Part shown: positions 1-64,000 of the stretch, piece after piece
Layout: the number at the start of each line of letters is the position of its first letter
How positions within the stretch are numbered: the first letter of the stretch is position 1
Assembly: GCA_026710905.1 (NCBI GenBank)
Contig: JAPOQD010000016.1
Location: 1 to 64,000, forward strand
DNA length: 64,000 nucleotides
Direction: 5' to 3'
Source of the DNA: Halieaceae bacterium
Lineage (GTDB): Bacteria; Pseudomonadota; Gammaproteobacteria; Pseudomonadales; Halieaceae
Made by a program: the position numbers and the translations under genes
Notes under the pieces: generated by a model
What the model was told of the DNA's origin: nothing
Databases searched by the model: none
The model's input: the letters and a program-made list of their open reading frames with translations, nothing else

Positions 1-87
1 CTCCTTACCGATAAGAACAGACAGCATGCAGGGAATTGGCCAGATTGGGGAGCGTGGGGTTAATTTTGCGCTTACACATGCTCTCCT

Positions 88-687
88 TCAATGCGCCGCG
101 GCTATCGCTTCCAAAGCAGTCTTGGCTCGACTCTTTGGTCTTTCCACGACGTCATCAAAAGCCGCAAAGGCGATTGCCTTTAGTAACTCCGTTTTGCTTC
201 CGATTTCCTCGACTTCGCCTCTGATTTGGTCAATGACCTCATCACCATCGTCAATTCGTAGCGAAAGCCTTGTATTTGCTTTGCCAGCGAAGAGTGGGTC
301 TTTGCGATATTTGCGAATGCGAGTCACCGGCGCACCATGCTCAGACCAGAGATGGATATAATAACGAAAGATTTGTTGTTCAAACCCTTCGCTTTGGTGC
401 AGTTCACTAGCCACCAGGTTCAGCATATCCTGAAAGTGTGATGGTACCCGGGCTTCAACGGGTTTACGTTGCCGCTCAAGAACCCGCTTAACACGCGGAG
501 TGGACTGTTGGGGCATCACCACAACACGATCACAGTTGTCACAGGCACCAACCATCACATCTTTTACTGTGTCGGAGCCGTCGCTTAGGGGCACGTCCCG
601 GCGCATATAGGTCGTAGTCACCCGACCTTTGCAGTTGTCGCACAGGGCTGCGCCTTTATCACCCTCACGAAAAATACGCGTCTTCAT
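88..687 (-). CDS. Zinc-finger / ribbon-helix-helix antitoxin-like protein
   Basis: This 199-residue protein has two CxxC pairs near its N-terminus (CDNC at about residues 17-20 and CDNC at about 49-52), which look like a four-cysteine zinc site as in MqsA/YgiT-type antitoxins. Residues about 137-185 run TRLSLRIDD, then a helix-rich stretch containing GSKTELLKAIAFAAF, which resembles a MetJ/Arc ribbon-helix-helix DNA-binding segment. MqsA instead has a C-terminal HTH_3 domain. The gene lies directly downstream of a small MqsR-like gene and overlaps it by 4 nt, so the two are probably co-translated. A perfect inverted repeat stands upstream of the pair. The call as an autoregulatory antitoxin is inference. 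The zinc ligands and gene order are seen directly. It could also be an unrelated zinc-binding regulator. Confidence 0.6.
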   Translation of the reverse strand: MKTRIFREGDKGAALCDNCKGRVTTTYMRRDVPLSDGSDTVKDVMVGACDNCDRVVVMPQQSTPRVKRVLERQRKPVEARVPSHFQDMLNLVASELHQSEGFEQQIFRYYIHLWSEHGAPVTRIRKYRKDPLFAGKANTRLSLRIDDGDEVIDQIRGEVEEIGSKTELLKAIAFAAFDDVVERPKSRAKTALEAIAAAH

Positions 688-1013
688 TTCAAATCCTCCG
701 GATGTACGCTGATAAATACCGAATCAGGCTCCAAAAAATACCACTTGATATACCAGTTCTGCCGCTTTACCACGTGCACCACAACGCTGCGGTCCAGGTG
801 ATGCTTGCTTTCACGGTGATCGTTTCCCAGAGCACGGCGAAGCATTTCTTCCACTTGCGAAACAGAAATCTGCCCGGTCGAGAGATGATTTTTAATATCA
901 ATGTCACCTCGATGTTCGTGCTGAATGCGCCCCTCCTTCAGACACTCGAGCACGAGTCGTTTAGCTTCATTCACGGCATAATGGTATTGTACGATACATA
1001 TCGTACAAATCAA
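684..1013 (-). CDS. Small MqsR/RelE-like putative toxin
   Basis: This is a small basic protein, 109 residues if started at the TTG at 1013. The first 13 residues would be encoded by the palindromic operator, so a GTG at 974 (about 96 residues) is a better start. That length matches MqsR, which is 98 residues. The C-terminal pattern NWYIKWYFLEPDSVFISVH resembles the final beta strands of MqsR-type ribonucleases, but I see no certain catalytic residues. It is followed by a zinc-finger protein with a 4-nt overlap, giving the toxin-first order known for mqsRA and higBA. Toxin activity is inference from order, size and operator. DUF4258-type proteins are an alternative family. Confidence 0.5.
   Translation of the reverse strand: MICTICIVQYHYAVNEAKRLVLECLKEGRIQHEHRGDIDIKNHLSTGQISVSQVEEMLRRALGNDHRESKHHLDRSVVVHVVKRQNWYIKWYFLEPDSVFISVHPEDLK
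987..1008. promoter_or_regulatory. Perfect 22-bp palindromic operator candidate
   Basis: TTGTACGATA and TATCGTACAA form perfect 10-bp arms around a 2-bp centre. The site is immediately upstream of the preferred GTG start (974) of the toxin-like gene, where a self-regulating antitoxin would be expected to bind. Confidence 0.6.
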
Positions 1014-1144
1014 ATGGGAATATTTATGTGCCGCAGATGACAGCTTGGCAGCTACGAAAACACGTCCATAATCGACAGCTCCTTTTTTGCAGGGCAGAGA
1101 TGAGCATAAATTTGGGTAGTCTTAACGTATGTGGGTACAACCTT

Positions 1145-1188
1145 GAGACATGGGTTACACCTTATACCGGAGACATGGGTAACACCTT
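1145..1188. repeat. Two 19-bp direct repeats resembling IS481-type ends
   Basis: GAGACATGGGTTACACCTT at 1145-1163 and GAGACATGGGTAACACCTT at 1170-1188 differ by one base and start 25 bp apart. Motifs of this kind are common at the ends of IS481-like elements. No transposase is present, so this looks like a solo end left by an insertion sequence. The family assignment is from memory of such motifs. The rest of 1014-1288 holds no gene I can support. Confidence 0.4.
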
Positions 1189-1288
1189 TGTGACGAAAGG
1201 GTTATCCGCCGGTTCTACCCGGTTTACGCAATTCGATAGCGGTGCAGCTGCGAGGAGAGCAGTTCGACTGTAAATTCAGTCCCGACCG

Positions 1289-1440
1289 CTAGTGATTACC
1301 ATGATGCAATATGATGTTTTCCGCCACTTCATTGCCTCTGGCAACAGCAGCTTCTTGTGAGTTGCCGATGAAATCTCCACCGAGCTGAACCGGGTCATTT
1401 TCCTTTAGCTTGCCCAGAAAATCCCTTGCTGCGTGATACC
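1289..1440 (-). pseudogene. Possible C-terminal remnant of a flavin amine-oxidase-like protein
   Basis: The minus-strand frame ending at 1289 contains VQLGGDFIGNSQEAAVARGN followed by EVAENII. This resembles the C-terminal FAD-binding motif of amine-oxidase/phytoene-dehydrogenase proteins (a GD-hydrophobic-G-x-S-x-E-A-A pattern followed by a helix). Nothing upstream in the frame continues the family. The assignment rests on one motif and is tentative. Confidence 0.3.
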
Positions 1441-1446
1441 CCGCTA

Positions 1447-1520
1447 AACACAACAGAACTTGCAAACCTGTCCGGCGTAGCTGTGGGCAGCTTGTATCAG
1501 TATTTTCCCAACATCCGGGC
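1447..1520 (+). pseudogene. TetR-family helix-turn-helix fragment
   Basis: The plus frame encodes TTELANLSGVAVGSLYQYFP then NIRA, the recognition-helix region of a TetR/AcrR regulator. Neither the preceding helix nor the effector domain is present. The fragment abuts the enoyl-CoA hydratase remnant on the other strand, so two unrelated genes have been joined by deletion. Confidence 0.6.
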
Positions 1521-1766
1521 CTACTGCCCGCCATCCTCAAGATTTTCCTCGTAGCTGTTTGTCCCCATGCGGCGCATATAATCGATATCACCGCCTGTTG
1601 AGAAGTTCTTGCCCTCGCTGGCCAGGACCACGACGCGCACGGCCGGATCAATCGCGGCATTATCCAGGGCCTCTGTCAGTCTTGGCAGCTGGTGATCGTC
1701 GAAGACATTGTGGACTTCCGGGCGGTTCATGGTGAGGCGCAGTACGCCCCTGGAAGTTTGCTCATG
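1521..1766 (-). pseudogene. N-terminal fragment of an enoyl-CoA hydratase
   Basis: The minus frame reads GVLRLTMNRPEVHNVFDD, then RVVVLASEGKNFSTGGDIDY and a conserved SYEENL segment. This is the crotonase-fold N-terminus including the first oxyanion-hole region (NFSTGGD). The protein stops after about 80 residues, where a typical member has about 260, and no downstream part is found. The annotated ATG at 1730 lies inside the conserved LTMNRP strand, so the true start was further upstream and is lost. Confidence 0.65.
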
Positions 1767-1912
1767 CTGCTATTGCGTGTTGGACATGCTCAAGATGGAA
1801 TACACCAGTGCTGGGTTTGCCAAAAGGTTACGTCAGTATGGCGTATGCTATATTAACATGTAAGCCCGTATTGGCTGCCGCAGGGGGCTGGGCAAGCAGA
1901 ATGGATCTCGTC

Positions 1913-2614
1913 TTACGCCTGTTTGACCGCCCTCACCACGGACCACCACATCATGCCGATCCAGGCGAAGAAGCACAGTGCTATGATCCAGAATCCCAGA
2001 ATGCCATCCCAGGCGAACGGGCCCGACTTGAAGAAGACAATGTAAATTCCGGGCATAAAGCCGAGAGCCATCCAGAAATTGGCGAAGCCAACCCAGCGTG
2101 GAAAGATTGGTGTCTCACTCTTGTCTGTGAGAATGCAGGTTCCAATTACCACATTCTGCAATACGCCGGGTGGGTAAAAGCCGACGAACGTCAGCCAGAT
2201 GAAATCGTTGGCGAGTTGTACTGCTGAGGGCTCGATGTTGGGCCTGAAACATATAGCGAGCACCAGCCATACCTCCAACAGAATGATTACTGCCGTGCCC
2301 CCGGCGCAGGCAACCTGTATTCGAGTGAGGGGGTAGTGCGTGCCTTCTATGCGTCGCATATGCGTGGCGATGGCCCCGGCGAATACCCACCAGAGCGGTG
2401 CCGCAAAGCCGACAATGCTTACGCCTATAAGAATTCGGATACGATCCTGCTGGAACATATTACTAATGGCCTCGGAGTCCAGCTCGGGATCTACTACTGG
2501 GAGCCAGCCAGCTATGACGAACCATCCGGCCGTCAGTAGCGCTGCGAATAGGAGGATGCTATGAGCGCACGCCAGTTCTACCGACTTATTCATTTCTGAT
2601 GGGCTAGTGTGCAT
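1913..2614 (-). CDS. Integral membrane protein of unknown function
   Basis: This 233-residue protein has about six hydrophobic helices: LLFAALLTAGWFVIAGWL near residue 20, then segments near 60-80, 105-122, 140-160, 175-195 and 205-225. Aromatic-rich loops separate them. I do not recognise the family; DUF4386-like proteins are a loose comparison. The start is supported by CGGAGG about 5 nt upstream of the ATG. It stands alone on the minus strand beside degraded genes. Its codon pattern looks intact, so it is probably functional. Confidence 0.7.
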   Translation of the reverse strand: MHTSPSEMNKSVELACAHSILLFAALLTAGWFVIAGWLPVVDPELDSEAISNMFQQDRIRILIGVSIVGFAAPLWWVFAGAIATHMRRIEGTHYPLTRIQVACAGGTAVIILLEVWLVLAICFRPNIEPSAVQLANDFIWLTFVGFYPPGVLQNVVIGTCILTDKSETPIFPRWVGFANFWMALGFMPGIYIVFFKSGPFAWDGILGFWIIALCFFAWIGMMWWSVVRAVKQA

Positions 2615-2690
2615 GGTGGCCTCCGGTTAAAACGTTATTTGCTTGTATGTAGACTGTGCCATTAAAAATATAGCAAAAGATATAATGTCT

Positions 2691-2719
2691 AAGGTGTGCC
2701 CCATAGTCAAGACACCAAT
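2691..2719. repeat. IS-end-like repeat, copy 1
   Basis: This site carries AAGGTG, then CCCCATAGTCAAGACACCAA. The same sequence, with two differing bases, recurs in direct orientation at 5344-5372. It resembles the outer ends of IS3-family elements, but no transposase lies nearby. The surrounding gap 2615-2983 is otherwise AT-rich and shows no gene. Confidence 0.5.
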
Positions 2720-2983
2720 TGTAGCCACAAAAATATAAGGGTCGTCAGGGTGGGCATACGCGACAAACCCTAATACAACTGCTGTCTGCCGGGACAATCG
2801 GATATTTACTCGCAGGGAGCCCTTGCATCACAAATTAGCGCAACTGTCCAGGAGTATAACTATTGCCATTTTACTATCGCCTTGGCCCATGCATTACTAC
2901 GTTGATTCCACACTTGCATAATATGTTCGCAAGCGTGTATTTATTACACTATGTAAATTTGTGATATGGCCAAGGAGCAAGAC

Positions 2984-3775
2984 ATGATTCCAGTTCAAAG
3001 TATCGCCGTCGACTCACTCGTTCCCGAGCCCAATCAATTCATTGCAGAAGTTGCCAGTTTGTTGGTGGCGGTTACTTCCGTAATTGCAGTACTGCGGTAT
3101 TGTGGAAAAAATCAAATATGGTGGCCGCTCTGGATCATAGCCAGCGGTACCCTGGTGTTCCTGCACGAGCCACTCTACGATCACTTGATGGGGTTGTGGT
3201 TCCTCGTGGAAGGACAGAGGAACGCCGTTACTACCTACGGAATACACGTACCAATCTGGCTACCAATCATCTATGTCGCATACTATGGTTGCACGCCGAT
3301 CTGGTACTGGAATAAATTCCAGCAGGGTATGAGCATGTCCACAGTGTTCGTCTATTTTACAATTTCGGTCGTACTCGCCGGTCTTGCCGAACTCTTCTAT
3401 ATCAATCTTGTGGGGCTCTATAACTACCAGGATCACCAGCCGCTCATGGTCTGGAATTATCCGGTCTTTGTGGCGATCGTCAATGGTGTGCCACCGTTCC
3501 TGGCCGCTATCATCCTGCATCGATTGGTACCTATTCTTAAAGGGTGGGAGCATATTCTGTTACTGGGTGTATTGCCTTTTGCCTTTGCGTCAAACACTTT
3601 CGGCACGGGTATACTGTATCTTGCTGCAAGGCATTTGAGTGAGACTCCGCCGATGTGGGTTCTCTCTTTACTGGCCTTGCAATTTGCGGCCGGGACTTAC
3701 GCAACGATATGGATTGCTGCCAGATTGGCGGGTATTGATCGCACAGGCGAGGCCAGAAACCCTCAAGCTGCATAG
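2984..3775 (+). CDS. Polytopic membrane protein, seven predicted helices
   Basis: The start at 2984 is chosen over an in-frame ATG at 2966 because AAGGAG lies 6 nt before it. The 263-residue product has about seven hydrophobic segments with conserved-looking Trp, Tyr and His residues in the loops (for example FLHEPLYDHLMGLWF). The helix count and polar intramembrane residues suggest a membrane enzyme or a small-ligand carrier. I cannot name the family. It is followed on the same strand by a truncated DapB-like gene. Both lie between the two IS-end-like repeats. Confidence 0.7.
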   Translation: MIPVQSIAVDSLVPEPNQFIAEVASLLVAVTSVIAVLRYCGKNQIWWPLWIIASGTLVFLHEPLYDHLMGLWFLVEGQRNAVTTYGIHVPIWLPIIYVAYYGCTPIWYWNKFQQGMSMSTVFVYFTISVVLAGLAELFYINLVGLYNYQDHQPLMVWNYPVFVAIVNGVPPFLAAIILHRLVPILKGWEHILLLGVLPFAFASNTFGTGILYLAARHLSETPPMWVLSLLALQFAAGTYATIWIAARLAGIDRTGEARNPQAA

Positions 3776-3823
3776 ATTTTACAGTGGGAGATCAGTGATC
3801 CACTGCAATGGAGGTAGGCGAAA

Positions 3824-4081
3824 ATGGTGACGAAGTCTACTTTCTCCCCCAGAATTGCCATTTATGGGAGCGGATTTGTCGGTAGTTGTTTAACTCGCCT
3901 TGTTGTCGACAAGGGGTGGAAAATTGTCTCTGCCTATAACAGAGCGGGTAGTAAAATCGGACAGGATTCAGGTCAGTTGGCCGGACTTGATCGAAACCTC
4001 GATATCCCTATTCAGGATCGCAATAGCTCTTTATCGTTTAACAAAATCGAAAATTCCTTAACGGAGTCTGACGCATTGTAA
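3824..4081 (+). pseudogene. Truncated N-terminal paralog of the DapB-like oxidoreductase
   Basis: The first 65 or so of 85 residues align with the N-terminus of the convergent minus-strand gene at 4113-5138. Shared features are FSP at the start, the Rossmann motif GxGFVG, LTRL, KGW, AYNRAG, GQD and a DR/DC turn. After about residue 70 the similarity ends and the frame soon closes. Only the nucleotide-binding half-motif is retained, so it cannot be an active enzyme. It converges with its intact relative across a 31-bp gap. Confidence 0.75.
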
Positions 4082-4112
4082 AACTCTTCAGTCGGCCCCG
4101 GCGATGAGACGG

Positions 4113-5138
4113 CTAAAGTAATACACTTGGTTTTTCTGGACCAAGATTCATCAATTCCACAATACCGGGTTCTGCCGCAATCACATGTGGTATTCTGTTG
4201 AACAGACTGGAGGCCGAAGCGACACCGGAATCTTCACGTTTTACGGTTATTTCCATGCCAGGTAGTCCATTAACTCTCCAATGCATCAATTCTTCTTCAT
4301 CTTCCCTGAATACACGCCATTCAACGCAGCTTGATGCCTTGACACCTTCTTGTGTGAATACATCAATCAATACCCTGAGGCCGACCGACACGCCTGCCAC
4401 CAGTTCTTTGTCAAGTTCTGGACAATAGACGGGTTCGTCCCACAAGACGGGCTCTTGCCGTGTATCTACGTCCGTAACTGTGTAACCGTATTGTTGTAAT
4501 ACCGCGACCGAGGGTATTTGCAAGGTCTGGGAAAACGGTAGCGCCTTCCGTCCGAGTTTTTCGTCGAATTCTTCAACGGTCATACCTGCCCCCACCAAGG
4601 TTACAAACTGTGACCCCTGACGACCGATTTCCGTAGCGCTGTTATGCTCGATGGAATCGATCCTGACACAGGGTCCGGCACAGATGATGCCAGACCAAAT
4701 TCGTGTCATGTCCCAGATACCGCTGCCAGTAAAAGTGACCTCATTCTTTTTGGCCAAGGCCTCTATTTTTTTAGCGACTTCCCGGTTCATCCATCGCGGA
4801 TGATATGACTCCCCGCCATGGCACAATACATTGATACCCCTGCCCAGGAAGCGCTGATAAGCTGGAAAATTCTGCTCCAGAAAATCTGTAGAGGCGATCA
4901 ACGCTACGTCAGCATCAAGACTTGAGTAATCGGCTGTATCACAATCCTGAACAGTTACGCCGAGGTCCTTGTCGAGACTGGCCAATCTACCAAGATCCTG
5001 ACCGACTTTTTCACCTGCCCTGTTGTAGGCTGCAACAATGTCCCAGCCTTTCGCATGAGCGAGTCTTGTTAGCTCCTGGCCCACGAAACCGATCCCGTAG
5101 ATTACCAGTTTTGGTGAGAACTCTTGACGCATATTCAT
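4113..5138 (-). CDS. DapB-like NAD(P)H-dependent oxidoreductase
   Basis: This 341-residue protein has an N-terminal Rossmann fold (VIYGIGFVGQELTRLAHAKG) and a dihydrodipicolinate-reductase-like layout. It resembles the 2,4-diaminopentanoate dehydrogenase group more than true DapB, which is about 270 residues. Motifs include ALIASTDFLEQN after the first domain and a GSGIWDMTR segment. GGAGG stands about 10 nt upstream of the ATG. A second member of the family is at 15548-16612. The substrate is unknown. Relatives recur in gene clusters for cyclic compound degradation, and a ketone or imine reductase role is plausible but unproven. Confidence 0.75.
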   Translation of the reverse strand: MNMRQEFSPKLVIYGIGFVGQELTRLAHAKGWDIVAAYNRAGEKVGQDLGRLASLDKDLGVTVQDCDTADYSSLDADVALIASTDFLEQNFPAYQRFLGRGINVLCHGGESYHPRWMNREVAKKIEALAKKNEVTFTGSGIWDMTRIWSGIICAGPCVRIDSIEHNSATEIGRQGSQFVTLVGAGMTVEEFDEKLGRKALPFSQTLQIPSVAVLQQYGYTVTDVDTRQEPVLWDEPVYCPELDKELVAGVSVGLRVLIDVFTQEGVKASSCVEWRVFREDEEELMHWRVNGLPGMEITVKREDSGVASASSLFNRIPHVIAAEPGIVELMNLGPEKPSVLL

Positions 5139-5343
5139 TGTTCCACTACCTCCTCAAGAGGAAAAAAGGGTAAGACATCCTGACGCCAGTCATGGTTCTC
5201 GCTATGTTAAGCGGGGCGACGCTTCTAACCGGTTATCGGCTGCCGTGTTCCTCAATTCCAGTCACTGTTTACAGCCGATAATAAGCAGAAGTGTATTACA
5301 CATAAAACAAATAGACAGACTATCTATCATAGTATAGACATGT

Positions 5344-5372
5344 AAGGTGGACCCCATAGTCAAGACACCAAT
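5344..5372. repeat. IS-end-like repeat, copy 2
   Basis: This is a direct copy of the 2691-2719 sequence (27 of 29 bases). It lies upstream of the DapB-like gene and next to the broken MaoC gene, so it may mark the deletion or insertion boundary that truncated that gene. The gap 5139-5400 shows no other gene. Confidence 0.5.
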
Positions 5373-5400
5373 CCCCCTATTTTAGATATAAGCCTCACCG

Positions 5401-5569
5401 AGTGGCTGGGGAAGGCCTAGAGCCCGTCCTCGTAGACGAATTGCAGTTAATCAGGGTCCACCGGATCCATCCCCAGGGCAATGCCCAGGGAGTAGAGTAT
5501 GCAGTCCTTTTCACTGATGCTGTGTTCGATCGGGTCCGGTTGGAAGTTCAGTACTTTATCGAGAATCAT
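5401..5569 (-). pseudogene. N-terminal remnant of a MaoC / hydratase-2 gene
   Basis: The ATG at 5569 overlaps the stop codon of the SDR gene (TGATG), so the two were translationally coupled. The frame reads LNFQPDPIEHSISEKDCILY and continues to a TAA after 40 residues. Past the stop the family sequence resumes as LQFVYEDGL before a second stop. This is the N-terminal hotdog of the enoyl-CoA hydratase 2 domain found with SDRs of the peroxisomal multifunctional-enzyme type. Two stops and the loss of the rest make it a pseudogene. Confidence 0.75.
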
Positions 5570-6480
5570 CAGACCGGATCCCAGGTGAATACGTTTATGG
5601 AGCGATCCAGAGGGACCATGCTGCCCTTGAAGCCGGGCAGTACCCGGTCGATCACTGCCTCGGTAGTGATGCCACCCTCGTCACCGATATGCATGGTGCG
5701 GATGGGCCGTGGCTGGCTGAACAGGTAGACCTCGTTGGCGCGGGCGCCGAAGATCTGCCCGGTCACATCGGCAGAAGCATCGGAGAGCAGGGCGCAGACC
5801 AGGGGGGCGATGTTTTCCGGCTTCATGCGCTCAATCACGCGCCAGCGTTCCAGGTCTTCCTCGGTTTCTTTCGGTATACCGGCCATCACCATGGGGGTGT
5901 TGGCAAAGGGTGCGACGCAGTTGGAGCGCACATTGAAGCGGCTCATGTCCAGGGCAATGGACTTGGACAAACCCACGAGGCTCATCTTGCCGGCCGAGTA
6001 GTTGGCCTGGCCGAAATTGCCAATCAGGCCCGACGTAGAAGTCATGTGAACCATGGACCCACTTGCCTGCTCCTTGAACAGTTGGGCCACCGCGCGGGCG
6101 GAATTGAAACTGCCCTTGAGGTTAACCAGCAGGGACTGGTCCCATTCCTCCTCCGACATCTTGTGGAATATCTTATCCCGCAGGATACCGGCATTGTTGA
6201 CCAGGCCGTCGACCCTGCCCCACTGGTCCACTGCGGTTTTGACCATTTTTTCCACACTGGCGCGGTCGGCAATGTTGTGTTGGGAGGTGAGTGCCTCGCC
6301 GCCGGCTGAGCGAATACCCTCGGCCACAATTTCGGCAGTGGCATTGCCGTCTTCGTCCTTGCCCACATCGTTGACCACCACGCGGGCGCCCTGGCGAGCG
6401 GCTTCTTCTACCAGGCACTGCCCGATGCCGCGACCTGAGCCGGTGACGATGACTACTTTGCCTTCCAGTACATTTGACAT
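5569..6480 (-). CDS. SDR-family 3-hydroxyacyl-CoA / 17-beta-HSD4-type dehydrogenase
   Basis: This 303-residue classical SDR has the cofactor motif TGSGRGIG near residue 14 and an acidic insert (NDVGKDEDGNATAE) typical of the multifunctional-enzyme type-2 dehydrogenase. NNAGIL is near residue 95, the catalytic Ser-Tyr-Lys is in TSTSGLIGNFGQANYSAGK, and a C-terminal extension of about 50 residues follows. AAGGAG precedes the ATG. Members of this group oxidise (3R)-hydroxyacyl-CoA or steroid-type alcohols in beta-oxidation. The coupled downstream hydratase is broken, so the hydration step of this pair is no longer encoded here. Confidence 0.85.
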   Translation of the reverse strand: MSNVLEGKVVIVTGSGRGIGQCLVEEAARQGARVVVNDVGKDEDGNATAEIVAEGIRSAGGEALTSQHNIADRASVEKMVKTAVDQWGRVDGLVNNAGILRDKIFHKMSEEEWDQSLLVNLKGSFNSARAVAQLFKEQASGSMVHMTSTSGLIGNFGQANYSAGKMSLVGLSKSIALDMSRFNVRSNCVAPFANTPMVMAGIPKETEEDLERWRVIERMKPENIAPLVCALLSDASADVTGQIFGARANEVYLFSQPRPIRTMHIGDEGGITTEAVIDRVLPGFKGSMVPLDRSINVFTWDPV

Positions 6481-6498
6481 GTTTTTACTCCTTGATTC

Positions 6499-6981
6499 TC
6501 AATAGATCGTGTTCTGAATAATGCCCGCTTCCTCATAGGCCCTGGCCGCCGCGAAGCGGGTATCGCGCACATAGCTGCCGTCCCAGTCGGCGGTGGCGGA
6601 TTCGCAACCGGCACTGAGCGACAGCTGCAGGGCCTTGATGGTGACGATATCGGTCTTGCCCAGGCTGCGGGCAATCTCCGGTGTTGTAACAATGGCCCAG
6701 GCTGCGCCGTCACTGACGCCACAGTAATCGAACAGGCCCAGGGGCTCGGCGATAATCGTCGCGTTCAAAATGGTGTCCATGCCCACCGGCTTGCGCCGGT
6801 GAGCTTTGGGGTTCCTGGCGCCATTCTGGTGGCTTTTCCAGGAAACACGGGCCAGGGCGCGCAGTGCAGGCATGGACCAGGAATGCGCCTGGGCCATTGA
6901 TTTACGGCACATACGCAGGGCGGGTATATAGGCGCCGCAGGCGTTGATTCCCCGGTTTTTCATAGTTCGCGCACTGTTCAA
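6499..6981 (-). pseudogene. Chimeric remnant: HMG-CoA-synthase-like start joined to thiolase middle
   Basis: The first 40 residues (MKNRGINACGAYIPALRM and an AHSW motif) match the N-terminus of HMG-CoA-synthase-like lipid-metabolism proteins. From about residue 42 the sequence becomes the central part of an SCP2-type thiolase: ALARVSWKSHQNGA, then LFDYCGVSDGAAWAIV. The thiolase catalytic Cys region and the C-terminal HDCF-type motif are missing, and the frame ends shortly before the SDR. The chimera is best explained by a deletion joining two neighbouring genes while keeping the frame. It is unlikely to be active. Confidence 0.65.
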
Positions 6982-7283
6982 CCATTTTTGTAGTAAGCAA
7001 GCGTATCATGGTTGTTGCAACTATATCCAGAGATATTATTATGGTGAATAATTTTTTAAGTAGGGGTCAAATCACCGGAAAAAAAAGTAAGCTTACATAT
7101 CATAAATTTCTATTCTCATTTAGCTCCTCGCGCCATAACCTGAAGACATCGTTTGATTTTGACTCCGTACATTGCAACAGAGAAAATGCTGGCAATTTTT
7201 AGTTGAGATGCGTCTCGAGGCCTGGGCCAGTTTGCCTGTGCCGGCATGAGTGAGTCGCTAGTAATCAACCAGGGAGGAAAGCG
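6982..7283. other. Intergenic region without a supported gene
   Basis: This 302-bp divergent gap is AT-rich around 7010-7190. It presumably carries the promoter of the SnoaL-like gene and lies upstream of the thiolase remnant. No coding or repeat signal was recognised. Confidence 0.5.
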
Positions 7284-7766
7284 GTGCAGGAACAGTCGGC
7301 CAACACATGTCTGCCGGATCACCTGGCGGCCATCGAGGCGATCCGGCAGGCCAAGGCACGTTACTTTCGCGGCGTCGACACCAATAATGCCGACCTGGTG
7401 CGATCCGTTCTGGCTGAGGACTGCGAGCTCGACTACAGAGACTGCTTCGTCGATCCGGCAAGCGGGACAGACTACTTTCCGGAGATGAGCATTGTCGTGC
7501 GTACACGCAGCGGTTGGCCCAATCTCGGCCTGCGGTCGAGGGGTATTGTCTCCGTTCACCAGGGCCATCACGCCGACATCGAAGTTACCGACGACACTAC
7601 GGCGACGGTTGTCTGGGCGATGACCGACCGCATTTTCATGCCTGCTGGGGCGCCGTACCGATTAATCATCGGTTATGGCCACTACCATGAGACTTATGAG
7701 AAAGTCAGAGGCGCGTGGTACATCAAGACCCTGCGCATCAGCCGGCTCCGGGTAGAAGCGCGCTGA
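7284..7766 (+). CDS. SnoaL-like (NTF2 superfamily) protein
   Basis: The GTG start is supported by AGGGAGG 6 nt upstream. The 160-residue product has the alpha-beta cone pattern of SnoaL_4 proteins: an N-terminal helix IEAIRQAKARYFRGVDTNN, then LAEDCELDYRDC, a central HHADIEVTDD strand pair and a final YGHYHETYEKVRGAWYI strand. Members act as small hydratases, isomerases or unassigned accessory proteins in degradation of cyclic compounds. A second SnoaL-like protein is at 59920-60414. The specific reaction is unknown. Confidence 0.7.
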   Translation: MQEQSANTCLPDHLAAIEAIRQAKARYFRGVDTNNADLVRSVLAEDCELDYRDCFVDPASGTDYFPEMSIVVRTRSGWPNLGLRSRGIVSVHQGHHADIEVTDDTTATVVWAMTDRIFMPAGAPYRLIIGYGHYHETYEKVRGAWYIKTLRISRLRVEAR

Positions 7767-7836
7767 AATCTGGCACCGTGCTCCTGATAAATTATACTTG
7801 AACCAAGCCGCCAGGCAGTGGCTACAGGGGAACGCC

Positions 7837-8385
7837 ATGAAACAGGAGATAACTATAAGTTCATCAGCAGGCACAGAATTTTCTCGCTTTACGAGGCTTT
7901 GTCTTTTTGCTCTGGTCGCGGCGTTTGCTTTTCCTACTGCCCAGGCCACTACAATTGGCAACCAGATGCCTGACCCGAATGAATACCAGGGCCTTTCCCG
8001 CAAAGTATTACAGTACAGCGCGGTATTTGACGAAGTCATCGGGAAAATCAAGAAGCCCGGATTCACCGATGCTGATTGGGCACCGTTGGAGGCTCTGGTC
8101 GACACGGAGAATTTTGAGCGAACGGGTGTGTTTTTGAAACCTGAGGCTGAAATAATCGGATGGGATCAGTATAAGAAATACATTATCCAGTATGGCGGTG
8201 GGACAGCGTGGGAAGGTACCTTGCGGCGCATTACTGAAGTTCCCGGCCTGGTGATTCTTGAACTTGAAGAACGAAATACCAGAGATGACGTCACCGATGT
8301 TTCAAACACCGTTACGATTTATGAATTCAACGATGCGGCCAAGCTGATACGTCTTCATGTTTATGTCATGCCTTTGCCTGATTGA
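7837..8385 (+). CDS. Exported protein of unknown function
   Basis: The ATG at 7837 is preferred over an upstream TTG because AGGGGA precedes it by 6 nt and a signal peptide follows. The hydrophobic core is LCLFALVAAFAFPTAQA, with probable cleavage after the AQA at about residue 37. The mature part of about 145 residues is acidic and lacks cysteine pairs or a recognisable catalytic motif. It may share the cone fold of the SnoaL-like protein just upstream, judging by size and the strand-rich C-terminus, but this is weak. Confidence 0.6.
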   Translation: MKQEITISSSAGTEFSRFTRLCLFALVAAFAFPTAQATTIGNQMPDPNEYQGLSRKVLQYSAVFDEVIGKIKKPGFTDADWAPLEALVDTENFERTGVFLKPEAEIIGWDQYKKYIIQYGGGTAWEGTLRRITEVPGLVILELEERNTRDDVTDVSNTVTIYEFNDAAKLIRLHVYVMPLPD

Positions 8386-8861
8386 TTGCCTGGATCAGCA
8401 CTATCTTGAGTCAGCGCTGTGGCCCCTGGTATAAGCAGTGACTAATGGGCCCGGGGAAGGTCGGCTACTTACCCTGACGTTCACTGATCATAGCGACCTG
8501 AACCAGTGAAAATGCAAGCAGTACGAAACAGCCCAGATAGGCTCCAGTACCCGGCCGCCCGCGTCCCCGCCCGGGTTACCGTTTGCACCCCGAAGTGAAC
8601 AATGGTGTTGACATAAGAAGTATGTACTGCCAATTGCGCCAATGATGACAGCCATCCCGGTCGTTTTAGTGTCGATCACGACTTAGCGGTTTTTCCTCGG
8701 TTTCAGGTTTCTGATAATGCTGATGTTCACGATTGGCACAGGAACACGAAATGCGGTTGTCACGAGTGAAACGCCGGTTTAAATCTAACAAGTCACTCTT
8801 ACACGTAATTGCATTGATCCGGCACTAAAATAACTTGTAAATACGGAGTTTAAAACCTAAA
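8386..8861. other. Intergenic region with a possible frameshifted membrane fragment
   Basis: No intact gene is supported in these 476 bp. On the minus strand, 8470-8679 could encode a short hydrophobic start (GMAVIIGAIGSTYFLC) and, in another frame, a helix GAYLGCFVLLAFSLVQVAMI. This suggests a broken small membrane protein. It is too short to assign. Confidence 0.3.
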
Positions 8862-10040
8862 ATGCAAGGTATGTTGCAGCGCCAAATTGCTGAGAAACTT
8901 CAAGCAACGATCGCACAAGTACCTGCGGTCGTATTGCTCGGCGCTCGCCAGGTCGGCAAAACGACGCTTGCAAAAATCATTGCCAAAGACATCGACTCAA
9001 TTTACCTTGATTTGGAAGCCCCCGAGGATTTACTGAAACTCAGCGATCCCACCAGTTTTTTGAGCGCTCATGCCGATAAACTGGTTGTACTGGATGAAAT
9101 ACAGCGCAGCCCGGAGTTGTTCCCGGTGCTGCGAGGCCTGATCGATACTAACCGGGAGCAGGGTCGTCGAGCCGGGCAGTTTTTACTGCTAGGATCGGCA
9201 TCAATGGACTTGATGCGTCAGTCTTCGGAAAGCCTGGCGGGTCGGATCAGCTATATCGATATGAGTGGCCTGAATGTTGCTGAAATTAATGGTAAGAAAG
9301 ACAGTCGGCAAAACCTTTGGCTGCGGGGAGGTTTTCCGGATAGCTATTTGGCAGCGGATGATGACTCGGCCATGGACTGGATTGAAAATCTGGTTCGCAC
9401 TTATCTTGAGCGTGACGTCCCGCAAATGGGCTTCCGTGTTCCCGCAGCAAGATTGCGCCGACTGTGGACTATGTTGGCCCATTTGCAAGGTGAGACCGTT
9501 AACTATTCCAAGCTGGCGTCAAACCTTGAAGTCGATGCCAAGACGGTAACTAACTACATCGAAATTTTGACAGACCTTTTGCTGGTCAGGCGCCTCGAGC
9601 CCTGGCATACCAACGTCAAGAAGCGATTGGTGAAATCACCCCGCTACTACATTCGTGACAGCGGTATTCTGCACCGCTTGCTGGGAATCAACCGCTTCGA
9701 TGCATTGCTCTCTAATCCGGTATTGGGGAAAAGCTGGGAGGGGTTTGTCGTGGAGAATATTCTTTCGATCCTGCCGAGTCGTGCAGAAACCTACTTTTAT
9801 CGAACGTCTGCTGGCGCAGAGATCGATCTGGTTATCAAGATGCCATCGTCTGAAATCTGGGCAATAGAGATCAAATATGGTGTTGCCCCCAAAATCGGCA
9901 AGCACTATCGCAAAACCTGTGATGATGTTAGCGCAACACACAAGTACATCCTTTACGGTGGTGAGGATGAGTTTCCCGTGGGTAATGATATAAAAATCAT
10001 TTCACTGCCAGGACTTATGGAACGAATTCATTCCGGTTGA
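8862..10040 (+). CDS. AAA-type ATPase with DUF4143 domain
   Basis: This 392-residue protein carries the Walker A motif GARQVGKTT near residue 27, the Walker B sequence KLVVLDEIQRSPELFPVLRG near 80, and an arginine-rich sensor region (GSASMDLMRQSSESLAGR). The C-terminal half is the DUF4143 domain, ending in a nuclease-like fold with EIDLVIK and IEIKYG, the D-E-x-K arrangement of PD-(D/E)xK proteins. Such proteins are common standalone genes in accessory regions, often of unknown role. It has its own promoter region and no operon partner. Function beyond ATP binding is not established. Confidence 0.85.
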   Translation: MQGMLQRQIAEKLQATIAQVPAVVLLGARQVGKTTLAKIIAKDIDSIYLDLEAPEDLLKLSDPTSFLSAHADKLVVLDEIQRSPELFPVLRGLIDTNREQGRRAGQFLLLGSASMDLMRQSSESLAGRISYIDMSGLNVAEINGKKDSRQNLWLRGGFPDSYLAADDDSAMDWIENLVRTYLERDVPQMGFRVPAARLRRLWTMLAHLQGETVNYSKLASNLEVDAKTVTNYIEILTDLLLVRRLEPWHTNVKKRLVKSPRYYIRDSGILHRLLGINRFDALLSNPVLGKSWEGFVVENILSILPSRAETYFYRTSAGAEIDLVIKMPSSEIWAIEIKYGVAPKIGKHYRKTCDDVSATHKYILYGGEDEFPVGNDIKIISLPGLMERIHSG

Positions 10041-10215
10041 TTTTTAAAATTTTTGCCTCGTCAGAAAATTTTGTGGGCAGTTTCTGGTGCCGGTAATTCC
10101 CCAAGCGCATGATACAAGGCGATTTCAGGTGAAGTATCGAGATGTTGAGTTACCCGACCTTGTTGAAATTGTCAGCCACGCCGCGCTTGTGTGATTGAGC
10201 ATCAGGGAAAATAGT

Positions 10216-11484
10216 ATGGGTCTGTCCAGTTTAAGCGCAAAGCAGGAGTGGCAGGCTGGCTGGACACTGGTGATAGCCGCATCCCTTGGCTTCTCATTTT
10301 TTTCGGTGATGCTTGCCAGTACCGGCCTGTTCATGGGGCCCCTGGGTGATGAGTTCGGCTGGAGTCGCACGCTGCTTTCATCCGGCCCCTCAATCGCTAC
10401 GGTGATGACGGCAGTGCTGGGCCCCTTTCTGGGAATGCTGATCGATCGGTTCGGCACTCGTCGGGTAGCACTGCCCGGGCTCGTGCTGACAACCGCAGCC
10501 ATAAGCAGCTTTAGCCTGCTCAACGGATCGCAAGCCCAGTGGGTGGCGCTGTGGGTGGTATTTGGAATCATCTCCGTAAGTATCAAGTCAACCCCCTGGA
10601 CCACGGCTGTGGTTGGTGTGTTTCAAAAATCGCGAGGTCTGGCTCTGGGCTTGACTCTGTCAGGCACCGCTGTGGCACAGAGCGTGGTGCCGCCGTTGGG
10701 CAATTTTCTGATTACCGAGTTTGGCTGGCGTGGAGGGGTCGTCTGGTTAGGTATGGGGTGGGGTGGCATTACTTTGCTGGTGTGCCTGCTGTTCTTCTTC
10801 GATGTTCGCGCTCGTGCCAGCAAACAACGTAAGGCGGATGAGCGCGCAGGAAAAGCACCGGCGGAAGCGGCGCCGGCCGCTGTTCTTTCCGGTCTTGCTA
10901 TCCCCGAAGCATGGCGTGATTCGGCCCTATGGCGCCTTGCCATTGCAAATTTTATCGTCATGTTGTTGACAATGGGGCTGGCAGTTCACTTGTTCCCGAT
11001 TCTCACGGAAGCGGGAGTAGACCGCTCCACGGCCGCCTGGCTGGTTGGCCTTTCGGGCATAGCGGGAATCATAGGTAAGTTGGTGACAGGAGTGTTGCTG
11101 GATCGCTTCCGTCCCAACTGGGTCGGCGGAATCACCCTGGGCGCTGCATCCCTGGCCTTCGCCCTGTTACTGGATGGCATTCGCTCCCCCACCCTGATCG
11201 TTATCGCTCTTGTGATTAACGGATATGCGGCGGGCACCAAGACGCATATCACCGGTTTCCTCACCGCAGGTTATGCCGGGATGAAGAATTTTGGCGCCAT
11301 TTACGGTTTTATGTCGTCCCTGATGGCGCTTGCGGCGGGAATGGGGCCAATGCTGGGAGGTCTGGTTTATGATGGTTTCGGGGACTACCGTTACTTATTG
11401 ATAGCGGGCACATTGGGCTGCGCATTGGGTGGTTTATTGATTCTAAGCATGCCGGCCTACCCTGAGTGGGACAAACCGGAGTAG
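10216..11484 (+). CDS. MFS transporter
   Basis: An AGGGA sequence before the ATG at 10216 favours this start over a TTG at 10195. The 422-residue product has 12 predicted helices in two halves joined by a charged loop (ARASKQRKADERAGKAPAE, about residues 197-215). The helix 2-3 loop motif GMLIDRFGTRRV is typical of major facilitator proteins of the monocarboxylate/oxalate-formate type. It probably carries an organic acid or cyclic substrate across the inner membrane. A sulfotransferase gene follows after about 90 bp on the same strand. Confidence 0.85.
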   Translation: MGLSSLSAKQEWQAGWTLVIAASLGFSFFSVMLASTGLFMGPLGDEFGWSRTLLSSGPSIATVMTAVLGPFLGMLIDRFGTRRVALPGLVLTTAAISSFSLLNGSQAQWVALWVVFGIISVSIKSTPWTTAVVGVFQKSRGLALGLTLSGTAVAQSVVPPLGNFLITEFGWRGGVVWLGMGWGGITLLVCLLFFFDVRARASKQRKADERAGKAPAEAAPAAVLSGLAIPEAWRDSALWRLAIANFIVMLLTMGLAVHLFPILTEAGVDRSTAAWLVGLSGIAGIIGKLVTGVLLDRFRPNWVGGITLGAASLAFALLLDGIRSPTLIVIALVINGYAAGTKTHITGFLTAGYAGMKNFGAIYGFMSSLMALAAGMGPMLGGLVYDGFGDYRYLLIAGTLGCALGGLLILSMPAYPEWDKPE

Positions 11485-11573
11485 GGCCATCGCCACCCGG
11501 GTATTCCTCCCAGCTGCCCTGCACTGCCCTGCTCGTGGGGTTTGACACCAATTATGCGTATACGGACAGTACT

Positions 11574-12752
11574 ATGCTGAATGCCGCAGAGATAGTTTCA
11601 GAAGCCGAACAACAGGTGGGCATCTCAGACTCGGAGTCTTTTGTCCGGAGAAATCTGGAACGACTGGTAGAGGCGATACACCATGAATCGTTTATGTCAG
11701 CCGAGGGCATGGCCAGCGCGCATACAACACTAATAAACGATATGGTAAACAGGCTGGAGGGTCTGAAATGGTTTCAGCAACATCCGGAGATTGCCGACGA
11801 GGTTATTGAAAAACCCGTTTTTCTGATGGGATTGCCGCGCTCGGGAACCACGTATTTTCAGTATCTGTTTGATTGCGACCAACGCTTCCGGTTGATCAGA
11901 ACCTGGGAGGCGATGACGCCTTCTCCGCCACCGGGCTTTGACCCGGAATCAGCAGAGCAGCGTCGTATGAGCTGGGTTGAGCGCCGGCGGATGATGTTCC
12001 CCACCGTTGAGGGTTTTGCTGCGCTACACCTCCATGACGAGGATGGTTCTGAGGAGTGTCACGCTTTTATCGAGCAAAGCTTTGGAGCTGCAGGCCTCAA
12101 TAATCTCTACCGTGTCCCCTCTTTCTTTGACTATCTATTGGATGAGGCTGATCTTGAGGCCAGCTATCGAGTCCACAAGCGGCAACTACAATTGCTGCAA
12201 TGGCGCACACCGGAAAAACCCTGGGCGCTAAAATATCCCAACCATCTGCTTGCCGTGCCAGAGATTATCAAGGTCTATCCCGATGCCCGTTTTGTGATGA
12301 CACACCGTGATCCGATCCAGACCCTTGCATCAATTTGCAAAATGTCCTACAAGCTGCGCAGTGCCCGATCCGATGAGCCCATCGACAAAATTGATGTCGG
12401 CCGTTATATGACGCATTTCGTGCAACGGCATATTGACCGGATTATGGAATCGGCCAATGGACCCCATGCCCGACGGGTAGTTCACGTCGACTATTATGCG
12501 CTGGTGAACGACCCGGTAGCAGAAATGTTAGCCGTCCACAAAGAACTGGGGATCGATACCCCCGAGGAAGTTTGTCATGCGGTTGCCGCCTGGCGGAAAG
12601 CCAACCCCAAGAACGCCAGGGGCGCTAACGACTATAGCCTTGAAGAATATGGGCTTGAGGAATCCAGGCTGGAAAAGCAATTCAGTGAATATACGCATTA
12701 TTTCCAAATTCCCCGTGAACAGGAAGGCCTGAGTAGAGGCTCAGAGGAGTAA
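11574..12752 (+). CDS. PAPS-dependent sulfotransferase family protein
   Basis: The ATG at 11574 gives 392 residues. An upstream start would add a poor proline-rich leader. The 5'-phosphosulfate-binding loop is VFLMGLPRSGTTYFQYLF at about residue 83. The 3'-phosphate motif is YPDARFVMTHRDP at about 236. Proteins of this family in proteobacteria are often found with lipid or steroid catabolic genes and their acceptors are unknown. The gene is followed 3 bp later by a truncated DUF1214-like gene, so the original operon was at least bicistronic. Confidence 0.8.
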   Translation: MLNAAEIVSEAEQQVGISDSESFVRRNLERLVEAIHHESFMSAEGMASAHTTLINDMVNRLEGLKWFQQHPEIADEVIEKPVFLMGLPRSGTTYFQYLFDCDQRFRLIRTWEAMTPSPPPGFDPESAEQRRMSWVERRRMMFPTVEGFAALHLHDEDGSEECHAFIEQSFGAAGLNNLYRVPSFFDYLLDEADLEASYRVHKRQLQLLQWRTPEKPWALKYPNHLLAVPEIIKVYPDARFVMTHRDPIQTLASICKMSYKLRSARSDEPIDKIDVGRYMTHFVQRHIDRIMESANGPHARRVVHVDYYALVNDPVAEMLAVHKELGIDTPEEVCHAVAAWRKANPKNARGANDYSLEEYGLEESRLEKQFSEYTHYFQIPREQEGLSRGSEE

Positions 12753-12755
12753 CCC

Positions 12756-12905
12756 ATGTCAAACGGCTGGGACCAATTACATAGCGCCATCCAGGCCCTC
12801 ACTCGGGAAATTCGTCAGGTCGCACCCGATGCGGCCACTGCTGATGAAGGTGAAGCCTATGTCGCGAGAGTACTGACGGCTTGCCTGAACGATTGTTTTC
12901 CAGCA
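12756..12905 (+). pseudogene. N-terminal fragment of a DUF1214-like protein
   Basis: About 50 residues starting MSNGWDQLHSAIQALTREI and including EGEAYVARVLTACL resemble the N-terminus of DUF1214-domain proteins, which usually have 350-400 residues. GAGGAG precedes the ATG. The similarity stops near 12905, and the frame then runs into palindromic repeat DNA until 13094. The remainder of the gene is absent. Confidence 0.55.
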
Positions 12906-12976
12906 GCCTGTCGGGCTTGGGCGTCAGCCGCCTGTCGCAGTACTGCAAGGTTCTCTGAAAATACAAGCCCTGACCC

Positions 12977-13103
12977 GAATGGCACTTACTTAGTAAAAGG
13001 GGTCGGAGTCATGACTCCGACCCCTTTTACTCGGAAGCCTACAACTGGGCCAGTCTCTTTTCCGATTTATTTCAAGTGCTTATCCCTTAAGTAAGTGCCA
13101 TTC
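12977..13103. repeat. REP/MITE-like element with nested palindrome
   Basis: The outer inverted arms are GAATGGCACTTACTTA (12977-12992) and TTAAGTAAGTGCCATTC (13087-13103). Nested against the left arm is a 40-bp perfect palindrome at 12992-13031, whose half contains AAAAGGGGTCGGAGTCA. Related GGGGTC[AG]GAG sequence recurs at 22168-22207. The layout is like REP elements mobilised by RAYT transposases, but no transposase is in the window. The 55-bp interior after the palindrome encodes nothing recognised. Confidence 0.65.
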
Positions 13104-13163
13104 AGCCCTGACCCCATCGATATTCGCAATCAGTAGTCCAGCCACCCCGAGGTTCTGCACGTT

Positions 13164-15326
13164 TTGCCAAAAATTTCATGTGTAATCCTGCTGCTGGTTT
13201 TAGGCGCTAATCCAGCCATGGCCACGACGGTATATCTGCAAACTCAGTTGCCGGGTGCTCAGACGGGCTATGCGCTTGAAGTCTTGCGAGTTGCGCTGGC
13301 CGCAGAGGACTACGAGCTTACCTCGTCACCGGAGCAGCATGATTTCGCGGTCAATCTGAGTGTAAGCACTGATTCCGGGCCGGAGGCTTTTTTCATGGCG
13401 ACCTCCGAAAACCGCCTCAGCATTCGTGGAGGGGATAAGCGGGGTATAATTTACGGCGCACTGGCGGTTGCGGAGCAGCTGCGTAACGGCGTGGATCTTG
13501 AATCGATTCAGTCGCTGCGGGAAGCGCCAGCGCTGCCTTTCAGGGCTATCAAGCACAACCTGCCCTGGGATTCCTACCGTTCCAGTTCCGCCCTGGACCT
13601 GCACTACGAAACTGTCCGGGATGTGAAGTACTGGGAGGCGTTTCTCGACATGATGGCCGAGAATCGCTTCAATGCCCTGACCTTGTGGAACCTGCACCCG
13701 TTCCCCTACATGATCAAACCGGCGAATTTCCCGGAGGCCACCCGTTTTTCCAATGCCGAGCTGGCGCAGTGGCGCAAACTGTACAAGGCCATTTTCGCCA
13801 TGGCCAGGGAACGAGGTATCGACACCTACCTCGTCAACTGGAACGTGCTGGTGAGCAGAGAATTCGCTGATGCTCATGAACTTGAGGGAACCAACTATTT
13901 TCCCTTCTACAAGGGCAGTGCGGACAGCAGGGGAGAGACGCAAACCAGCGATATCGTCAAGCGCTATACCCGGGAGAGCGTTACCCAGGTATTGGAAGAG
14001 TATCCCAACCTCACCGGTTTCGGCTTTTCATTCGGCGAACAGATGGGCGGTATGACACCCGAAGAACGACAGCAGTGGATTGATGAAACCATTATCGCCG
14101 GTATGCGTGAGGCGGACCGTCCGTCAAAGATGATTTTCCGCGCGCCGTTTTCCGCGGGTCTGGGGCAGGGGGGATCAACGGACAAGGCGACCGAGGAACT
14201 CACCCGCGAGGCGATCGAAGAACTGGGCAATGAGTTCAATGGACCAATATGGATGGAAATCAAGTTCAACTGGTCTCACGCCCATTCCACCCCGGAACTG
14301 GTCAAGGTCCACGGTGGTGAGTTGAAGGATACCTATTTCAATCCTGTGCCGAAAAACTACCGGGTTGCCTGGATGGTTCGCAACGAGGACTTTTTCGCCC
14401 TGCGCTGGGGTCACCCCGGGTTTATCCGTGAGCACCTGGAACTGAATGCGCATCATGAATACGTGGGCGGCTACTTTGTTGGTTCGGAAAGTTACATACC
14501 GGCCAGGGATTACTTTACTGCTGTTGTAGAGTCGGTGGACTGGACCTACGCCTTCGAGCGACAGTGGCTGTTCTACAAGCTGTGGGGGCGTCTGCTCTAC
14601 AACCCGGATACACCTGACAGTGTGTTCGAGGCAGAGTTTGTGCGTCGCTACGGTGAGTCCGCCCGGCCACTGCTGCAAGCCTATGCGCTGGCCTCTGAAA
14701 CCCTGCTCAACTTTGCCTCTTCCATTGATTTTTCCTGGGACTTCACCATCTATGGTGAGGGCATGCTGGTGCTCTCGGAAAATGGTGTGCAGCCAATGTC
14801 CGTGGACCGATTAATACTGCAACCGACTCTGAAAGACAATTGGCTGTCTGTAAAAGATTTTGTCGCCAGACGCACTGCGGCTGAAACTCTGCCGCCCGGC
14901 GCAGTCACTCCACTGATGCTGGCTGACCGTATGGAAGCAGACGGGAAAGCAGCACTGCATCAGGTGAAGGGGATTGAGACGGTCGATGACAGTGCCTTGA
15001 TGTATGAAGTAGCCGATATAAAAACCTGGGCTAACCTGGGGCTTTACTATGCTGAAAAGCTGCGCGGCGCCGTGGCCCTGCAGATCTTTCTCACTACAGG
15101 TAACAGTTTGGAAAAACGCGCAGCTGTAAAGCATCTGCAAAAATCGCTGTATTTCTGGGATGAGGTGATCACCATTACCCGCCCCATATACCATAATATG
15201 CCGCTGACTCATTACAATCGCCCCGACAACCAGCGCGTGGAGGAAAATCTATTCCATTGGGCGCTGATCCGGGAGTTGGTGGCGGCTGATATTGAAAGGG
15301 CAAAAGCTGCGCAGGTAGAGGATTAA
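13164..15326 (+). CDS. Secreted alpha-glucuronidase-like glycoside hydrolase
   Basis: This 720-residue protein has a TTG start (GAGG about 11 nt upstream) and a signal peptide ending at PAMA. Residues 20-115 look like the GH67/GH20-type N-terminal accessory fold (RLSIRGGDKRGIIYGALAVAEQL). The central part is barrel-like, with ENRFNALTLWNLHPFPYM and YPNLTGFGFSFGEQMGG. The C-terminal 200 residues are helical. By analogy with GH67 and related families it should act in the periplasm on uronic-acid-containing glycans. I cannot point to certain catalytic acids (E272 in FGEQM is a candidate). A deletion derivative of a paralog lies at 29121-29666. Confidence 0.65.
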   Translation: MPKISCVILLLVLGANPAMATTVYLQTQLPGAQTGYALEVLRVALAAEDYELTSSPEQHDFAVNLSVSTDSGPEAFFMATSENRLSIRGGDKRGIIYGALAVAEQLRNGVDLESIQSLREAPALPFRAIKHNLPWDSYRSSSALDLHYETVRDVKYWEAFLDMMAENRFNALTLWNLHPFPYMIKPANFPEATRFSNAELAQWRKLYKAIFAMARERGIDTYLVNWNVLVSREFADAHELEGTNYFPFYKGSADSRGETQTSDIVKRYTRESVTQVLEEYPNLTGFGFSFGEQMGGMTPEERQQWIDETIIAGMREADRPSKMIFRAPFSAGLGQGGSTDKATEELTREAIEELGNEFNGPIWMEIKFNWSHAHSTPELVKVHGGELKDTYFNPVPKNYRVAWMVRNEDFFALRWGHPGFIREHLELNAHHEYVGGYFVGSESYIPARDYFTAVVESVDWTYAFERQWLFYKLWGRLLYNPDTPDSVFEAEFVRRYGESARPLLQAYALASETLLNFASSIDFSWDFTIYGEGMLVLSENGVQPMSVDRLILQPTLKDNWLSVKDFVARRTAAETLPPGAVTPLMLADRMEADGKAALHQVKGIETVDDSALMYEVADIKTWANLGLYYAEKLRGAVALQIFLTTGNSLEKRAAVKHLQKSLYFWDEVITITRPIYHNMPLTHYNRPDNQRVEENLFHWALIRELVAADIERAKAAQVED

Positions 15327-15440
15327 GTAAAGCATTTTTATTCGATTACAGCGCTTGTGTTAATGCGGGGAGGCCTCATAATCCTGTTGATCAGTACAAC
15401 GTTACTATTCCGTGCCAACGCCGGAACGCGTATTTCCATT

Positions 15441-15538
15441 GTTACAAGGTAACTACTCACGCCCCCACAGGCTGTAGGGGCGGCGCATGAATTCTCAACC
15501 CTGGACGGAGCAGGGGGAGCGAGTCGTTACGTTACAAG
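15441..15538. mobile_element. MITE-like element, copy 1, with 8-bp target duplication
   Basis: The element itself is 15449-15530 (82 bp). It begins GTAACTACTCACGC and ends GCGAGTCGTTAC, an imperfect terminal inverted repeat. It is flanked on both sides by GTTACAAG (15441-15448 and 15531-15538), a perfect 8-bp direct repeat. A second copy is at 29681-29761 in the opposite orientation. The right-hand duplication forms part of the ribosome-binding region of the next gene. Confidence 0.7.
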
Positions 15539-15547
15539 GTGAATTTA

Positions 15548-16612
15548 ATGTCAGATATCCATACTGGTTCAAACCGAGAAGTCAATCGAGTGGCCCAATG
15601 GGCGGCCGGTCGTATTGGTCGAAGCGCGATGCGTGCGGTTATTCGTCACCCGAACATGGAACTGGTGGGCTTGCATGTGCATTCAGCGGACAAGGTTGGG
15701 CAAGACGCCGGTGAGCTATGTGGATTATCACCAGTGGGTATTACGGCAACATGCAGCATCGATGACCTGATCCAAACCCGTCCTGATTGCGTGCTGTATA
15801 TGCCGGAGGGCTACGATATTGACGCTCTGGATAAACTGCTCAATGCGGGCATCAACATCGTTACCACTCGCAGTGAATTCTTCTATCCGCAAGGAATGGA
15901 ACCCGGGCTGCGGCAACGGATTGAAACAGCATGCAAAAATGGCGCGGCAACGCTATTCGCCACGGGCATTAGCCCGGGCTTCTCTACAGTCGTTCTACCG
16001 TTGGCATTATCCTATATCTCGCGCCAGATCGACTGCATTACAATCGATGAATTCGCCAATATCCCCGCATCCACAACGCCCAAAATGATCACTGACGTTA
16101 TGGGCTTTGGCAGCCCGGCTAAAGAGAAGTTTGACCCGGCACGGCTCGATCATGTTGCCACCGGTTTTTCCCAGTCCCTGGAGATCGTTACCTCGGCTAT
16201 GGATATCTCACTCGATGGGTTCAAATCCGAGGGAGAGTTTGCTCTTGCAGAGGAACCGGTTGAATTGCCCAATGGCTATATTATCCAGCCGGGTACCGTG
16301 GCTGGTCAAAGAATCACCGTTGCCGCCATGAGCAACCAGAAGCCCGTGTTACAGTTTCGCGCCAACTGGTATTGCACCCACGCTCTCGACAAGAATTGGG
16401 AGTTGGGCGATTCCGGCTGGCGTGTGCAAGTGGAAGGGGATACCCCGATGGATGTGAATATCAGTTTCCCGAAGTCTGGTGAGAGCTACGCCGACCAGAT
16501 GTCGGGCTTGACCGCTCATCCAGCTGTCAATGCAGTGCCTTACGTTTGCAAGGCTGCCCCCGGTATTGTTACTAATGCAGGGCTGCCCGTTATTGCACCA
16601 ATAATCGGCTGA
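15548..16612 (+). CDS. DapB-like NAD(P)H-dependent oxidoreductase, second member
   Basis: The ATG at 15548 has AAGG 8 nt upstream and is preferred over a GTG at 15539. The 354-residue protein carries an N-terminal Rossmann motif (RVAQWAAGRIGRSAMRAVIR) and the same overall plan as the 341-residue protein at 4113-5138, including the ATGISPGFSTVV segment where the other has GSGIWDMT. It belongs to the 2,4-diaminopentanoate-dehydrogenase-like group. It is followed after 32 bp by a molybdopterin oxidoreductase on the same strand, so the two redox enzymes are probably co-transcribed. The substrate is unknown. Confidence 0.75.
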   Translation: MSDIHTGSNREVNRVAQWAAGRIGRSAMRAVIRHPNMELVGLHVHSADKVGQDAGELCGLSPVGITATCSIDDLIQTRPDCVLYMPEGYDIDALDKLLNAGINIVTTRSEFFYPQGMEPGLRQRIETACKNGAATLFATGISPGFSTVVLPLALSYISRQIDCITIDEFANIPASTTPKMITDVMGFGSPAKEKFDPARLDHVATGFSQSLEIVTSAMDISLDGFKSEGEFALAEEPVELPNGYIIQPGTVAGQRITVAAMSNQKPVLQFRANWYCTHALDKNWELGDSGWRVQVEGDTPMDVNISFPKSGESYADQMSGLTAHPAVNAVPYVCKAAPGIVTNAGLPVIAPIIG

Positions 16613-16644
16613 CAGAAGATACCCATGCCGAGAATTTCTATCCA

Positions 16645-18675
16645 ATGACTGAAACCGGATCCTCAACCAAACGCACCCACTGTAAAATCTGCACCGCCCA
16701 GTGCGGCCTGCTGGTCGAAGTCGAGAACAATAGGATTACCAGGGTTAAAGGTGATCCGGAGCACCCGCTGAGCAAGGGCTATACCTGTCCAAAGGGTCGC
16801 GCCCTGGGACGACTGCATCACCAGCCCGACGCTCTTTCACAGCCGCTGATTCGCCAGGGCGAGAAATTGGTGGTGACCGATTGGAACAACTGCCTGGATG
16901 ACATCGCTGCTCGTTTACGAGCGATTATTGACGGGCACGGTACGAACTCCGTTGCCTTCTTTTTTGGCAGTGGCCTGGGTATGGACGCTGCAGGCTACCG
17001 TACTGCTGAAGCGTTTCATCAATCTCTTGGGGCTCCACCCAGGTTTTCACCAATGACAATCGACGGCGCCAACAAGGTGCTGGTATCCAGCCTGATGGGA
17101 GGCTTCCCTGGTCTTAACGGCAAAACCGACAACGAGCATGTAGATATGCTGGTCTATGTCGGCGTGAATCCTGTGGTGAGCCACGGTCACAATACCGGCA
17201 TGTTTAATCCGGCCAGAACGATACGAAATATTGCAGAGCGTGGCCAGGTCTGGACCATCGATCCGTTGCGTACCGAAACGGCTAAATTCTCCACTGAACA
17301 TATCGCGCCTTATCCCGGTAAGGATTACATAATACTGGCCTGGCTGGTAAGTGAAATTCTTGCCGATGGCCCGGTTGAACCCGCTCAGCCGGTTACCGGG
17401 ATGGAGGTACTGTCTGCAGCCCTGTCGGATCTGGACGCTGCCACTGCAGCGGCTATTGCCGGTGTTCCCGAGGCGCAACTGCACACATTGCTTGCGGCCA
17501 TTCGGCAGAGCAGTGGCGTAGTAGTGGAAACCGGCACGGGGGCGTCGATGAGCGTGAGCGCCAATCTCACACAGTGGTTTGCCTGGGTATTAATGATTCT
17601 TACAGGCACCATGAACCAGAAAGGCGGTTGCTGGTTCCACCCGGGTTTTATCACCCGGTTCGACAGCTTTGAACTGCCTCTATTGGATAATCCTTTCACC
17701 CCGGGTGCTCCCAGTATGCCACAGGTTTCCGGTTTGGTAGGTGAGTGGCCGTGCGCAGCCCTGGCGGGAGAGATTGACGCTGGCAACATTCGCGCACTGA
17801 TCAACCTGGGAGGCAGCATGTTACGCTCTTTCCCCGATGCCAACAGATTGAAGCCAGCATTGGAAAAGTTGGCATTAAACGTAACTTTTGAGGTGGTGGC
17901 CAATGAAACCACTGCAGTGTCAAGCCATGTGTTGCCCACCAAAGATCAGACGGAACGCCCCGAAATCTCTTTCTGGGATACGCTTTGCGGCAGCGTTTCA
18001 CTGTTTTATAACGAAGCGCTGCTTGAACCGCTGGGGGAGCGACGTTCCGCCTGGTGGGCGATCAGCCAACTGATGCAACGGTTGAACCTGGCTACGCCAG
18101 AACATGTGCCGGAACAAGACGACCACGCCGCAGACAATGCCATGCTGGCAGCCCAGATGCAGGGCGCGCGCTGCAGTTTTGATGAGTTGACCAAGGCAGG
18201 GCTGGTAAACCGACCGCTGCAGCTACCCGGAGACTGGGTAAACCGGCACATCGAACGAATTGGTGGCTGGCGCCTGGCGCCACAACCTCTGCTGCAGCAG
18301 TGGCAGGAAATATTCCTTGCGGACCAGGCGGAACTCGGGGCCGCCAGGCCGCTGTGTTTCATCCCGCGCCGTCAGCGTCGCAAGCTGAATGCTTCACTGA
18401 GTTTTCTGGGTAGCCCGGCCGACATTGTTTTACACCCACAAGATGCGCTGGAGCACGGTATTATGCACGGTCAAAGTATCAGTGTTGAAACCGAAAGTGG
18501 CCGCATTGAGCTGAAAGCCAATGTTAGTGACGAGGTTCGCCGTGGCGTTGCTTCCATCCCGCATGGGCACGAAACCGCCAATGTCAATCTGCTCACCAGT
18601 GCAGAGCAGGTAGACCGTCTTACCGGGATGGTGCGGTATACGGGTATCCCTTTCAGCATCTGCAACGCAAGCTAA
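16645..18675 (+). CDS. Molybdopterin-dependent oxidoreductase with [4Fe-4S] site
   Basis: This 676-residue cytoplasmic protein, with no Tat signal, opens with the iron-sulfur cysteine set HCKICTAQCG followed by YTCPKGRALG. This is the C-x2-C-x3-C-x27-C spacing of the DMSO reductase/formate dehydrogenase superfamily. The Mo-bis-MGD domain follows, with motifs such as WTIDPLRTETAK and a C-terminal dinucleotide-binding domain from about residue 560 (DIVLHPQDALEHGI). It is shorter than formate dehydrogenase alpha subunits (about 800 or more) and has no partner subunit beside it. The likely role is a hydroxylation or redox step on an organic substrate, possibly with the preceding DapB-like enzyme. 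No clear Shine-Dalgarno is visible. Confidence 0.8.
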   Translation: MTETGSSTKRTHCKICTAQCGLLVEVENNRITRVKGDPEHPLSKGYTCPKGRALGRLHHQPDALSQPLIRQGEKLVVTDWNNCLDDIAARLRAIIDGHGTNSVAFFFGSGLGMDAAGYRTAEAFHQSLGAPPRFSPMTIDGANKVLVSSLMGGFPGLNGKTDNEHVDMLVYVGVNPVVSHGHNTGMFNPARTIRNIAERGQVWTIDPLRTETAKFSTEHIAPYPGKDYIILAWLVSEILADGPVEPAQPVTGMEVLSAALSDLDAATAAAIAGVPEAQLHTLLAAIRQSSGVVVETGTGASMSVSANLTQWFAWVLMILTGTMNQKGGCWFHPGFITRFDSFELPLLDNPFTPGAPSMPQVSGLVGEWPCAALAGEIDAGNIRALINLGGSMLRSFPDANRLKPALEKLALNVTFEVVANETTAVSSHVLPTKDQTERPEISFWDTLCGSVSLFYNEALLEPLGERRSAWWAISQLMQRLNLATPEHVPEQDDHAADNAMLAAQMQGARCSFDELTKAGLVNRPLQLPGDWVNRHIERIGGWRLAPQPLLQQWQEIFLADQAELGAARPLCFIPRRQRRKLNASLSFLGSPADIVLHPQDALEHGIMHGQSISVETESGRIELKANVSDEVRRGVASIPHGHETANVNLLTSAEQVDRLTGMVRYTGIPFSICNAS

Positions 18676-18827
18676 GTCGGTAACAGCATTGGCGGCAAAT
18701 CCGTAATCCAGGACTTCGGATAATCGATGAGCGCCGCCTGAATTAGCTGTGCTCGTTTATGTTTGTGCAATAACCCGGGTTTCAGCCGCTCGATTTGTAT
18801 GCGAAGTAGGAGAACGACAAGGGTTTG

Positions 18828-19082
18828 ATGACGCAGATAAGATGTTTCAGTCGCTACCTGGTTATACTGATCGGTATTCTGGCCGCAGGCCCAAATGCCG
18901 CAGGTGAAGAGTTCAGGGGAAAAATCGGGCGCACGGAAGCGGAATCAAAGCCTTACTGGCCCAAGGTCGCCGAGTCGCTTGCCAACAACTGCTTTCACAT
19001 GGCGCTTATAATGCTCGCGCATCCTGCTGCCGCTGCAGCGACTGCTCCTGTGTCGGTCTTCCCGCTCTGCGGTAATTGTTAG
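18828..19082 (+). pseudogene. Arylsulfatase N-terminal fragment
   Basis: A signal-peptide start (YLVILIGILAAGPNAAGEEF) is followed by FRGKIGRTEAESKPYWPK. This is the conserved segment just after the signal peptide of periplasmic sulfatases, ahead of the usual PNVLxIxxDD motif. That motif, the formylglycine site and everything else are missing. After residue 48 or so the frame encodes an alanine-rich tail unrelated to sulfatases and stops at 19082. Confidence 0.6.
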
Positions 19083-19175
19083 TGGATATCTTTGCCATTA
19101 TGGGTTGCCCGCAGCTCGGAACATTTGCGTCTTTCGTGAATCGCCTGCCCTGGAATACAGCGTATACCCAAGCCA

Positions 19176-20441
19176 TCATTGAAGCGGTCTTTCGTCTATG
19201 GGAGGTTTTAAAAATAATGCTAGCAGGACTGACAGGGCAGCTGCACAGATAAATACATAAAACGCAGGGACATAGCTGCCTGCGGCATCGTAGATCTCGC
19301 CCACCATACGCACACCGACGATGGCCATACCCTTGGTGATGATGGTCATTAAGCCCATCACCGTGCCATAGCTCCCGGTGCCGAAAAGCCAGGCGAGCAG
19401 GGTGCTCCATGCGGGGAATACACCGCCGATGGCGACGCCAAGCAAGGTAGCGAAAATAAGTAATACCCAGTATGTGGGCTGCAAAATATACAAGACCTGC
19501 AAGGCTATATGGGCCAGTGCAATGCCGATAAAGACAAAGCGCAGGTCAACCCGGTCGGCGAGGTAACCGACTAACAGTTTGCCGCAGATTGCGGAGGCAG
19601 TCATACAGGAGATAATGAGTGCAGCGGCTGAAAGGTCGATGCCTATATCCTGGAAGTAAGGTACCTGGGCCGTGACCATGGCCTGGTCACAAAACAGCAT
19701 CAGGCCGATTGCCAGTGTCAGCAACCAGAAATTTCGGTTTGTAATCAGCTCGCGATACGTCCAGTTTTTTTCGTCGTTGGGGGGATTCTGACCTGCGGCA
19801 GACGAATTTTCGGGCGAGGTCTGGAACTCCCTGTCGAAGCCTGCTTCCGAGCCAAGTGGGCGATTTCGCACCAGCAGCAGTGTCATCAGGGTAATAGCGA
19901 GGAGCACTATCGCACTATTGATCAGCAGTGCATTACGCCAGTCGAAATTTTCGATCATGGTAGCTGTAAACGGCGCCATCAAAAAGCCGCCGGTGGATGT
20001 CGAAACCGCCATGATTCCCAGCGCCGTACCCCGCCGGCGCCGAAACCAGCGTACGATCACGGTGTTAATTGCGAGCGTGCCACAGGCGGTATAGCCATAG
20101 GCAACAGGAATAAAAATAATCAGTAACAGCAGCCAGTTTGAGTCGGTAAGAGTGAGAGCGAAAAGCCCACCCGAGTAGGTCACGCCACCTGACAATATCA
20201 CCAGACGAGCCGATACTTTATCCAGCAGGCGACCTACCAGGGGTGACAGCAGTGCAACACCCAGTAATAGAGCGATGTATCCATTGCTGATCGTCGCGCG
20301 ACTCATGCCGAGTTCGTCGGTCACCGGTACCACAAAAAGCCCGAACGTGTACGATGATGAACCCACTACCACTGCCGCGCAGATGAACAGGCCGGCATGT
20401 ACCCACCAGCCGCGGTACAATCGCTTTGAACTATCTGTCAC
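19176..20441 (-). CDS. MFS transporter, monocarboxylate/oxalate-formate type
   Basis: This 421-residue, 12-helix transporter begins with LYRGWWVHAGLFICAAVVVG, typical of monocarboxylate-porter-like bacterial MFS proteins. Helix 2-3 carries GRLLDKVSARLVI and the central loop is acidic with SPENSSAAGQNPPNDEKNW. The start is a GTG with only a weak upstream GAAGA. It shares family features with the MFS at 10216 and presumably imports an organic acid. The remnants of LuxC and an SDR lie just upstream on the same strand, so it may once have been the distal gene of that operon. Confidence 0.8.
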   Translation of the reverse strand: MTDSSKRLYRGWWVHAGLFICAAVVVGSSSYTFGLFVVPVTDELGMSRATISNGYIALLLGVALLSPLVGRLLDKVSARLVILSGGVTYSGGLFALTLTDSNWLLLLIIFIPVAYGYTACGTLAINTVIVRWFRRRRGTALGIMAVSTSTGGFLMAPFTATMIENFDWRNALLINSAIVLLAITLMTLLLVRNRPLGSEAGFDREFQTSPENSSAAGQNPPNDEKNWTYRELITNRNFWLLTLAIGLMLFCDQAMVTAQVPYFQDIGIDLSAAALIISCMTASAICGKLLVGYLADRVDLRFVFIGIALAHIALQVLYILQPTYWVLLIFATLLGVAIGGVFPAWSTLLAWLFGTGSYGTVMGLMTIITKGMAIVGVRMVGEIYDAAGSYVPAFYVFICAAALSVLLALFLKPPIDERPLQ

Positions 20442-20513
20442 GGTCCATCTTCAGTTGGCATTGGGTAAGTTCTCCTCATTCTGGAAAGGTGATGCTTTCG
20501 AAAACAAGCCAAT

Positions 20514-20633
20514 TCATTGAACCAGGAATGGAGCGACCAGCTTTTCACTCTCCCGCCGGAGTTTTACAGCTTCTTTACCAATACCGGAACTGGCGCCGCC
20601 AATGACCGCAACGTATTCTGTTGAAGCTTGCAT
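20514..20633 (-). pseudogene. 39-residue SDR remnant with internal deletion
   Basis: The frame runs MQASTEYVAVIGGASSGIGK, then EAVKLRRESEKLVAPFLVQ and a stop. The start carries the Rossmann glycine motif of an SDR (GGASSGIG). The rest is too short and reads like a join to the gene's end. It lies between the broken LuxC gene and the MFS gene on the same strand. Confidence 0.6.
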
Positions 20634-20664
20634 TTTTGCTATCCCGCTTGCGTAAATTTCTTAT

Positions 20665-20751
20665 TCAGTTTTCGACCACACCGTCCTTGAGCGCTATCCA
20701 GTGGACAAAGAAAGGGGCGGAAACAGGCGAACCGTTTTGTTCTGTACTCAT
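20665..20751 (-). pseudogene. LuxC-like acyl-CoA reductase start, truncated
   Basis: An ATG overlaps the stop of the LuxE-like gene (ATGA) and opens a 28-residue frame containing APFFVHWIALKDGVVEN before a stop. The PFFV-G-hydrophobic-x-G-x-VVE pattern matches the N-terminus of LuxC-type acyl-CoA reductases, which normally follow LuxE. The remaining 400 or more residues are gone. Confidence 0.5.
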
Positions 20752-22097
20752 GACACACCTCGTACATACGCATCTACAGTCCCCGCGCAACCGATCTTGT
20801 CGTCCCCTTCCAGGTCGGAGAAGCGCGCGATGTTGTCGCGGATGGATGGGCTCTTTGCACCGCAGGGGCAGGGGCTGAAGTCGATGGAAACCTTGTCGCC
20901 GGAGATCACGCCGCCCCAGCGACCGTCGAGGGAGAGATCGAAAAAGGCGGCGCGGCCTTCATATTCACTGTCCAAAATCGGCAACAGCTTATCGCCGGAC
21001 TTATCGAGAATCAGGGGCACTACCCAGGGTGGCAAGTGATAACGCTGGCCTTTCTGGCAACGCGGCATGGCGGACATGAGTTCCTGCATGCTGTAATTCT
21101 GGTAATTGCGCTGCGGGGCAATATTGAAAGTTTCGTAGACGAACTCGCGATAGTTCTCCGGTAGTTGCGCACCCTTGAGTCCGCCGCCCACATAACAGGA
21201 GTTCTCCGGGTTGAAGTCCCTGCCGCTGTAGCCCTTATCCCGGACCAACCTGGCAATGTTATAGAGGCTCGCCCACATGCCGGAGACATGCAATTTCTCA
21301 TGGCGCGCCCCAATGATGGCGCCGGCGGAAATTTCCAAGGCGTCATCCAGGTGTTTTTGTCGTTCGGCGGAGGTTTTTTCATAGTCCTGTAGATCGCTGG
21401 GTGTGGCAGTACCATCGGCAATTTTCTTGCGCAGCACCACCATTTTGGTGAGACCGCCCACGGTCATGGGGGGCGCCGGGTAATTGAAGGGTTCGGAACC
21501 GGGGGCCTGCAGGGCGTCAATGTACGCTCCACCAGTGACGCGGTTTCTGGCCACGCTGGCGACAGGCGCGAGCCCGAAGATACGGCGGTCATTAGCCGGA
21601 GTGACGCCAGAACCCCAGGCATAGGCAGCCACTGTCTCGACTTTGCACCACTTCATGTCTTTTGCTGAAGCCACCAGCATGGCGGATTTGCCAGTGGTGC
21701 CGCTGGAGCAGGAAACAAAAATTCCGTGCTGCTGCAACTTGTCGATCCAGTCGTCGATATCAGTAACCGTTGCAGGATCAATTTCAGGAATCGGCATGGA
21801 TGAGACTGTGCCAAGCCACTTGCCGAGTTTGTCCCATTTTTCTCCCAGCAAAAAACTTTCCGGATAGCTTTTGTACGCGGTATGGGGGAAAAGCACGTGA
21901 ACCATGTCTTCCAGGGAGCGGATTTCAGTCAGCCCCGCATCGTTGGCACGCTTGGCCAGAAGTTTGATTTTCTCTTTGCGACCCTGAAAACACTCGTTGA
22001 CGGCTTCAATCTGTGTCGCCTTGATCTCGGCGTACGGAATGTTGTACTTGTTTTGGTCGTTAACGAGGCTGGTAAGCTTCTCTATGGCTGAACTCAT
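20748..22097 (-). CDS. LuxE/PaaK-like acyl-protein or acyl-CoA synthetase
   Basis: The ATG at 22097 (449 residues) has GGAGG 7-8 nt upstream. An ATG six bases earlier sits too close to that site. The ANL-superfamily phosphate-binding motif FVSCSSGTTGKSAML is near residue 130, and the ligand-binding and hinge segments follow (QNYSMQELMSAMPRC, then CPCGAKSP near the end). Relatives are annotated LuxE, acyl-protein synthetase, and pass a fatty-acyl or cyclic acyl group to LuxC for reduction to an aldehyde. Here the LuxC partner starts with an overlapping ATGA but is truncated after 28 codons, so the pathway is broken at this locus. Confidence 0.75.
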   Translation of the reverse strand: MSSAIEKLTSLVNDQNKYNIPYAEIKATQIEAVNECFQGRKEKIKLLAKRANDAGLTEIRSLEDMVHVLFPHTAYKSYPESFLLGEKWDKLGKWLGTVSSMPIPEIDPATVTDIDDWIDKLQQHGIFVSCSSGTTGKSAMLVASAKDMKWCKVETVAAYAWGSGVTPANDRRIFGLAPVASVARNRVTGGAYIDALQAPGSEPFNYPAPPMTVGGLTKMVVLRKKIADGTATPSDLQDYEKTSAERQKHLDDALEISAGAIIGARHEKLHVSGMWASLYNIARLVRDKGYSGRDFNPENSCYVGGGLKGAQLPENYREFVYETFNIAPQRNYQNYSMQELMSAMPRCQKGQRYHLPPWVVPLILDKSGDKLLPILDSEYEGRAAFFDLSLDGRWGGVISGDKVSIDFSPCPCGAKSPSIRDNIARFSDLEGDDKIGCAGTVDAYVRGVS

Positions 22098-22167
22098 GGG
22101 CATTCCCTCCCGAACGGTTGTGTAGCGGTGCGCTTAATGAAACTATGCCGTATGGAGGTGGGAGCCG

Positions 22168-22207
22168 AAAAAAGGGCTCTGACCCCTTTTTTGCTGACCC
22201 CTTTTTT
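22168..22207. repeat. REP-like inverted and tandem repeat
   Basis: AAAAAAGGG and CCCCTTTTTT form a hairpin around CTCTGA. The half CTGACCCCTTTTTT is then repeated directly at 22194-22207. The GGGGTCAGAG core is close to the GGGGTCGGAG core of the element at 12992-13031. It sits between the LuxE-like gene and the TonB receptor terminator. Confidence 0.5.
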
Positions 22208-22252
22208 GCGACCAAATTCGATAATCACCACTACATATTCCGGCAAGCAGGC

Positions 22253-22283
22253 AAAAAAAACGGGACAGTGAAATCACTGCCCC
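22253..22283 (-). terminator. Rho-independent terminator of the TonB receptor gene
   Basis: Read on the minus strand, GGGGCAGTGA, a TT loop and TCACTGTCCC form a near-perfect 10-bp stem with one G-U pair. It is followed by G and eight T residues. It lies 24 bp after the receptor stop codon. Confidence 0.8.
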
Positions 22284-22306
22284 GGTTCAAAACAAGGGAA
22301 GCCGGA

Positions 22307-25054
22307 TTAGAAGAATGTGTATGTTAAGCCAATCTTGTAAGTCCGACCCAGTGTATAATGGCTATAGGCCACGTTTGAGGCAGGCCGACGATACTCGGGG
22401 GGATCTTCGTCGAACAGATTGCCCACATTAAAGCGTAAAGACAATCCATCAGCGATACCGCCGCTACCCTTGAAGTCATATCCGAGGAACAGGTCCGTCA
22501 CCAGGAAACTGTCGACTGACCCTTGCATGTTGGCCGAGTCGGCATTGAAGCCATCGGAGTACTTCAGCGTCACCTTGGCGCGAAGGTTGTCCCGGGTCCA
22601 GCCAACAATGCCTTGTACACCGAGATCCGAATTGAACTCAAGCTGATCAACCACCGTACCGCCCTGATTCAGGTCGAATTCCGTCTGGTAGTTGCCGGAC
22701 ACGCCATAGGTCATGCTGCCAATATTGGTATCGTGGGTATAGCTCACCACAAAGTCGACACCATTCATCTGAGCTTCGGAGAAGTTAGTGGTTACCCTGT
22801 CGTAGATATAAGCTATATCCTGGTTGGGGTTTGCTGGATCTACAACGCCGTCGAATACCTCGGGGTTCTGGATCTGATTCAAAATAGCTGCCCACTCGCC
22901 TGTCGTTACGGTCCAGATAAACTTATCGGGATTATTGAGGCGAACGGTCGGGTCGGGTACTGCCAACTGCCCGAGAATGTTGACGAAATCAATATCATAG
23001 TAATTGGCGCTGATTTTCAGTCCGTCGAGCGGAAACAAATCGAAGCCCAGAGCCCAGATTTCAGCGGTCTGCGGTTCCAGGTTAGCTGCTGCGCCCTCCA
23101 GAATTGGAATTATGAGACCTTCATCGTCGTACTCACCATAAACGTCAGTCTCTTCACCGGCTACTGAGGCCAGGGACCCCACTGCGAAACGGCCGTTTGA
23201 AATTGCCAGGGTATCCAGTGCAGTTGGTGCGTTAAATGCCTCGCCCCAGTGACCGTAGATAGAGATCCATTCTGCGGGTGTAAAATTAAACCCGATTTGT
23301 GGATTGGAGGTGTCGCCAAAATCACTGTAGTCGTCGTATCGCACCTGAAGGGACAAGTCCAGCGTGTCGAGCACAGGAACTGCCAGTTCCATAAATGCCG
23401 CCGTGTTATCCCGACTCGCCTTTTTGTAGCCTATACTTGATAGGCTGCCATTCGGGCCGGTGTTCGAGCGGGTGCGGACGCTATCCTCATACCACTCAAG
23501 GCCGACAGCCATTCGCAATGCACCCGCTGGCAATTCGAAAACGGGACCATCCGCCACTGCGCGGGTGAGGAACAGTTCGTGCTCGGTTTCGTTCTCGCTC
23601 TCCCAATCCAGGATATCATTTATGACTGACGCATCGGCCGAAGCGATATCCAGCGGGTTAAGCTGCCCGGAGGTAACGTAGCCTGCCATTGCAACCTCGT
23701 TTGTCTCTGGACGGAGATTGCTATTTTCGGATTCACCGTAGTAGAGCGTTGCGCGCAACTGCCAATCACCGGCCATCGCTACAGTCAACTCCGGTGCAAT
23801 ACCCCAGGTTGACATTTCAATTTCCTGGTCACGACCCCTGTAGTCTGGATGAGCGCCATAGGAAAAGCCCGCGCCATTGGGGTAGTCGTAAACACTACCG
23901 GTGCCGAAGTCACCCGGATCCGGAAGCCCGAATTGATCAATGGTTTCCTGGTCAAGGTCCGCGGGACTGGTGTTGGCAACATCAAAGGGTGCGGGGGCCA
24001 CGCTTCCCAGGGGGTAGGCGTTATAGGTGTTGGTGCGATCCGAGTAATAGGCTTTAACACCGAAGTTAATGCTCTCATTGATGTCCTGTTTATAAGCGAG
24101 GAACGCTCCATCCCTCTGCTGCTCGGGTAACAACTGAGCCTGCGAGAACTGGTCACACCCTGGGTCTCCGGCCGATTTAGGGCCGGCTCCCGGGGCGCGC
24201 GGATTGTTTGTCCACCCTGCGCCGTAGTTGAACCAACCGTACACCGTACGAACCGGATCGAGACAGGTGGTCGCTACTTCAGGAGTAAACTCACCGGTGT
24301 CGTCATCATAAAAGCCGGTTTTGGCCCAATCCCGATCACCGTTCAGGAGTTCATCCCGATCGGTGTGAATGAACGCTGCATAGATCGACCCACCATCCCA
24401 ACTGGTTCCACCGATCAGATTGACGCTGGTGCTGTCATAGTCATCAGCTGCGCCATAGTCCAGGTCAATCTGAACACCATCGAACTCGTCCTTAGTGACG
24501 AAGTTGATGACACCGGCAACCGCGTCGGCGCCGTACAGGGCTGATCCGCCATCGGTCACGATGTCAACACTTCGAATCGTATTGTTAAGAAAGACATCCG
24601 CGTCAATTGCTGCCTCGTTTACACCCACCGGTGCTATGCGATGACCGTCCATCAACAGCAGTGTTACTGAGCCGGAGGCCGAATTGAAGCCCGGCATATT
24701 ACGCAGATTAGGGCGCGACATGGTAATGCTGTCGGACCCGCGGGGATTCCCTTCCGGCCTGCTGTTGAAATAGTTAGTAACCTGCGGCACGGTTGCGAGA
24801 ATCTCGTTGGTGGTGACAGCGCCAAGTTCAAGGATGTCCTGGGTGCTGATGCCGATGGTCTGGGAACCGGTTACCTCTGTGCCCCGGATCAGGGTGCCGG
24901 TAACAACAACTTCCTCAAGCTTGTCTCCCTCCTGCTCCTGTTGCCCCTGAACGGCTGCGGCGCCCAGGGTTGCGAGCAACACTCCCGACATGGTCCGAAC
25001 GGATTTTTTCAGGGCAAAACCGGGTAACGGTCTGTTTCGATTAGAGTAAGGCAT
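22307..25054 (-). CDS. TonB-dependent outer-membrane receptor
   Basis: This 915-residue protein has a signal region (SVRTMSGVLLATLGAAAVQG), a TonB-box-like EEVVVTGTLIRG at about residue 47, a plug domain with LRNMPGFNSASGSVTLLLMD and IVTDGGSALYGADAVAGVIN, and a long beta-barrel. It ends in the aromatic TYKIGLTYTFF expected of outer-membrane insertion. The plug type (GTLIRG start, DGGSALYGADA) is the one common in Xanthomonadales and marine gammaproteobacteria for glycans or large hydrophobic ligands. The ligand is unknown. It is divergent from the glycoside hydrolase module, so a role in glycan uptake is plausible. A terminator ends the unit. Confidence 0.9.
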   Translation of the reverse strand: MPYSNRNRPLPGFALKKSVRTMSGVLLATLGAAAVQGQQEQEGDKLEEVVVTGTLIRGTEVTGSQTIGISTQDILELGAVTTNEILATVPQVTNYFNSRPEGNPRGSDSITMSRPNLRNMPGFNSASGSVTLLLMDGHRIAPVGVNEAAIDADVFLNNTIRSVDIVTDGGSALYGADAVAGVINFVTKDEFDGVQIDLDYGAADDYDSTSVNLIGGTSWDGGSIYAAFIHTDRDELLNGDRDWAKTGFYDDDTGEFTPEVATTCLDPVRTVYGWFNYGAGWTNNPRAPGAGPKSAGDPGCDQFSQAQLLPEQQRDGAFLAYKQDINESINFGVKAYYSDRTNTYNAYPLGSVAPAPFDVANTSPADLDQETIDQFGLPDPGDFGTGSVYDYPNGAGFSYGAHPDYRGRDQEIEMSTWGIAPELTVAMAGDWQLRATLYYGESENSNLRPETNEVAMAGYVTSGQLNPLDIASADASVINDILDWESENETEHELFLTRAVADGPVFELPAGALRMAVGLEWYEDSVRTRSNTGPNGSLSSIGYKKASRDNTAAFMELAVPVLDTLDLSLQVRYDDYSDFGDTSNPQIGFNFTPAEWISIYGHWGEAFNAPTALDTLAISNGRFAVGSLASVAGEETDVYGEYDDEGLIIPILEGAAANLEPQTAEIWALGFDLFPLDGLKISANYYDIDFVNILGQLAVPDPTVRLNNPDKFIWTVTTGEWAAILNQIQNPEVFDGVVDPANPNQDIAYIYDRVTTNFSEAQMNGVDFVVSYTHDTNIGSMTYGVSGNYQTEFDLNQGGTVVDQLEFNSDLGVQGIVGWTRDNLRAKVTLKYSDGFNADSANMQGSVDSFLVTDLFLGYDFKGSGGIADGLSLRFNVGNLFDEDPPEYRRPASNVAYSHYTLGRTYKIGLTYTFF

Positions 25055-25406
25055 CTGTATATTCCTCTTACGATGATGAAAAGCAACTATCTACGGATGT
25101 TGGTTAATCTTATTACTTTTGTCTAGCAGAGCGATGTGCCTGGTTCTGCACACCCTCCGCCCGGGAGCTCCCGGACTGACAACACTGTCTACCTAAACGC
25201 TAAGCTACCTAGCTTGATTTGGATTTTTCCAATGTACCCATAGGCCCAATCTATTAGCCATGTAAAATGCAATATATCAACAGCAATTATGAAAGTCCAC
25301 AGTTGCCCAACACTGTTGTTCAACAGGCGGTGAAGACCGCACAGACCTTGAGAACCGCGAACTCATCTACCAGGTTTTTTCCCTACTCCGAACAAAGGGT
25401 GATTTT
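25055..25406. other. Divergent promoter region
   Basis: This 352-bp gap between the TonB receptor and the glycan module contains AT-rich stretches (25100-25130 and 25200-25310) suited to promoters in both directions. I see no gene, no clear operator and no repeat. Confidence 0.4.
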
Positions 25407-25514
25407 ATGAGCAATTCCATCTGCCTCGTTCTCGATATGATGAACAATCTGGTGCACCCCGATCGACCCAACGGTTTCTGGCCGGTTAATGGTAGACAGC
25501 AGGACCTGACTTGA
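25407..25514 (+). pseudogene. Isochorismatase-family N-terminal fragment
   Basis: A 35-residue frame starts MSNSICLVLDMMNNLVHPDR then PNGFWPVNG. It matches the first strand and catalytic-Asp loop of cysteine hydrolases of the isochorismatase family (LVLDMMN-x-x-VHP). It stops after 35 codons where a family member has about 190-220. Its stop codon lies 11 bp before the GH79-like gene. Confidence 0.6.
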
Positions 25515-25525
25515 GGTACGGATTC

Positions 25526-27097
25526 ATGAAACAGAACAAAGTGTATCTGACTGTGGCAGCGGTGCTGAGCTGTATTTCGCTGGGCACGGTTCAGGCGGCG
25601 TCCTCGACGCCAGAACCCAGGCGCCTCAACGTCGAAAGCATGCCGCTGGTCCGCACTATCGACGAGCGGTTCCAGTCCTTTCAGATTGGCATGTCGCATC
25701 TGACGGGTGGAGATACCTGGATTTCGTATGCTGCCATGGGCAAGGGGGATACCCAACGCGACTACGCTGGTGATCTGACGCCCATCCGGGAGCCGCGCGC
25801 GCCTGCCGATCTGACCAATGCGCGGCTTCGAACCCTGGCCGCCGCGCTCGGTCCCTTCTATGTCCGCTACGGGGGTACGACGACTAATTCCGTCTATTTC
25901 CAGGACAACGACGAACCCCGCCTGGAGGAAATCCCGGAAGGGTACGGGAAACTGCTGACACGTAAAGCCTGGAAAGGGGCTCTCGAGTTCGCCGAGGCTG
26001 TCGACGCCAGAGTGGTGACAGGGTTCACCATCAGCGAAGGCGTGCGCGATGAATTCGGTATCTGGACTCCCACCCATGCTGCGCCCTGGCTGGCCTATAC
26101 ACAGTCTATCAGCGGTGAAATCTACGCAGCCGAGATGTTCAACGAACCGAATATGGCGGCCTATGACAAGATGCTGAAGGACTATGATGCGGCCCGATTT
26201 GCGAAAGACTTTGCCGCATTCCACGCCTTCATGAACAAAGCTGCGCCGAACCTGAAAGTTGCCGGACCCGGCGATGTTGAAGTCGGCCTGTACAAGGAGG
26301 GCATGCCTGGCAGCCTCACTGCTGAGGACTATCTGAGTGCGAACTCGAAGCCGCAATTCGACATTCTTAGCTATCATTATTACGGCGCCCTTTCAGAGCG
26401 TTGTGCTCCGCCGGATTCCGAGCGGGGTATCAGTGCCGAAAAGGCCCTGTCGGAGGACTGGCTGGCCCGCCAGGATAGATCTCTCCAGAGGCGAGTGGCG
26501 CTGCGCGACCAGTATGCGCCCGGTGCGCCGATCTGGAACACGGAAACCGGCTCGGCCGCCTGCGGCGGTACCCGCTGGGCGCCGACCTTTCTCGATATCT
26601 TCCGCTATCTGGATACCAACGCCCGCCTGGCCGGGCAGGGCCTGGACGCGATTTTTACCCATGCATTGATCAGTGGCAGCAACGGGGTAATCGACGAAAA
26701 AACGTTCATGCCCAACCCCAATTACTGGGCGGCGCTGATGTGGCAGCGCCTAATGGGGACCAGGATTCTGGACACCGGCCCTTTGACGCCCGGCTTGCAT
26801 CTTTATGCACACTGCCAGCGGGGTAATCCCGAGGGCGTGACGGTCCTGGCTATAAATCTCAAGGATAAAATGGCGCAACTGAACCTTCCGGGGACCGCCG
26901 ACGTCTATGCGTTGACGGCTCCGGAATTACAGAGCAGAGGCGTTTTACTGAACGGTAAACCGCTGGCGCTCGGTTCGGACGATACGCTTCCAGAGATCAC
27001 ACCGGCGAAGGTTGATGGAAGCCATATCACCCTGGCGCCCACGAGCGCGAATTTTTTGGTTGTTCCCAATACCGGCAACCCGGAATGCTCTAAATAA
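25526..27097 (+). CDS. GH79-like (heparanase/beta-glucuronidase type) secreted hydrolase
   Basis: The ATG at 25526 opens a signal peptide (VYLTVAAVLSCISLGTVQA). The mature protein follows the clan GH-A plan of heparanases. It has LGPFYVRYGGTTTNSVYF, like the conserved strand-1 LRFGGT region, and AAEMFNEPNMAAYDK with the acid/base Glu of the NEP motif. The nucleophile-type segment is WNTETGSAACGGTRWAPTFL, and a C-terminal beta domain follows. The expected reaction is endo- or exo-hydrolysis of beta-glucuronosyl linkages in the periplasm. The gene heads a same-strand run with another glycoside hydrolase 35 bp downstream. GH30/GH39 relatives are alternatives, but the heparanase-like YGG and ETGSA segments favour GH79. 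Confidence 0.75.
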   Translation: MKQNKVYLTVAAVLSCISLGTVQAASSTPEPRRLNVESMPLVRTIDERFQSFQIGMSHLTGGDTWISYAAMGKGDTQRDYAGDLTPIREPRAPADLTNARLRTLAAALGPFYVRYGGTTTNSVYFQDNDEPRLEEIPEGYGKLLTRKAWKGALEFAEAVDARVVTGFTISEGVRDEFGIWTPTHAAPWLAYTQSISGEIYAAEMFNEPNMAAYDKMLKDYDAARFAKDFAAFHAFMNKAAPNLKVAGPGDVEVGLYKEGMPGSLTAEDYLSANSKPQFDILSYHYYGALSERCAPPDSERGISAEKALSEDWLARQDRSLQRRVALRDQYAPGAPIWNTETGSAACGGTRWAPTFLDIFRYLDTNARLAGQGLDAIFTHALISGSNGVIDEKTFMPNPNYWAALMWQRLMGTRILDTGPLTPGLHLYAHCQRGNPEGVTVLAINLKDKMAQLNLPGTADVYALTAPELQSRGVLLNGKPLALGSDDTLPEITPAKVDGSHITLAPTSANFLVVPNTGNPECSK

Positions 27098-27132
27098 ACG
27101 CTCCGGTGTCTCAGCAACAGGAGGATAACAAT

Positions 27133-28674
27133 ATGTATGTCAATGTACGGAACAAGATAGTAGCGCCAGTATTGACGGCGTTGACCCTGGCCGCGGGTGC
27201 TCTGACTGGTTATGCCCAGTCGTCTCCGTCACAGACAAAGGCGACGGTCACGGTCGATTTCAACGAGTCTCGCGGGGATTTTCTGCATCCGGAACGCTAC
27301 AACAATTTCACTCGCTGGAACCGCTGGCAGCCGCAGCGCGATGCCGACATTCGTTTCTTCAACGAGCAGGGCCTGCATGGCGAGATCTACAAGGTGTGGG
27401 TCGATGCTGAGCGTATCCACGATCCGGAAACGGACACCTATGATTACGCGGGGCTTGACGATTACCTCGCCGATGCAAGCCTCGTCTCGGACGAGTTGCT
27501 GATGGTCATGGATACGCGCGTATCGGTGCGCGACATGGATCGCAGTCCGGCCGATATCAAACCGATCATCAAGCGCATCATGACCGATTTGAAGCGGCGT
27601 TACCCGCGAATTCGCTATGTCGAGGCGTTCAACGAGCCGGATCACAATCTGGCGAAGAACTTGACGCCCGCTGGCTTGTATGACTATTACAAGGTCTATT
27701 ACGAGGCGGTTAACGAGATCAATCGCGAGCTGCAGCCGCTGGTGCCGCTTGAGATCGGCGGACCCGGCTACATGCAGTACAACGAAACCTGGATGTACGC
27801 CTTCCTCGATCGCTATGCGGATGATCCCTCGCCCGACAAGAAACTCGACTTTCTTTCGTGGCACGCTTACGGCAGGTTTCCCGAGGGAACCGGCGACAGT
27901 AGCGGACCGCGTGCTTTCCATTTCTACAAGGGTAATCCCAGCGAAATCGCCGGTGAGCGCGAACTGTTGAATGCCGCACTGAGCAGGCGCGGGCTGGACA
28001 CGGAAATTCCCGCGTTCATAACCGAGACCGGCATCTATCCCGGTCCCTCCTATGACCATAAGGACGACCCTCGGCCGGACTACCTTATCGGCGCGGCGGG
28101 GGTACCTTCGCTGCATTACTGGTACATGGAGCAGCCCGACACCTACCCGTTTAACTGGGTCGTCCGCCACTTCAGCGAAGAGCGCAAGGACCAGTTGATA
28201 TCCCGCGCTCGCGACGGCGAACACATCGCGGTCAAGGGTACCGAGAATGTCGAGGACTTGCCCACCAACATCTTCACGCCCTACGGTAACGCGCTGAAGA
28301 TGATGGTCATGCTAAAGAGAGAGCGTGTGGCAGCGCAGTCCGATGCGCTGGACGAGGGTAAAGGCATCTACAGCATCGCCACCAGGGATGAATATGGCGT
28401 CGCGGTGATGGTGTGGAATTATCAGCACATCGAACAGCAGACCTTTGCGGTGACGATCGACATGGGTGAACTGCCCGCCAACCTGCGCGGTCGTCCCGTA
28501 CGCCAGCAGATGTTCCGCATCGACGATCAGGTCAGCAATTACTGGGCAGACCCGGCGCGCGCGAACCTGCAGATGATCTCGGAGTCTGTTCTTGAACCGA
28601 GTGAAAACCACAGCGTGTCGATCGATCTGACGCCGAATGCGCTACAGTCGATTGTTCTTGAACCCGTAAAGTAA
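27133..28674 (+). CDS. Secreted clan GH-A glycoside hydrolase, GH39-like
   Basis: The ATG at 27133 has CAGGAGG about 9 nt upstream. The 513-residue protein has a signal peptide (VLTALTLAAGALTGYAQ). The TIM-barrel family marks are YVEAFNEPDHNLAKNL, with the acid/base Glu, and EIPAFITETGIYPGPSYD, with the nucleophile Glu. The FLSWHAYGRFP segment is typical of GH39 and related arabino- and xylosidase families. A C-terminal beta domain covers about residues 390-513. It follows the GH79-like gene in the same direction and likely acts on the same polysaccharide. The exact specificity is not determinable here. Confidence 0.75.
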   Translation: MYVNVRNKIVAPVLTALTLAAGALTGYAQSSPSQTKATVTVDFNESRGDFLHPERYNNFTRWNRWQPQRDADIRFFNEQGLHGEIYKVWVDAERIHDPETDTYDYAGLDDYLADASLVSDELLMVMDTRVSVRDMDRSPADIKPIIKRIMTDLKRRYPRIRYVEAFNEPDHNLAKNLTPAGLYDYYKVYYEAVNEINRELQPLVPLEIGGPGYMQYNETWMYAFLDRYADDPSPDKKLDFLSWHAYGRFPEGTGDSSGPRAFHFYKGNPSEIAGERELLNAALSRRGLDTEIPAFITETGIYPGPSYDHKDDPRPDYLIGAAGVPSLHYWYMEQPDTYPFNWVVRHFSEERKDQLISRARDGEHIAVKGTENVEDLPTNIFTPYGNALKMMVMLKRERVAAQSDALDEGKGIYSIATRDEYGVAVMVWNYQHIEQQTFAVTIDMGELPANLRGRPVRQQMFRIDDQVSNYWADPARANLQMISESVLEPSENHSVSIDLTPNALQSIVLEPVK

Positions 28675-28681
28675 CAGGGAG

Positions 28682-28885
28682 AAAGGCGGCCGCTGGAACA
28701 CCTGCGAAATCAAAGCCGTAGGCCCACAGCTAATTCTGAAACTGAACGGCGAGATCACAGTCGACGTGGAGGATTCCCGGCTCGGTCAGGGATACATTGG
28801 CCTGCAATGGGGCGAGGGAACCGGCATGTTCCGCGAAGTAAAGATCAAGCAACTTAAGGAGATGGAGAGTGGGAGCCATCCATGA
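28682..28885 (+). pseudogene. C-terminal remnant of a DUF1080 (3-keto-disaccharide hydrolase) protein
   Basis: The frame reads GRWNTCEIKAVGPQLILKLN, then DVEDSRLGQGYIGLQWGEGT and FREVKIKQL, ending at 28885. This is the final strand set of DUF1080/3-keto-glycoside hydrolase-type lectin-like domains. The N-terminal part is missing, replaced by the end of the preceding hydrolase gene. Its tail overlaps the start of the small membrane protein gene. Confidence 0.7.
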
Positions 28886-29066
28886 TTTCCTGCTGGTGTT
28901 TGGTTACTACGCTCTTTTCACGGGTGCTATCGGATATGGCATTATTGCCGCCACCAATGGCAGCCTGTTCAATACCGGCTTTATTATTGCGGCCATGATT
29001 GTCCTCGGCGCGATTGCCATCATTGTGAAATATGGTGTCGGCCACGCCCGGCGCCATATAAAATAG
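28869..29066 (+). CDS. Small two-helix membrane protein
   Basis: A GTG start with AAGGAG about 10 nt upstream gives 65 residues with two hydrophobic helices (FLLVFGYYALFTGAIGYGII and FIIAAMIVLGAIAIIVKYGV) and a basic tail GHARRHIK. I do not recognise it. Position between glycan genes and a clean ribosome site suggest it is expressed. Confidence 0.5.
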   Translation: MGAIHDFLLVFGYYALFTGAIGYGIIAATNGSLFNTGFIIAAMIVLGAIAIIVKYGVGHARRHIK

Positions 29067-29120
29067 CTGTTTCTCTGGACATCGATTCGACAGCTTCCGA
29101 TCAATAGGAAAAGGTGGAAA

Positions 29121-29666
29121 TTGCACACCCTCAAGAATAAAACCACGTTTTTTCAATATTACGCCCCTCTTTTCTTGTTGAGTTGGCGAGCCGCAATGGT
29201 AACGGTAGTTCTCGCGCTGCTAATGGTGAGCGGCACTGTCCTCGCGCAGTATGTCTATATCGCTCACGATGCCACCCTTGCAGAGGCTGAGTATGCCTCG
29301 CGCAAGCTTACGAATGCGCTGGAGTCACAGGGCTATTCCGTAGTGGGCTCGGCACGCGACTATGATTACCTGATCAGCGTTTCTGTGGGCGGCTATCGAT
29401 TGGAGAAAGAGGCGTTCACCATCATACCCGAGGGGCGCATCCTGTCCGTGTATGGCGGTGACGGGCGGGGCATGATCTACGGTGTGCTGGGGGATCAAGT
29501 TATCGATGTTACCAGGCCCATCTATCGCGATATGCTGCTGACACACATGATCGGGAGCAGCAAGAATTTGAATCCTGACGGGCTATTCCACTGGGAAATG
29601 ATCCGACCGCAGGTCGCGAAAGATGTACGAGTGGTACGCAATGCGGTGAGTGGGGTCAGGGAATAG
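29121..29666 (+). pseudogene. In-frame deletion derivative of an alpha-glucuronidase-like paralog
   Basis: The first 115 residues match the N-terminal domain of the 720-residue protein at 13164-15326, including a signal sequence, SRKLTNALESQGYSV and GRGMIYGVL. The last 60 match its extreme C-terminus (VIDVTRPIYRDMLLTHM against VITITRPIYHNMPLTHY, then LFHWEMIR against LFHWALIR). About 565 residues between are missing and the frame is kept. The catalytic barrel is gone, so it cannot be the same enzyme. Either it is a deletion scar or a secreted two-domain leftover still being translated: a start codon and AGGTGG ribosome site remain. Confidence 0.75.
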
Positions 29667-29672
29667 AAAAAA

Positions 29673-29769
29673 GCCATGCCGTAACCACTCGCACCCCTGC
29701 TCCTTCCGGGGTTGGGAATTGATACGCCGGCAGGCGGGTGCGTACGTGCGTGAGTAGTTACGCCATACC
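29673..29769. mobile_element. MITE-like element, copy 2, with near-perfect 8-bp target duplication
   Basis: The element is 29681-29761 (81 bp). It starts GTAACCACTCGC and ends GCGTGAGTAGTTAC, the reverse orientation of the copy at 15449-15530. The flanks are GCCATGCC (29673-29680) and GCCATACC (29762-29769), seven of eight identical. The remaining 240 bp to the next gene show no other feature. Confidence 0.65.
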
Positions 29770-30000
29770 CTTAATTGACGCACTGACTATCCTGCTGGTT
29801 TTCCAATTGGTGGCAGCATGTTCCGGATTGGCCATGGCCAACAGTACGATTGTGACTGCGCTGATGCTGCCCAGGCTGGTCAAACAATTGATTTAGGCCC
29901 TTGGCGCAGTGGGTGAGTTTGTTTGGCTTTACATCCTGGCTGCCAGTGGTGGATAGAGTACAGAGAGTCGGCCTGTAAACTGGTTCGCTCAGGAGTAACT

Positions 30001-32049
30001 ATGAATATGTGGTGGCAGGAACCGCAAAGAATTGTCCAGACCAATCTTCGTCTGGTGGATGCAACACTCGATCCCAGGTTGCTCGCACAGCAGCTGCGAG
30101 ATTTTGGGGCCACGGCGATGTTGTTCAATGTGGGCGGCATTTTCTCCTGGTACCCGTCCGGGCTGGAACTGCAGGCGCCCAATCCACTTCTGGATGGCGA
30201 CCGCGATCTGGTGGGGGAGATGGTGGAAGCTGCTCATGCAGCCGGTATCAAGGTCATAGGTCGTTACGATCTTTCCAAGGGCACCAGGACGGCATTCGAT
30301 AAACACCCGGACTGGTTTTGTCGGGGGCTGGATGGCAAGCCCTTCGTGTATCACGGCACCTACCAGGCCTGTGTCAACGGCGGCTGGTACCGTGCTCAGT
30401 CCCTGGAGGTTATGCGTGAGACGCTGTCGCGTTATCCGCTCGATGGCCTGTTTTTCAATAGGTTTGGTTATCTGCGCACTGACTATAGTTTTAATAAGTA
30501 CGATGTCTGTCGCTGTGATAACTGTCTTCGCGCGTTCAAAGCGTTTTCGGGGATGGACTTGCCAATGACTTATGATCCCTCTGAACCGGCGCTGAGCGAC
30601 TATTTGCGCTTTCAGGACGTCACCAGCCATGAACTGCGTACGGAGTTTCGCACCCTGATCAAAAGCATCAGGCCCGATATCGCCATTTCCAACAACGGCA
30701 AGCACAGTGACTTCTTCCGCGGCGAGGTAAACCGTCGACTGGACAGAAATAAAGAGTGGATTTACCACTCCGGCGAACAGGCCCGCACCTATCGGTCCAT
30801 GGGCTCGAACAGGATTCGTTACTCCAGCGCACTGACCCACTTTGTCGACTTCCCCTGGCGCTACGCTTCTGAATCGGGGTCGCTACAATCACTGCGTCTG
30901 GCGCAGCAGTTGGCGAATGGCGCCGATCCGCATTACTACTTTATGGGGGAGCCTTTACAGCCTGATCGCGAGCCTCTGGATGAGGTCAAAAAAATCTTCG
31001 ATCTCCATGCCAAGTACGAAAGCCGGTACGCCGACCTCGAGTCTGCGGCCTCTGTCGCTCTGTACCAATCCGCAAAATCCGCTCGCTTCGGTAGTTCTCA
31101 AAGTACGTGTGCTTTTCGCGGTGCTTACCAGGCTTTGATGGATGCAGGCATCGGCTTTGATGTCGTGCACGACTCGCGTGCAGTGGACGCTGATTTTGTC
31201 GCTTGGCACCAGTGTTATGACCTGATTGTTTTACCCGGTACCGACTGTATGAGCGAGAGGGAAGCGCAAGCCCTCGACGTATACGTTGAGGCGGGTGGCT
31301 CTCTGCTGGTGATTGGCGACGTCGGTTGCCGCGATGAGAATGGTGGGGAGCTCTCCGCTTTTCGTCTCAAGAGCCTGCCGGTTGCGGGTGAATTCAGCCG
31401 CCGCGAAAGTATGCGCGGGGGCTACATGAGGGTGGATGCCAGCAATCTGCTCAGCATCGATACCGATGTCGTATTGATGGACGGCCCCTATTATGAAGCA
31501 ACTCCGAAAGCCGGTGCCAAAACTACCCACACCGTCCAGTTGCCTCAGCGCTTTGGTCCACCCGAGCTCTGCTACGCGGATCCTGAGTGTGATTCATCAC
31601 TTCCAGGCATGATCAGCTGGTCATTTGGCAAGGGGCAGGTAAGCTATCTCCCATGGCAGGTTGACGCGCTCTATTTCGCTCACTGTTTGTCACCTCACCG
31701 GGAACTGATTGCGGGGCAGGTGAAAGCGATGAGCGGCCCTGCCATCGCAGAACTGTCGGGCGCCAGTCGCGTGGAAATGACCGTGCAGCGCCAGACTACA
31801 ACCGGCGATATACTGATTCACATCATTAATTATTCCGGCCAGAGTGGAAATGGTTGTCTTGAACCCGTAACCATTCATGGCGCTACGTTGAACCTGCGCA
31901 ACTTCGAAGGTATGTCCGGCAAAGCCCTGGTAGCCGATAGGCCGGTAGCATTGGAGGCGAATGGCGAGGACGGAATCTTCGTAGCAACGCTACCCCCAAT
32001 TGGCACTTTTGAAGTGCTGTGGTTTACCGCGGGCGCCGAGGTATCTTGA
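30001..32049 (+). CDS. Putative glycoside hydrolase with GH42-type trimerisation domain
   Basis: The ATG at 30001 has CAGGAG 7 nt upstream and yields 682 residues without a signal peptide, so it is cytoplasmic. Residues 1-340 form a TIM-barrel with YPLDGLFFNRFGYLRTD, the conserved DG-hydrophobic-FF segment of hypothetical glycosyl hydrolase (GHL) families. Residues about 400-470 (YDLIVLPGTDCMSEREAQAL, then GGSLLVIGDVG) are the glutamine-amidotransferase-like trimerisation domain of GH42 beta-galactosidases. A beta domain closes the protein. It probably cleaves imported oligosaccharides. Its stop is one base before the ABC binding-protein start, tying it to the transporter. Confidence 0.7.
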   Translation: MNMWWQEPQRIVQTNLRLVDATLDPRLLAQQLRDFGATAMLFNVGGIFSWYPSGLELQAPNPLLDGDRDLVGEMVEAAHAAGIKVIGRYDLSKGTRTAFDKHPDWFCRGLDGKPFVYHGTYQACVNGGWYRAQSLEVMRETLSRYPLDGLFFNRFGYLRTDYSFNKYDVCRCDNCLRAFKAFSGMDLPMTYDPSEPALSDYLRFQDVTSHELRTEFRTLIKSIRPDIAISNNGKHSDFFRGEVNRRLDRNKEWIYHSGEQARTYRSMGSNRIRYSSALTHFVDFPWRYASESGSLQSLRLAQQLANGADPHYYFMGEPLQPDREPLDEVKKIFDLHAKYESRYADLESAASVALYQSAKSARFGSSQSTCAFRGAYQALMDAGIGFDVVHDSRAVDADFVAWHQCYDLIVLPGTDCMSEREAQALDVYVEAGGSLLVIGDVGCRDENGGELSAFRLKSLPVAGEFSRRESMRGGYMRVDASNLLSIDTDVVLMDGPYYEATPKAGAKTTHTVQLPQRFGPPELCYADPECDSSLPGMISWSFGKGQVSYLPWQVDALYFAHCLSPHRELIAGQVKAMSGPAIAELSGASRVEMTVQRQTTTGDILIHIINYSGQSGNGCLEPVTIHGATLNLRNFEGMSGKALVADRPVALEANGEDGIFVATLPPIGTFEVLWFTAGAEVS

Positions 32050-32050
32050 G

Positions 32051-34030
32051 ATGAGTTGCCGCGATCATTGGTCACTCGCCCGACTTCGTGGCCAGTGGGG
32101 ATGGGTGAAAGCGCTCGGCATCTGCCTGACTGTCAGCCTCGTACTGTCATTCCAGGTAGTTGAGGCGGGGGAGGGGGAGGCTCCGATGCTGGCCAGGCAG
32201 GTGGAAGCAGGCGCCTTGCCCCCGCTGCATGAGCGCTTGCCCACCAATCCCCTTGTGGTCGAGCCGGTGGAGCGTGTGGGCGATTATGGCGGCGGCTGGC
32301 GGTCAGCGTTGCTCGGGGGGAAGGACGACCCCTGGATCAGGCGCACGCTCGGCTACGAGAACCTTATGCGCTGGACGCCGGACTGGAGCGGTGTTATACC
32401 CAACATTGCCGAGTCGGTGGACGTCAACGACAATGCGACCCAATTTACGTTCCACTTGCGCAAGGGCATGAAGTGGTCGGACGGTACGGCATTTACTGCC
32501 GATGATATTCGATTCTGGTACGAGGACTTATTGCTCAACCCGGATTTCACCCCGACTCCCGCGGAACCGTTCATTAACGCCGATGGATCCCCGGTGCGCT
32601 TCGAGATGCTCGACGAAGTGACCTTTGTTTTCAGCTTCAAAGAGCCAAAAAGTCTTTTCCTGTATTACCTGGCGACGATTCGGAACCTGGACCATGCGCC
32701 GATCCGCTATCCGCGACACTATTTCGAGCAGTTTCATCCGCAATACAACCCCGAAATTCAGAATGAGATCGACGCTGCGGGCCAGAGCAACTGGGTTGGC
32801 CTGGTGGTGGACAAATCGGAGTTTTGGGCGAACCCGGAAGTGCCGACTCTACACGCCTGGATTTTTACCCGGGGCTATGGGCCGAGCACTTCGGCTAAAG
32901 CCGAGCGTAACCCCTACTACTGGAAGGTAGATACGGCGGGTAACCAGCTTCCCTATATCGACGCCCGCCATTTTGATGTGCTGTCGGATCTACAGGTGCT
33001 GGTCGCCAAGACTCTCGCCGGAGAAATTGACTTCCAGGATCGCCACCTGGCGGTGCCAACCAACAAGCCATTGCTCTACCACGGAAGGGAGCAGGGCGGC
33101 TACGAGTTCTTCGATGAAACACCTACCAGCCCTAACTACATGGTGTTGATGCTCAATCTGAACCACCCCGAGAAGGCATTGCGCGATATTTTCCAGGACA
33201 AGAATTTTCGTGTCGGGCTTTCGCATGCTGTAAATCGCCAGGCTCTTCTCGACGTACTCTGGTACGGGCAGGGCGAAGTCGCGCAGACCTCTGTACAGCC
33301 AAGTTCCATCTATTACAACGAGCGCCTCGCCAAACAGTACACGGAATACAATCTCGAACTCGCCAACCAGTATCTCGACAAGGTGCTGCTCCAGCGAGGT
33401 TCCGATGGCATGCGCAGGCGCCCAGACGGCAAACCTTTCTCATTCACTTTCACGTACAGCGCCGCTATCCCCGTGTTCGGCGATGCACTCCTGCTGATCG
33501 CATCGGAGTGGCGCAAGGTGGGCATTGACATGCGCCCGATTGCGCTCGACCGTACGCTTGTCGCAGTGCGCAAGAACGCCGGCGTGCTCGATGGGGTGGT
33601 CTGGCAGCGCGGCGGCGGCGCCGGGCAGGAGGTCGTGCTCGATCCGCGCTGGTGGTTCCCGTTTAATATAGAGAGCTATTACTGGGCGCCGGCCTGGACT
33701 GCCTGGTATCTCAATGCAGATCCGGCAACGGCCCAGGTGCAGCCCGAGAAGCCCCCTGCACCGGCTATGAAACAGATGGAGCTGTACGACCAGTTACTGG
33801 CCACCCCCGACTTCGATGGTCAGGTTCGCATCTTCAAGCAGATCCTGGATATAGCAGCAGAGGAGTTCTGGACCATGGGGATAGCCTGGCCGGGCAAGAG
33901 TTACGGGGTCAAGAAGACCAATTTCAGGAATGTCCCGGAAAACATGCCGGCTTCATGGCTGTATCCCACACCCGGGCCGACCAACCCTGAACAGTACTTT
34001 ATAGAACAGGAAAAAATGTCGCTGCACTGA
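32051..34030 (+). CDS. ABC transporter substrate-binding protein, peptide/oligosaccharide family
   Basis: The 659-residue SBP_bac_5-type protein has a signal peptide ending near VVEA. Conserved family features are FTFHLRKGMKWSDGTAFTAD and the lobe hinge segment around IYYNERLAKQY. At about 630 mature residues it is larger than DppA/OppA (about 510-540). This is usual for members that bind oligosaccharides. It starts 1 bp after the cytoplasmic hydrolase gene and leads into a dehydrogenase and two permeases, so the unit imports what that hydrolase cleaves. The ligand is inferred, not shown. Confidence 0.85.
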   Translation: MSCRDHWSLARLRGQWGWVKALGICLTVSLVLSFQVVEAGEGEAPMLARQVEAGALPPLHERLPTNPLVVEPVERVGDYGGGWRSALLGGKDDPWIRRTLGYENLMRWTPDWSGVIPNIAESVDVNDNATQFTFHLRKGMKWSDGTAFTADDIRFWYEDLLLNPDFTPTPAEPFINADGSPVRFEMLDEVTFVFSFKEPKSLFLYYLATIRNLDHAPIRYPRHYFEQFHPQYNPEIQNEIDAAGQSNWVGLVVDKSEFWANPEVPTLHAWIFTRGYGPSTSAKAERNPYYWKVDTAGNQLPYIDARHFDVLSDLQVLVAKTLAGEIDFQDRHLAVPTNKPLLYHGREQGGYEFFDETPTSPNYMVLMLNLNHPEKALRDIFQDKNFRVGLSHAVNRQALLDVLWYGQGEVAQTSVQPSSIYYNERLAKQYTEYNLELANQYLDKVLLQRGSDGMRRRPDGKPFSFTFTYSAAIPVFGDALLLIASEWRKVGIDMRPIALDRTLVAVRKNAGVLDGVVWQRGGGAGQEVVLDPRWWFPFNIESYYWAPAWTAWYLNADPATAQVQPEKPPAPAMKQMELYDQLLATPDFDGQVRIFKQILDIAAEEFWTMGIAWPGKSYGVKKTNFRNVPENMPASWLYPTPGPTNPEQYFIEQEKMSLH

Positions 34031-34063
34031 TCGTCCCTTACCCGCGTAGCCTATAGGTAATTT

Positions 34064-35056
34064 ATGGCAAATCGACTGTTTTTTGTTGCAAGCGATCTTC
34101 CCTTCGAAGCAGACCACTGGCGCCGCCTCGAAGAGGCGATTGCGCCGGACCGTATGCTGGTCGTCGACCCGAAGGACAACGACGCCGTCAGCAGCGCTCT
34201 TGAGGGAGCTGAAGCTGCCATTCTTGCCGGTGACCTAGACGAACGCTTTATCGCAGCGCCTGCATTGAAGTGGGTTCACTGCAATCATGCCGGGCTAACC
34301 CGTTCCGCCAAACCCGAAGTCTTTGAGCGGGGCTTGATCATCACGGGCTCGGCGGGACGCTCGGGGGCAGCGCTGGCGGAGCACGTGATGATGTTTTGTC
34401 TGCTATTGTGCTCCCGGTACCCCGATTTCTATGAAGCGCAGAAACGCCACGAATGGCGGCGTGCTCCCGGTATGGCGGATTTGCGTGCGCTTTATGGGAG
34501 GACCATCGGGATCCTCGGCATGGGGCATACTGGCGAGGAACTCGCCAAACGGGCAAAGGCTTTCGAGATGACGGTGCTGGGATACCGTCGGCGGGATCTG
34601 CCAGCGCCAGAGGGGGTCGATCGCATGTATTGCAGCGACCTGGGCGAGGGCATCGATGACATTCTGCAACAGGCGGATATCCTCGCCCTTGTCCTGAACC
34701 TCTCAGATGCGACCTATCACCTGATTGGCCAGGAACAGATCGCCCGCATGAAGTCTTCCGCCATCATCGTGAACCTGTCCCGGGGCGGCGTCGTCGACCA
34801 GAACGCTCTGATTACGGCACTCGACGAAGGAAGGCTAGCTGGCGCAGGCCTCGACGTCACCGACCCCGAACCGCTGCCCGCCGGGCACCCGTTGTGGGAC
34901 ACAGCCAACGTGCTCCTCACGCCCCATTTTACGCCGACGCTCCCTGACAAAACAGTGCGTTCACTAGATACCATTATCGAGAATATCCGCCGCTATCAAG
35001 ACGGGCGGGAAATGCTCAACCGGCTGAGAGAGGAGGACCTGTGGAGCAAAATCTGA
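34064..35056 (+). CDS. D-2-hydroxyacid dehydrogenase (NAD-dependent)
   Basis: The protein is 330 residues. The Rossmann motif is GRTIGILGMGHTGEELAKRA near residue 145. The catalytic Arg is in VNLSRGGVVDQNALI, Glu in DVTDPEPLPAGHPLW, and His in LLTPHFTPTLP. It belongs to the D-isomer-specific 2-hydroxyacid dehydrogenase family (glyoxylate/hydroxypyruvate reductase-like branch). It is inserted between the binding protein and the permeases of one ABC operon, so it probably processes the imported sugar acid or its breakdown product. Confidence 0.85.
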   Translation: MANRLFFVASDLPFEADHWRRLEEAIAPDRMLVVDPKDNDAVSSALEGAEAAILAGDLDERFIAAPALKWVHCNHAGLTRSAKPEVFERGLIITGSAGRSGAALAEHVMMFCLLLCSRYPDFYEAQKRHEWRRAPGMADLRALYGRTIGILGMGHTGEELAKRAKAFEMTVLGYRRRDLPAPEGVDRMYCSDLGEGIDDILQQADILALVLNLSDATYHLIGQEQIARMKSSAIIVNLSRGGVVDQNALITALDEGRLAGAGLDVTDPEPLPAGHPLWDTANVLLTPHFTPTLPDKTVRSLDTIIENIRRYQDGREMLNRLREEDLWSKI

Positions 35057-35096
35057 CTGCGGCAACTCGCACCCCCTGTTCCCGGGAGCAGAGACC

Positions 35097-36083
35097 ATGC
35101 TGACTTATGTGCTAAAACGCGTGCTTTTCATGATTCCCACGCTGATCGCGGTTTCGATCGTGGCTTTTGTGCTGATTCAGCTGCCACCCGGCGACTTTGT
35201 GACAACTCTCGCCGCGCAAATGTCCCAGATGGGCGACACCATCGACCCGACAACACTGGCGATGTTGCGTGAGCAGTACGGGCTCAACGAGCCAGTGTGG
35301 AAGCAATACTTCATCTGGATATCCAATATTCTTTTGCATGGTGATTTTGGTCGTTCATTTGACTGGGGTGTGCCCGTCTCGGAACTGATCTGGGATCGGC
35401 TGGGACTGACACTGGTGTTATCCATGACTGCTCTGATTTTCACCTGGGTGGTCGCCCTGCCTATCGGCATCTACTCTGCGGTCAAAAAGTATTCGGTGGG
35501 CGATTATGTGGCCAGTTTCATGGCTTTTATTGGCCTGGCCATACCCAACTTCCTGCTGGCGCTGATTCTCATGTATCTCTCCTACCGGTTCCTTGGTATC
35601 AGCATTGACGGCCTGTTCTCCCGGGAATACGCCGACGCGCCCTGGAGCTGGGGCAAGGCGCTCGACCTGGGCCAGCACCTCATTGTTCCCGTTATTGTAC
35701 TGGGCACCTCCGGCACCGCCGCGCTGGTGCGCATCATGCGCGCCAACCTGTTGGACGAACTCTACAAACCCTATGTGACCACCGCTCGCGCAAAAGGCCT
35801 GTCGGAGTGGCGACTGATTTTCCGCTATCCGGTGCGGTCGGCCATGAACCCCTTCGTCTCGACCATAGGCTGGACGCTTCCAGAGCTGGTATCCGGGGCC
35901 ACGGTGACCGCCATCGTGCTGAACCTCCCCACTACCGGTCCGCTGTTGCTGAGATCCCTGATCGCACAGGACGTTTACCTGGCGGGGGCGATGATCCTGA
36001 TGCTATCGGTACTCACCATTATCGGCACTTTGATTTCGGATCTATTACTTGCCTGGCTCGATCCCCGTGTCCGCTATCAATAA
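35097..36083 (+). CDS. ABC transporter permease, DppB type
   Basis: The 328-residue inner-membrane protein has an N-terminal helix MLTYVLKRVLFMIPTLIAVS and six helices in all. The binding-protein-dependent permease EAA loop is near residue 225 (KPYVTTARAKGLSEWRLIFR). It pairs with the DppC-type permease 9 bp downstream. Standard length and motifs indicate an intact heterodimeric channel. Confidence 0.9.
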   Translation: MLTYVLKRVLFMIPTLIAVSIVAFVLIQLPPGDFVTTLAAQMSQMGDTIDPTTLAMLREQYGLNEPVWKQYFIWISNILLHGDFGRSFDWGVPVSELIWDRLGLTLVLSMTALIFTWVVALPIGIYSAVKKYSVGDYVASFMAFIGLAIPNFLLALILMYLSYRFLGISIDGLFSREYADAPWSWGKALDLGQHLIVPVIVLGTSGTAALVRIMRANLLDELYKPYVTTARAKGLSEWRLIFRYPVRSAMNPFVSTIGWTLPELVSGATVTAIVLNLPTTGPLLLRSLIAQDVYLAGAMILMLSVLTIIGTLISDLLLAWLDPRVRYQ

Positions 36084-36092
36084 GTAGTAACT

Positions 36093-37244
36093 ATGGGCCA
36101 AGCAACGACAACTGCCCCACATCCCCACGCATCTCCTGATAAAAGCGTTACTGACGGGCGCCTGCAGGGCCTGGAGCGTGCAGGCGCCTGGAGGCTGTTC
36201 TGGTGGAAGTTCAAAAAGCATCGCCTCGCGGTGGGCAGCGGGATCCTGATAATCCTGATATACCTGATATCGATGTTCGCCGAGTTTCTCGCGCCCTATG
36301 CGCCGGGGGACTACGGAGCCCGCTACACCTACGCTCCGCCCCAGGGTCTCCACATCTGGGATGGGGAAAACTTCAGCCTCCATGTCCTCGGCTACGATGT
36401 TGAATTCAACCCCGAAAGTTACGAGCGGGAATTTATTGTAGATCCCGAACAAAAGGTTCCCCTCGGCTTCTTCGTCAAGGGTTCGCCCTATAAGATGTGG
36501 GGCCTGTTTGCATCTGATATTCACTTTCTTGGCCCTCTTGATCCCTCCCAGCCGATGTATCTATTGGGCGCCGACCGCCTGGGCCGGGACATGCTTAGCC
36601 GGATCATTTACGGCACTCGTGTTTCTATGACGGTAGGTCTGGTGGGGGTCAGTCTCAGCCTGTTCCTGGGTGTATTGCTCGGCGGTATTTCCGGCTATTT
36701 CGGTGGCCATATCGACAACGCCATCCAGCGGCTTATCGAGTTTTTGCTGGCGATACCCACCATCCCGCTGTGGATGGGCCTCGCCGCAGCGATCCCACCG
36801 ACGCTGCCACCGCTTCAGGTCTATTTCATGATTACTATCATCCTCTCCCTGGTGGGGTGGACAGGTCTCGCCCGGGTGGTGCGGGGCCGCTTTCTGGCAA
36901 TGCGCAACGAGGATTTCGTTACCGCAGCGCGTCTCGATGGAGCTGGCGAAGTGGGCCTTATCCTGCGACACATGCTGCCGTCATTCTCCAGCCATATTAT
37001 CGCCGCGGTCACCCTGGCCATTCCGGTTATGATCCTCAGCGAAACGGCGCTGTCGTTTCTTGGTATCGGCCTCCGTCCGCCGGTGGTGAGCTGGGGCGTG
37101 CTTTTACAAGAAGCGCAGAACATTCGCTCGGTGGCCACCGCACCCTGGTTACTGACTCCTGGTTTGGCTGTTGTGATCACGGTCCTTGCCCTGAACTTTC
37201 TCGGCGATGGCCTGCGCGACGCCGCTGATCCTTATGCCGACTGA
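36093..37244 (+). CDS. ABC transporter permease, DppC type with periplasmic insert
   Basis: This 383-residue protein is about 80 longer than DppC. The extra length is a periplasmic segment after helix 1, about residues 70-155, containing LGYDVEFNPESYEREF. The conserved LGADRLGRDMLSRIIYGTRV and the EAA loop (EDFVTAARLDGAGEVGLILR) are present. Such inserts occur in oligosaccharide-type members, which agrees with the large binding protein. An ATPase follows after 15 bp. Confidence 0.9.
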   Translation: MGQATTTAPHPHASPDKSVTDGRLQGLERAGAWRLFWWKFKKHRLAVGSGILIILIYLISMFAEFLAPYAPGDYGARYTYAPPQGLHIWDGENFSLHVLGYDVEFNPESYEREFIVDPEQKVPLGFFVKGSPYKMWGLFASDIHFLGPLDPSQPMYLLGADRLGRDMLSRIIYGTRVSMTVGLVGVSLSLFLGVLLGGISGYFGGHIDNAIQRLIEFLLAIPTIPLWMGLAAAIPPTLPPLQVYFMITIILSLVGWTGLARVVRGRFLAMRNEDFVTAARLDGAGEVGLILRHMLPSFSSHIIAAVTLAIPVMILSETALSFLGIGLRPPVVSWGVLLQEAQNIRSVATAPWLLTPGLAVVITVLALNFLGDGLRDAADPYAD

Positions 37245-37259
37245 CCTGGAAACGCTGCA

Positions 37260-39011
37260 ATGACAGAAACAAGTAACGATAATTCCACAGTCCTTTCCGT
37301 AACTGGCCTCTCGGTCGATTTCCCCTTGCAGAGGGGTGTGGTGCATGCGGTGCGCAACGTCAGCTTCGATCTCAAGCGAGGCAGAACTCTCGCCCTTGTT
37401 GGCGAAAGTGGCTCGGGCAAATCAGTCAGCGCCCGCTCGCTGATTCAGTTGGTGGAAAGCCCGGGCCGCATTGTCGCTGGCGAGGTCCGCTTGCTTACCG
37501 GCGACACGCCGGTGGAAATCACCAGGTTGGGCCCCAAGAGTCCGCTGATCCGGGCCATCCGGGGTCGGCGTATCGGGTTGATATTCCAGGAGCCGATGTC
37601 GGCGCTGTCGCCGCTGCATACAATCGGCGACCAGATTGACGAGGCTATCCAGTTACATTTGCACGTGGAAAAAGCGGAGGCGCGCAAGCGTACTATCGAA
37701 CTAATGCGCCAGGTAGAGATTCCTGCGCCGGAACAGATTGTCGACCGCTATTCCTTCGAGTATTCCGGCGGCATGCGCCAGCGGGTCTGTATCGCCATGG
37801 CCCTGGCCTGTGATCCGGAAATCCTGATCGCAGACGAACCCACCACGGCGCTGGATGTCACCACCCAGGCGGAAATCCTCGACCTTATCAAACGCCTTCA
37901 ACAACAGCTTGGAATGGCGGTACTGCTGATCACCCACGACATGGGCATCGTAGCGGAAGTCGCGGAGGAAGTGGCAGTGATGTGCCAGGGTGAGATCGTC
38001 GAGAGCGGGAATGTGGACAATATCTTTCACGCTCCCCAGCACCCCTACACTCAGCGCCTGCTGGGGGCTACCCTCAAGTTGGAGCAGGCTTCCGAGCTGA
38101 GATTGGACACAGCAACCGGGAGCGGGTCGAAACTCATTCTATCAGTACGTAACCTGTGCAAACATTTCGAGCAGGGCGGTGGCTGGTTCAGGAAGAAAAC
38201 CCCTGTAGTGAAAGCCGTTGAAGATGTGAGTTTCGACCTCCATCGGGGCGAGAACCTGGGTATCGTCGGGGAGAGCGGCTCGGGCAAAACGACTGTCGGC
38301 CGCATGATCATGCGTATCCTTGAGCCCACCTCCGGCGCAGTCCGGTACACCGGCGATGACGGAGCGGGTGATAGCGATGTGCTGAAACTCACGAAGAGTG
38401 AGCTGAAACGCTACCACGCCGCAGTGCGGCTTGTATTCCAGGACCCCTTCGCCTCGCTGAATCCCCGCATGACGGTGAAGCAGATCGTCGGTGACCCGCT
38501 GATGATCAACAAAATTTCCCGCGGTCGGCCGTTGCAAGAGCGGGTAGCGGAACTGCTGGAAATGGTGGGGCTTTCGGCCGACATGATGGACCGTTATCCC
38601 CACGCATTTGCGGGCGGGCAGCGGCAGCGTGTCGGCATTGCCCGGGCGTTGGCGCTGGAGCCCCGGGTGATCATTGCCGATGAGGCGACATCTGCTCTCG
38701 ATGTCTCGGTCCGCTCGCAGATTCTCGACCTGTTGCTGGATCTGCAGAAGCGGCTCGACCTGAGTTTTATCTTCATCGCTCACGACATATCCGTCGTGCG
38801 CTATTTTTGCGACCGGGTACTGGTGATGCGCCAGGGCCGGGTAGTAGAGGTCGGTGATGCGGAAACTATCTGTACGGCGCCGGCGGAGCCCTATACACAG
38901 GCGCTGATTTCGGCGGTTCCCAATCCCGACCCGAGAAACAAGCGCATGCTGCATAGAACCCGTTTTAATTCGGTCCTGGCCGGCAAGGCTAGCGCGGCGC
39001 CAATCAACTAA
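37260..39011 (+). CDS. Fused dipeptide/oligosaccharide-type ABC ATPase (DppD-DppF fusion)
   Basis: The 583-residue protein has two complete ATP-binding cassettes. The first has Walker [14 protein letters not shown] near residue 46, signature [10 protein letters not shown] and Walker [13 protein letters not shown]. The second has Walker [14 protein letters not shown] near 340, signature AGGQRQRV and Walker [13 protein letters not shown]. Both carry the OppD/F-type C-terminal segment ([13 protein letters not shown] and [13 protein letters not shown]) that contacts permeases. One fused subunit replaces the usual two, as in GsiA and YejF. It completes the transporter. Confidence 0.9.
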
Positions 39012-39083
39012 CGAGATACAAATTTATCGAAATCATGCGCAGCGAGGCGCAACCAGGTTAACTTAGTGAAAGGAGAAAAGGTT

Positions 39084-39971
39084 ATGAATATCGGTTTTAT
39101 TGGCTTGGGTGTTATGGGTCGGCCCATGGCGCAACATCTTATTGAGGGCGGTCACACTGTCCTGCTGAATCGGGTTAAGGATGTGTCCCAGCATCTGGTA
39201 GAAAAAGGCGGCCAGGCTGTCGCTACCGCCAGGGAGGTCGCCGAGGCTTCCGATATCATTATCTTGATGCTACCCGATACACCTGATGTTGAGGCTATTC
39301 TGTTCGGTTCAGATGGTGTCGCGGAAGGCCTTTCCAGCGGCAAGACCATTGTGGATATGAGCTCTATTTCCCCGGTTGCCACCAAGGAACTTGCCAGCAA
39401 AATTAACCAACTGGGCTGCGGCTATCTGGACGCACCGGTTTCGGGTGGTGAAGGTGGTGCAATTGCCGGCACACTGTCGATTATGGTGGGCGGTGAGCAG
39501 TCCGACTTCGACAAGGTTTTGTCGGTATTTGAACTGATGGGTAAGAACATCACTCTGGTCGGTGGAGTGGGGGATGGCCAGACCGCCAAAGTTGCCAACC
39601 AAATTATTGTGGGCCTGACGATCGGTGCCGTTGCTGAAGGCCTGCTGTTTGCCTCAAGGGCGGGTGCCGATCCGGCGAAAGTACGCGAGGCCCTGATGGG
39701 TGGTTTCGCCTCATCCAAAATTCTGGAAGTTCACGGCGAACGCATGATCAAGCGTACTTTTGATCCGGGTTTTCGAATTTCACTGCACCAGAAGGATCTG
39801 AATAACGCCCTGTCCGCCGGCCGCAGCCTGAACCTGCCGCTGCCGGCGACAGCGCAGTGCCAGGAGCTGTTCAATACCTGTGCCGCGCAGGGCGATGGTG
39901 AACTGGATCACTCTGGATTGGTGAAGGCTCTCGAGACCATGGCGGCACACAAAACCGCCGGAGAGGCGTAG
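39084..39971 (+). CDS. garR: Tartronate semialdehyde reductase-like 3-hydroxyacid dehydrogenase
   Basis: AAAGGAG 9 nt before the ATG fixes the start at 39084, giving 295 residues. The beta-hydroxyacid dehydrogenase family marks are the N-terminal NIGFIGLGVMGRPMAQHL, the DAPVSGGEGGAIAGTLSIMV substrate loop, and the catalytic Lys region GDGQTAKVANQIIV. 2-hydroxy-3-oxopropionate reductase converts tartronate semialdehyde to glycerate, the usual end of glucarate/galactarate and hydroxypyruvate metabolism. That fits uronate catabolism by the neighbouring glycan genes. Its last 111 bp recur at 42833-42943. The symbol rests on family likeness, not on an assay. Confidence 0.8.
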   Translation: MNIGFIGLGVMGRPMAQHLIEGGHTVLLNRVKDVSQHLVEKGGQAVATAREVAEASDIIILMLPDTPDVEAILFGSDGVAEGLSSGKTIVDMSSISPVATKELASKINQLGCGYLDAPVSGGEGGAIAGTLSIMVGGEQSDFDKVLSVFELMGKNITLVGGVGDGQTAKVANQIIVGLTIGAVAEGLLFASRAGADPAKVREALMGGFASSKILEVHGERMIKRTFDPGFRISLHQKDLNNALSAGRSLNLPLPATAQCQELFNTCAAQGDGELDHSGLVKALETMAAHKTAGEA

Positions 39972-39980
39972 TCTGTTCCG

Positions 39981-40054
39981 CGGCTGGCGGCTGGCGGCTG
40001 GCGGCTCGCCGGCCCGCCTCAACCCGACCCGGGAAATTGCAGGTTGAAGCGGGC
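39981..40054. repeat. Heptamer repeat and intergenic hairpin
   Basis: CGGCTGG occurs three times at 39981-40001 and is followed by a variant. After it, GCCCGCCTCAACC (40012-40024) and GGTTGAAGCGGGC (40042-40054) form a 13-bp stem with one mismatch and a 17-base loop. The hairpin lies between convergent genes and could end transcription, though there is no T-run. Confidence 0.45.
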
Positions 40055-40119
40055 GGGTGCGAACATCGCGCAAACTGGAATTCAACAGCCAGAGGCCGTT
40101 TCTATGCCCTATATTGCCG

Positions 40120-41451
40120 TCAGTCCATCTCCCGCATCCCGATAAACGCCACACACAGCCCCGCTGCGAACGCCGGAAGCGCGAAATAGAAAAACAGTGA
40201 CGGCATCGAGAATCCGGCCGCCATCATCACGCCAGCCAGCGAGGGGCTCAATACCGCCCCCGTCCTGCCGAGACCCGCCGCCCAGCCGAGTCCGGTGCCG
40301 CGCACCTGTACCGGGTAGACAATCATCGCCACGTTATACAGGTTTCCGAAGGCGCCGAACATCGCGCTGCCGGTTACCAGCAGCATCAGCCAGATCAGGT
40401 AGAAAGGCATACTGGCAAGCGATTGATGAACGCCGCTGAGTGTTGCCATGCAGATGCCGCCGATGATAAATGCGCCGATAAGGATGCGCTTGAGCGGCCA
40501 CCAGGTGGCGAGCCAGCCGATGAGAATATTGCCGAAAATCGCACCGGCAGGCAGTGCGGTGGTGCCCTGGATCGCCGCCTGCTGGGAGAGCCCAGCCCCG
40601 GTGAGCACCTTGGGCATCCAGCTGCTGATAAAATAAACGGTGAGAAAGGCGAGAAAAAACGCGCTCCACAGCAGCAGTGTGGTCCTGCCCCGGCCGTGAG
40701 TCAGCAGGGATTTTACCGTGGCGGGTTCCCGCTTTCGCGCCTCTGCAACCTGCGGTAATTCCGCCACTGCGCTCTGGCCGACATAGGCCAGCGTGCGGTT
40801 CACCTTTGCCAGCACCCTCTCCCTCCCGCGCTGGATAACGAAGGCTATGGATTCAGGGACGAGGAACTGCACCACTACCGCGGTGGCAATGGTCAATCCT
40901 CCGGTGTACATGAAGATCGCGCGCCAGCCCGCATCGACGATAATCTCCGCGACGATCAAACCGCCGGCAAAGCCGCCGAAGTTCGCCGCGGCGAGCAAAA
41001 CCGCTATCACCAGGGTGCGGTACTTGAGTGGGCTGAATTCCCCTACCAGCGCCGGCAGGGTGGCGATCAGCGCACCGAGGGCGAGCCCCGCGGTTACACG
41101 CCAGACCACCAGTTGCGTCACGGAAGCGCTGTAGGCCACGGCGAGAGTGCCCAGCCCCGCAATCAACAGGGCGGTGCTGACCACAGTTTTGCGGCCGAAC
41201 TTGTCTGAGAGCCCGCCGAGCAACATCGCCCCGAAGGCCATGCCGAACAACCCGGCGCTGAACACAATACCCAACTCGCTCGGCGACACCGCGAGGTCCT
41301 CGCTGATCGCCGGTGCGGTGTAGGAAATAATGACGATATCGAAGCCTTCGATCATGCTGGCGACCATGCAGAGGAAAAGGATCAGCCACTGCATGGGTGA
41401 GATTTTCGTCGGATGCAAAAGGTCGTCCGGCGAGGCGGGCTTGTTGCTCAT
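40120..41451 (-). CDS. MFS transporter of the aromatic acid:H+ symporter type
   Basis: The 443-residue, 12-helix protein has the helix 1 motif MIEGFDIVIISYTAPAIS, which matches the DGxD-type aromatic-acid signature of AAHS transporters, with E in place of the first D. The loop 2-3 motif is GGLSDKFGRKTVV and the loop 8-9 region is LIGWLATWWPLKRI. Substrates of the family are protocatechuate, 4-hydroxybenzoate and related acids. A full protocatechuate operon lies 3 kb away. It reads toward the glycan module and convergently with garR, so either pathway could be served. Confidence 0.8.
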   Translation of the reverse strand: MSNKPASPDDLLHPTKISPMQWLILFLCMVASMIEGFDIVIISYTAPAISEDLAVSPSELGIVFSAGLFGMAFGAMLLGGLSDKFGRKTVVSTALLIAGLGTLAVAYSASVTQLVVWRVTAGLALGALIATLPALVGEFSPLKYRTLVIAVLLAAANFGGFAGGLIVAEIIVDAGWRAIFMYTGGLTIATAVVVQFLVPESIAFVIQRGRERVLAKVNRTLAYVGQSAVAELPQVAEARKREPATVKSLLTHGRGRTTLLLWSAFFLAFLTVYFISSWMPKVLTGAGLSQQAAIQGTTALPAGAIFGNILIGWLATWWPLKRILIGAFIIGGICMATLSGVHQSLASMPFYLIWLMLLVTGSAMFGAFGNLYNVAMIVYPVQVRGTGLGWAAGLGRTGAVLSPSLAGVMMAAGFSMPSLFFYFALPAFAAGLCVAFIGMREMD

Positions 41452-41601
41452 GTGGTCCTCTTGAGTCAGGTTTTAGCTTTTTCCTGGATTTAGGTCGCAT
41501 CTTAGCAAAGCAGACGCCATACCGGGATGGGACGACACAGGTAGCGTTCGAACCCGTTGATTTCATAATTATCAGTGCCCGTGGCGGCGTGCCTACTGGG
41601 G

Positions 41602-41716
41602 GCGACCAGTGCCGAAGGGATGCACAAAGTAATAAAAATCGAATAATCCCCCGAGTAATCGTAGAGCGCGCCGGCGAGCATCGGACCGACACCACCGGCG
41701 GCAGTTTGCAGAACCT
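41602..41716 (-). pseudogene. C-terminal remnant of a second MFS transporter
   Basis: The minus frame reads VLQTAAGGVGPMLAGALYDY followed by SGDYSIFITLCIPSALVA, the penultimate-helix region of an MFS protein. The sequence before it is absent, and the frame runs on to a stop at 41502 without family resemblance. It meets an SDR remnant on the opposite strand at about 41705. Confidence 0.6.
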
Positions 41717-41930
41717 CACTGATGAAGAGCTGGAGTTGATGCTAGGGGTGAACCTGCGCGGCCCACTGTATGTTGCCAGTGAGGCGGCGAAGCGCCTGGG
41801 TGACGGTGGCAGGGTGATCAATATCGGCGAGGCCGGGGAGATAGCCAGCGTAGTCACCTTCCTGGCCTCGCCCGAAGCGAGCTGGGTTTCCGGGGCCCAC
41901 ATACTCGCCAACGGTGCGGCCAATGCTTGA
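41703..41930 (+). pseudogene. SDR remnant with internal deletion
   Basis: The frame carries LTDEELELMLGVNLRGPLYV, the NVRG/NLRG strand of an SDR, then GGRVINIGE. It then jumps to IASVVTFLASPEASWVSGAH, the C-terminal helix and ITG-type motif. The catalytic Ser-Tyr-Lys segment is missing between GRVINI and AGEIASV, so this is an in-frame deletion. The start codon region is also lost. Confidence 0.7.
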
Positions 41931-42005
41931 CTGTATATCGATTTAGGGTAGCGGTTGCTATGATAAAATCGGTCCGAAATCGCCATTACTACTGAAGGTA
42001 GACCT

Positions 42006-42818
42006 TTGCAAGTAACAGACATAAAACCTGACATTGGCACCTGGGTTGAGGCCTCAAAGGAAGTTCTGCTCAGTGGAGGACACGCAACTGAATTACGGGC
42101 GCTGCTAGAGCAGCGGGGAGTACTGGTTTTCCCCGAACTGCATTTCACCAATGAAGAACTGGTGGCCTTCACCCAGACCCTGGGCACACTGGCGCCGGAA
42201 ATACGAGGCGAGATTACCTACAAGATCACCATGGATGAAAAAGAAAATGCCAGGGCGGATTACCTGAAGGGAGCCTTCTACTGGCACATCGACGGCACCA
42301 TGTCGAAGATGCCGATCCTCGCCTCCCTGTTATCGGCCGAGGCGCTGTCAAAAGAGGGCGGGGATACCGGCTTTTGCAATACCTACGCGGCCTATGACCA
42401 CCTGTCCGAAGAACGCAAAGCCGAGTTGGACGGTCTGCGCGTACATCATTCGTTCTGGAATTCGCAGTTGTATCACCAGCCGGAGCCCACATTGGCCAAA
42501 CTGGAGGAGTGGATGTCCCTGGGCAGCAACGAACTACCCCTGGTATGGAAACATGCCTCCGGTCGCAAGTCCCTGGTGCTAGGGAGCACCGCCCAATACG
42601 TTGTGGGTATGGAGCCCCAGGACAGTGCAAAACTGCTCCATGGCTTGCGCGATTGGGCTACCGGCGAACCCTTCCACTATCGCCACAAGTGGTCGCTTGG
42701 TGACCTGGTGATCTGGGACAACACCGGCACCATGCACCGGGCAACGCCTTACACTGCGGACAGTGGCCGGATGATGATACGCACCAAACTGGAAGGCGAG
42801 GAGCCTTTCGCAGCCTGA
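42006..42818 (+). CDS. TauD/TfdA-family Fe(II)/2-oxoglutarate dioxygenase
   Basis: A TTG start with GAAGG upstream gives 270 residues. The metal motif HxD is in GAFYWHIDGTMSKMP at about residue 97. The distal His is in WDNTGTMHRATPYTAD near residue 245, and a 2-oxoglutarate-binding Arg follows (RMMIRTKL). The family hydroxylates taurine, 2,4-D, alpha-ketoglutarate-dependent substrates and some cyclic compounds. The substrate is unknown here. It is immediately followed by the copied garR tail. Confidence 0.8.
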   Translation: MQVTDIKPDIGTWVEASKEVLLSGGHATELRALLEQRGVLVFPELHFTNEELVAFTQTLGTLAPEIRGEITYKITMDEKENARADYLKGAFYWHIDGTMSKMPILASLLSAEALSKEGGDTGFCNTYAAYDHLSEERKAELDGLRVHHSFWNSQLYHQPEPTLAKLEEWMSLGSNELPLVWKHASGRKSLVLGSTAQYVVGMEPQDSAKLLHGLRDWATGEPFHYRHKWSLGDLVIWDNTGTMHRATPYTADSGRMMIRTKLEGEEPFAA

Positions 42819-42832
42819 TCCATGGGCTGCGC

Positions 42833-42943
42833 CAGGAACTGTTCAACACCTGTGCCGCGCAGGGCGATGGTGAACTGGATCACTCCGGATTGGTGAAGGC
42901 CCTCGAGACCATGGCGGCACACAAAACCGCCGGGGAGGAATAG
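42833..42943 (+). pseudogene. Second-copy C-terminus of the garR-like reductase
   Basis: These 111 bp match 39861-39971 at 104 of 111 positions and end at the same stop codon. Five of the differences fall in third codon positions and are silent. Only one amino acid changes (A to E before the stop). No upstream portion of the gene is present, so this is the tail of a separate, formerly selected garR copy. Confidence 0.85.
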
Positions 42944-42998
42944 CAGGGTGTCAGTCCGAGACCGACTGCTTGAGCAATATCATTCTATAGGTTGCAAA

Positions 42999-44150
42999 AT
43001 GCGTTTGACGAAATTTACCCACCTCACAGATTTCGGTAAGGCATGTCTCCTTGCCGCAGTTTTGGGAGAAGTATCCAACTCTGTCCAGGCAAACGATATG
43101 GGCTTCGTAGTCTCCCACATTGAATTCGCTCTCGCCAACGGAGTTGACACGGCCACGGCATGCCCTGATGGCATGAGTCAAAGCTATCAGAACATCGGCG
43201 AGGGCTATATAGACATGCCCAAAATTCAGCAACGACCCAGCGAAAGTAATCGGGAATTTTATGATCGTTTTAGAAAATTGACCGAAAGCAATGGGGTCAG
43301 GAATCTCTGCCAGAACCCCGAACTGGGTGGTCCCAACCCGACATTTCGCACTGTGAGTGGAGATGGAACGCCTGTCTATGGGATTAATATAGACGGGGAT
43401 AACTCGAAGGATTCCGGCGCCTGCTTCCACTCTGATTTCACCGGGGTGAATGGCGAGGCGGGCATAGACAATCAGTTCTATCGCGTATTTGGTTGTGTCA
43501 ATGGGTTCCAACCATCAGGACAGGCAAATGATTTTGCCACCGAGATGCTGACCGGCTCATGGGGAATTCTAATCAAAATTACCGACGTGGAAGACGCCTA
43601 CAACGACGAGTCAGTTGGAGTTGGTATCTACGCCAATGGTGACCCCATAAAGTTAAGTCCCTCCAGAGTACCTCTGCGCTACGCCTCTTATTCTATTCAC
43701 CACGCTCCACGTTTTCATGCAGAAACTACAGGTGAAATCGTCGACGGCGTGCTGACCACAGCGCCTGTAGATGTTCGATTTCCCTGGGTAGTCAATGCAA
43801 TGCACGTGGATCGTTACCTGCGCGACGCGAGGTTGCAAGCTACTATCGGAGAGGACGGTAGGCTCGACGGCTACCTCGCTGGTTATTCCCCGGTAGAGAT
43901 CGTCTACGATGTCAATGTCGGCTTCCGGAACGCAATAGATACCGAGGGAGAACCCAGTCCACAACGACGAATAGTCGGCTCTGCCTTCGGTAAAGCGAAC
44001 GTGATGGGGTACACCTGCGAGGGGGTTTATCACGCACTGTATGCGAACGCCGATGGCCACCCTGATCCAGAGACCGGAAAATGCAATTCCATTTCAACTC
44101 AGTTCCGGATTCAGGCGTTACCCGCATTCGTAATAGATTCAGAACTATAA
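42999..44150 (+). CDS. Secreted protein of unknown family
   Basis: The ATG at 42999 opens a possible signal peptide with AALGEVSNSVQA-type cleavage around residue 31 (DFGKACLLAAVLGEVSNSVQ). An upstream GTG at 42948 would bury it. The mature part of about 350 residues has paired cysteines (TACPDG, LCQNPEL, SGACFHSD, FGCVNG, YTCEGV and GKCNSI), probably disulfide-bonded, and an acidic, strand-rich composition. No catalytic or haem motif (CxxCH is absent) is seen. I do not recognise the family. It stands alone between pseudogenes. Confidence 0.6.
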   Translation: MRLTKFTHLTDFGKACLLAAVLGEVSNSVQANDMGFVVSHIEFALANGVDTATACPDGMSQSYQNIGEGYIDMPKIQQRPSESNREFYDRFRKLTESNGVRNLCQNPELGGPNPTFRTVSGDGTPVYGINIDGDNSKDSGACFHSDFTGVNGEAGIDNQFYRVFGCVNGFQPSGQANDFATEMLTGSWGILIKITDVEDAYNDESVGVGIYANGDPIKLSPSRVPLRYASYSIHHAPRFHAETTGEIVDGVLTTAPVDVRFPWVVNAMHVDRYLRDARLQATIGEDGRLDGYLAGYSPVEIVYDVNVGFRNAIDTEGEPSPQRRIVGSAFGKANVMGYTCEGVYHALYANADGHPDPETGKCNSISTQFRIQALPAFVIDSEL

Positions 44151-44172
44151 TATTACGATCCGGCGGTCGTAG

Positions 44173-44442
44173 TTGGCACTGGCCAACCACCGTCAGGCCA
44201 TTCGCACAGAAATTGTCAAGACAGCGAAGGAGTTTCGCCGTATACAGATTGAGGCGGTTGAGCAATTGCTGGTGGAGCGTGGTGTAGATACGAGTCTAAC
44301 GCCCGCAGCTGCCGTTGTTACAATTACCGGCGCGCTTTCTCGCGCCATGGCCCAGGATTGTGCCCTGGGGGTGGATGAGGGGTATGACCAGGCCGTGGCA
44401 GTGGTGGAACGGGGTTTGGAGTGGCTGGGCAAGCAGGAATAA
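44173..44442 (+). pseudogene. TetR-family C-terminal effector-domain fragment
   Basis: The 89-residue frame starts LALANHRQAIRTEIVKTAKE and continues with VEQLLVERGVD and AAAVVTITGALSRAMAQD. This matches the C-terminal half of TetR/AcrR regulators, where the ANHR segment precedes the last helices. The DNA-binding N-terminus is missing and no start codon with a ribosome site precedes it. Confidence 0.65.
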
Positions 44443-44748
44443 TTGCCGGACAGTCTGGCGGAACCACCAAGTAGCGGCCCGGGATCCCTTTCTTTGCCTT
44501 CGGCGAATTACTATTTGCTAACAAGTAGTTCAGCTTTGAACGTGATTTTGTTCGGGTTCGGTAATGAGGCCCTTACGATCACGAGATAAAGCCCCAAGGG
44601 TACATACCCGACAAATGGGTTGCCCGGGAATCCTGGAAGTACCGGGAGGACAGGTCCGCCGCAGAAGAAGCCTGGTGAGATATGCGGGCCAGTCCAGGTC
44701 AATCATCAAGGAATCCTCCACACACTGTATTTCCACGGTATGGAAGGG
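44443..44748. other. Gap without an assignable gene
   Basis: This 306-bp stretch follows the TetR remnant and precedes the end of the lig operon. A minus-strand frame (44511-44702) could encode a proline- and hydrophobic-rich peptide, but it has no ribosome site and no recognised relative. No terminator with a T-run was found for ligC. Confidence 0.4.
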
Positions 44749-45693
44749 CTATCGCAACAGTTGTTGTTCGAGTTCGTGTAGCACGCGGTAACAGGGCAGC
44801 ACCTGCGCCACGCTGGAATTCGGTACACGGCCTTCCTGGATGGCTGAAAAAAACTCCCGGTCCTGCAACTCGATACCATTCATGGAGACAGCGACTTTCG
44901 ATACGTCCACAGGCTCCTCCTTTCCATTCACAAGGTCGTCATAGCGGGCAAGATAAGTGCCGTTGTCGCAAATATAGCGAAAGAAGCTTCCCAGAGGGCC
45001 ATCGTTATTGAAAGACAGGGACAGGGTGCAGATCGCACCGCTGCTCGATGTAAGTTGAACAGACATGTCCATGGCGATGCCCAGCTCCGGGTGCAGCGGA
45101 CCCTGAACCGCATTCGCCAGCATGATCTCTCCGCCCGCCTGGTACGCAAACAGATCCACAGTATGTGCAGCGTGGTGCCACAACAGGTGATCGGTCCAGG
45201 AGCGCGCCTCACCCTTGGCATTGATGTTCTTGCGGCGGAAGAAATAGGTTTGCACATCCATCTGCTGCAGGTTCAGTTCTCCTTCAACGACACGCTGGTG
45301 AATCCATTGGTGCGAGGGATTAAAGCGGCGCGTGTGACCCACCATGCAGACCAAACCAGTGTCCTGTTGCACTCGGTCAACGGCGTCTGCATCTTCCCAG
45401 CTATCCGCCAGCGGAATCTCTGTTTGCACATGCACACCGGCCCGCATGCACTGAATTGCCTCTGCAGAGTGCTGCTGGGTCGGCGTGCAGAGAATTGCGG
45501 CGTCGATGCCAGGCTGCGCCAGGGCATCGGCAAGATCAGTTGTCACATGGGGGATGCCGTATTCATCGGCTACCGCCTGGGTCTTGTCCAAGGTGCGCCC
45601 GACCAGCGACAGGACCTCCACGTTGTCGATGTTGCGAATGCCGTCCAGGTGCTTGATGCCGAACGCCCCGGGGCCCGCGAGTATTACTTTCAT
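44749..45693 (-). CDS. ligC: 4-carboxy-2-hydroxymuconate-6-semialdehyde dehydrogenase
   Basis: The ATG at 45693 gives 314 residues, the usual LigC length. Gfo/Idh/MocA-family marks are the Rossmann start MKVILAGPGAFGIKHLDGI and the EIPLADSWEDADAV active-site strand. Highly LigC-specific stretches are VCMVGHTRRFNPSHQWIHQR and MDVQTYFFRRKNINAKGE, then SWTDHLLWHHAAHTVDLFAY. It oxidises the hemiacetal form of CHMS to 2-pyrone-4,6-dicarboxylate with NADP. It is the last gene of the operon, 29 bp after ligB. Confidence 0.92.
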   Translation of the reverse strand: MKVILAGPGAFGIKHLDGIRNIDNVEVLSLVGRTLDKTQAVADEYGIPHVTTDLADALAQPGIDAAILCTPTQQHSAEAIQCMRAGVHVQTEIPLADSWEDADAVDRVQQDTGLVCMVGHTRRFNPSHQWIHQRVVEGELNLQQMDVQTYFFRRKNINAKGEARSWTDHLLWHHAAHTVDLFAYQAGGEIMLANAVQGPLHPELGIAMDMSVQLTSSSGAICTLSLSFNNDGPLGSFFRYICDNGTYLARYDDLVNGKEEPVDVSKVAVSMNGIELQDREFFSAIQEGRVPNSSVAQVLPCYRVLHELEQQLLR

Positions 45694-45722
45694 GCTGTTC
45701 TCCGAATCTGCGTAGTGGTGAC

Positions 45723-46953
<1,231 letters not shown>

Positions 46954-46964
46954 GGCGCGCTTCC

Positions 46965-47855
46965 TCAATCGGACCAGTACAGGCGCATCGGGTTGTCCAC
47001 CAGCAGTTTTTGCCGCAACTCCGGCGTTGCTGCAATGCCTGGGATAAAGTCCACCAGCTTGCCGTCGTCCGGCATGTGGTTTTTCATGTTGGGGTGCGGC
47101 CAGTCGGTGCCCCACAGCACCCGATCCGGGAAAGTTTCCACGATCCGGCGCGCAAACGGCGCCACATCCTCATAGCCGGGCGGGCCTCCCAGAGACAGCC
47201 TCTCCGGGCAGCTCACCTTGCACCAGATGCGCGGGTGCTCGGCCAACATTTTCACAAACAACTCAAATTCCGGGCCATTCACGGCCATGCTGACATCGGG
47301 CCTTCCCATATGGTCGACTACCAGAATGACTGGCAACGAAGTAAAAAAATCATACAACTCCGGCAACTCACTTGCCTCGAAGTAAATCACAATATGCCAA
47401 CCCAGCTTCTCTACCCGGGTGGCGATCTCCTGCAACGAATCAAACGGTAAAGCATCCACCAGACGCTTGACAAAATTAAAGCGTACGCCGCGCACACCGG
47501 CCGTATGGAGTTCGGCAAGCTCTGCATCGGTGACCTCAGGTTTTACTGCGGCAACCCCACGTGCCATGGCGTTTGAATGAGCCAACGCGTCTACGAGGGC
47601 GCGATTGTCGGCACCGTGGCAGCTCGCCTGCACGATCACATTACGGGAAAAACCCAGATGATCTCGCAGTGCCCACAACTTTTCTTTCGGCGCATCACAG
47701 GGCGTGTACTTGCGTTCGGGCGTGAATGGGAATACGGCGCCCGGGCCGAAGACATGGCAGTGCGCGTCTACCGCACCCGGTGGCGGTACAAAACCAGGAG
47801 TTGCAGGCGCCGGGTGAAATGGCAGCCAGTCGGCGTCCATCCTGAAAGCGCTCAC
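46965..47855 (-). CDS. ligI: 2-pyrone-4,6-dicarboxylate hydrolase
   Basis: The 296-residue amidohydrolase-superfamily protein has the N-terminal metal-type motif PPPGAVDAHCHVFGPGAVFP. The LigI-specific segments are RDHLGFSRNVIVQASCHG, VRGVRFNFVKRLVD, VVDHMGRPDV and WGTDWPHPNMKNHMPDDGKL. It hydrolyses the lactone of PDC to 4-oxalomesaconate. The stop overlaps the ligA leader region by none (11-bp gap). Its start overlaps ligJ by 4 nt (ATGA). Confidence 0.92.
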   Translation of the reverse strand: MSAFRMDADWLPFHPAPATPGFVPPPGAVDAHCHVFGPGAVFPFTPERKYTPCDAPKEKLWALRDHLGFSRNVIVQASCHGADNRALVDALAHSNAMARGVAAVKPEVTDAELAELHTAGVRGVRFNFVKRLVDALPFDSLQEIATRVEKLGWHIVIYFEASELPELYDFFTSLPVILVVDHMGRPDVSMAVNGPEFELFVKMLAEHPRIWCKVSCPERLSLGGPPGYEDVAPFARRIVETFPDRVLWGTDWPHPNMKNHMPDDGKLVDFIPGIAATPELRQKLLVDNPMRLYWSD

Positions 47856-48871
47856 TGTCCTCGCTCCTTCAATAGTGCATCCAGGCGCGGGTAGACACGG
47901 CGGGCGTTACCCTCGTACACCTTGTAGCGATCGTCGTCGGACAACCGCAGCGCGTCGATATAGCGCTTGGTGTCGTCAAAGTACTGCCCGGTTTCCGGAT
48001 CTATGCCGCGTACCGCCCCCACCATTTCGGAGCCGAATAAAATATTGTTGATGTCGATCACCCGGAACAGCAGGTCGATACCCGGCTGGTGATAAACGCA
48101 GGTATCGAAAAACACGTTTTTCATCACGTGTTCCGCCAGGGGCGGACGCTTCAGCATATCGGCAAGGCCGCGATAACGGCCCCAATGGTAGGGTACGGCA
48201 CCGCCACCGTGGGGGATGATAAAGCGCAACGCGGGAAAATCGCGGAACAGATCGCCCTCGATAAATTGCATAAACGCCGTGGTGTCTGCATTGATGTAGT
48301 GGGCGCCGGTGGCGTGAAAATTGGCATTGCAAGAGCCCGATACGTGGACCATCGCCGGCACGTCCAGTTCTACCATTTTCTCGAACAAAGGATACCAGTT
48401 ACGGTCGGTGAGGGGCGCCGAGGTCCAGTGGCCACCGGAAGGGTCGGGGTTCAGGTTACAACCGACGAAACCGAGTTGATTGACGCAGCGCTCCAGCTCG
48501 GCCACCGAATTGGCGATGGAAACCCCCGGTGACTGAGGTAATTGGCAGACGCCGATAAACGTTTCGGGATAGAGGTCAACCACGCGCTTGATCAGGTTGT
48601 TACAGGCCGCCGTCCATTGGCCGGACACCGCCTCGTCGCCGGCGTGATGCGCCATCGCCGAAGCGCGCGGCGAGAAAATGGTCATGTCGGCGCCGCGTTC
48701 CCGCAGCAGCCGCAACTGGTTTTGTTCGATACTTTCACGGATCTCTTCGTCGCTGATCGTTTTCGGCGCGGGAAGCGGTTGACCCGCCGTGTGGGCGGCA
48801 AGCTGTGCTTCGCGATACGCCTGGTGCGGTGCGGGCGCGGTAGTGTAATGCCCGTGGCAATCAATGATCAT
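47852..48871 (-). CDS. ligJ: 4-oxalomesaconate hydratase
   Basis: This 339-residue amidohydrolase-type protein begins MIIDCHGHYTTAP, with the HxH metal ligands. Further marks are FSPRASAMAHHAGDEAVSGQ, VGCNLNPDPSGGHWTSAPLT, MVHVSGSCN and FIIPHGGGAVPYHWGRYRGL. It adds water to form 4-carboxy-4-hydroxy-2-oxoadipate. Its start overlaps the DUF1932 dehydrogenase by 4 nt. The zinc hydratase assignment follows the Sphingobium LigJ layout. Confidence 0.9.
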   Translation of the reverse strand: MIIDCHGHYTTAPAPHQAYREAQLAAHTAGQPLPAPKTISDEEIRESIEQNQLRLLRERGADMTIFSPRASAMAHHAGDEAVSGQWTAACNNLIKRVVDLYPETFIGVCQLPQSPGVSIANSVAELERCVNQLGFVGCNLNPDPSGGHWTSAPLTDRNWYPLFEKMVELDVPAMVHVSGSCNANFHATGAHYINADTTAFMQFIEGDLFRDFPALRFIIPHGGGAVPYHWGRYRGLADMLKRPPLAEHVMKNVFFDTCVYHQPGIDLLFRVIDINNILFGSEMVGAVRGIDPETGQYFDDTKRYIDALRLSDDDRYKVYEGNARRVYPRLDALLKERGQ

Positions 48872-49773
48872 CGGCTGTTTTTCTCAATGGGAGTATCTGC
48901 CGCCAGCGCACGAATTGCATCCAGCATTGCCGTCAGCTCCCGGTTTTCCAGCGCCGCGGCGAAGCGTGGCGCCCAGGCCTGGCGCAATACCGTTGCCGCG
49001 CTCATATGCGGCTCGATGCCAGCGTCGGCCACTGTGCGGGCGGCCTCCTCCATTTCCTCGGCGCGCCGGACGCCGTGCAGCAGAGTACGAGAGATCATAT
49101 AGCGCGCGTGCCCGGCCCAGTCCGGCCGGGGAAACAGGACGCTGAGGGAATCGACCACGGCCGTTTCTACCCCGTAGTGACGCGCTGCCAGCAGGGATTC
49201 ACTCAATAAAGCCTCGGCGCCCTTGACTATCACACTGCGGCACATTTTGGTGGCGGCCGCTGCACCTAACTGCCCGGCGCAAAAGCGCATACCACTAAAG
49301 CCCAATGCAACGCCCTCGGGAAGAAACGCTTCGGCATGCGGCCCACCGATAAGGATGGGTGAGGCAATACCCTGCGGTGCAATTGGTGACATGATCACCG
49401 CCTCAATGTAGCGGCCACCGGCTTGGGTCACTAGCTCCGACACCGCGCATTTGGCGCCGGGGGAGACCGAATTGAGATCGAGAAACCTGGCCTCGGGCTG
49501 CAGCCCGGATAGCACTGACTCCACCGCTGGCAGATTCCGGGCGGCAGTGACCGCCGAAATAACCAGATCACAATCCTGCACGCTGGCCACGGCGCAGTCG
49601 GCCGCCTTGAGATGCGGCAACTCATGCAGGGTCTGGGATGGTTTGCTGTTCGGGTCGTCAAACAGCGGGTCGTAGGTTTTGATGACCAGGTCGGGGAATC
49701 CTGCAAGGCCGGCAGCCAGCGTGGCGCCGACTTCGCCCAGGCCCATCAGGCAAACAGTTCGCCGCGAAGTCAT
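48868..49773 (-). CDS. 6-phosphogluconate dehydrogenase-like oxidoreductase with DUF1932
   Basis: The ATG at 49773 (301 residues) overlaps the ligU stop by ATGA, matching the operon's other joints. A GTG at 49785 is possible. The Rossmann start is TVCLMGLGEVGATLAAGLAG. The substrate loop is LDLNSVSPGAKCAVSE with a conserved Lys-type helix (GAAAATKMCRSVIVKGAEAL), and the C-terminus is the DUF1932 domain. Enzymes of this family reduce small hydroxyacids. No step of the standard protocatechuate 4,5-cleavage route needs one, so its role inside a lig operon is an open question. Confidence 0.8.
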   Translation of the reverse strand: MTSRRTVCLMGLGEVGATLAAGLAGFPDLVIKTYDPLFDDPNSKPSQTLHELPHLKAADCAVASVQDCDLVISAVTAARNLPAVESVLSGLQPEARFLDLNSVSPGAKCAVSELVTQAGGRYIEAVIMSPIAPQGIASPILIGGPHAEAFLPEGVALGFSGMRFCAGQLGAAAATKMCRSVIVKGAEALLSESLLAARHYGVETAVVDSLSVLFPRPDWAGHARYMISRTLLHGVRRAEEMEEAARTVADAGIEPHMSAATVLRQAWAPRFAAALENRELTAMLDAIRALAADTPIEKNSR

Positions 49774-50870
49774 GGCCCGCTCCACACTGCAGCAGGAATC
49801 ATGACCGTACCTCGCATCAACGAACGGCTGGTGCGCAACAGGGCAGCGCGTTTGACTTCCATGCCATCAGCGCCGGTGGCGACTTCAACGTCGACCGTGA
49901 AGAAACCTGTTGGATGTTCGACCTCGAGACGTTGCGACCCGCCGTTAGCGTTCAGCCCGCAAACTTGCTGGGCGACGGACCCCGGTAACAGGCAACCTGT
50001 GGCTACGCTGACAGCGCCAAGCACGCCAATTGCCTCGTGCACCCGGTGTGGAATAAAAATACGGGTGCAAATCACGCCGCCGTCCCGGGCCGGGGCGACC
50101 AGGCTCATCTTCGGTACGGTCTTGCCGGAGACGTTACCCAGGTTCATCCGTTCGCCCAGCGCCAAACGGATGGATTCTACCCGGGCTTTAAGTTTGCTGT
50201 CGGCTTCCAGTTCGGCGGGGCTTTCGTAACCGGTTTTGCCTACGCTCGCCGCATTGAGCAACACCACCGGCATGCCGTTGTCGATACAGGTCACGTTGAC
50301 GCCGTTCACCTCGTCGACGACGTTCCCGGTTGGCAGCAAGGCACCGCAACTGGAGCCGGCGATATCGAGAAATTCCAATGTCACCGCTGCAGCCGTACCG
50401 GGCACGCCATCAATGTGCGCATTGCCCCCATATTCCACGCTACCGCCGGGTGTGTGAATCCGCGCCACGGCGATGCCGCCGGTATTGACCATATGGATGC
50501 GAACATCGGTGAATTCATCCCCGGCTGGCACCAGGCCGCACTCGATCGCAAAAGGACCGACGCCCGCCAGTATATTGCCGCAGTTCTGGCTGGCAGAGAC
50601 CTCGGCCCTGTCGACCATCACCTGCAGGAACAGGTAATCCACATCGGCCTCGTCTTTCGATGAAGGGCTGACCACGGCAATCTTGCTGGTCAGCGGATGA
50701 GCGCCGCCCAAGCCGTCAATTTGGCGCTCATCCGGCGAGCCCATCGCCGCGAGCAGCACCTGGTCGCGTTGAACACTGTTCACGGGCAGTTCGCTGGCGA
50801 GGAAATAGAGCCCCTTTGAGGTGCCGCCACGCATGACGCTGCAGGGGATGGCTGTTTGCATTTCAGGCAT
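49770..50870 (-). CDS. ligU: 4-oxalomesaconate tautomerase (PrpF family)
   Basis: The protein is 366 residues. PrpF/LigU marks are [20 protein letters not shown] at the start and [20 protein letters not shown] in the active site. Later come [20 protein letters not shown], with the conserved Cys, and [18 protein letters not shown]. It isomerises 4-oxalomesaconate from the keto/enol form to the substrate of the hydratase LigJ. The start overlaps the ligK end by 8 nt. Confidence 0.9.
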
Positions 50871-51645
50871 CGCCCAGCGATTCGACGTATTTCAAGCCCT
50901 TCGCTGCGAGCCGCTCGCGCATCCTGTACAGGTCGAGGCCCAATACGCCGCTGGCGAGCATGTCGCGCTTTTCGCTCTCTTTCGCCTCGCGCTCGTTCGC
51001 TCTGGCCAACACCGCATCGACCTCCAGCCTTGAAACCGCGACTACACCGTCGTCGTCGGCCACAATCAGGTCTCCAGGATTGACCAGAGTCCCCGCGCAT
51101 ACTACCGGCAGGTTGACGTTGCCCAGGGTTTCCTTAACCGTGCCCTGGGCAAACACGGCCTTTGACCAAACCGGAAACTGCATTTCTGTCAGGGTGGCTA
51201 TATCGCGCACTCCGGCGTCGATAATCAGGCCGCGCACACCCCGCGCCCTGAGGGATTCCGCCAGCAGATCGCCGAAGTAGCCGTCCTCGCAGGGGCTGGT
51301 GGGCGCCACCACCAGTATGTCTCCAGGCTGGCATTGCTCGACGGCGACGTGCAGCATCCAGTTGTCACCCGGGGCCACCTCGCAGGTGACCGCCGTGCCG
51401 GCCTCGTGGATTGGCCGATAGATGGGACGCATATAGGAAGCCAACAGACCACGCCGGTGGTAGGACTCGTGCACGGTTGCCACGCCCAGCCCGGTAAATT
51501 TATCAACGACGCTGGCGTCGACCCGTTCAACGCTGGTGACCACTATCGACACGGCGACTTTCCCCTTCAGTTCGGCAGTTAGCTCTGTGCTGGATAGTAG
51601 TCGGTGGGGGTCCGGGAAACCAATGGTATCGGCTTTTGTACCCAT
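50863..51645 (-). CDS. ligK: 4-carboxy-4-hydroxy-2-oxoadipate aldolase
   Basis: This RraA/HMG-aldolase-family protein has [17 protein letters not shown] and [20 protein letters not shown], the metal- and substrate-binding strands. [11 protein letters not shown] carries the catalytic Arg and Asp. It splits the adipate to pyruvate and oxaloacetate and often decarboxylates the latter. The ATG at 51645 (260 residues) has no ribosome site. A GTG at 51552 with AGGGG about 9 nt upstream gives 229 residues, the normal LigK size, and is my preferred start. It is the first gene of the operon. Confidence 0.9.
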
Positions 51646-51865
51646 GAGAAATAGTTAACAAGTCGAGGAGAGCCTTGACGTTCTGAATTAAAGAAAGACT
51701 AATCCGTAAAAACTATTTTTATTATAATTTAAATTATTATCAATTATTTCAATATGTTATAAAATATATATTAGATGGGCCTGAACTGGAACGGTTGCTT
51801 GCGGGTTGTAAACCCCATGAATATTCAACTACAGTGCCAAGGAAGACTCGATTCGGAAGTCCCCC
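51646..51865. promoter_or_regulatory. lig operon / LysR divergent promoter, AT-rich with palindrome
   Basis: The divergent gap has a sharply AT-rich core at 51700-51780 containing the perfect palindrome ATAATTTAAATTAT (51724-51737). LysR regulators usually bind such a gap between themselves and their target. The exact site is unproven. Confidence 0.55.
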
Positions 51866-53155
51866 ATGAAAGGCCAACAGGCGTCCGTGGACAGCTTGCA
51901 TTCCCTCAGCCTCAGGCACCTGAAGGCTGTTCGCTCCATTGCCGATCACGGTAGCGTCACCGGCGCCGCCAATAGCCTCAATCGCTCTCAATCCGCGCTG
52001 TCCAAGGCGCTCAGAGAACTGGAGGAGCAGTTGGCCACCCGTCTGTTCGACCGCTCTCCCCGGGGTGTGGTCCCAACCCCCCGGGGTCATGCATTTATCG
52101 AGCGTATTCGCGAAGCTGAGGCCCGGTTTGCCGAGGCTGAGGTGAGCTACAGGGCATTCGCCCGTGGCAAGCAAGTGACCCGCCATAATCCGGTTTTCAC
52201 GCTTGATGTCAGCCAGAAGCGGCTCGCGGCCTTTCTCGCCCTGTATGAAACGCGGGATGTGCAGGCCGCGGCAGACAAGCTCGGCCAAACCCGCGCTGCC
52301 GTGTACGGCTCCATCCGGTATCTGGAGGGGCTACTGGAACTGGCGCTGTTCGAACATGCCGGGCCCCACATTACCAGCTCGGTGTTTGCTGATGTACTCG
52401 CAAATCACGCAAAGCTCGCCTTCGCGCTGATTCGCCATGGGATCGATGAACTGCGCTGCGTCGGTGGGGTGACGGAAGGTTCGGTGGCGATCGGTACGCT
52501 GCCCTATTCCCGCACCGAGTTGACACCTCGCACCATCCATCGCGTACTTGAAGAACACCCACAGCTTAGGATTTCGACCCGGGAAGGTCCCTACACGATT
52601 CTGGAAGCTGCACTGCGCAATGGCGACCTGGATCTGATTATCGGAGCAACCCGCAATATCGAAACCGGATCGAAGCTGGCCAAGGAGGTTTTGTTCGAGG
52701 ACGAATTGTCGGTTATTTCTGGCCGACATCATCCATTGGCGAAAGCGAACAAGGTGACGCTGTCCGAATTGCTGGCTTATGGCTGGGTGCTGCCAGTGCG
52801 GCAAACGCCCGCCCGGGCCTTGTTCGATGAATTTCTGGCACGGCAGGGCGCCCCCTCACCCAACCAAATTGTCGAAACCAGTTCCCTATCGACAATCCGC
52901 GGCCTGCTACTTGCCAGCGACCGGCTCGCTCTTCTTTCGCGCCACCAGGTTCACTACGAAGAGGCGGCCGGTCTGCTGGCTGCCCTGCCCATCAGGCTGA
53001 AGGGAACACGGCGGCCCATCGGAATTACCCTGCGGGCGCATACGACCCCCTCGCCCGCGGCCAGCTTGTTCATAAGTGAACTGCGAAACATGACGCCTCG
53101 GTTCAAACAATCCGGTCTCTGGAAAAACCGCGGCGGTTCAGGCGCACAAGGCTGA
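51866..53155 (+). CDS. LysR-type regulator with two helix-turn-helix domains
   Basis: The protein is 429 residues, against about 300 for typical LysR. The first winged HTH is at about 16-75: HLKAVRSIADHGSVTGAANS with LNRSQSALSKALRELEEQL. A second HTH-like unit is at about 112-170: RLAAFLALYETRDVQAAADK then LGQTRAAVYGSIRYLEGLLE. The effector domain follows from about 185 to 400 (GSVAIGTLPYSRTELTPR onward). It is divergent from the lig operon, so it is the probable activator of protocatechuate catabolism, with an intermediate as inducer. The second HTH may be degenerate, since its wing is short. Confidence 0.85.
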   Translation: MKGQQASVDSLHSLSLRHLKAVRSIADHGSVTGAANSLNRSQSALSKALRELEEQLATRLFDRSPRGVVPTPRGHAFIERIREAEARFAEAEVSYRAFARGKQVTRHNPVFTLDVSQKRLAAFLALYETRDVQAAADKLGQTRAAVYGSIRYLEGLLELALFEHAGPHITSSVFADVLANHAKLAFALIRHGIDELRCVGGVTEGSVAIGTLPYSRTELTPRTIHRVLEEHPQLRISTREGPYTILEAALRNGDLDLIIGATRNIETGSKLAKEVLFEDELSVISGRHHPLAKANKVTLSELLAYGWVLPVRQTPARALFDEFLARQGAPSPNQIVETSSLSTIRGLLLASDRLALLSRHQVHYEEAAGLLAALPIRLKGTRRPIGITLRAHTTPSPAASLFISELRNMTPRFKQSGLWKNRGGSGAQG

Positions 53156-53227
53156 CTACAAGCATCAATTGACGTGTTATAGTTTCGCATTGGTTTTTAC
53201 TTTCCTTTCTGCGCAACAAACAATCTG

Positions 53228-53932
53228 ATGACTGCCACGAAAAACAAACCACGTCGCAAACGCAACCCGAAATCCACTCGAATTGCAATCCTCGAGGCGG
53301 CCAAGTCTGTCCTTGCGCGCGATGGCGCCGAAGGTCTCAGCGTCTCCAGCGTAGCTAACCTGGCCGGTGTGAATCGTGGCACCGCGTATCAACACTTTCG
53401 GGTTAAGGAGGATTTGATTCGCGCCACGCTCGATTGGGTTAGCCACCAATTGCTGGAGGCTGTGTTCGAGGGCGGCGATCAGGGTGGCGTTCCGCCGGAA
53501 GACTGGTTGGAACCTGATCTGGAGCACCTTCCCGAAGTGATCAATCGAATGGCGGCGTTTAATTTGCGGCTGGCCGAGTACGCTATCGAGAATCCTGATA
53601 TTGGCCGGATTTGGTTGTACGACGTGTTATCCAGAGAGCACCCCAAGGAAGACGTGTTCTACAAACGCTTCGCACAGGCGATGCAAAGTCTGGCTGACAG
53701 CGATGCCAGCGTGGACGATATGGATGTCGAAGTTCAAGCCGTGTTGATGCTGACCGGTTACTTCCTGTGGCCTGTCTGGGTGCGTTCTCATGCACGGAGC
53801 AAAAAAGCCAGAAAACTAATGGCCAAACGATTTGCCGGTGAAGTGCTGAGATTTTCCATGCACGGTGTTCTGCGTGCAGACAGCCATACCATCCTTCAAG
53901 CGTATCTGAAGAGCAATCTGCCGTCTTCCTGA
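53228..53932 (+). CDS. TetR/AcrR-family regulator
   Basis: The protein is 234 residues. A lysine/arginine-rich start (MTATKNKPRRKRNPKSTR) is followed by the TetR HTH: ILEAAKSVLARDGAEGLSVS with VANLAGVNRGTAYQHFRVKE. The C-terminal effector region is helix-rich. It precedes a phosphoesterase on the other strand and the Rieske/SDR cluster downstream, which it may control. No operator was identified. Confidence 0.85.
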   Translation: MTATKNKPRRKRNPKSTRIAILEAAKSVLARDGAEGLSVSSVANLAGVNRGTAYQHFRVKEDLIRATLDWVSHQLLEAVFEGGDQGGVPPEDWLEPDLEHLPEVINRMAAFNLRLAEYAIENPDIGRIWLYDVLSREHPKEDVFYKRFAQAMQSLADSDASVDDMDVEVQAVLMLTGYFLWPVWVRSHARSKKARKLMAKRFAGEVLRFSMHGVLRADSHTILQAYLKSNLPSS

Positions 53933-54014
53933 AACCCGGGAATTTCTCCCTGCTGGGTTGCGTCGTGGTAAGGCGCGTCTTGCCGGTGGCTGTGAAGACT
54001 ACCCGGCGTGTCTC

Positions 54015-55109
54015 TTACGGCCGGTTGCAGACTCCGACCGTCTGCTCCGAAGTCAAGTTCTGCAAGGTTTCTTGCGCAGGGCCCAATAGTCCGCACAAAC
54101 TGATATTGCTGATTACCGGGCCCTGATCGGACATGCTCACCCAGGCGATATGATCGAAGCTGCGGTTGCCTTCGGTTAGCCAGATACCGCCGGTTGTCCC
54201 CATTGTAATGTGATCACGGTCCAGGCGCCGGCTGTAGTTATAATAATGCTCGTGACCGGCAATAACCGTATAGGGTCTATCCTGTAACAGTGTTTCAATG
54301 CGCTTGAACGCGGGGTTGTCATATTCCCAGGCGGGCTTGTGCATTAACACAATGGTCCAGCGAACATCCGGGTGTGAGTCAAGTACGTCTTCGAGCCAAT
54401 CCACCTGCGCATTGCTGATTGCCACTGCGCCGGGCAGCTTTGGCGGCTTGCCTTGGGCGCCTGTGTTTGACCCGCGCTCGCGCAGTAGCAGCCGAACTTT
54501 TTCCGGGTCCTGTTGCATCATCTGCTCCAGCCATTTTTGCCTGGCCAGAATGTCTTCCGGCAGCGCGATCGGTGGGTCTTCGGTGTTCAATGAAATGAAC
54601 AGCACATTTTGGTACAGGAAGCTGTAGTAGTCGCGGCCAAACCGTTTGCGCCATAGCTCACGCATGACGTCATTGCCCATGTCGTGGTTGCCCACGGTAT
54701 AGAAGAAGGGCATGTCGAGCTGGTTGACAATGGCATCGAATTCGTCCCATTCGTGTTTTAGCGCTTGCTCGTCTTCCTTGTAGCCTTCAATCAGGTCGCC
54801 CACTCCGACAACAAATTCGGGTTGCAGTTGATTGATTCGCTCCATGGCATGGCGAAATACGCCGGGTCTGTGGCCGCCTGTCCGATCGCCTACAATGACA
54901 AACTGAAAGTTGTCAGGCCGGTTGGCAAAAGCTTTGTCAGAGCGTGGGACGTCATCGGCCACCACTGTATTTTTAGGTGCGCAAGCGCAAACCCAGACCA
55001 GACAAAGACCAAGTATCAGTGCCGAGTGGAACCTGGAGAAGGATATGTTGGCTGAAATATTCAAAAGTTTGTTACCGAACCAGACCAAACGAGGTACATG
55101 GTAAAGCAA
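54015..55109 (-). CDS. Exported calcineurin-like metallophosphoesterase
   Basis: The 364-residue protein has an N-terminal hydrophobic segment ending ALILGLCLVWVCACAP, possibly a lipoprotein signal with Cys in the lipobox. The metallophosphatase motifs in order are IVGDRTGGH (Asp), GVGDLIEG (GD), TVGNHDMGND (GNHD), IVLMHKP (His) and IAGHEHYYNY (GHxH). The fold suits a periplasmic phosphoesterase, substrate unknown. A start nearer the membrane segment is possible, since the first 25 residues are not signal-like. Confidence 0.75.
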   Translation of the reverse strand: MLYHVPRLVWFGNKLLNISANISFSRFHSALILGLCLVWVCACAPKNTVVADDVPRSDKAFANRPDNFQFVIVGDRTGGHRPGVFRHAMERINQLQPEFVVGVGDLIEGYKEDEQALKHEWDEFDAIVNQLDMPFFYTVGNHDMGNDVMRELWRKRFGRDYYSFLYQNVLFISLNTEDPPIALPEDILARQKWLEQMMQQDPEKVRLLLRERGSNTGAQGKPPKLPGAVAISNAQVDWLEDVLDSHPDVRWTIVLMHKPAWEYDNPAFKRIETLLQDRPYTVIAGHEHYYNYSRRLDRDHITMGTTGGIWLTEGNRSFDHIAWVSMSDQGPVISNISLCGLLGPAQETLQNLTSEQTVGVCNRP

Positions 55110-55213
55110 AGTGAACGCGCCTGGTAGTTTGTTTATAGACAGCAGTGTTGATTGCTAAAAAGAATCACGCTAGTCTGTCCGGCGAGCGGCAACGATGCTT
55201 CAGGGGTGTATCC

Positions 55214-56593
55214 ATGGACAAAACAGCGGGCGAAAACTGGCCGTCGAGTTGGCAAACTTTGCCACATGGGATCCGCAGTGGCCGTTATACCGACCCGGAA
55301 TTCGCCAAGCTTGAATACGAACAACTGTGGAGCCGGGCATGGCAAATGGCGGCCCGCCTGGATGAAGTCCCTGAGCCTGGAGACTTCACAGTTTATGAGA
55401 TAGGCCGTCAATCGGTCATTATCGTCCGGGTTGATGCGGACACAATCAAGGCGTTCAACAACTCTTGTCCGCACCGGGGAACCGCCCTGGCGCAAGACTC
55501 CGGAACCTTCAAGAAATGCCGAATCATCTGTCCATTCCACGGTTGGCGCTGGGGCGTTGACGGCGTTAACCAATATGTACTAGAGCGCCAACAATTTCGC
55601 GGCGGACAACTGGTCGCCAGCGATGTCGCCCTGCACGAAATACAGCTGGAGATCTTCGCCGGTTTCGTGTTCATTAATTTTGCGGCCGACCCCCAGGCGT
55701 TTGACGAATTCATGGCTCCGGTTCGCAACCTGATTGAGAACCTGGCTATTGGCGACATGCACCATATTTGGTGGAAATCGGTGCCCGTACCGGCCAATTG
55801 GAAGGTGGCTGTCGAGGCCTTTCTCGAAGGCTACCATGTACCGGCTACACACCCGCAACTGGAGAAGGATTCGGCCAAATTCATTTATGGCAATGATGTG
55901 TCGGGAGAAATTCACTTCAGCCACCACGATCACCTGTATGAGACCTTTGCCAACGGTCATGGCCGGTTTCTGGGCGGGCAGAAAACGCCGATGGCTGGGC
56001 ACACCCTTCAAGCTGGTGATCCGGTGGATATCATGGCGGATCGGCTGGACCTGTTGGTCGAAGGTATGGACGCCATGATTCTGAAAGAAGATGTTGAACT
56101 TGTTCGTTCCTTAAAAGGGAAACCGATTCCGGAAGATTCGACGCTGGGTGGCGAATACGTCAAAGCCATGTACACAAAGGCGGCAGCAGAACAGCGCCCC
56201 ATGCCGCCACTTGACAAGGAGGTTATCGATCAATGGGGTGGTGAAATATTTATTTTCCCGAATTTAATGGTTCTGCCGCAGGCTGGTAACACAATGATGT
56301 ATCGGGTAAGACCTGATGGATTCGATCCTGATTCCTGTGTGTTTGAGATTTACTCGGCCAAAACCTATCCAGCGGCGGAGCCAGTTCCCAGAGCCGTGGT
56401 GCAAAAAATGACCGATAGCAATGATCCTGAACAATTTTTGCGAATTCCACGACAGGACTTTTCCAACATCCCGAGAATACAGCGGGGCTTGAACACCAGC
56501 GGTTGCAAACAAATTTTGTTGGCTGAGTACTACGAGAAGATGATCCTGAACCTGCATCAAGAGTTGGATCGCTACTTGATGGTGCAGGGATAG
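55214..56593 (+). CDS. Rieske-type ring-hydroxylating oxygenase alpha subunit
   Basis: The ATG at 55214 gives 459 residues. The Rieske cluster ligands are CPHRG at residues 85-89 and CPFHGW at 106-111. The catalytic domain's iron site is EAFLEGYHVPATHPQLEKD, with two His near residues 208 and 213. Family members hydroxylate aromatic, terpenoid or steroid-like rings with electrons from a reductase, which is not in the window. A second alpha subunit is cut at the right edge. Downstream are SDRs, suggesting oxidation of a hydroxylated product. Confidence 0.85.
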   Translation: MDKTAGENWPSSWQTLPHGIRSGRYTDPEFAKLEYEQLWSRAWQMAARLDEVPEPGDFTVYEIGRQSVIIVRVDADTIKAFNNSCPHRGTALAQDSGTFKKCRIICPFHGWRWGVDGVNQYVLERQQFRGGQLVASDVALHEIQLEIFAGFVFINFAADPQAFDEFMAPVRNLIENLAIGDMHHIWWKSVPVPANWKVAVEAFLEGYHVPATHPQLEKDSAKFIYGNDVSGEIHFSHHDHLYETFANGHGRFLGGQKTPMAGHTLQAGDPVDIMADRLDLLVEGMDAMILKEDVELVRSLKGKPIPEDSTLGGEYVKAMYTKAAAEQRPMPPLDKEVIDQWGGEIFIFPNLMVLPQAGNTMMYRVRPDGFDPDSCVFEIYSAKTYPAAEPVPRAVVQKMTDSNDPEQFLRIPRQDFSNIPRIQRGLNTSGCKQILLAEYYEKMILNLHQELDRYLMVQG

Positions 56594-56805
56594 AGCTGAC
56601 CGCGATGTTGCACCGGCTAACGCCTCATTCCTGCACACCGGCGATGGTTGTGCGGCCGCCTTTCAGCCAGGGACAGTAGTCAACTTGCGCTCAACGGTCT
56701 TGCTTGTTCAACTTTCAATAATCAACACAGATGATTATAAAGCACTTCATTTCCGTTTGCCGTCACGCTAAAGTGCTCACACTGAGATAAGGAATGGAGA
56801 CGAAT

Positions 56806-57588
56806 ATGGAGGTTGCGATTGTGACCGGCGCGGGCAGCGGTATAGGTCTTGCCACCGCAAAGCAGCTCAACGCGATGGGTATGGCGATTGTAGGCGTCGG
56901 CAGAGACCCTGAAAAGCTCTCGTTGCTGGAAACTGAGATCGATGATGCCGACCGGGTGGCGAGCCTGGCTGTTGATATTGCAACGGATGAAGCGCCCAAG
57001 GCCATAGTTGGCCTGTGTCTGGAACGCTTCGGCCAGATTAATTACTTAATCAACAATGCAGGTCTGGGCAGCCCGAAGCCATTGCACGAAACAGACGATA
57101 AAACCCTGGATTATTTTCTTGGCGTCATGCTTCGCGCTCCCTTCAGGCTGGCTCGGGATGTCATCCCCCACATGCCATCCGGTTCGGGCATCGTTAACGT
57201 GACCTCAACATTTGCCGTTGTTGGCGGCAGAAGGGGGGGCGCCTATTCAGCGGCCAAGGGCGGCTTGACAGCGTTGACGCTGCACATGGCCTGCGAATAT
57301 GGGGCGCAGGGCATACGCGCAAACTGCGTAGCTCCAGGCGTTACCCTCACGGAGATGGTGAAAGGCCGATTGAACGACCGGGGTTTTCGCCGGATGAACA
57401 CTGAAATGACTCCGGCGCCCAGGCTTGGCACCGTGGAAGATGTTGCCAGCACGATTGCCTTTCTTTGTTCTCCCGGCGCGGCACACATTAACGGCCAGAC
57501 GATTGTCGTTGACGGCGGGTGGTCAACAACGAAGTATCTTTCGCCCGAGGCAATGAATGCCGAGTGGCTGGATACTTCACCAGAATAG
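56806..57588 (+). CDS. SDR-family oxidoreductase
   Basis: GGAG 6-7 nt before the ATG at 56806 favours it over the ATG at 56794. The protein has 260 residues. The SDR motif TGAGSGIG is near residue 8, INNAGLGS near 83, the catalytic Ser-Tyr-Lys in TSTFAVVGGRRGGAYSAAK near 140-155, and a C-terminal GQTIVVDGGWST. It is probably an alcohol/keto oxidoreductase on a ring or CoA ester. The next SDR starts 36 bp later. Confidence 0.85.
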   Translation: MEVAIVTGAGSGIGLATAKQLNAMGMAIVGVGRDPEKLSLLETEIDDADRVASLAVDIATDEAPKAIVGLCLERFGQINYLINNAGLGSPKPLHETDDKTLDYFLGVMLRAPFRLARDVIPHMPSGSGIVNVTSTFAVVGGRRGGAYSAAKGGLTALTLHMACEYGAQGIRANCVAPGVTLTEMVKGRLNDRGFRRMNTEMTPAPRLGTVEDVASTIAFLCSPGAAHINGQTIVVDGGWSTTKYLSPEAMNAEWLDTSPE

Positions 57589-57624
57589 GGCCAATGGTGT
57601 GTCTGAATTACGTGATGGTGTGAA

Positions 57625-58467
57625 ATGAAACAGGATCTTTTCGGGTTTGATGGTCGAATTGTGATAATCGCCGGCGCCGGTGGAGGAGGCTTGGGCACCA
57701 CGATCTCAAAACTGCTGGCTGAGCAAGGTGCGCGCGTTATCGCTGTCGATCGCACCCAGGCAAAAATTGACGCCGACATCACACCCCTGATAGCCGACGG
57801 ATTGCCAATTACGCCTCTCGTGGCCGATGTGCAAACGGCTGAAGGCGTGGACTCGGCCATTGCCACGGCCAGAAGGGCGGAAGGTGAATTGTATGGTCTG
57901 GTTGCGATGGCGGGCGGAGGGCCGCCGCATACCTGGGCGCCGGCTACACGAATATCGCGTGATGTCTGGCGGGAAATGTTCTCCAAGAATCTCGATTCGA
58001 TGTTTTTTATGAGCCAGGCAGTTGCCGCTGAACTGAAGGGCCAGCAACGGCCGGGTTCGCTGGTGAGCATTTCATCGATCAGTGGATTGGCGGCGGGGCC
58101 CTATCATCTTGCCTATGCGGCTGCGAAAGGCGCGATATTGCCAGTAGTTCGCACCATGGCGCTTGAGCTTGCAGCGTGTGAGATTCGCGTGAACGCGGTT
58201 GCGCCAGCAGCCATGATTGGTCCTAAATCGCTACTGCCATCCAACCCGGAACTGGAGTCCAGGGCGATCCCGATGGGCCGGCAGGCCCAGCACCGGGAAG
58301 TTGCGGCCAGTATTGTTTTTCTGCTATCGGACATGGCGACCTACATAACCGGGCAATGCTTGACCATTGATGGTGGGATCGGTCTTAAGGGGCCGCACCT
58401 GGCCGAGGACAACACGCCGGTGATGATCACCAATCAAGAATTTTTAAATGCAATGAAGGGCGGGTAA
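57625..58467 (+). CDS. SDR-family oxidoreductase
   Basis: The 280-residue protein has an unusual cofactor loop AGAGGGGLGTTISKLLAEQG near residue 14 and a catalytic region SISSISGLAAGPYHLAYAAA with the Tyr and Lys of the active site. The C-terminal motif is ITGQCLTIDGGIG. A longer insert near residue 95 (GGGPPHTWAPATRISRD) replaces the usual NNAG strand. It lies 36 bp after another SDR and 46 bp before the MaoC-type gene, all in one direction. Confidence 0.82.
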   Translation: MKQDLFGFDGRIVIIAGAGGGGLGTTISKLLAEQGARVIAVDRTQAKIDADITPLIADGLPITPLVADVQTAEGVDSAIATARRAEGELYGLVAMAGGGPPHTWAPATRISRDVWREMFSKNLDSMFFMSQAVAAELKGQQRPGSLVSISSISGLAAGPYHLAYAAAKGAILPVVRTMALELAACEIRVNAVAPAAMIGPKSLLPSNPELESRAIPMGRQAQHREVAASIVFLLSDMATYITGQCLTIDGGIGLKGPHLAEDNTPVMITNQEFLNAMKGG

Positions 58468-58513
58468 AGCCGTCATTGAGTTGGTAAATGAAACACTCAC
58501 ACAGGATTGATAC

Positions 58514-59683
58514 ATGAATGACAAAACACTGGACTGTTCCGACATAGACCAATACCTCGGCAAAAAAATTGCGCCCGCGCGCATGAAGGAACCCCTGCAC
58601 AACAACGACTTTCGTCGCTGGGTACAGGCGATGCACTACCCGAATCTATTGCACTATGATCATGATTTTGCCGCCGAGAGCCGCTACGGCCGCCTGCTGG
58701 CGCCGCAATCGTTTGCTGTCTCGAACGATGATGGACACGGCGCCGGGCCGGCCTGTGTGGGATTCGTCCCGGATTCGCACCTGATCTTCGGCGGCGACGA
58801 ATGGTGGTTCTATGGGCCGCGGATATTTGGCGGCGACGAAATCCTAAACGAAAAATATCCCTACGATTATGTTGTCAAGCAAACGGGTTTTGCCGGCCCG
58901 ACCTGTTTTCAGCGTGGTGATAACAAGTACTACAATCAGGATGGCGACTATATCGCGAAACAACGTTCAACCAGTATTCGCTATCGTCGCGACCTCGCCG
59001 TAGAGATGGGGTCCCTGGACGCCACAGAGGACCCAGACTGGTCCGATGAGGAAATGGCTGAGATTCAAGGCAAAAAGTACGAATACATCAAGATGATGCA
59101 CGACCTTGGTCACGGCAAGCGCTATTGGGAGAGTATTAACGTGGGCGATGAATTGCCGGCAAGGGTGATCGGTCCGCACAGCATCGCCAGCTTGGCGACC
59201 GAATGGCGTGCCTATCTGTTCACGATTTGGGGGGGCACCCATCGTCCCGGCATGGTTATGGCGGATTTTGGCTTTACCGAAGACTTCGCCGGCCATGAAA
59301 ACGATCCGGTCATGGAGAGAGACAACCCTGAGTTGACCGACGGCGCGTATTTCGGCCCATCACGCGGCCACTTGTTCCCCAAATGGGCGCGCCGCATCGG
59401 TATGCCGAGAGCATACGGGTACGGCGCTTCCATGGGCGCCTGGGTGCTGGATTATCTGGCAGGTTGGGCGGGTGAATGGGGTATGGTGGTGCATTCCAAT
59501 GCCAACTATCGCGCTCCTGCTTTTGCTGGCGACGCCACCTTTCTCACTGCGACCGTGATTGACAAGCTGGTCGATGATGAGCAGCGCAATGTTGTTCAGG
59601 TGGATTGCAAAATGAAGAATCAATTGGGCGGCACAATGGCGACTGCCAGGGCAGAGATCGAACTACCGACCAGGGAAAGTTAG
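58514..59683 (+). CDS. Double-hotdog MaoC-like hydratase
   Basis: The 389-residue protein has two hotdog repeats: an N-terminal region with LHYDHDFAAESRYGRLLAPQ and a C-terminal one with MVVHSNANYRAPAFAGDATF then CKMKNQLGGTMATARAEIEL, typical of MaoC-dehydratase C-termini. The central EGxxH-like segment is represented by RPGMVMADFGFTEDFAGHEN. The family hydrates enoyl-CoA double bonds. It ends the plus-strand run that begins with the Rieske gene and its stop is followed by repeat DNA. Confidence 0.75.
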   Translation: MNDKTLDCSDIDQYLGKKIAPARMKEPLHNNDFRRWVQAMHYPNLLHYDHDFAAESRYGRLLAPQSFAVSNDDGHGAGPACVGFVPDSHLIFGGDEWWFYGPRIFGGDEILNEKYPYDYVVKQTGFAGPTCFQRGDNKYYNQDGDYIAKQRSTSIRYRRDLAVEMGSLDATEDPDWSDEEMAEIQGKKYEYIKMMHDLGHGKRYWESINVGDELPARVIGPHSIASLATEWRAYLFTIWGGTHRPGMVMADFGFTEDFAGHENDPVMERDNPELTDGAYFGPSRGHLFPKWARRIGMPRAYGYGASMGAWVLDYLAGWAGEWGMVVHSNANYRAPAFAGDATFLTATVIDKLVDDEQRNVVQVDCKMKNQLGGTMATARAEIELPTRES

Positions 59684-59789
59684 CCCGCATATCTCACCAA
59701 GGTTCCTCGCCAGAGCGTTGCGGCTTCGCTGTGGCGTGGCGCATAAACGGAAAGACGCTGAAAGCATAGTTGACACCATGTCGATGCAG

Positions 59790-59912
59790 GGGTCGCACAT
59801 GTGCGACCCGCGGGCCGTGTGCCCGAAGGGTGCCGTGTGCCCGAAGGGTGCCGTGTGCCCGAAGGGTGCCGTGTGCCCGAAGGGTGCTCGCTATGGCGCA
59901 CCCTTCGGGCAC
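59790..59912. repeat. 20-bp palindrome plus four 18-bp tandem repeats and an inverted copy
   Basis: GGGTCGCACATGTGCGACCC at 59790-59809 is a perfect palindrome. The unit CGTGTGCCCGAAGGGTGC then occurs four times without change at 59816-59887. An inverted core GCACCCTTCGGGCAC lies at 59898-59912. The unit and inverted core can form a long stem. The block sits between convergent genes. It is not a CRISPR, since no spacers separate the units. Confidence 0.85.
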
Positions 59913-59919
59913 AGGGCAA

Positions 59920-60414
59920 CTACGCCTTGCGGCGGGTTACCGTAGGTTCATCGTCGGGAGGCATGCCGGGAGGAGGGCCGAATTCGGGACTTTCGACCAA
60001 TTCGCCAGAAAAGTCGATGGGCCCCCGATAGTGCAATCCAAAGTGCCGCTGTTGGAATCGCCAACGGTCTGTTTGCTGAACATAACGATCATAATAGACC
60101 CCCACGGTCATCACTGAGCTGCCATCGGCCATTTGCGTCAGTTCAGTAACCAGTACGCGGCCGCTGGCCCCACCCTCGTCAAGTTCCAGTATCGGTGCGC
60201 CATGAATCAAGACGATTCTCGCGCAGGCACTCAATAACTGAGTAAACGCCCCGCCAATTTCGTCGTGGCCACGCAGGTGGATACCGGCAAGCTTCCATTC
60301 TGCGCTGTCGGTAAAGCAGTCAATTCCCGATTGAGCATCCTGGCGCCAAACGGCGTCTGTGAACCGGGCGTACAGTTGTCGGGTGCCGACATCGGCGATT
60401 ATCAGGTCAGTCAT
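59920..60414 (-). CDS. SnoaL-like (NTF2 superfamily) protein
   Basis: The ATG at 60414 gives 164 residues. An ATG at 60429 is possible and neither has a strong ribosome site. The helical start is TRQLYARFTDAVWRQDAQSG, then CFTDSAEWKLAGIHLRGHDE and the strand pair GVYYDRYVQQTDRWRFQQRH. It is typical of SnoaL-like polyketide/steroid accessory enzymes. It follows the acyl-CoA synthetase by about 36 bp on the same strand and probably acts in the same route. Confidence 0.72.
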   Translation of the reverse strand: MTDLIIADVGTRQLYARFTDAVWRQDAQSGIDCFTDSAEWKLAGIHLRGHDEIGGAFTQLLSACARIVLIHGAPILELDEGGASGRVLVTELTQMADGSSVMTVGVYYDRYVQQTDRWRFQQRHFGLHYRGPIDFSGELVESPEFGPPPGMPPDDEPTVTRRKA

Positions 60415-60450
60415 GGTTGGAGGTTTCATTCAATTGGTTGGTTGTCAGCC

Positions 60451-62154
60451 TCAATCCTTGTTTTCGAGTAGGCGTTTCGCCGCCAGCTCACGCAGTTTCT
60501 CGGTCTTGACTTTAGCGCTGCCAGTCAATTCAATCTCACTCTCATCGAAAAACAATACCTGGCGCGGCGCTTTGTAACTGGCCAATGTTTGCCTGGCGAA
60601 TTCACGTACCCCGTTTGCGGTCAGCTCCGCGCCTTCACGCGCAACGATACAGCTAACAACCAATTCGCCAAGTAGTTCATCGGCTACGCCAATGGTTTGT
60701 GTGATCTTGACACCGGGACAAGTGGCAATAACTGCATCAACTTCCAATGGCGATACATTGGCGCCGCCGGTTTTAATGATGTTGTTCAAGCGCCCTTGCC
60801 AATGCAGTCGTCCCTGCTCATCGATAAAACCACCATCACCTGTATGGAAAAAGCCTTCCTCATCCAGCGTTTCCTGCAGTGGAATGCCAACATAACCCAA
60901 CATCAGATTGGCGCCTTTCTGCGCAATTTCGCCAGATTCGCCCCTGACCAGGGTGTGGCCTTCAAAGGGTTCGACGATTTTGATGCTTGAACCGGGTACG
61001 GGCAGGCCGTGGCTGCCGCCGTGGACTTCGCTGGGGGTGTTCGCCGGAAATACCGAGATCAACGTGAAGGCTTCGGTATTGCCATAGGCGCTGGAAGGTT
61101 CGAGCCAGGTGGTGCGCACTGTCGGGTGCCCGGTAATTGGACAATTGGCATCTACGTACTTCAGTGATGACAGATCCACATCCAGCCAATTTTTCGCACC
61201 GGTTAATTGCGCCCACTGATGAGGCCAGGCAAACGGGTAGGTGACACGTTCTGCGTCCATCAGCTCGAGTGCTTCCTCGGACAGAAAGGTACGTTGCAGA
61301 ACCAGTGAGCCGCCGGATGCCAACGCGCCACCTATGGCCATGGCGAAATTTCCCGACCAGAAGAAACCATTGGCGGACCAGCAACGAACATCGTCGCCGA
61401 ACTCGTACCACTGCGGCCAGCGCCAAAGCTGTAAACAGGCACCGCGATGAGCGCTTAAAATCCCCTTGGGCTTACCGGTAGAGCCTGAAGAGAAAAACAG
61501 CACACCAGGGTCCGCCGGGGTCACGCTGTCAGCAGTGGCGTCAATGTATTCAGCGGCCACGGTGGCGCCGCGATCAAGAAATGCAGGCCAGGATTCTATA
61601 GCTCCTCTGGACTGCTCAGCATCTACCATGGCCAAATGCCGCAGGAAGGGAAAGCGTAGCGAATACAATGAACCGGGACTTGCATCGGCAATTCGGGGTT
61701 CGAGCTGTTTCAGCATTTCGGCGAAGTCCTTGCTGAGCACATTGCCTTCTATCAAGAGTACACTGCAGGCGGAGTTCTTCAGCAGAACATCCAGTTCAGC
61801 CGCGGTTGAGAAGGTGCTCATGGGGGTGGCCACGCCACCCGCCAGTGCGGCGCCAAAAAAGCTGGACAGGAATTCCAACCGGTTGGTCATTAAAATACCC
61901 ACCCGGGCGCCTTTGCCAATGCCACAGGCGATCAATGCACGGGCGACACCTGTCGAGCGCGCCCATAGTTCATGGTAGGTCCAGCGTTCAACCTTCGACC
62001 CCTCGCGTAATACGGCGGCTTCCCTGGGGCCAAAATGTTCCGTGACATCACGCAAATAACCACCCAGCGTCAGAGCGCCAATACCGGTTTCTTCGCTTAA
62101 CGGGACGCCATGAACGAGTGACAGATCTTGCATGTTGGGGCCCGGATTCTTCAC
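60451..62154 (-). CDS. AMP-forming acyl-CoA synthetase
   Basis: The protein has 567 residues from a GTG at 62154 that overlaps the SDR stop (TGAGTG). An ATG at 62133 would give 560. Adenylation motif A3 is GVLFFSSGSTGKPKGILSAH near residue 215, with A5-like SAYGNTEAFTLI and A8 GYVGIPLQETLDEEGFFHTG. The A10-type terminal Lys sits in ELTGSAKVKTEKLRE. It activates a carboxylic acid to the CoA ester. It shares a minus-strand operon with an SDR and a SnoaL-like protein. Confidence 0.88.
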   Translation of the reverse strand: MKNPGPNMQDLSLVHGVPLSEETGIGALTLGGYLRDVTEHFGPREAAVLREGSKVERWTYHELWARSTGVARALIACGIGKGARVGILMTNRLEFLSSFFGAALAGGVATPMSTFSTAAELDVLLKNSACSVLLIEGNVLSKDFAEMLKQLEPRIADASPGSLYSLRFPFLRHLAMVDAEQSRGAIESWPAFLDRGATVAAEYIDATADSVTPADPGVLFFSSGSTGKPKGILSAHRGACLQLWRWPQWYEFGDDVRCWSANGFFWSGNFAMAIGGALASGGSLVLQRTFLSEEALELMDAERVTYPFAWPHQWAQLTGAKNWLDVDLSSLKYVDANCPITGHPTVRTTWLEPSSAYGNTEAFTLISVFPANTPSEVHGGSHGLPVPGSSIKIVEPFEGHTLVRGESGEIAQKGANLMLGYVGIPLQETLDEEGFFHTGDGGFIDEQGRLHWQGRLNNIIKTGGANVSPLEVDAVIATCPGVKITQTIGVADELLGELVVSCIVAREGAELTANGVREFARQTLASYKAPRQVLFFDESEIELTGSAKVKTEKLRELAAKRLLENKD

Positions 62155-63066
62155 TCAGTCTTTCGATGCCATGCCGAAACTGTAGAGAATATGGTCCAAT
62201 TGCCCCGATGGCGCGGGTTTGAATATGACAGGATCATCGGTACTTCGTATGGCGTCGATGTGTTCCGCAATGTTTTCAATCGTCCATGACGGTTGATAAA
62301 TACCCCGTGATTCGGCGATATAGGCGCGCGCCACGCGGCCTGCGATCGACACCAACATTTCACCACTTATTGAACAGGATTCGTGCGCGAGCCAACCGAC
62401 CGTGGGCGCCACCAGCTCTGGCTGCATCGGTGGATAGGCGCTGGTATCCAGGCCTTCGGCCATACGGGTTAACGCGGCGGGCAAGATGACGTTGCACTTT
62501 ATGTTGTATTCGGCGCCTTCCAGGGCAACAACATTTGACAGGCCGATCATTCCGGTCTTGGATACGCTATAGCCTACAACCTCGCTGTTGCCATACAGGC
62601 CACTGATGGAACCAGTGAGAACGATACGGCCGTAGTTGGCCTTGCACATTTCAGCGAAAGCCGGGCGCACTACATGGAAGCCTCCCATCAGGTGTACATC
62701 GAGCACAGAGCGAAACTCTTCGTAGCTGATGTCTTTCAGAGGTGAGCGGCGCACGATACCCGCATTGTGGATAACAATGTCAACCGCGCCGAAGTGGTCC
62801 AGTGCGCAATTCACAATCGCCTGACCGCCCTCGCGGGACGCAACGGAATCGAAATTGGCTACAGCCTCACCGCCTGCAGCCTTGATTTCCTGAACCACTT
62901 CTTCCGCTGGGCAAGCGTCAGTAGTCTCGCCTGTCATGCTGACACCAGGGTCATTGACCACGACGTTTGCGCCTCTGGCGGCCAGTAACAGCGCATAGGC
63001 TCTTCCAAGGCCGCGGCCAGCGCCGGTTACCACGGCTACGCGCTTGTCAAATCCGAGTTCCGGCAT
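62155..63066 (-). CDS. SDR-family oxidoreductase
   Basis: The ATG at 63066 gives 303 residues; a GTG or ATG at 63084 is possible. The start is VAVVTGAGRGLGRAYALLLA, then NDPGVSMTGETTDACPAEEV, an acidic insert like that of the multifunctional-enzyme type. Later segments are HNAGIVRRSPLKD and a Ser-Tyr-Lys site in SISGLYGNSEVVGYSVSKTG. A C-terminal extension of about 60 residues follows. It oxidises a hydroxyl group on a CoA-linked or cyclic substrate. The acyl-CoA synthetase follows with overlap. Confidence 0.85.
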   Translation of the reverse strand: MPELGFDKRVAVVTGAGRGLGRAYALLLAARGANVVVNDPGVSMTGETTDACPAEEVVQEIKAAGGEAVANFDSVASREGGQAIVNCALDHFGAVDIVIHNAGIVRRSPLKDISYEEFRSVLDVHLMGGFHVVRPAFAEMCKANYGRIVLTGSISGLYGNSEVVGYSVSKTGMIGLSNVVALEGAEYNIKCNVILPAALTRMAEGLDTSAYPPMQPELVAPTVGWLAHESCSISGEMLVSIAGRVARAYIAESRGIYQPSWTIENIAEHIDAIRSTDDPVIFKPAPSGQLDHILYSFGMASKD

Positions 63067-63084
63067 CAATGATGACCCCGACAA

Positions 63085-63350
63085 ACCAAGGCCTCATTGT
63101 ACATGTTTTTTGGCGGGTAACAGCCAGGAGTAACCGGATAAAACAACAATGTTGTTTGGTTGAATCCGGGTATTTTCCGCCGCTGTCAGCATGCAGGTCA
63201 GTGCACTCAAGGGTGATGTTCAAGGGGTCTCGACCGCCACCGAGCAGTTCCCAAAAGGTGAGAAATACGAAAATCACACGGGTGGAACCTGGGGAGTGGA
63301 CCGCTTGCCGCTGGAATGGGATCTGTGATCCTGACCCGAGCCCACCCACA
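63085..63350. other. Gap between SDR and Rieske genes
   Basis: No gene is supported in these 266 bp. A short plus-strand frame (63190-63330) encodes GGTWGVDRLPLEWDL before a stop. It looks like the end of a coding region but has no recognised family. Confidence 0.35.
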
Positions 63351-64000
63351 TTACAGCTTGCTGGGAGACCCGGTCTCCATGTACCTGGCCAGGTTGCGAT
63401 GCAAATTTGCGGTGCTACGCTCCATATAGGGGTTGGGTTTTGGGCCTTTAAAACCGGTTGACTTCATACCTTGCTGCACAGCGGCCATATTGGAAAAATC
63501 CTGTGACAAGACATAACACCAGGCTTCTTCCGTGGGCGGGCAGAATTCCCACTCGGTAGCGGGTTCTTCGCCTTCCGGGTATAACTCATACACCGCAGCT
63601 TCAAAGATGCACTGGCAGGGGTCGTAGCCATTGGGCCGGGCGCTGTAGCACAGCATATTATTCACCGAATGTCCGATCTGGAAGTTCGGGAAAATTTGCC
63701 AGGCGGTGCCACTTTTGCCGACGTGCTCAGGGTCAACGCTGGGCCAAACGACTCCACGCGCTTCGTCATCTGCGCGCGCGGACGCGAGCCAATGTTGCAG
63801 TACCTCCCCAGGGGGTGTGCCTTCCGGCAATTCATCTACCAGGCGGCGAGCTGCGTTGACCAGTGTCTGCGTTGTGTTGGTGTTGGCCTTCTCCCAGGTG
63901 TACTCCTGCATTTGGGCAGTCGAAATCCTGGGGTCGGCATTGGTGCCAAGGCGCAGCTTGGCGGACTGGTTTTTGTCCATGTCCCTGGCGGCCTCATAGC
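63351..64000 (-). CDS. Rieske oxygenase alpha subunit, partial (cut by window edge)
   Basis: The minus frame is open to the right edge, so the annotated ATG at 63980 is not the true start. The visible 216 residues are the C-terminal catalytic region: WQIFPNFQIGHSVNNMLCYS, then EGEEPATEWEFCPPTEEAWC and a closing NLHRNLARYMETG. This matches the end of the complete subunit at 55214-56593 (SQDFSNM here, RQDFSNI there). The Rieske cluster and iron His pair lie outside the window. Confidence 0.8.
   Translation of the reverse strand, partial: YEAARDMDKNQSAKLRLGTNADPRISTAQMQEYTWEKANTNTTQTLVNAARRLVDELPEGTPPGEVLQHWLASARADDEARGVVWPSVDPEHVGKSGTAWQIFPNFQIGHSVNNMLCYSARPNGYDPCQCIFEAAVYELYPEGEEPATEWEFCPPTEEAWCYVLSQDFSNMAAVQQGMKSTGFKGPKPNPYMERSTANLHRNLARYMETGSPSKL

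What the first reader, a model, noticed from the sequence alone, without database searches (positions are those of the whole stretch)
15441..29769. A small mobile element family with 8-bp target duplications
Two copies (15449-15530 and 29681-29761, opposite orientation) share ends GTAACTACTCACGC and an AATTC-CAACCC-GGA-GGAGCAGGGG interior. Each is flanked by 8-bp direct repeats: GTTACAAG on both sides of the first, GCCATGCC and GCCATACC around the second. This is the classical mark of transposition. I know of no named element with these ends. It encodes no protein, so it depends on a transposase elsewhere. In the first copy the duplicated 8 bp forms part of the downstream gene's ribosome-binding region.
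Basis: seen in the sequence. Interest (0 to 1): 0.65.

Follow-up and report, generated by a model that had tools for sequence, protein, structure and literature searches.

The report
IS66-type miniature transposon family (MITE)
Two short DNA repeats in this window belong to a family of about 40 small "hitch-hiking" transposons that carry no gene of their own and, judging by their ends and 8-base target duplications, were copied by a jumping-gene enzyme of the known IS66 (ISBst12) kind that is not found in the available genome sequence.

Summary
The window holds two MITE copies: 15449-15530 (82 bp, perfect 8-bp duplication GTTACAAG) and 29681-29761 (81 bp, 7/8 duplication). The same draft genome has about 40 copies or fragments. 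Intact ones are about 156-216 bp, and the two window copies are separately internally deleted forms. Over 35 candidate end pairs, exact flanking repeats occur at 8 bp (8 pairs) and at none of 5-7 or 9-12 bp. The ends GTAACTACTC(A/G)C and the 8-bp duplication are those of the ISBst12 group of the IS66 family: lab-active ISDge4, Geobacillus ISGst1, and complete elements in other Gammaproteobacteria. One of these (L198) has a terminus identical over 15 bp to the MITE's right end. The available assembly contains no IS66 transposase, so the mobilising enzyme was lost, lies in an assembly gap, or acted from elsewhere. Beyond the original finding, two opposed MITEs on contig C171 share their outer 8-bp flank and enclose a 4.5-kb helicase-gene segment, so they look like a MITE-built composite transposon. 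Overall: a new MITE family of a known kind; its IS66 origin appears undescribed in the open literature I could search.

The parts
15441..15448 (.). target-site duplication, left of copy 1 (GTTACAAG)
15449..15530 (+). MITE copy 1, 82 bp; keeps about 41 bp of the left end and about 42 bp of the right end of the longer element
15449..15462 (+). left terminal repeat of copy 1, GTAACTACTCACGC
15517..15530 (-). right terminal repeat of copy 1, read inward GTAACGACTCGCTC
15531..15538 (.). target-site duplication, right of copy 1 (GTTACAAG); its last 3 bases form part of the downstream ribosome-binding site
15536..15541 (+). probable ribosome-binding site AAGGTG of the downstream gene
   Evidence: inference from spacing
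15548..16612 (+). downstream gene, DapB / 2,4-diaminopentanoate dehydrogenase-like oxidoreductase (354 aa)
29673..29680 (.). target-site duplication, one side of copy 2 (GCCATGCC)
29681..29761 (-). MITE copy 2, 81 bp, reverse orientation; keeps about 14 bp of the left end and about 70 bp of the right end of the longer element
29748..29761 (-). left terminal repeat of copy 2, GTAACTACTCACGC
29681..29694 (+). right terminal repeat of copy 2, GTAACCACTCGCAC
29762..29769 (.). target-site duplication, other side of copy 2 (GCCATACC, 7/8)

Best explanation
[quoted passage not shown] Shown here: terminal inverted repeats GTAACTACTC(A/G)C, 8-bp target duplications, about 40 copies or fragments at unrelated sites, no coding capacity, and autonomous ISBst12-group elements elsewhere with the same ends and the same duplication length. 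Inferred: that such a transposase once worked, or still works, in this lineage; and that the 81-82 bp copies arose by internal deletion and moved in that form, since both still have duplications. Not known: whether the enzyme is still in the cell. A multicopy 1.7-kb IS would typically be missing from a 222-contig draft.
For: Exact 8-bp duplications around many copies and none at other lengths. Unbiased end searches around ISBst12-type transposases recovered GTAACTGCTCAGCA, GTAACTACTTAGGT, GTAACTATTCAGC(G/C) and similar ends with perfect 8-bp duplications. In other Gammaproteobacteria the ends are GTAACTACTCACCC, GTAACTACTCACTC and GTAACTACTCGCCC/GTAACTACTCGCGC, with perfect duplications. L198's terminus is 15/15 identical to the consensus MITE right end, and its 482-aa protein passes the NCBIfam IS66 cut-off. 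Published ISDge4 (IS66, ISBst12 group) has TIRs GTGACTACTCAGCA/GTAACTGCTCAGCA and an 8-bp duplication, and it transposed in the lab (PMC12898284).
Against: No IS66 transposase in the assembled genome, so no resident partner is demonstrated. Similarity to the autonomous elements is confined to about 12-18 terminal bases, so a direct parent has not been found. About nine copies lack matching flanks.
Confidence: 0.9

Rival explanations
1. The MITE is mobilised by a different DDE transposase whose ends happen to look like those of ISBst12.
For: No IS66 transposase in the assembly. Homology to the autonomous elements is limited to the termini.
Against: The end motif, the duplication length and the GTAAC start all fall within the variation seen inside one IS66 subgroup, including 15/15 identity with L198.
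Confidence: 0.06
2. A structured regulatory RNA or conserved intergenic repeat rather than a mobile element.
For: Copies fold somewhat better than shuffled sequence (z about -1.9). Internal palindromes exist in perfectly paired variants.
Against: Scattered sites with 8-bp duplications, strongly varying internal length, absence from 38 relatives, and no Rfam match in the window. The terminal inverted repeats alone predict the hairpin.
Confidence: 0.02
3. REP/BIME-type palindrome mobilised by a Y1 (RAYT) transposase.
For: The interior contains GC-rich palindromes like those of extragenic palindromic repeats.
Against: To my knowledge Y1 systems make no target duplications and have no terminal inverted repeats. 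Here both are present.
Confidence: 0.02

Closest known systems
ISDge4 (IS66 family, ISBst12 group; Deinococcus geothermalis; PMC12898284)
   Same: Ends GTGACTACTCAGCA/GTAACTGCTCAGCA, i.e. the first 11 bases read GT(A/G)ACT(A/G)CTCA; 8-bp duplication.
   Different: Encodes a 449-aa transposase; bases 12-14 differ; unrelated host.
Unnamed gammaproteobacterial ISBst12-group elements L197, L198, L199, L200, L209, L210
   Same: Ends GTAACT(A/G)CTC(A/G)C. Perfect 8-bp duplications in L197, L198, L200, L209 and L210. L198 is 15/15 identical to the consensus MITE right end.
   Different: 1.7 kb (L199 2.25 kb) with a single transposase gene; no interior similarity to the MITE.
ISGst1 / ISBst12 (Geobacillus)
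   Same: Ends GTAACTATTCAGCC/GTAACTATTCACCC; 8-bp duplication (ISGst1).
   Different: Autonomous; about 30% protein identity to the gamma subgroup.
MITEAba12 and other bacterial MITEs (PMC6382973, PMC3189936)
   Same: Same kind of object: 100-500 bp, no gene, terminal repeats shared with an IS, target duplications; some MITEs flank cargo like composite transposons.
   Different: MITEAba12 is tied to ISAba12 with 9-bp duplications, MITEPsy1 to ISPsy2 with 4-bp; no sequence relation.

Membership tests
MITE (miniature inverted-repeat transposable element) | short, no transposase gene | tested here: met
   81-216 bp for typical copies; far too short for a transposase gene
MITE (miniature inverted-repeat transposable element) | terminal inverted repeats | tested here: met
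   10-14 bp GTAACTACTC(A/G)C at both ends
MITE (miniature inverted-repeat transposable element) | target-site duplication of fixed length | tested here: met
   exactly 8 bp
MITE (miniature inverted-repeat transposable element) | multiple dispersed copies | tested here: met
   44 matches on many contigs
MITE (miniature inverted-repeat transposable element) | empty sites in related strains | not tested
   no close relative is held; the 38 relatives lack the element altogether and are too distant for site comparison
IS66 family, ISBst12 group (as its non-autonomous derivative) | ends starting GTAA with group-type terminal repeat | tested here: met
   ISDge4 in PMC12898284
IS66 family, ISBst12 group (as its non-autonomous derivative) | 8-bp target duplication | tested here: met
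   the same in autonomous members
IS66 family, ISBst12 group (as its non-autonomous derivative) | a cognate transposase in the same genome | tested here: inconclusive
   not found by PF03050 or by protein and profile queries, but the assembly is a 222-contig draft with contigs ending inside MITE copies
IS66 family, ISBst12 group (as its non-autonomous derivative) | mobilisation by an IS66 transposase | not testable with these tools
   needs a transposition assay

The most novel reading that the evidence does not exclude
Pairs of these transposase-less MITEs can move host or foreign genes as composite transposons. On contig C171, two opposed MITEs (224-414 and 4893-5063) lack duplications of their own but share the exact outer 8-mer GAATTACG, around a UvrD / helicase IV-like gene and an unknown gene. 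An IS66-type enzyme would then have moved a 4.8-kb unit whose ends are both MITEs.
Probability: 0.7. Interest if true: 0.45.

Novelty: new member of a known kind. Interest (0 to 1): 0.35.

Why it matters
It gives a sequence-level link between a gene-less repeat family and the ISBst12 group of IS66, whose transposition mechanism is called insufficiently characterised (PMC12898284). I found no paper describing MITEs of this group in the open library searched. Many short derivatives with intact duplications narrow down the minimal ends an IS66-type transposase needs to about 14 bp on one side, which a donor-plasmid assay can test directly. The composite-like unit suggests such repeats can carry genes.

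Tried and rejected
Classical three-gene (tnpA/B/C) IS66 as the source: the two such elements with a duplication found here end in GTAAGCGTC.. or GTAACCGTC.., a poorer match. DruA plus IS66 elements with ends GTAACCGTTCACGG (L038, L101-L105, L109, L110): also 8-bp duplications, but only 10/14 end identity, so cousins and not the partner. Searching IMG/VR with paired-end patterns: mostly chance inverted pairs, with one plausible unrelated GTAACTACTCAGCC MITE (L136). Interior-core search in viral contigs and a left-end-plus-core pattern in genome contigs: nothing. Plasmid BLASTN: nothing convincing. Looking for a conserved position upstream of the DapB-like gene in relatives: no element there. 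First pass at Deinococcus H53 picked the wrong transposase (ends of another IS66 type); corrected with L179/L182/L183.

Full report
OBSERVATION. Copy 1 is GTTACAAG-[15449-15530, 82 bp]-GTTACAAG. Copy 2, reverse strand, is flanked by GCCATGCC and GCCATACC. The exact left end GTAACTACTCACGC occurs 22 times in the 3.73-Mb, 222-contig genome that holds the window, and 0 times when the pattern is read backwards. With one mismatch it occurs 38 times.

THE FAMILY. Reading the copies shows a longer element of about 156-216 bp: GTAACTACTCACGCCCCCACAGGTTGTAGGGGCGGCGCATGCGCCGCCCGCACATCCGGGGAGCC...CGCCTGCCGGCGCACCAATTCCCAACCCCGGACGGAGCAGGGGGGCGAGTAGTTAC. Its 189-bp consensus matches 44 places in the genome (a few copies give two matches, others are fragments). 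The window copies are different internal deletions of it: copy 1 keeps about 41 bp of the left and about 42 bp of the right, copy 2 about 14 bp of the left and 70 bp of the right. Both short forms still have duplications, which suggests that they were mobile after shortening (inference).

TARGET DUPLICATION. In 35 candidate end pairs, including some spurious pairings, flanks match exactly over 8 bp in 8 cases and with one mismatch in 4. No pair matches exactly at 5, 6, 7, 9, 10, 11 or 12 bp. Shuffled flanks give about 0.5 pairs at <=1 mismatch. Two further copies whose halves lie on different contigs can be rejoined by their shared 8-mers: GATTTTTC for C23/C57 and CATCAACT for C86/C195. One of these sits inside an hsdR-like reading frame (judged by eye).

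WHICH TRANSPOSASE. The genome gives no match to PF03050, to DruA, to two IS66-type proteins or, at the strict limit used, to the ISBst12 profile. The PF03050 model does recognise the relevant transposases. Relatives were used to find what kind of enzyme has such ends. DruA plus IS66 elements end in GTAACCGTTCACGG with 8-bp duplications. Searching without assuming an end sequence around single-gene ISBst12-type transposases recovered, with perfect 8-bp duplications, GTAACTGCTCAGCA (Deinococcus), GTAACTACTTAGGT (Planococcus), GTAACTATTCAGCG (Paraburkholderia) and GTAACTATTCAGCC/ACCC (Geobacillus ISGst1). In other Gammaproteobacteria the ends become GTAACTACTCACCC, GTAACTACTCACTC and GTAACTACTCGCCC/GTAACTACTCGCGC. 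These last elements form one subgroup (60-75% protein identity to L198). L198's terminus equals the last 15 bases of the consensus MITE. The MITE's two ends, GTAACTACTCACGC and GTAACTACTCGCCC, therefore lie inside the variation of this subgroup. The published ISDge4 has GTGACTACTCAGCA/GTAACTGCTCAGCA, an 8-bp duplication and observed transposition (PMC12898284).

WHY THE ENZYME IS NOT SEEN. Three possibilities remain: the IS was lost, it lies in unassembled sequence, or it acts from another replicon. Several contigs end inside MITE copies, so a 1.7-kb repeated IS could easily be missing from this draft. The data do not separate these.

DISTRIBUTION. None of 38 relatives has the 14-mer. In 392 genomes of the order, only single chance-like hits of the 13-mer occur outside this genome. 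The family thus looks private to this lineage among what is held.

EFFECT ON NEIGHBOURS. Copy 1 lies 17 bp before the ATG (15548) of a DapB / 2,4-diaminopentanoate dehydrogenase-like gene. The right-hand duplicate keeps the ribosome-binding site AAGGTG whole. The MITE can form a terminal hairpin, so an effect on expression is possible but untested. Copy 2 starts 15 bp after the end of an open frame (29121-29666).

COMPOSITE UNIT. On contig C171 two full-length copies in opposite orientation (224-414, 4893-5063) have no duplications of their own, but their outer flanks are both GAATTACG. Inversion between two copies would not give this pattern; insertion of the whole 4.84-kb segment would. The cargo is a 987-aa UvrD / helicase IV-like protein and a 320-aa unknown. 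The PADLOC hits are generic UvrD-helicase matches and do not establish a defence system.

KNOWN OR NEW. MITEs are well known, and MITE pairs flanking cargo are known from Acinetobacter (PMC6382973). I found no description of MITEs belonging to the ISBst12 group or with these ends in the open-access library; subscription papers and ISfinder were not searchable. The finding is a real, well-formed MITE family, and new as a family, but not a new kind of thing.

Noticed in passing
L231 (G000:C171) 216-5071: Composite-like unit: two opposed MITEs with shared outer 8-mer GAATTACG around a UvrD/helicase IV-like gene and an unknown 320-aa gene.
   Followed up: partly
L233 (G000:C195:12500-14655), about 1365-1440 onward, with L234 (C86 end): A MITE copy inside an hsdR-like frame appears to be interrupted by sequence resembling the 3' end of a group II intron (recognised by eye); the two halves share the 8-mer CATCAACT/AGTTGATG.
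   Followed up: partly
own-genome MITE copies, e.g. L002, L004, L011: The element's internal 20-bp palindrome occurs in alternative perfectly paired forms (GGGCCGCGCATGCGCGGCCC, GGGCGGCGCATGCGCCGCCC, GGGCGACGCATGCGTCGCCC), as if both arms change together; it may be an independent nested palindromic repeat.
   Followed up: partly
L009, L015, L023, L029, L030: A second dispersed palindrome, AAAAAAGGG(G/C)TC(A/T)GA(G/C)CCCTTTTTT or related, sits inside or next to several MITE copies.
   Followed up: no
L038/L101 (49-2633 in L038), L102, L103: IS66-type transposons with ends GTAACCGTTCACGG; 8-bp duplications in L102 and L103. In L038 a DruA (Druantia)-family gene precedes the DUF6444/IS66 transposase, a possible transposon relative of a phage-defence protein.
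   Followed up: partly
L136 13262-13423 (IMGVR_UViG_2921114623): An unrelated AT-rich 146-bp element with ends GTAACTACTCAGCC and a 7/8 flanking repeat; probably another ISBst12-type MITE in a different organism.
   Followed up: no
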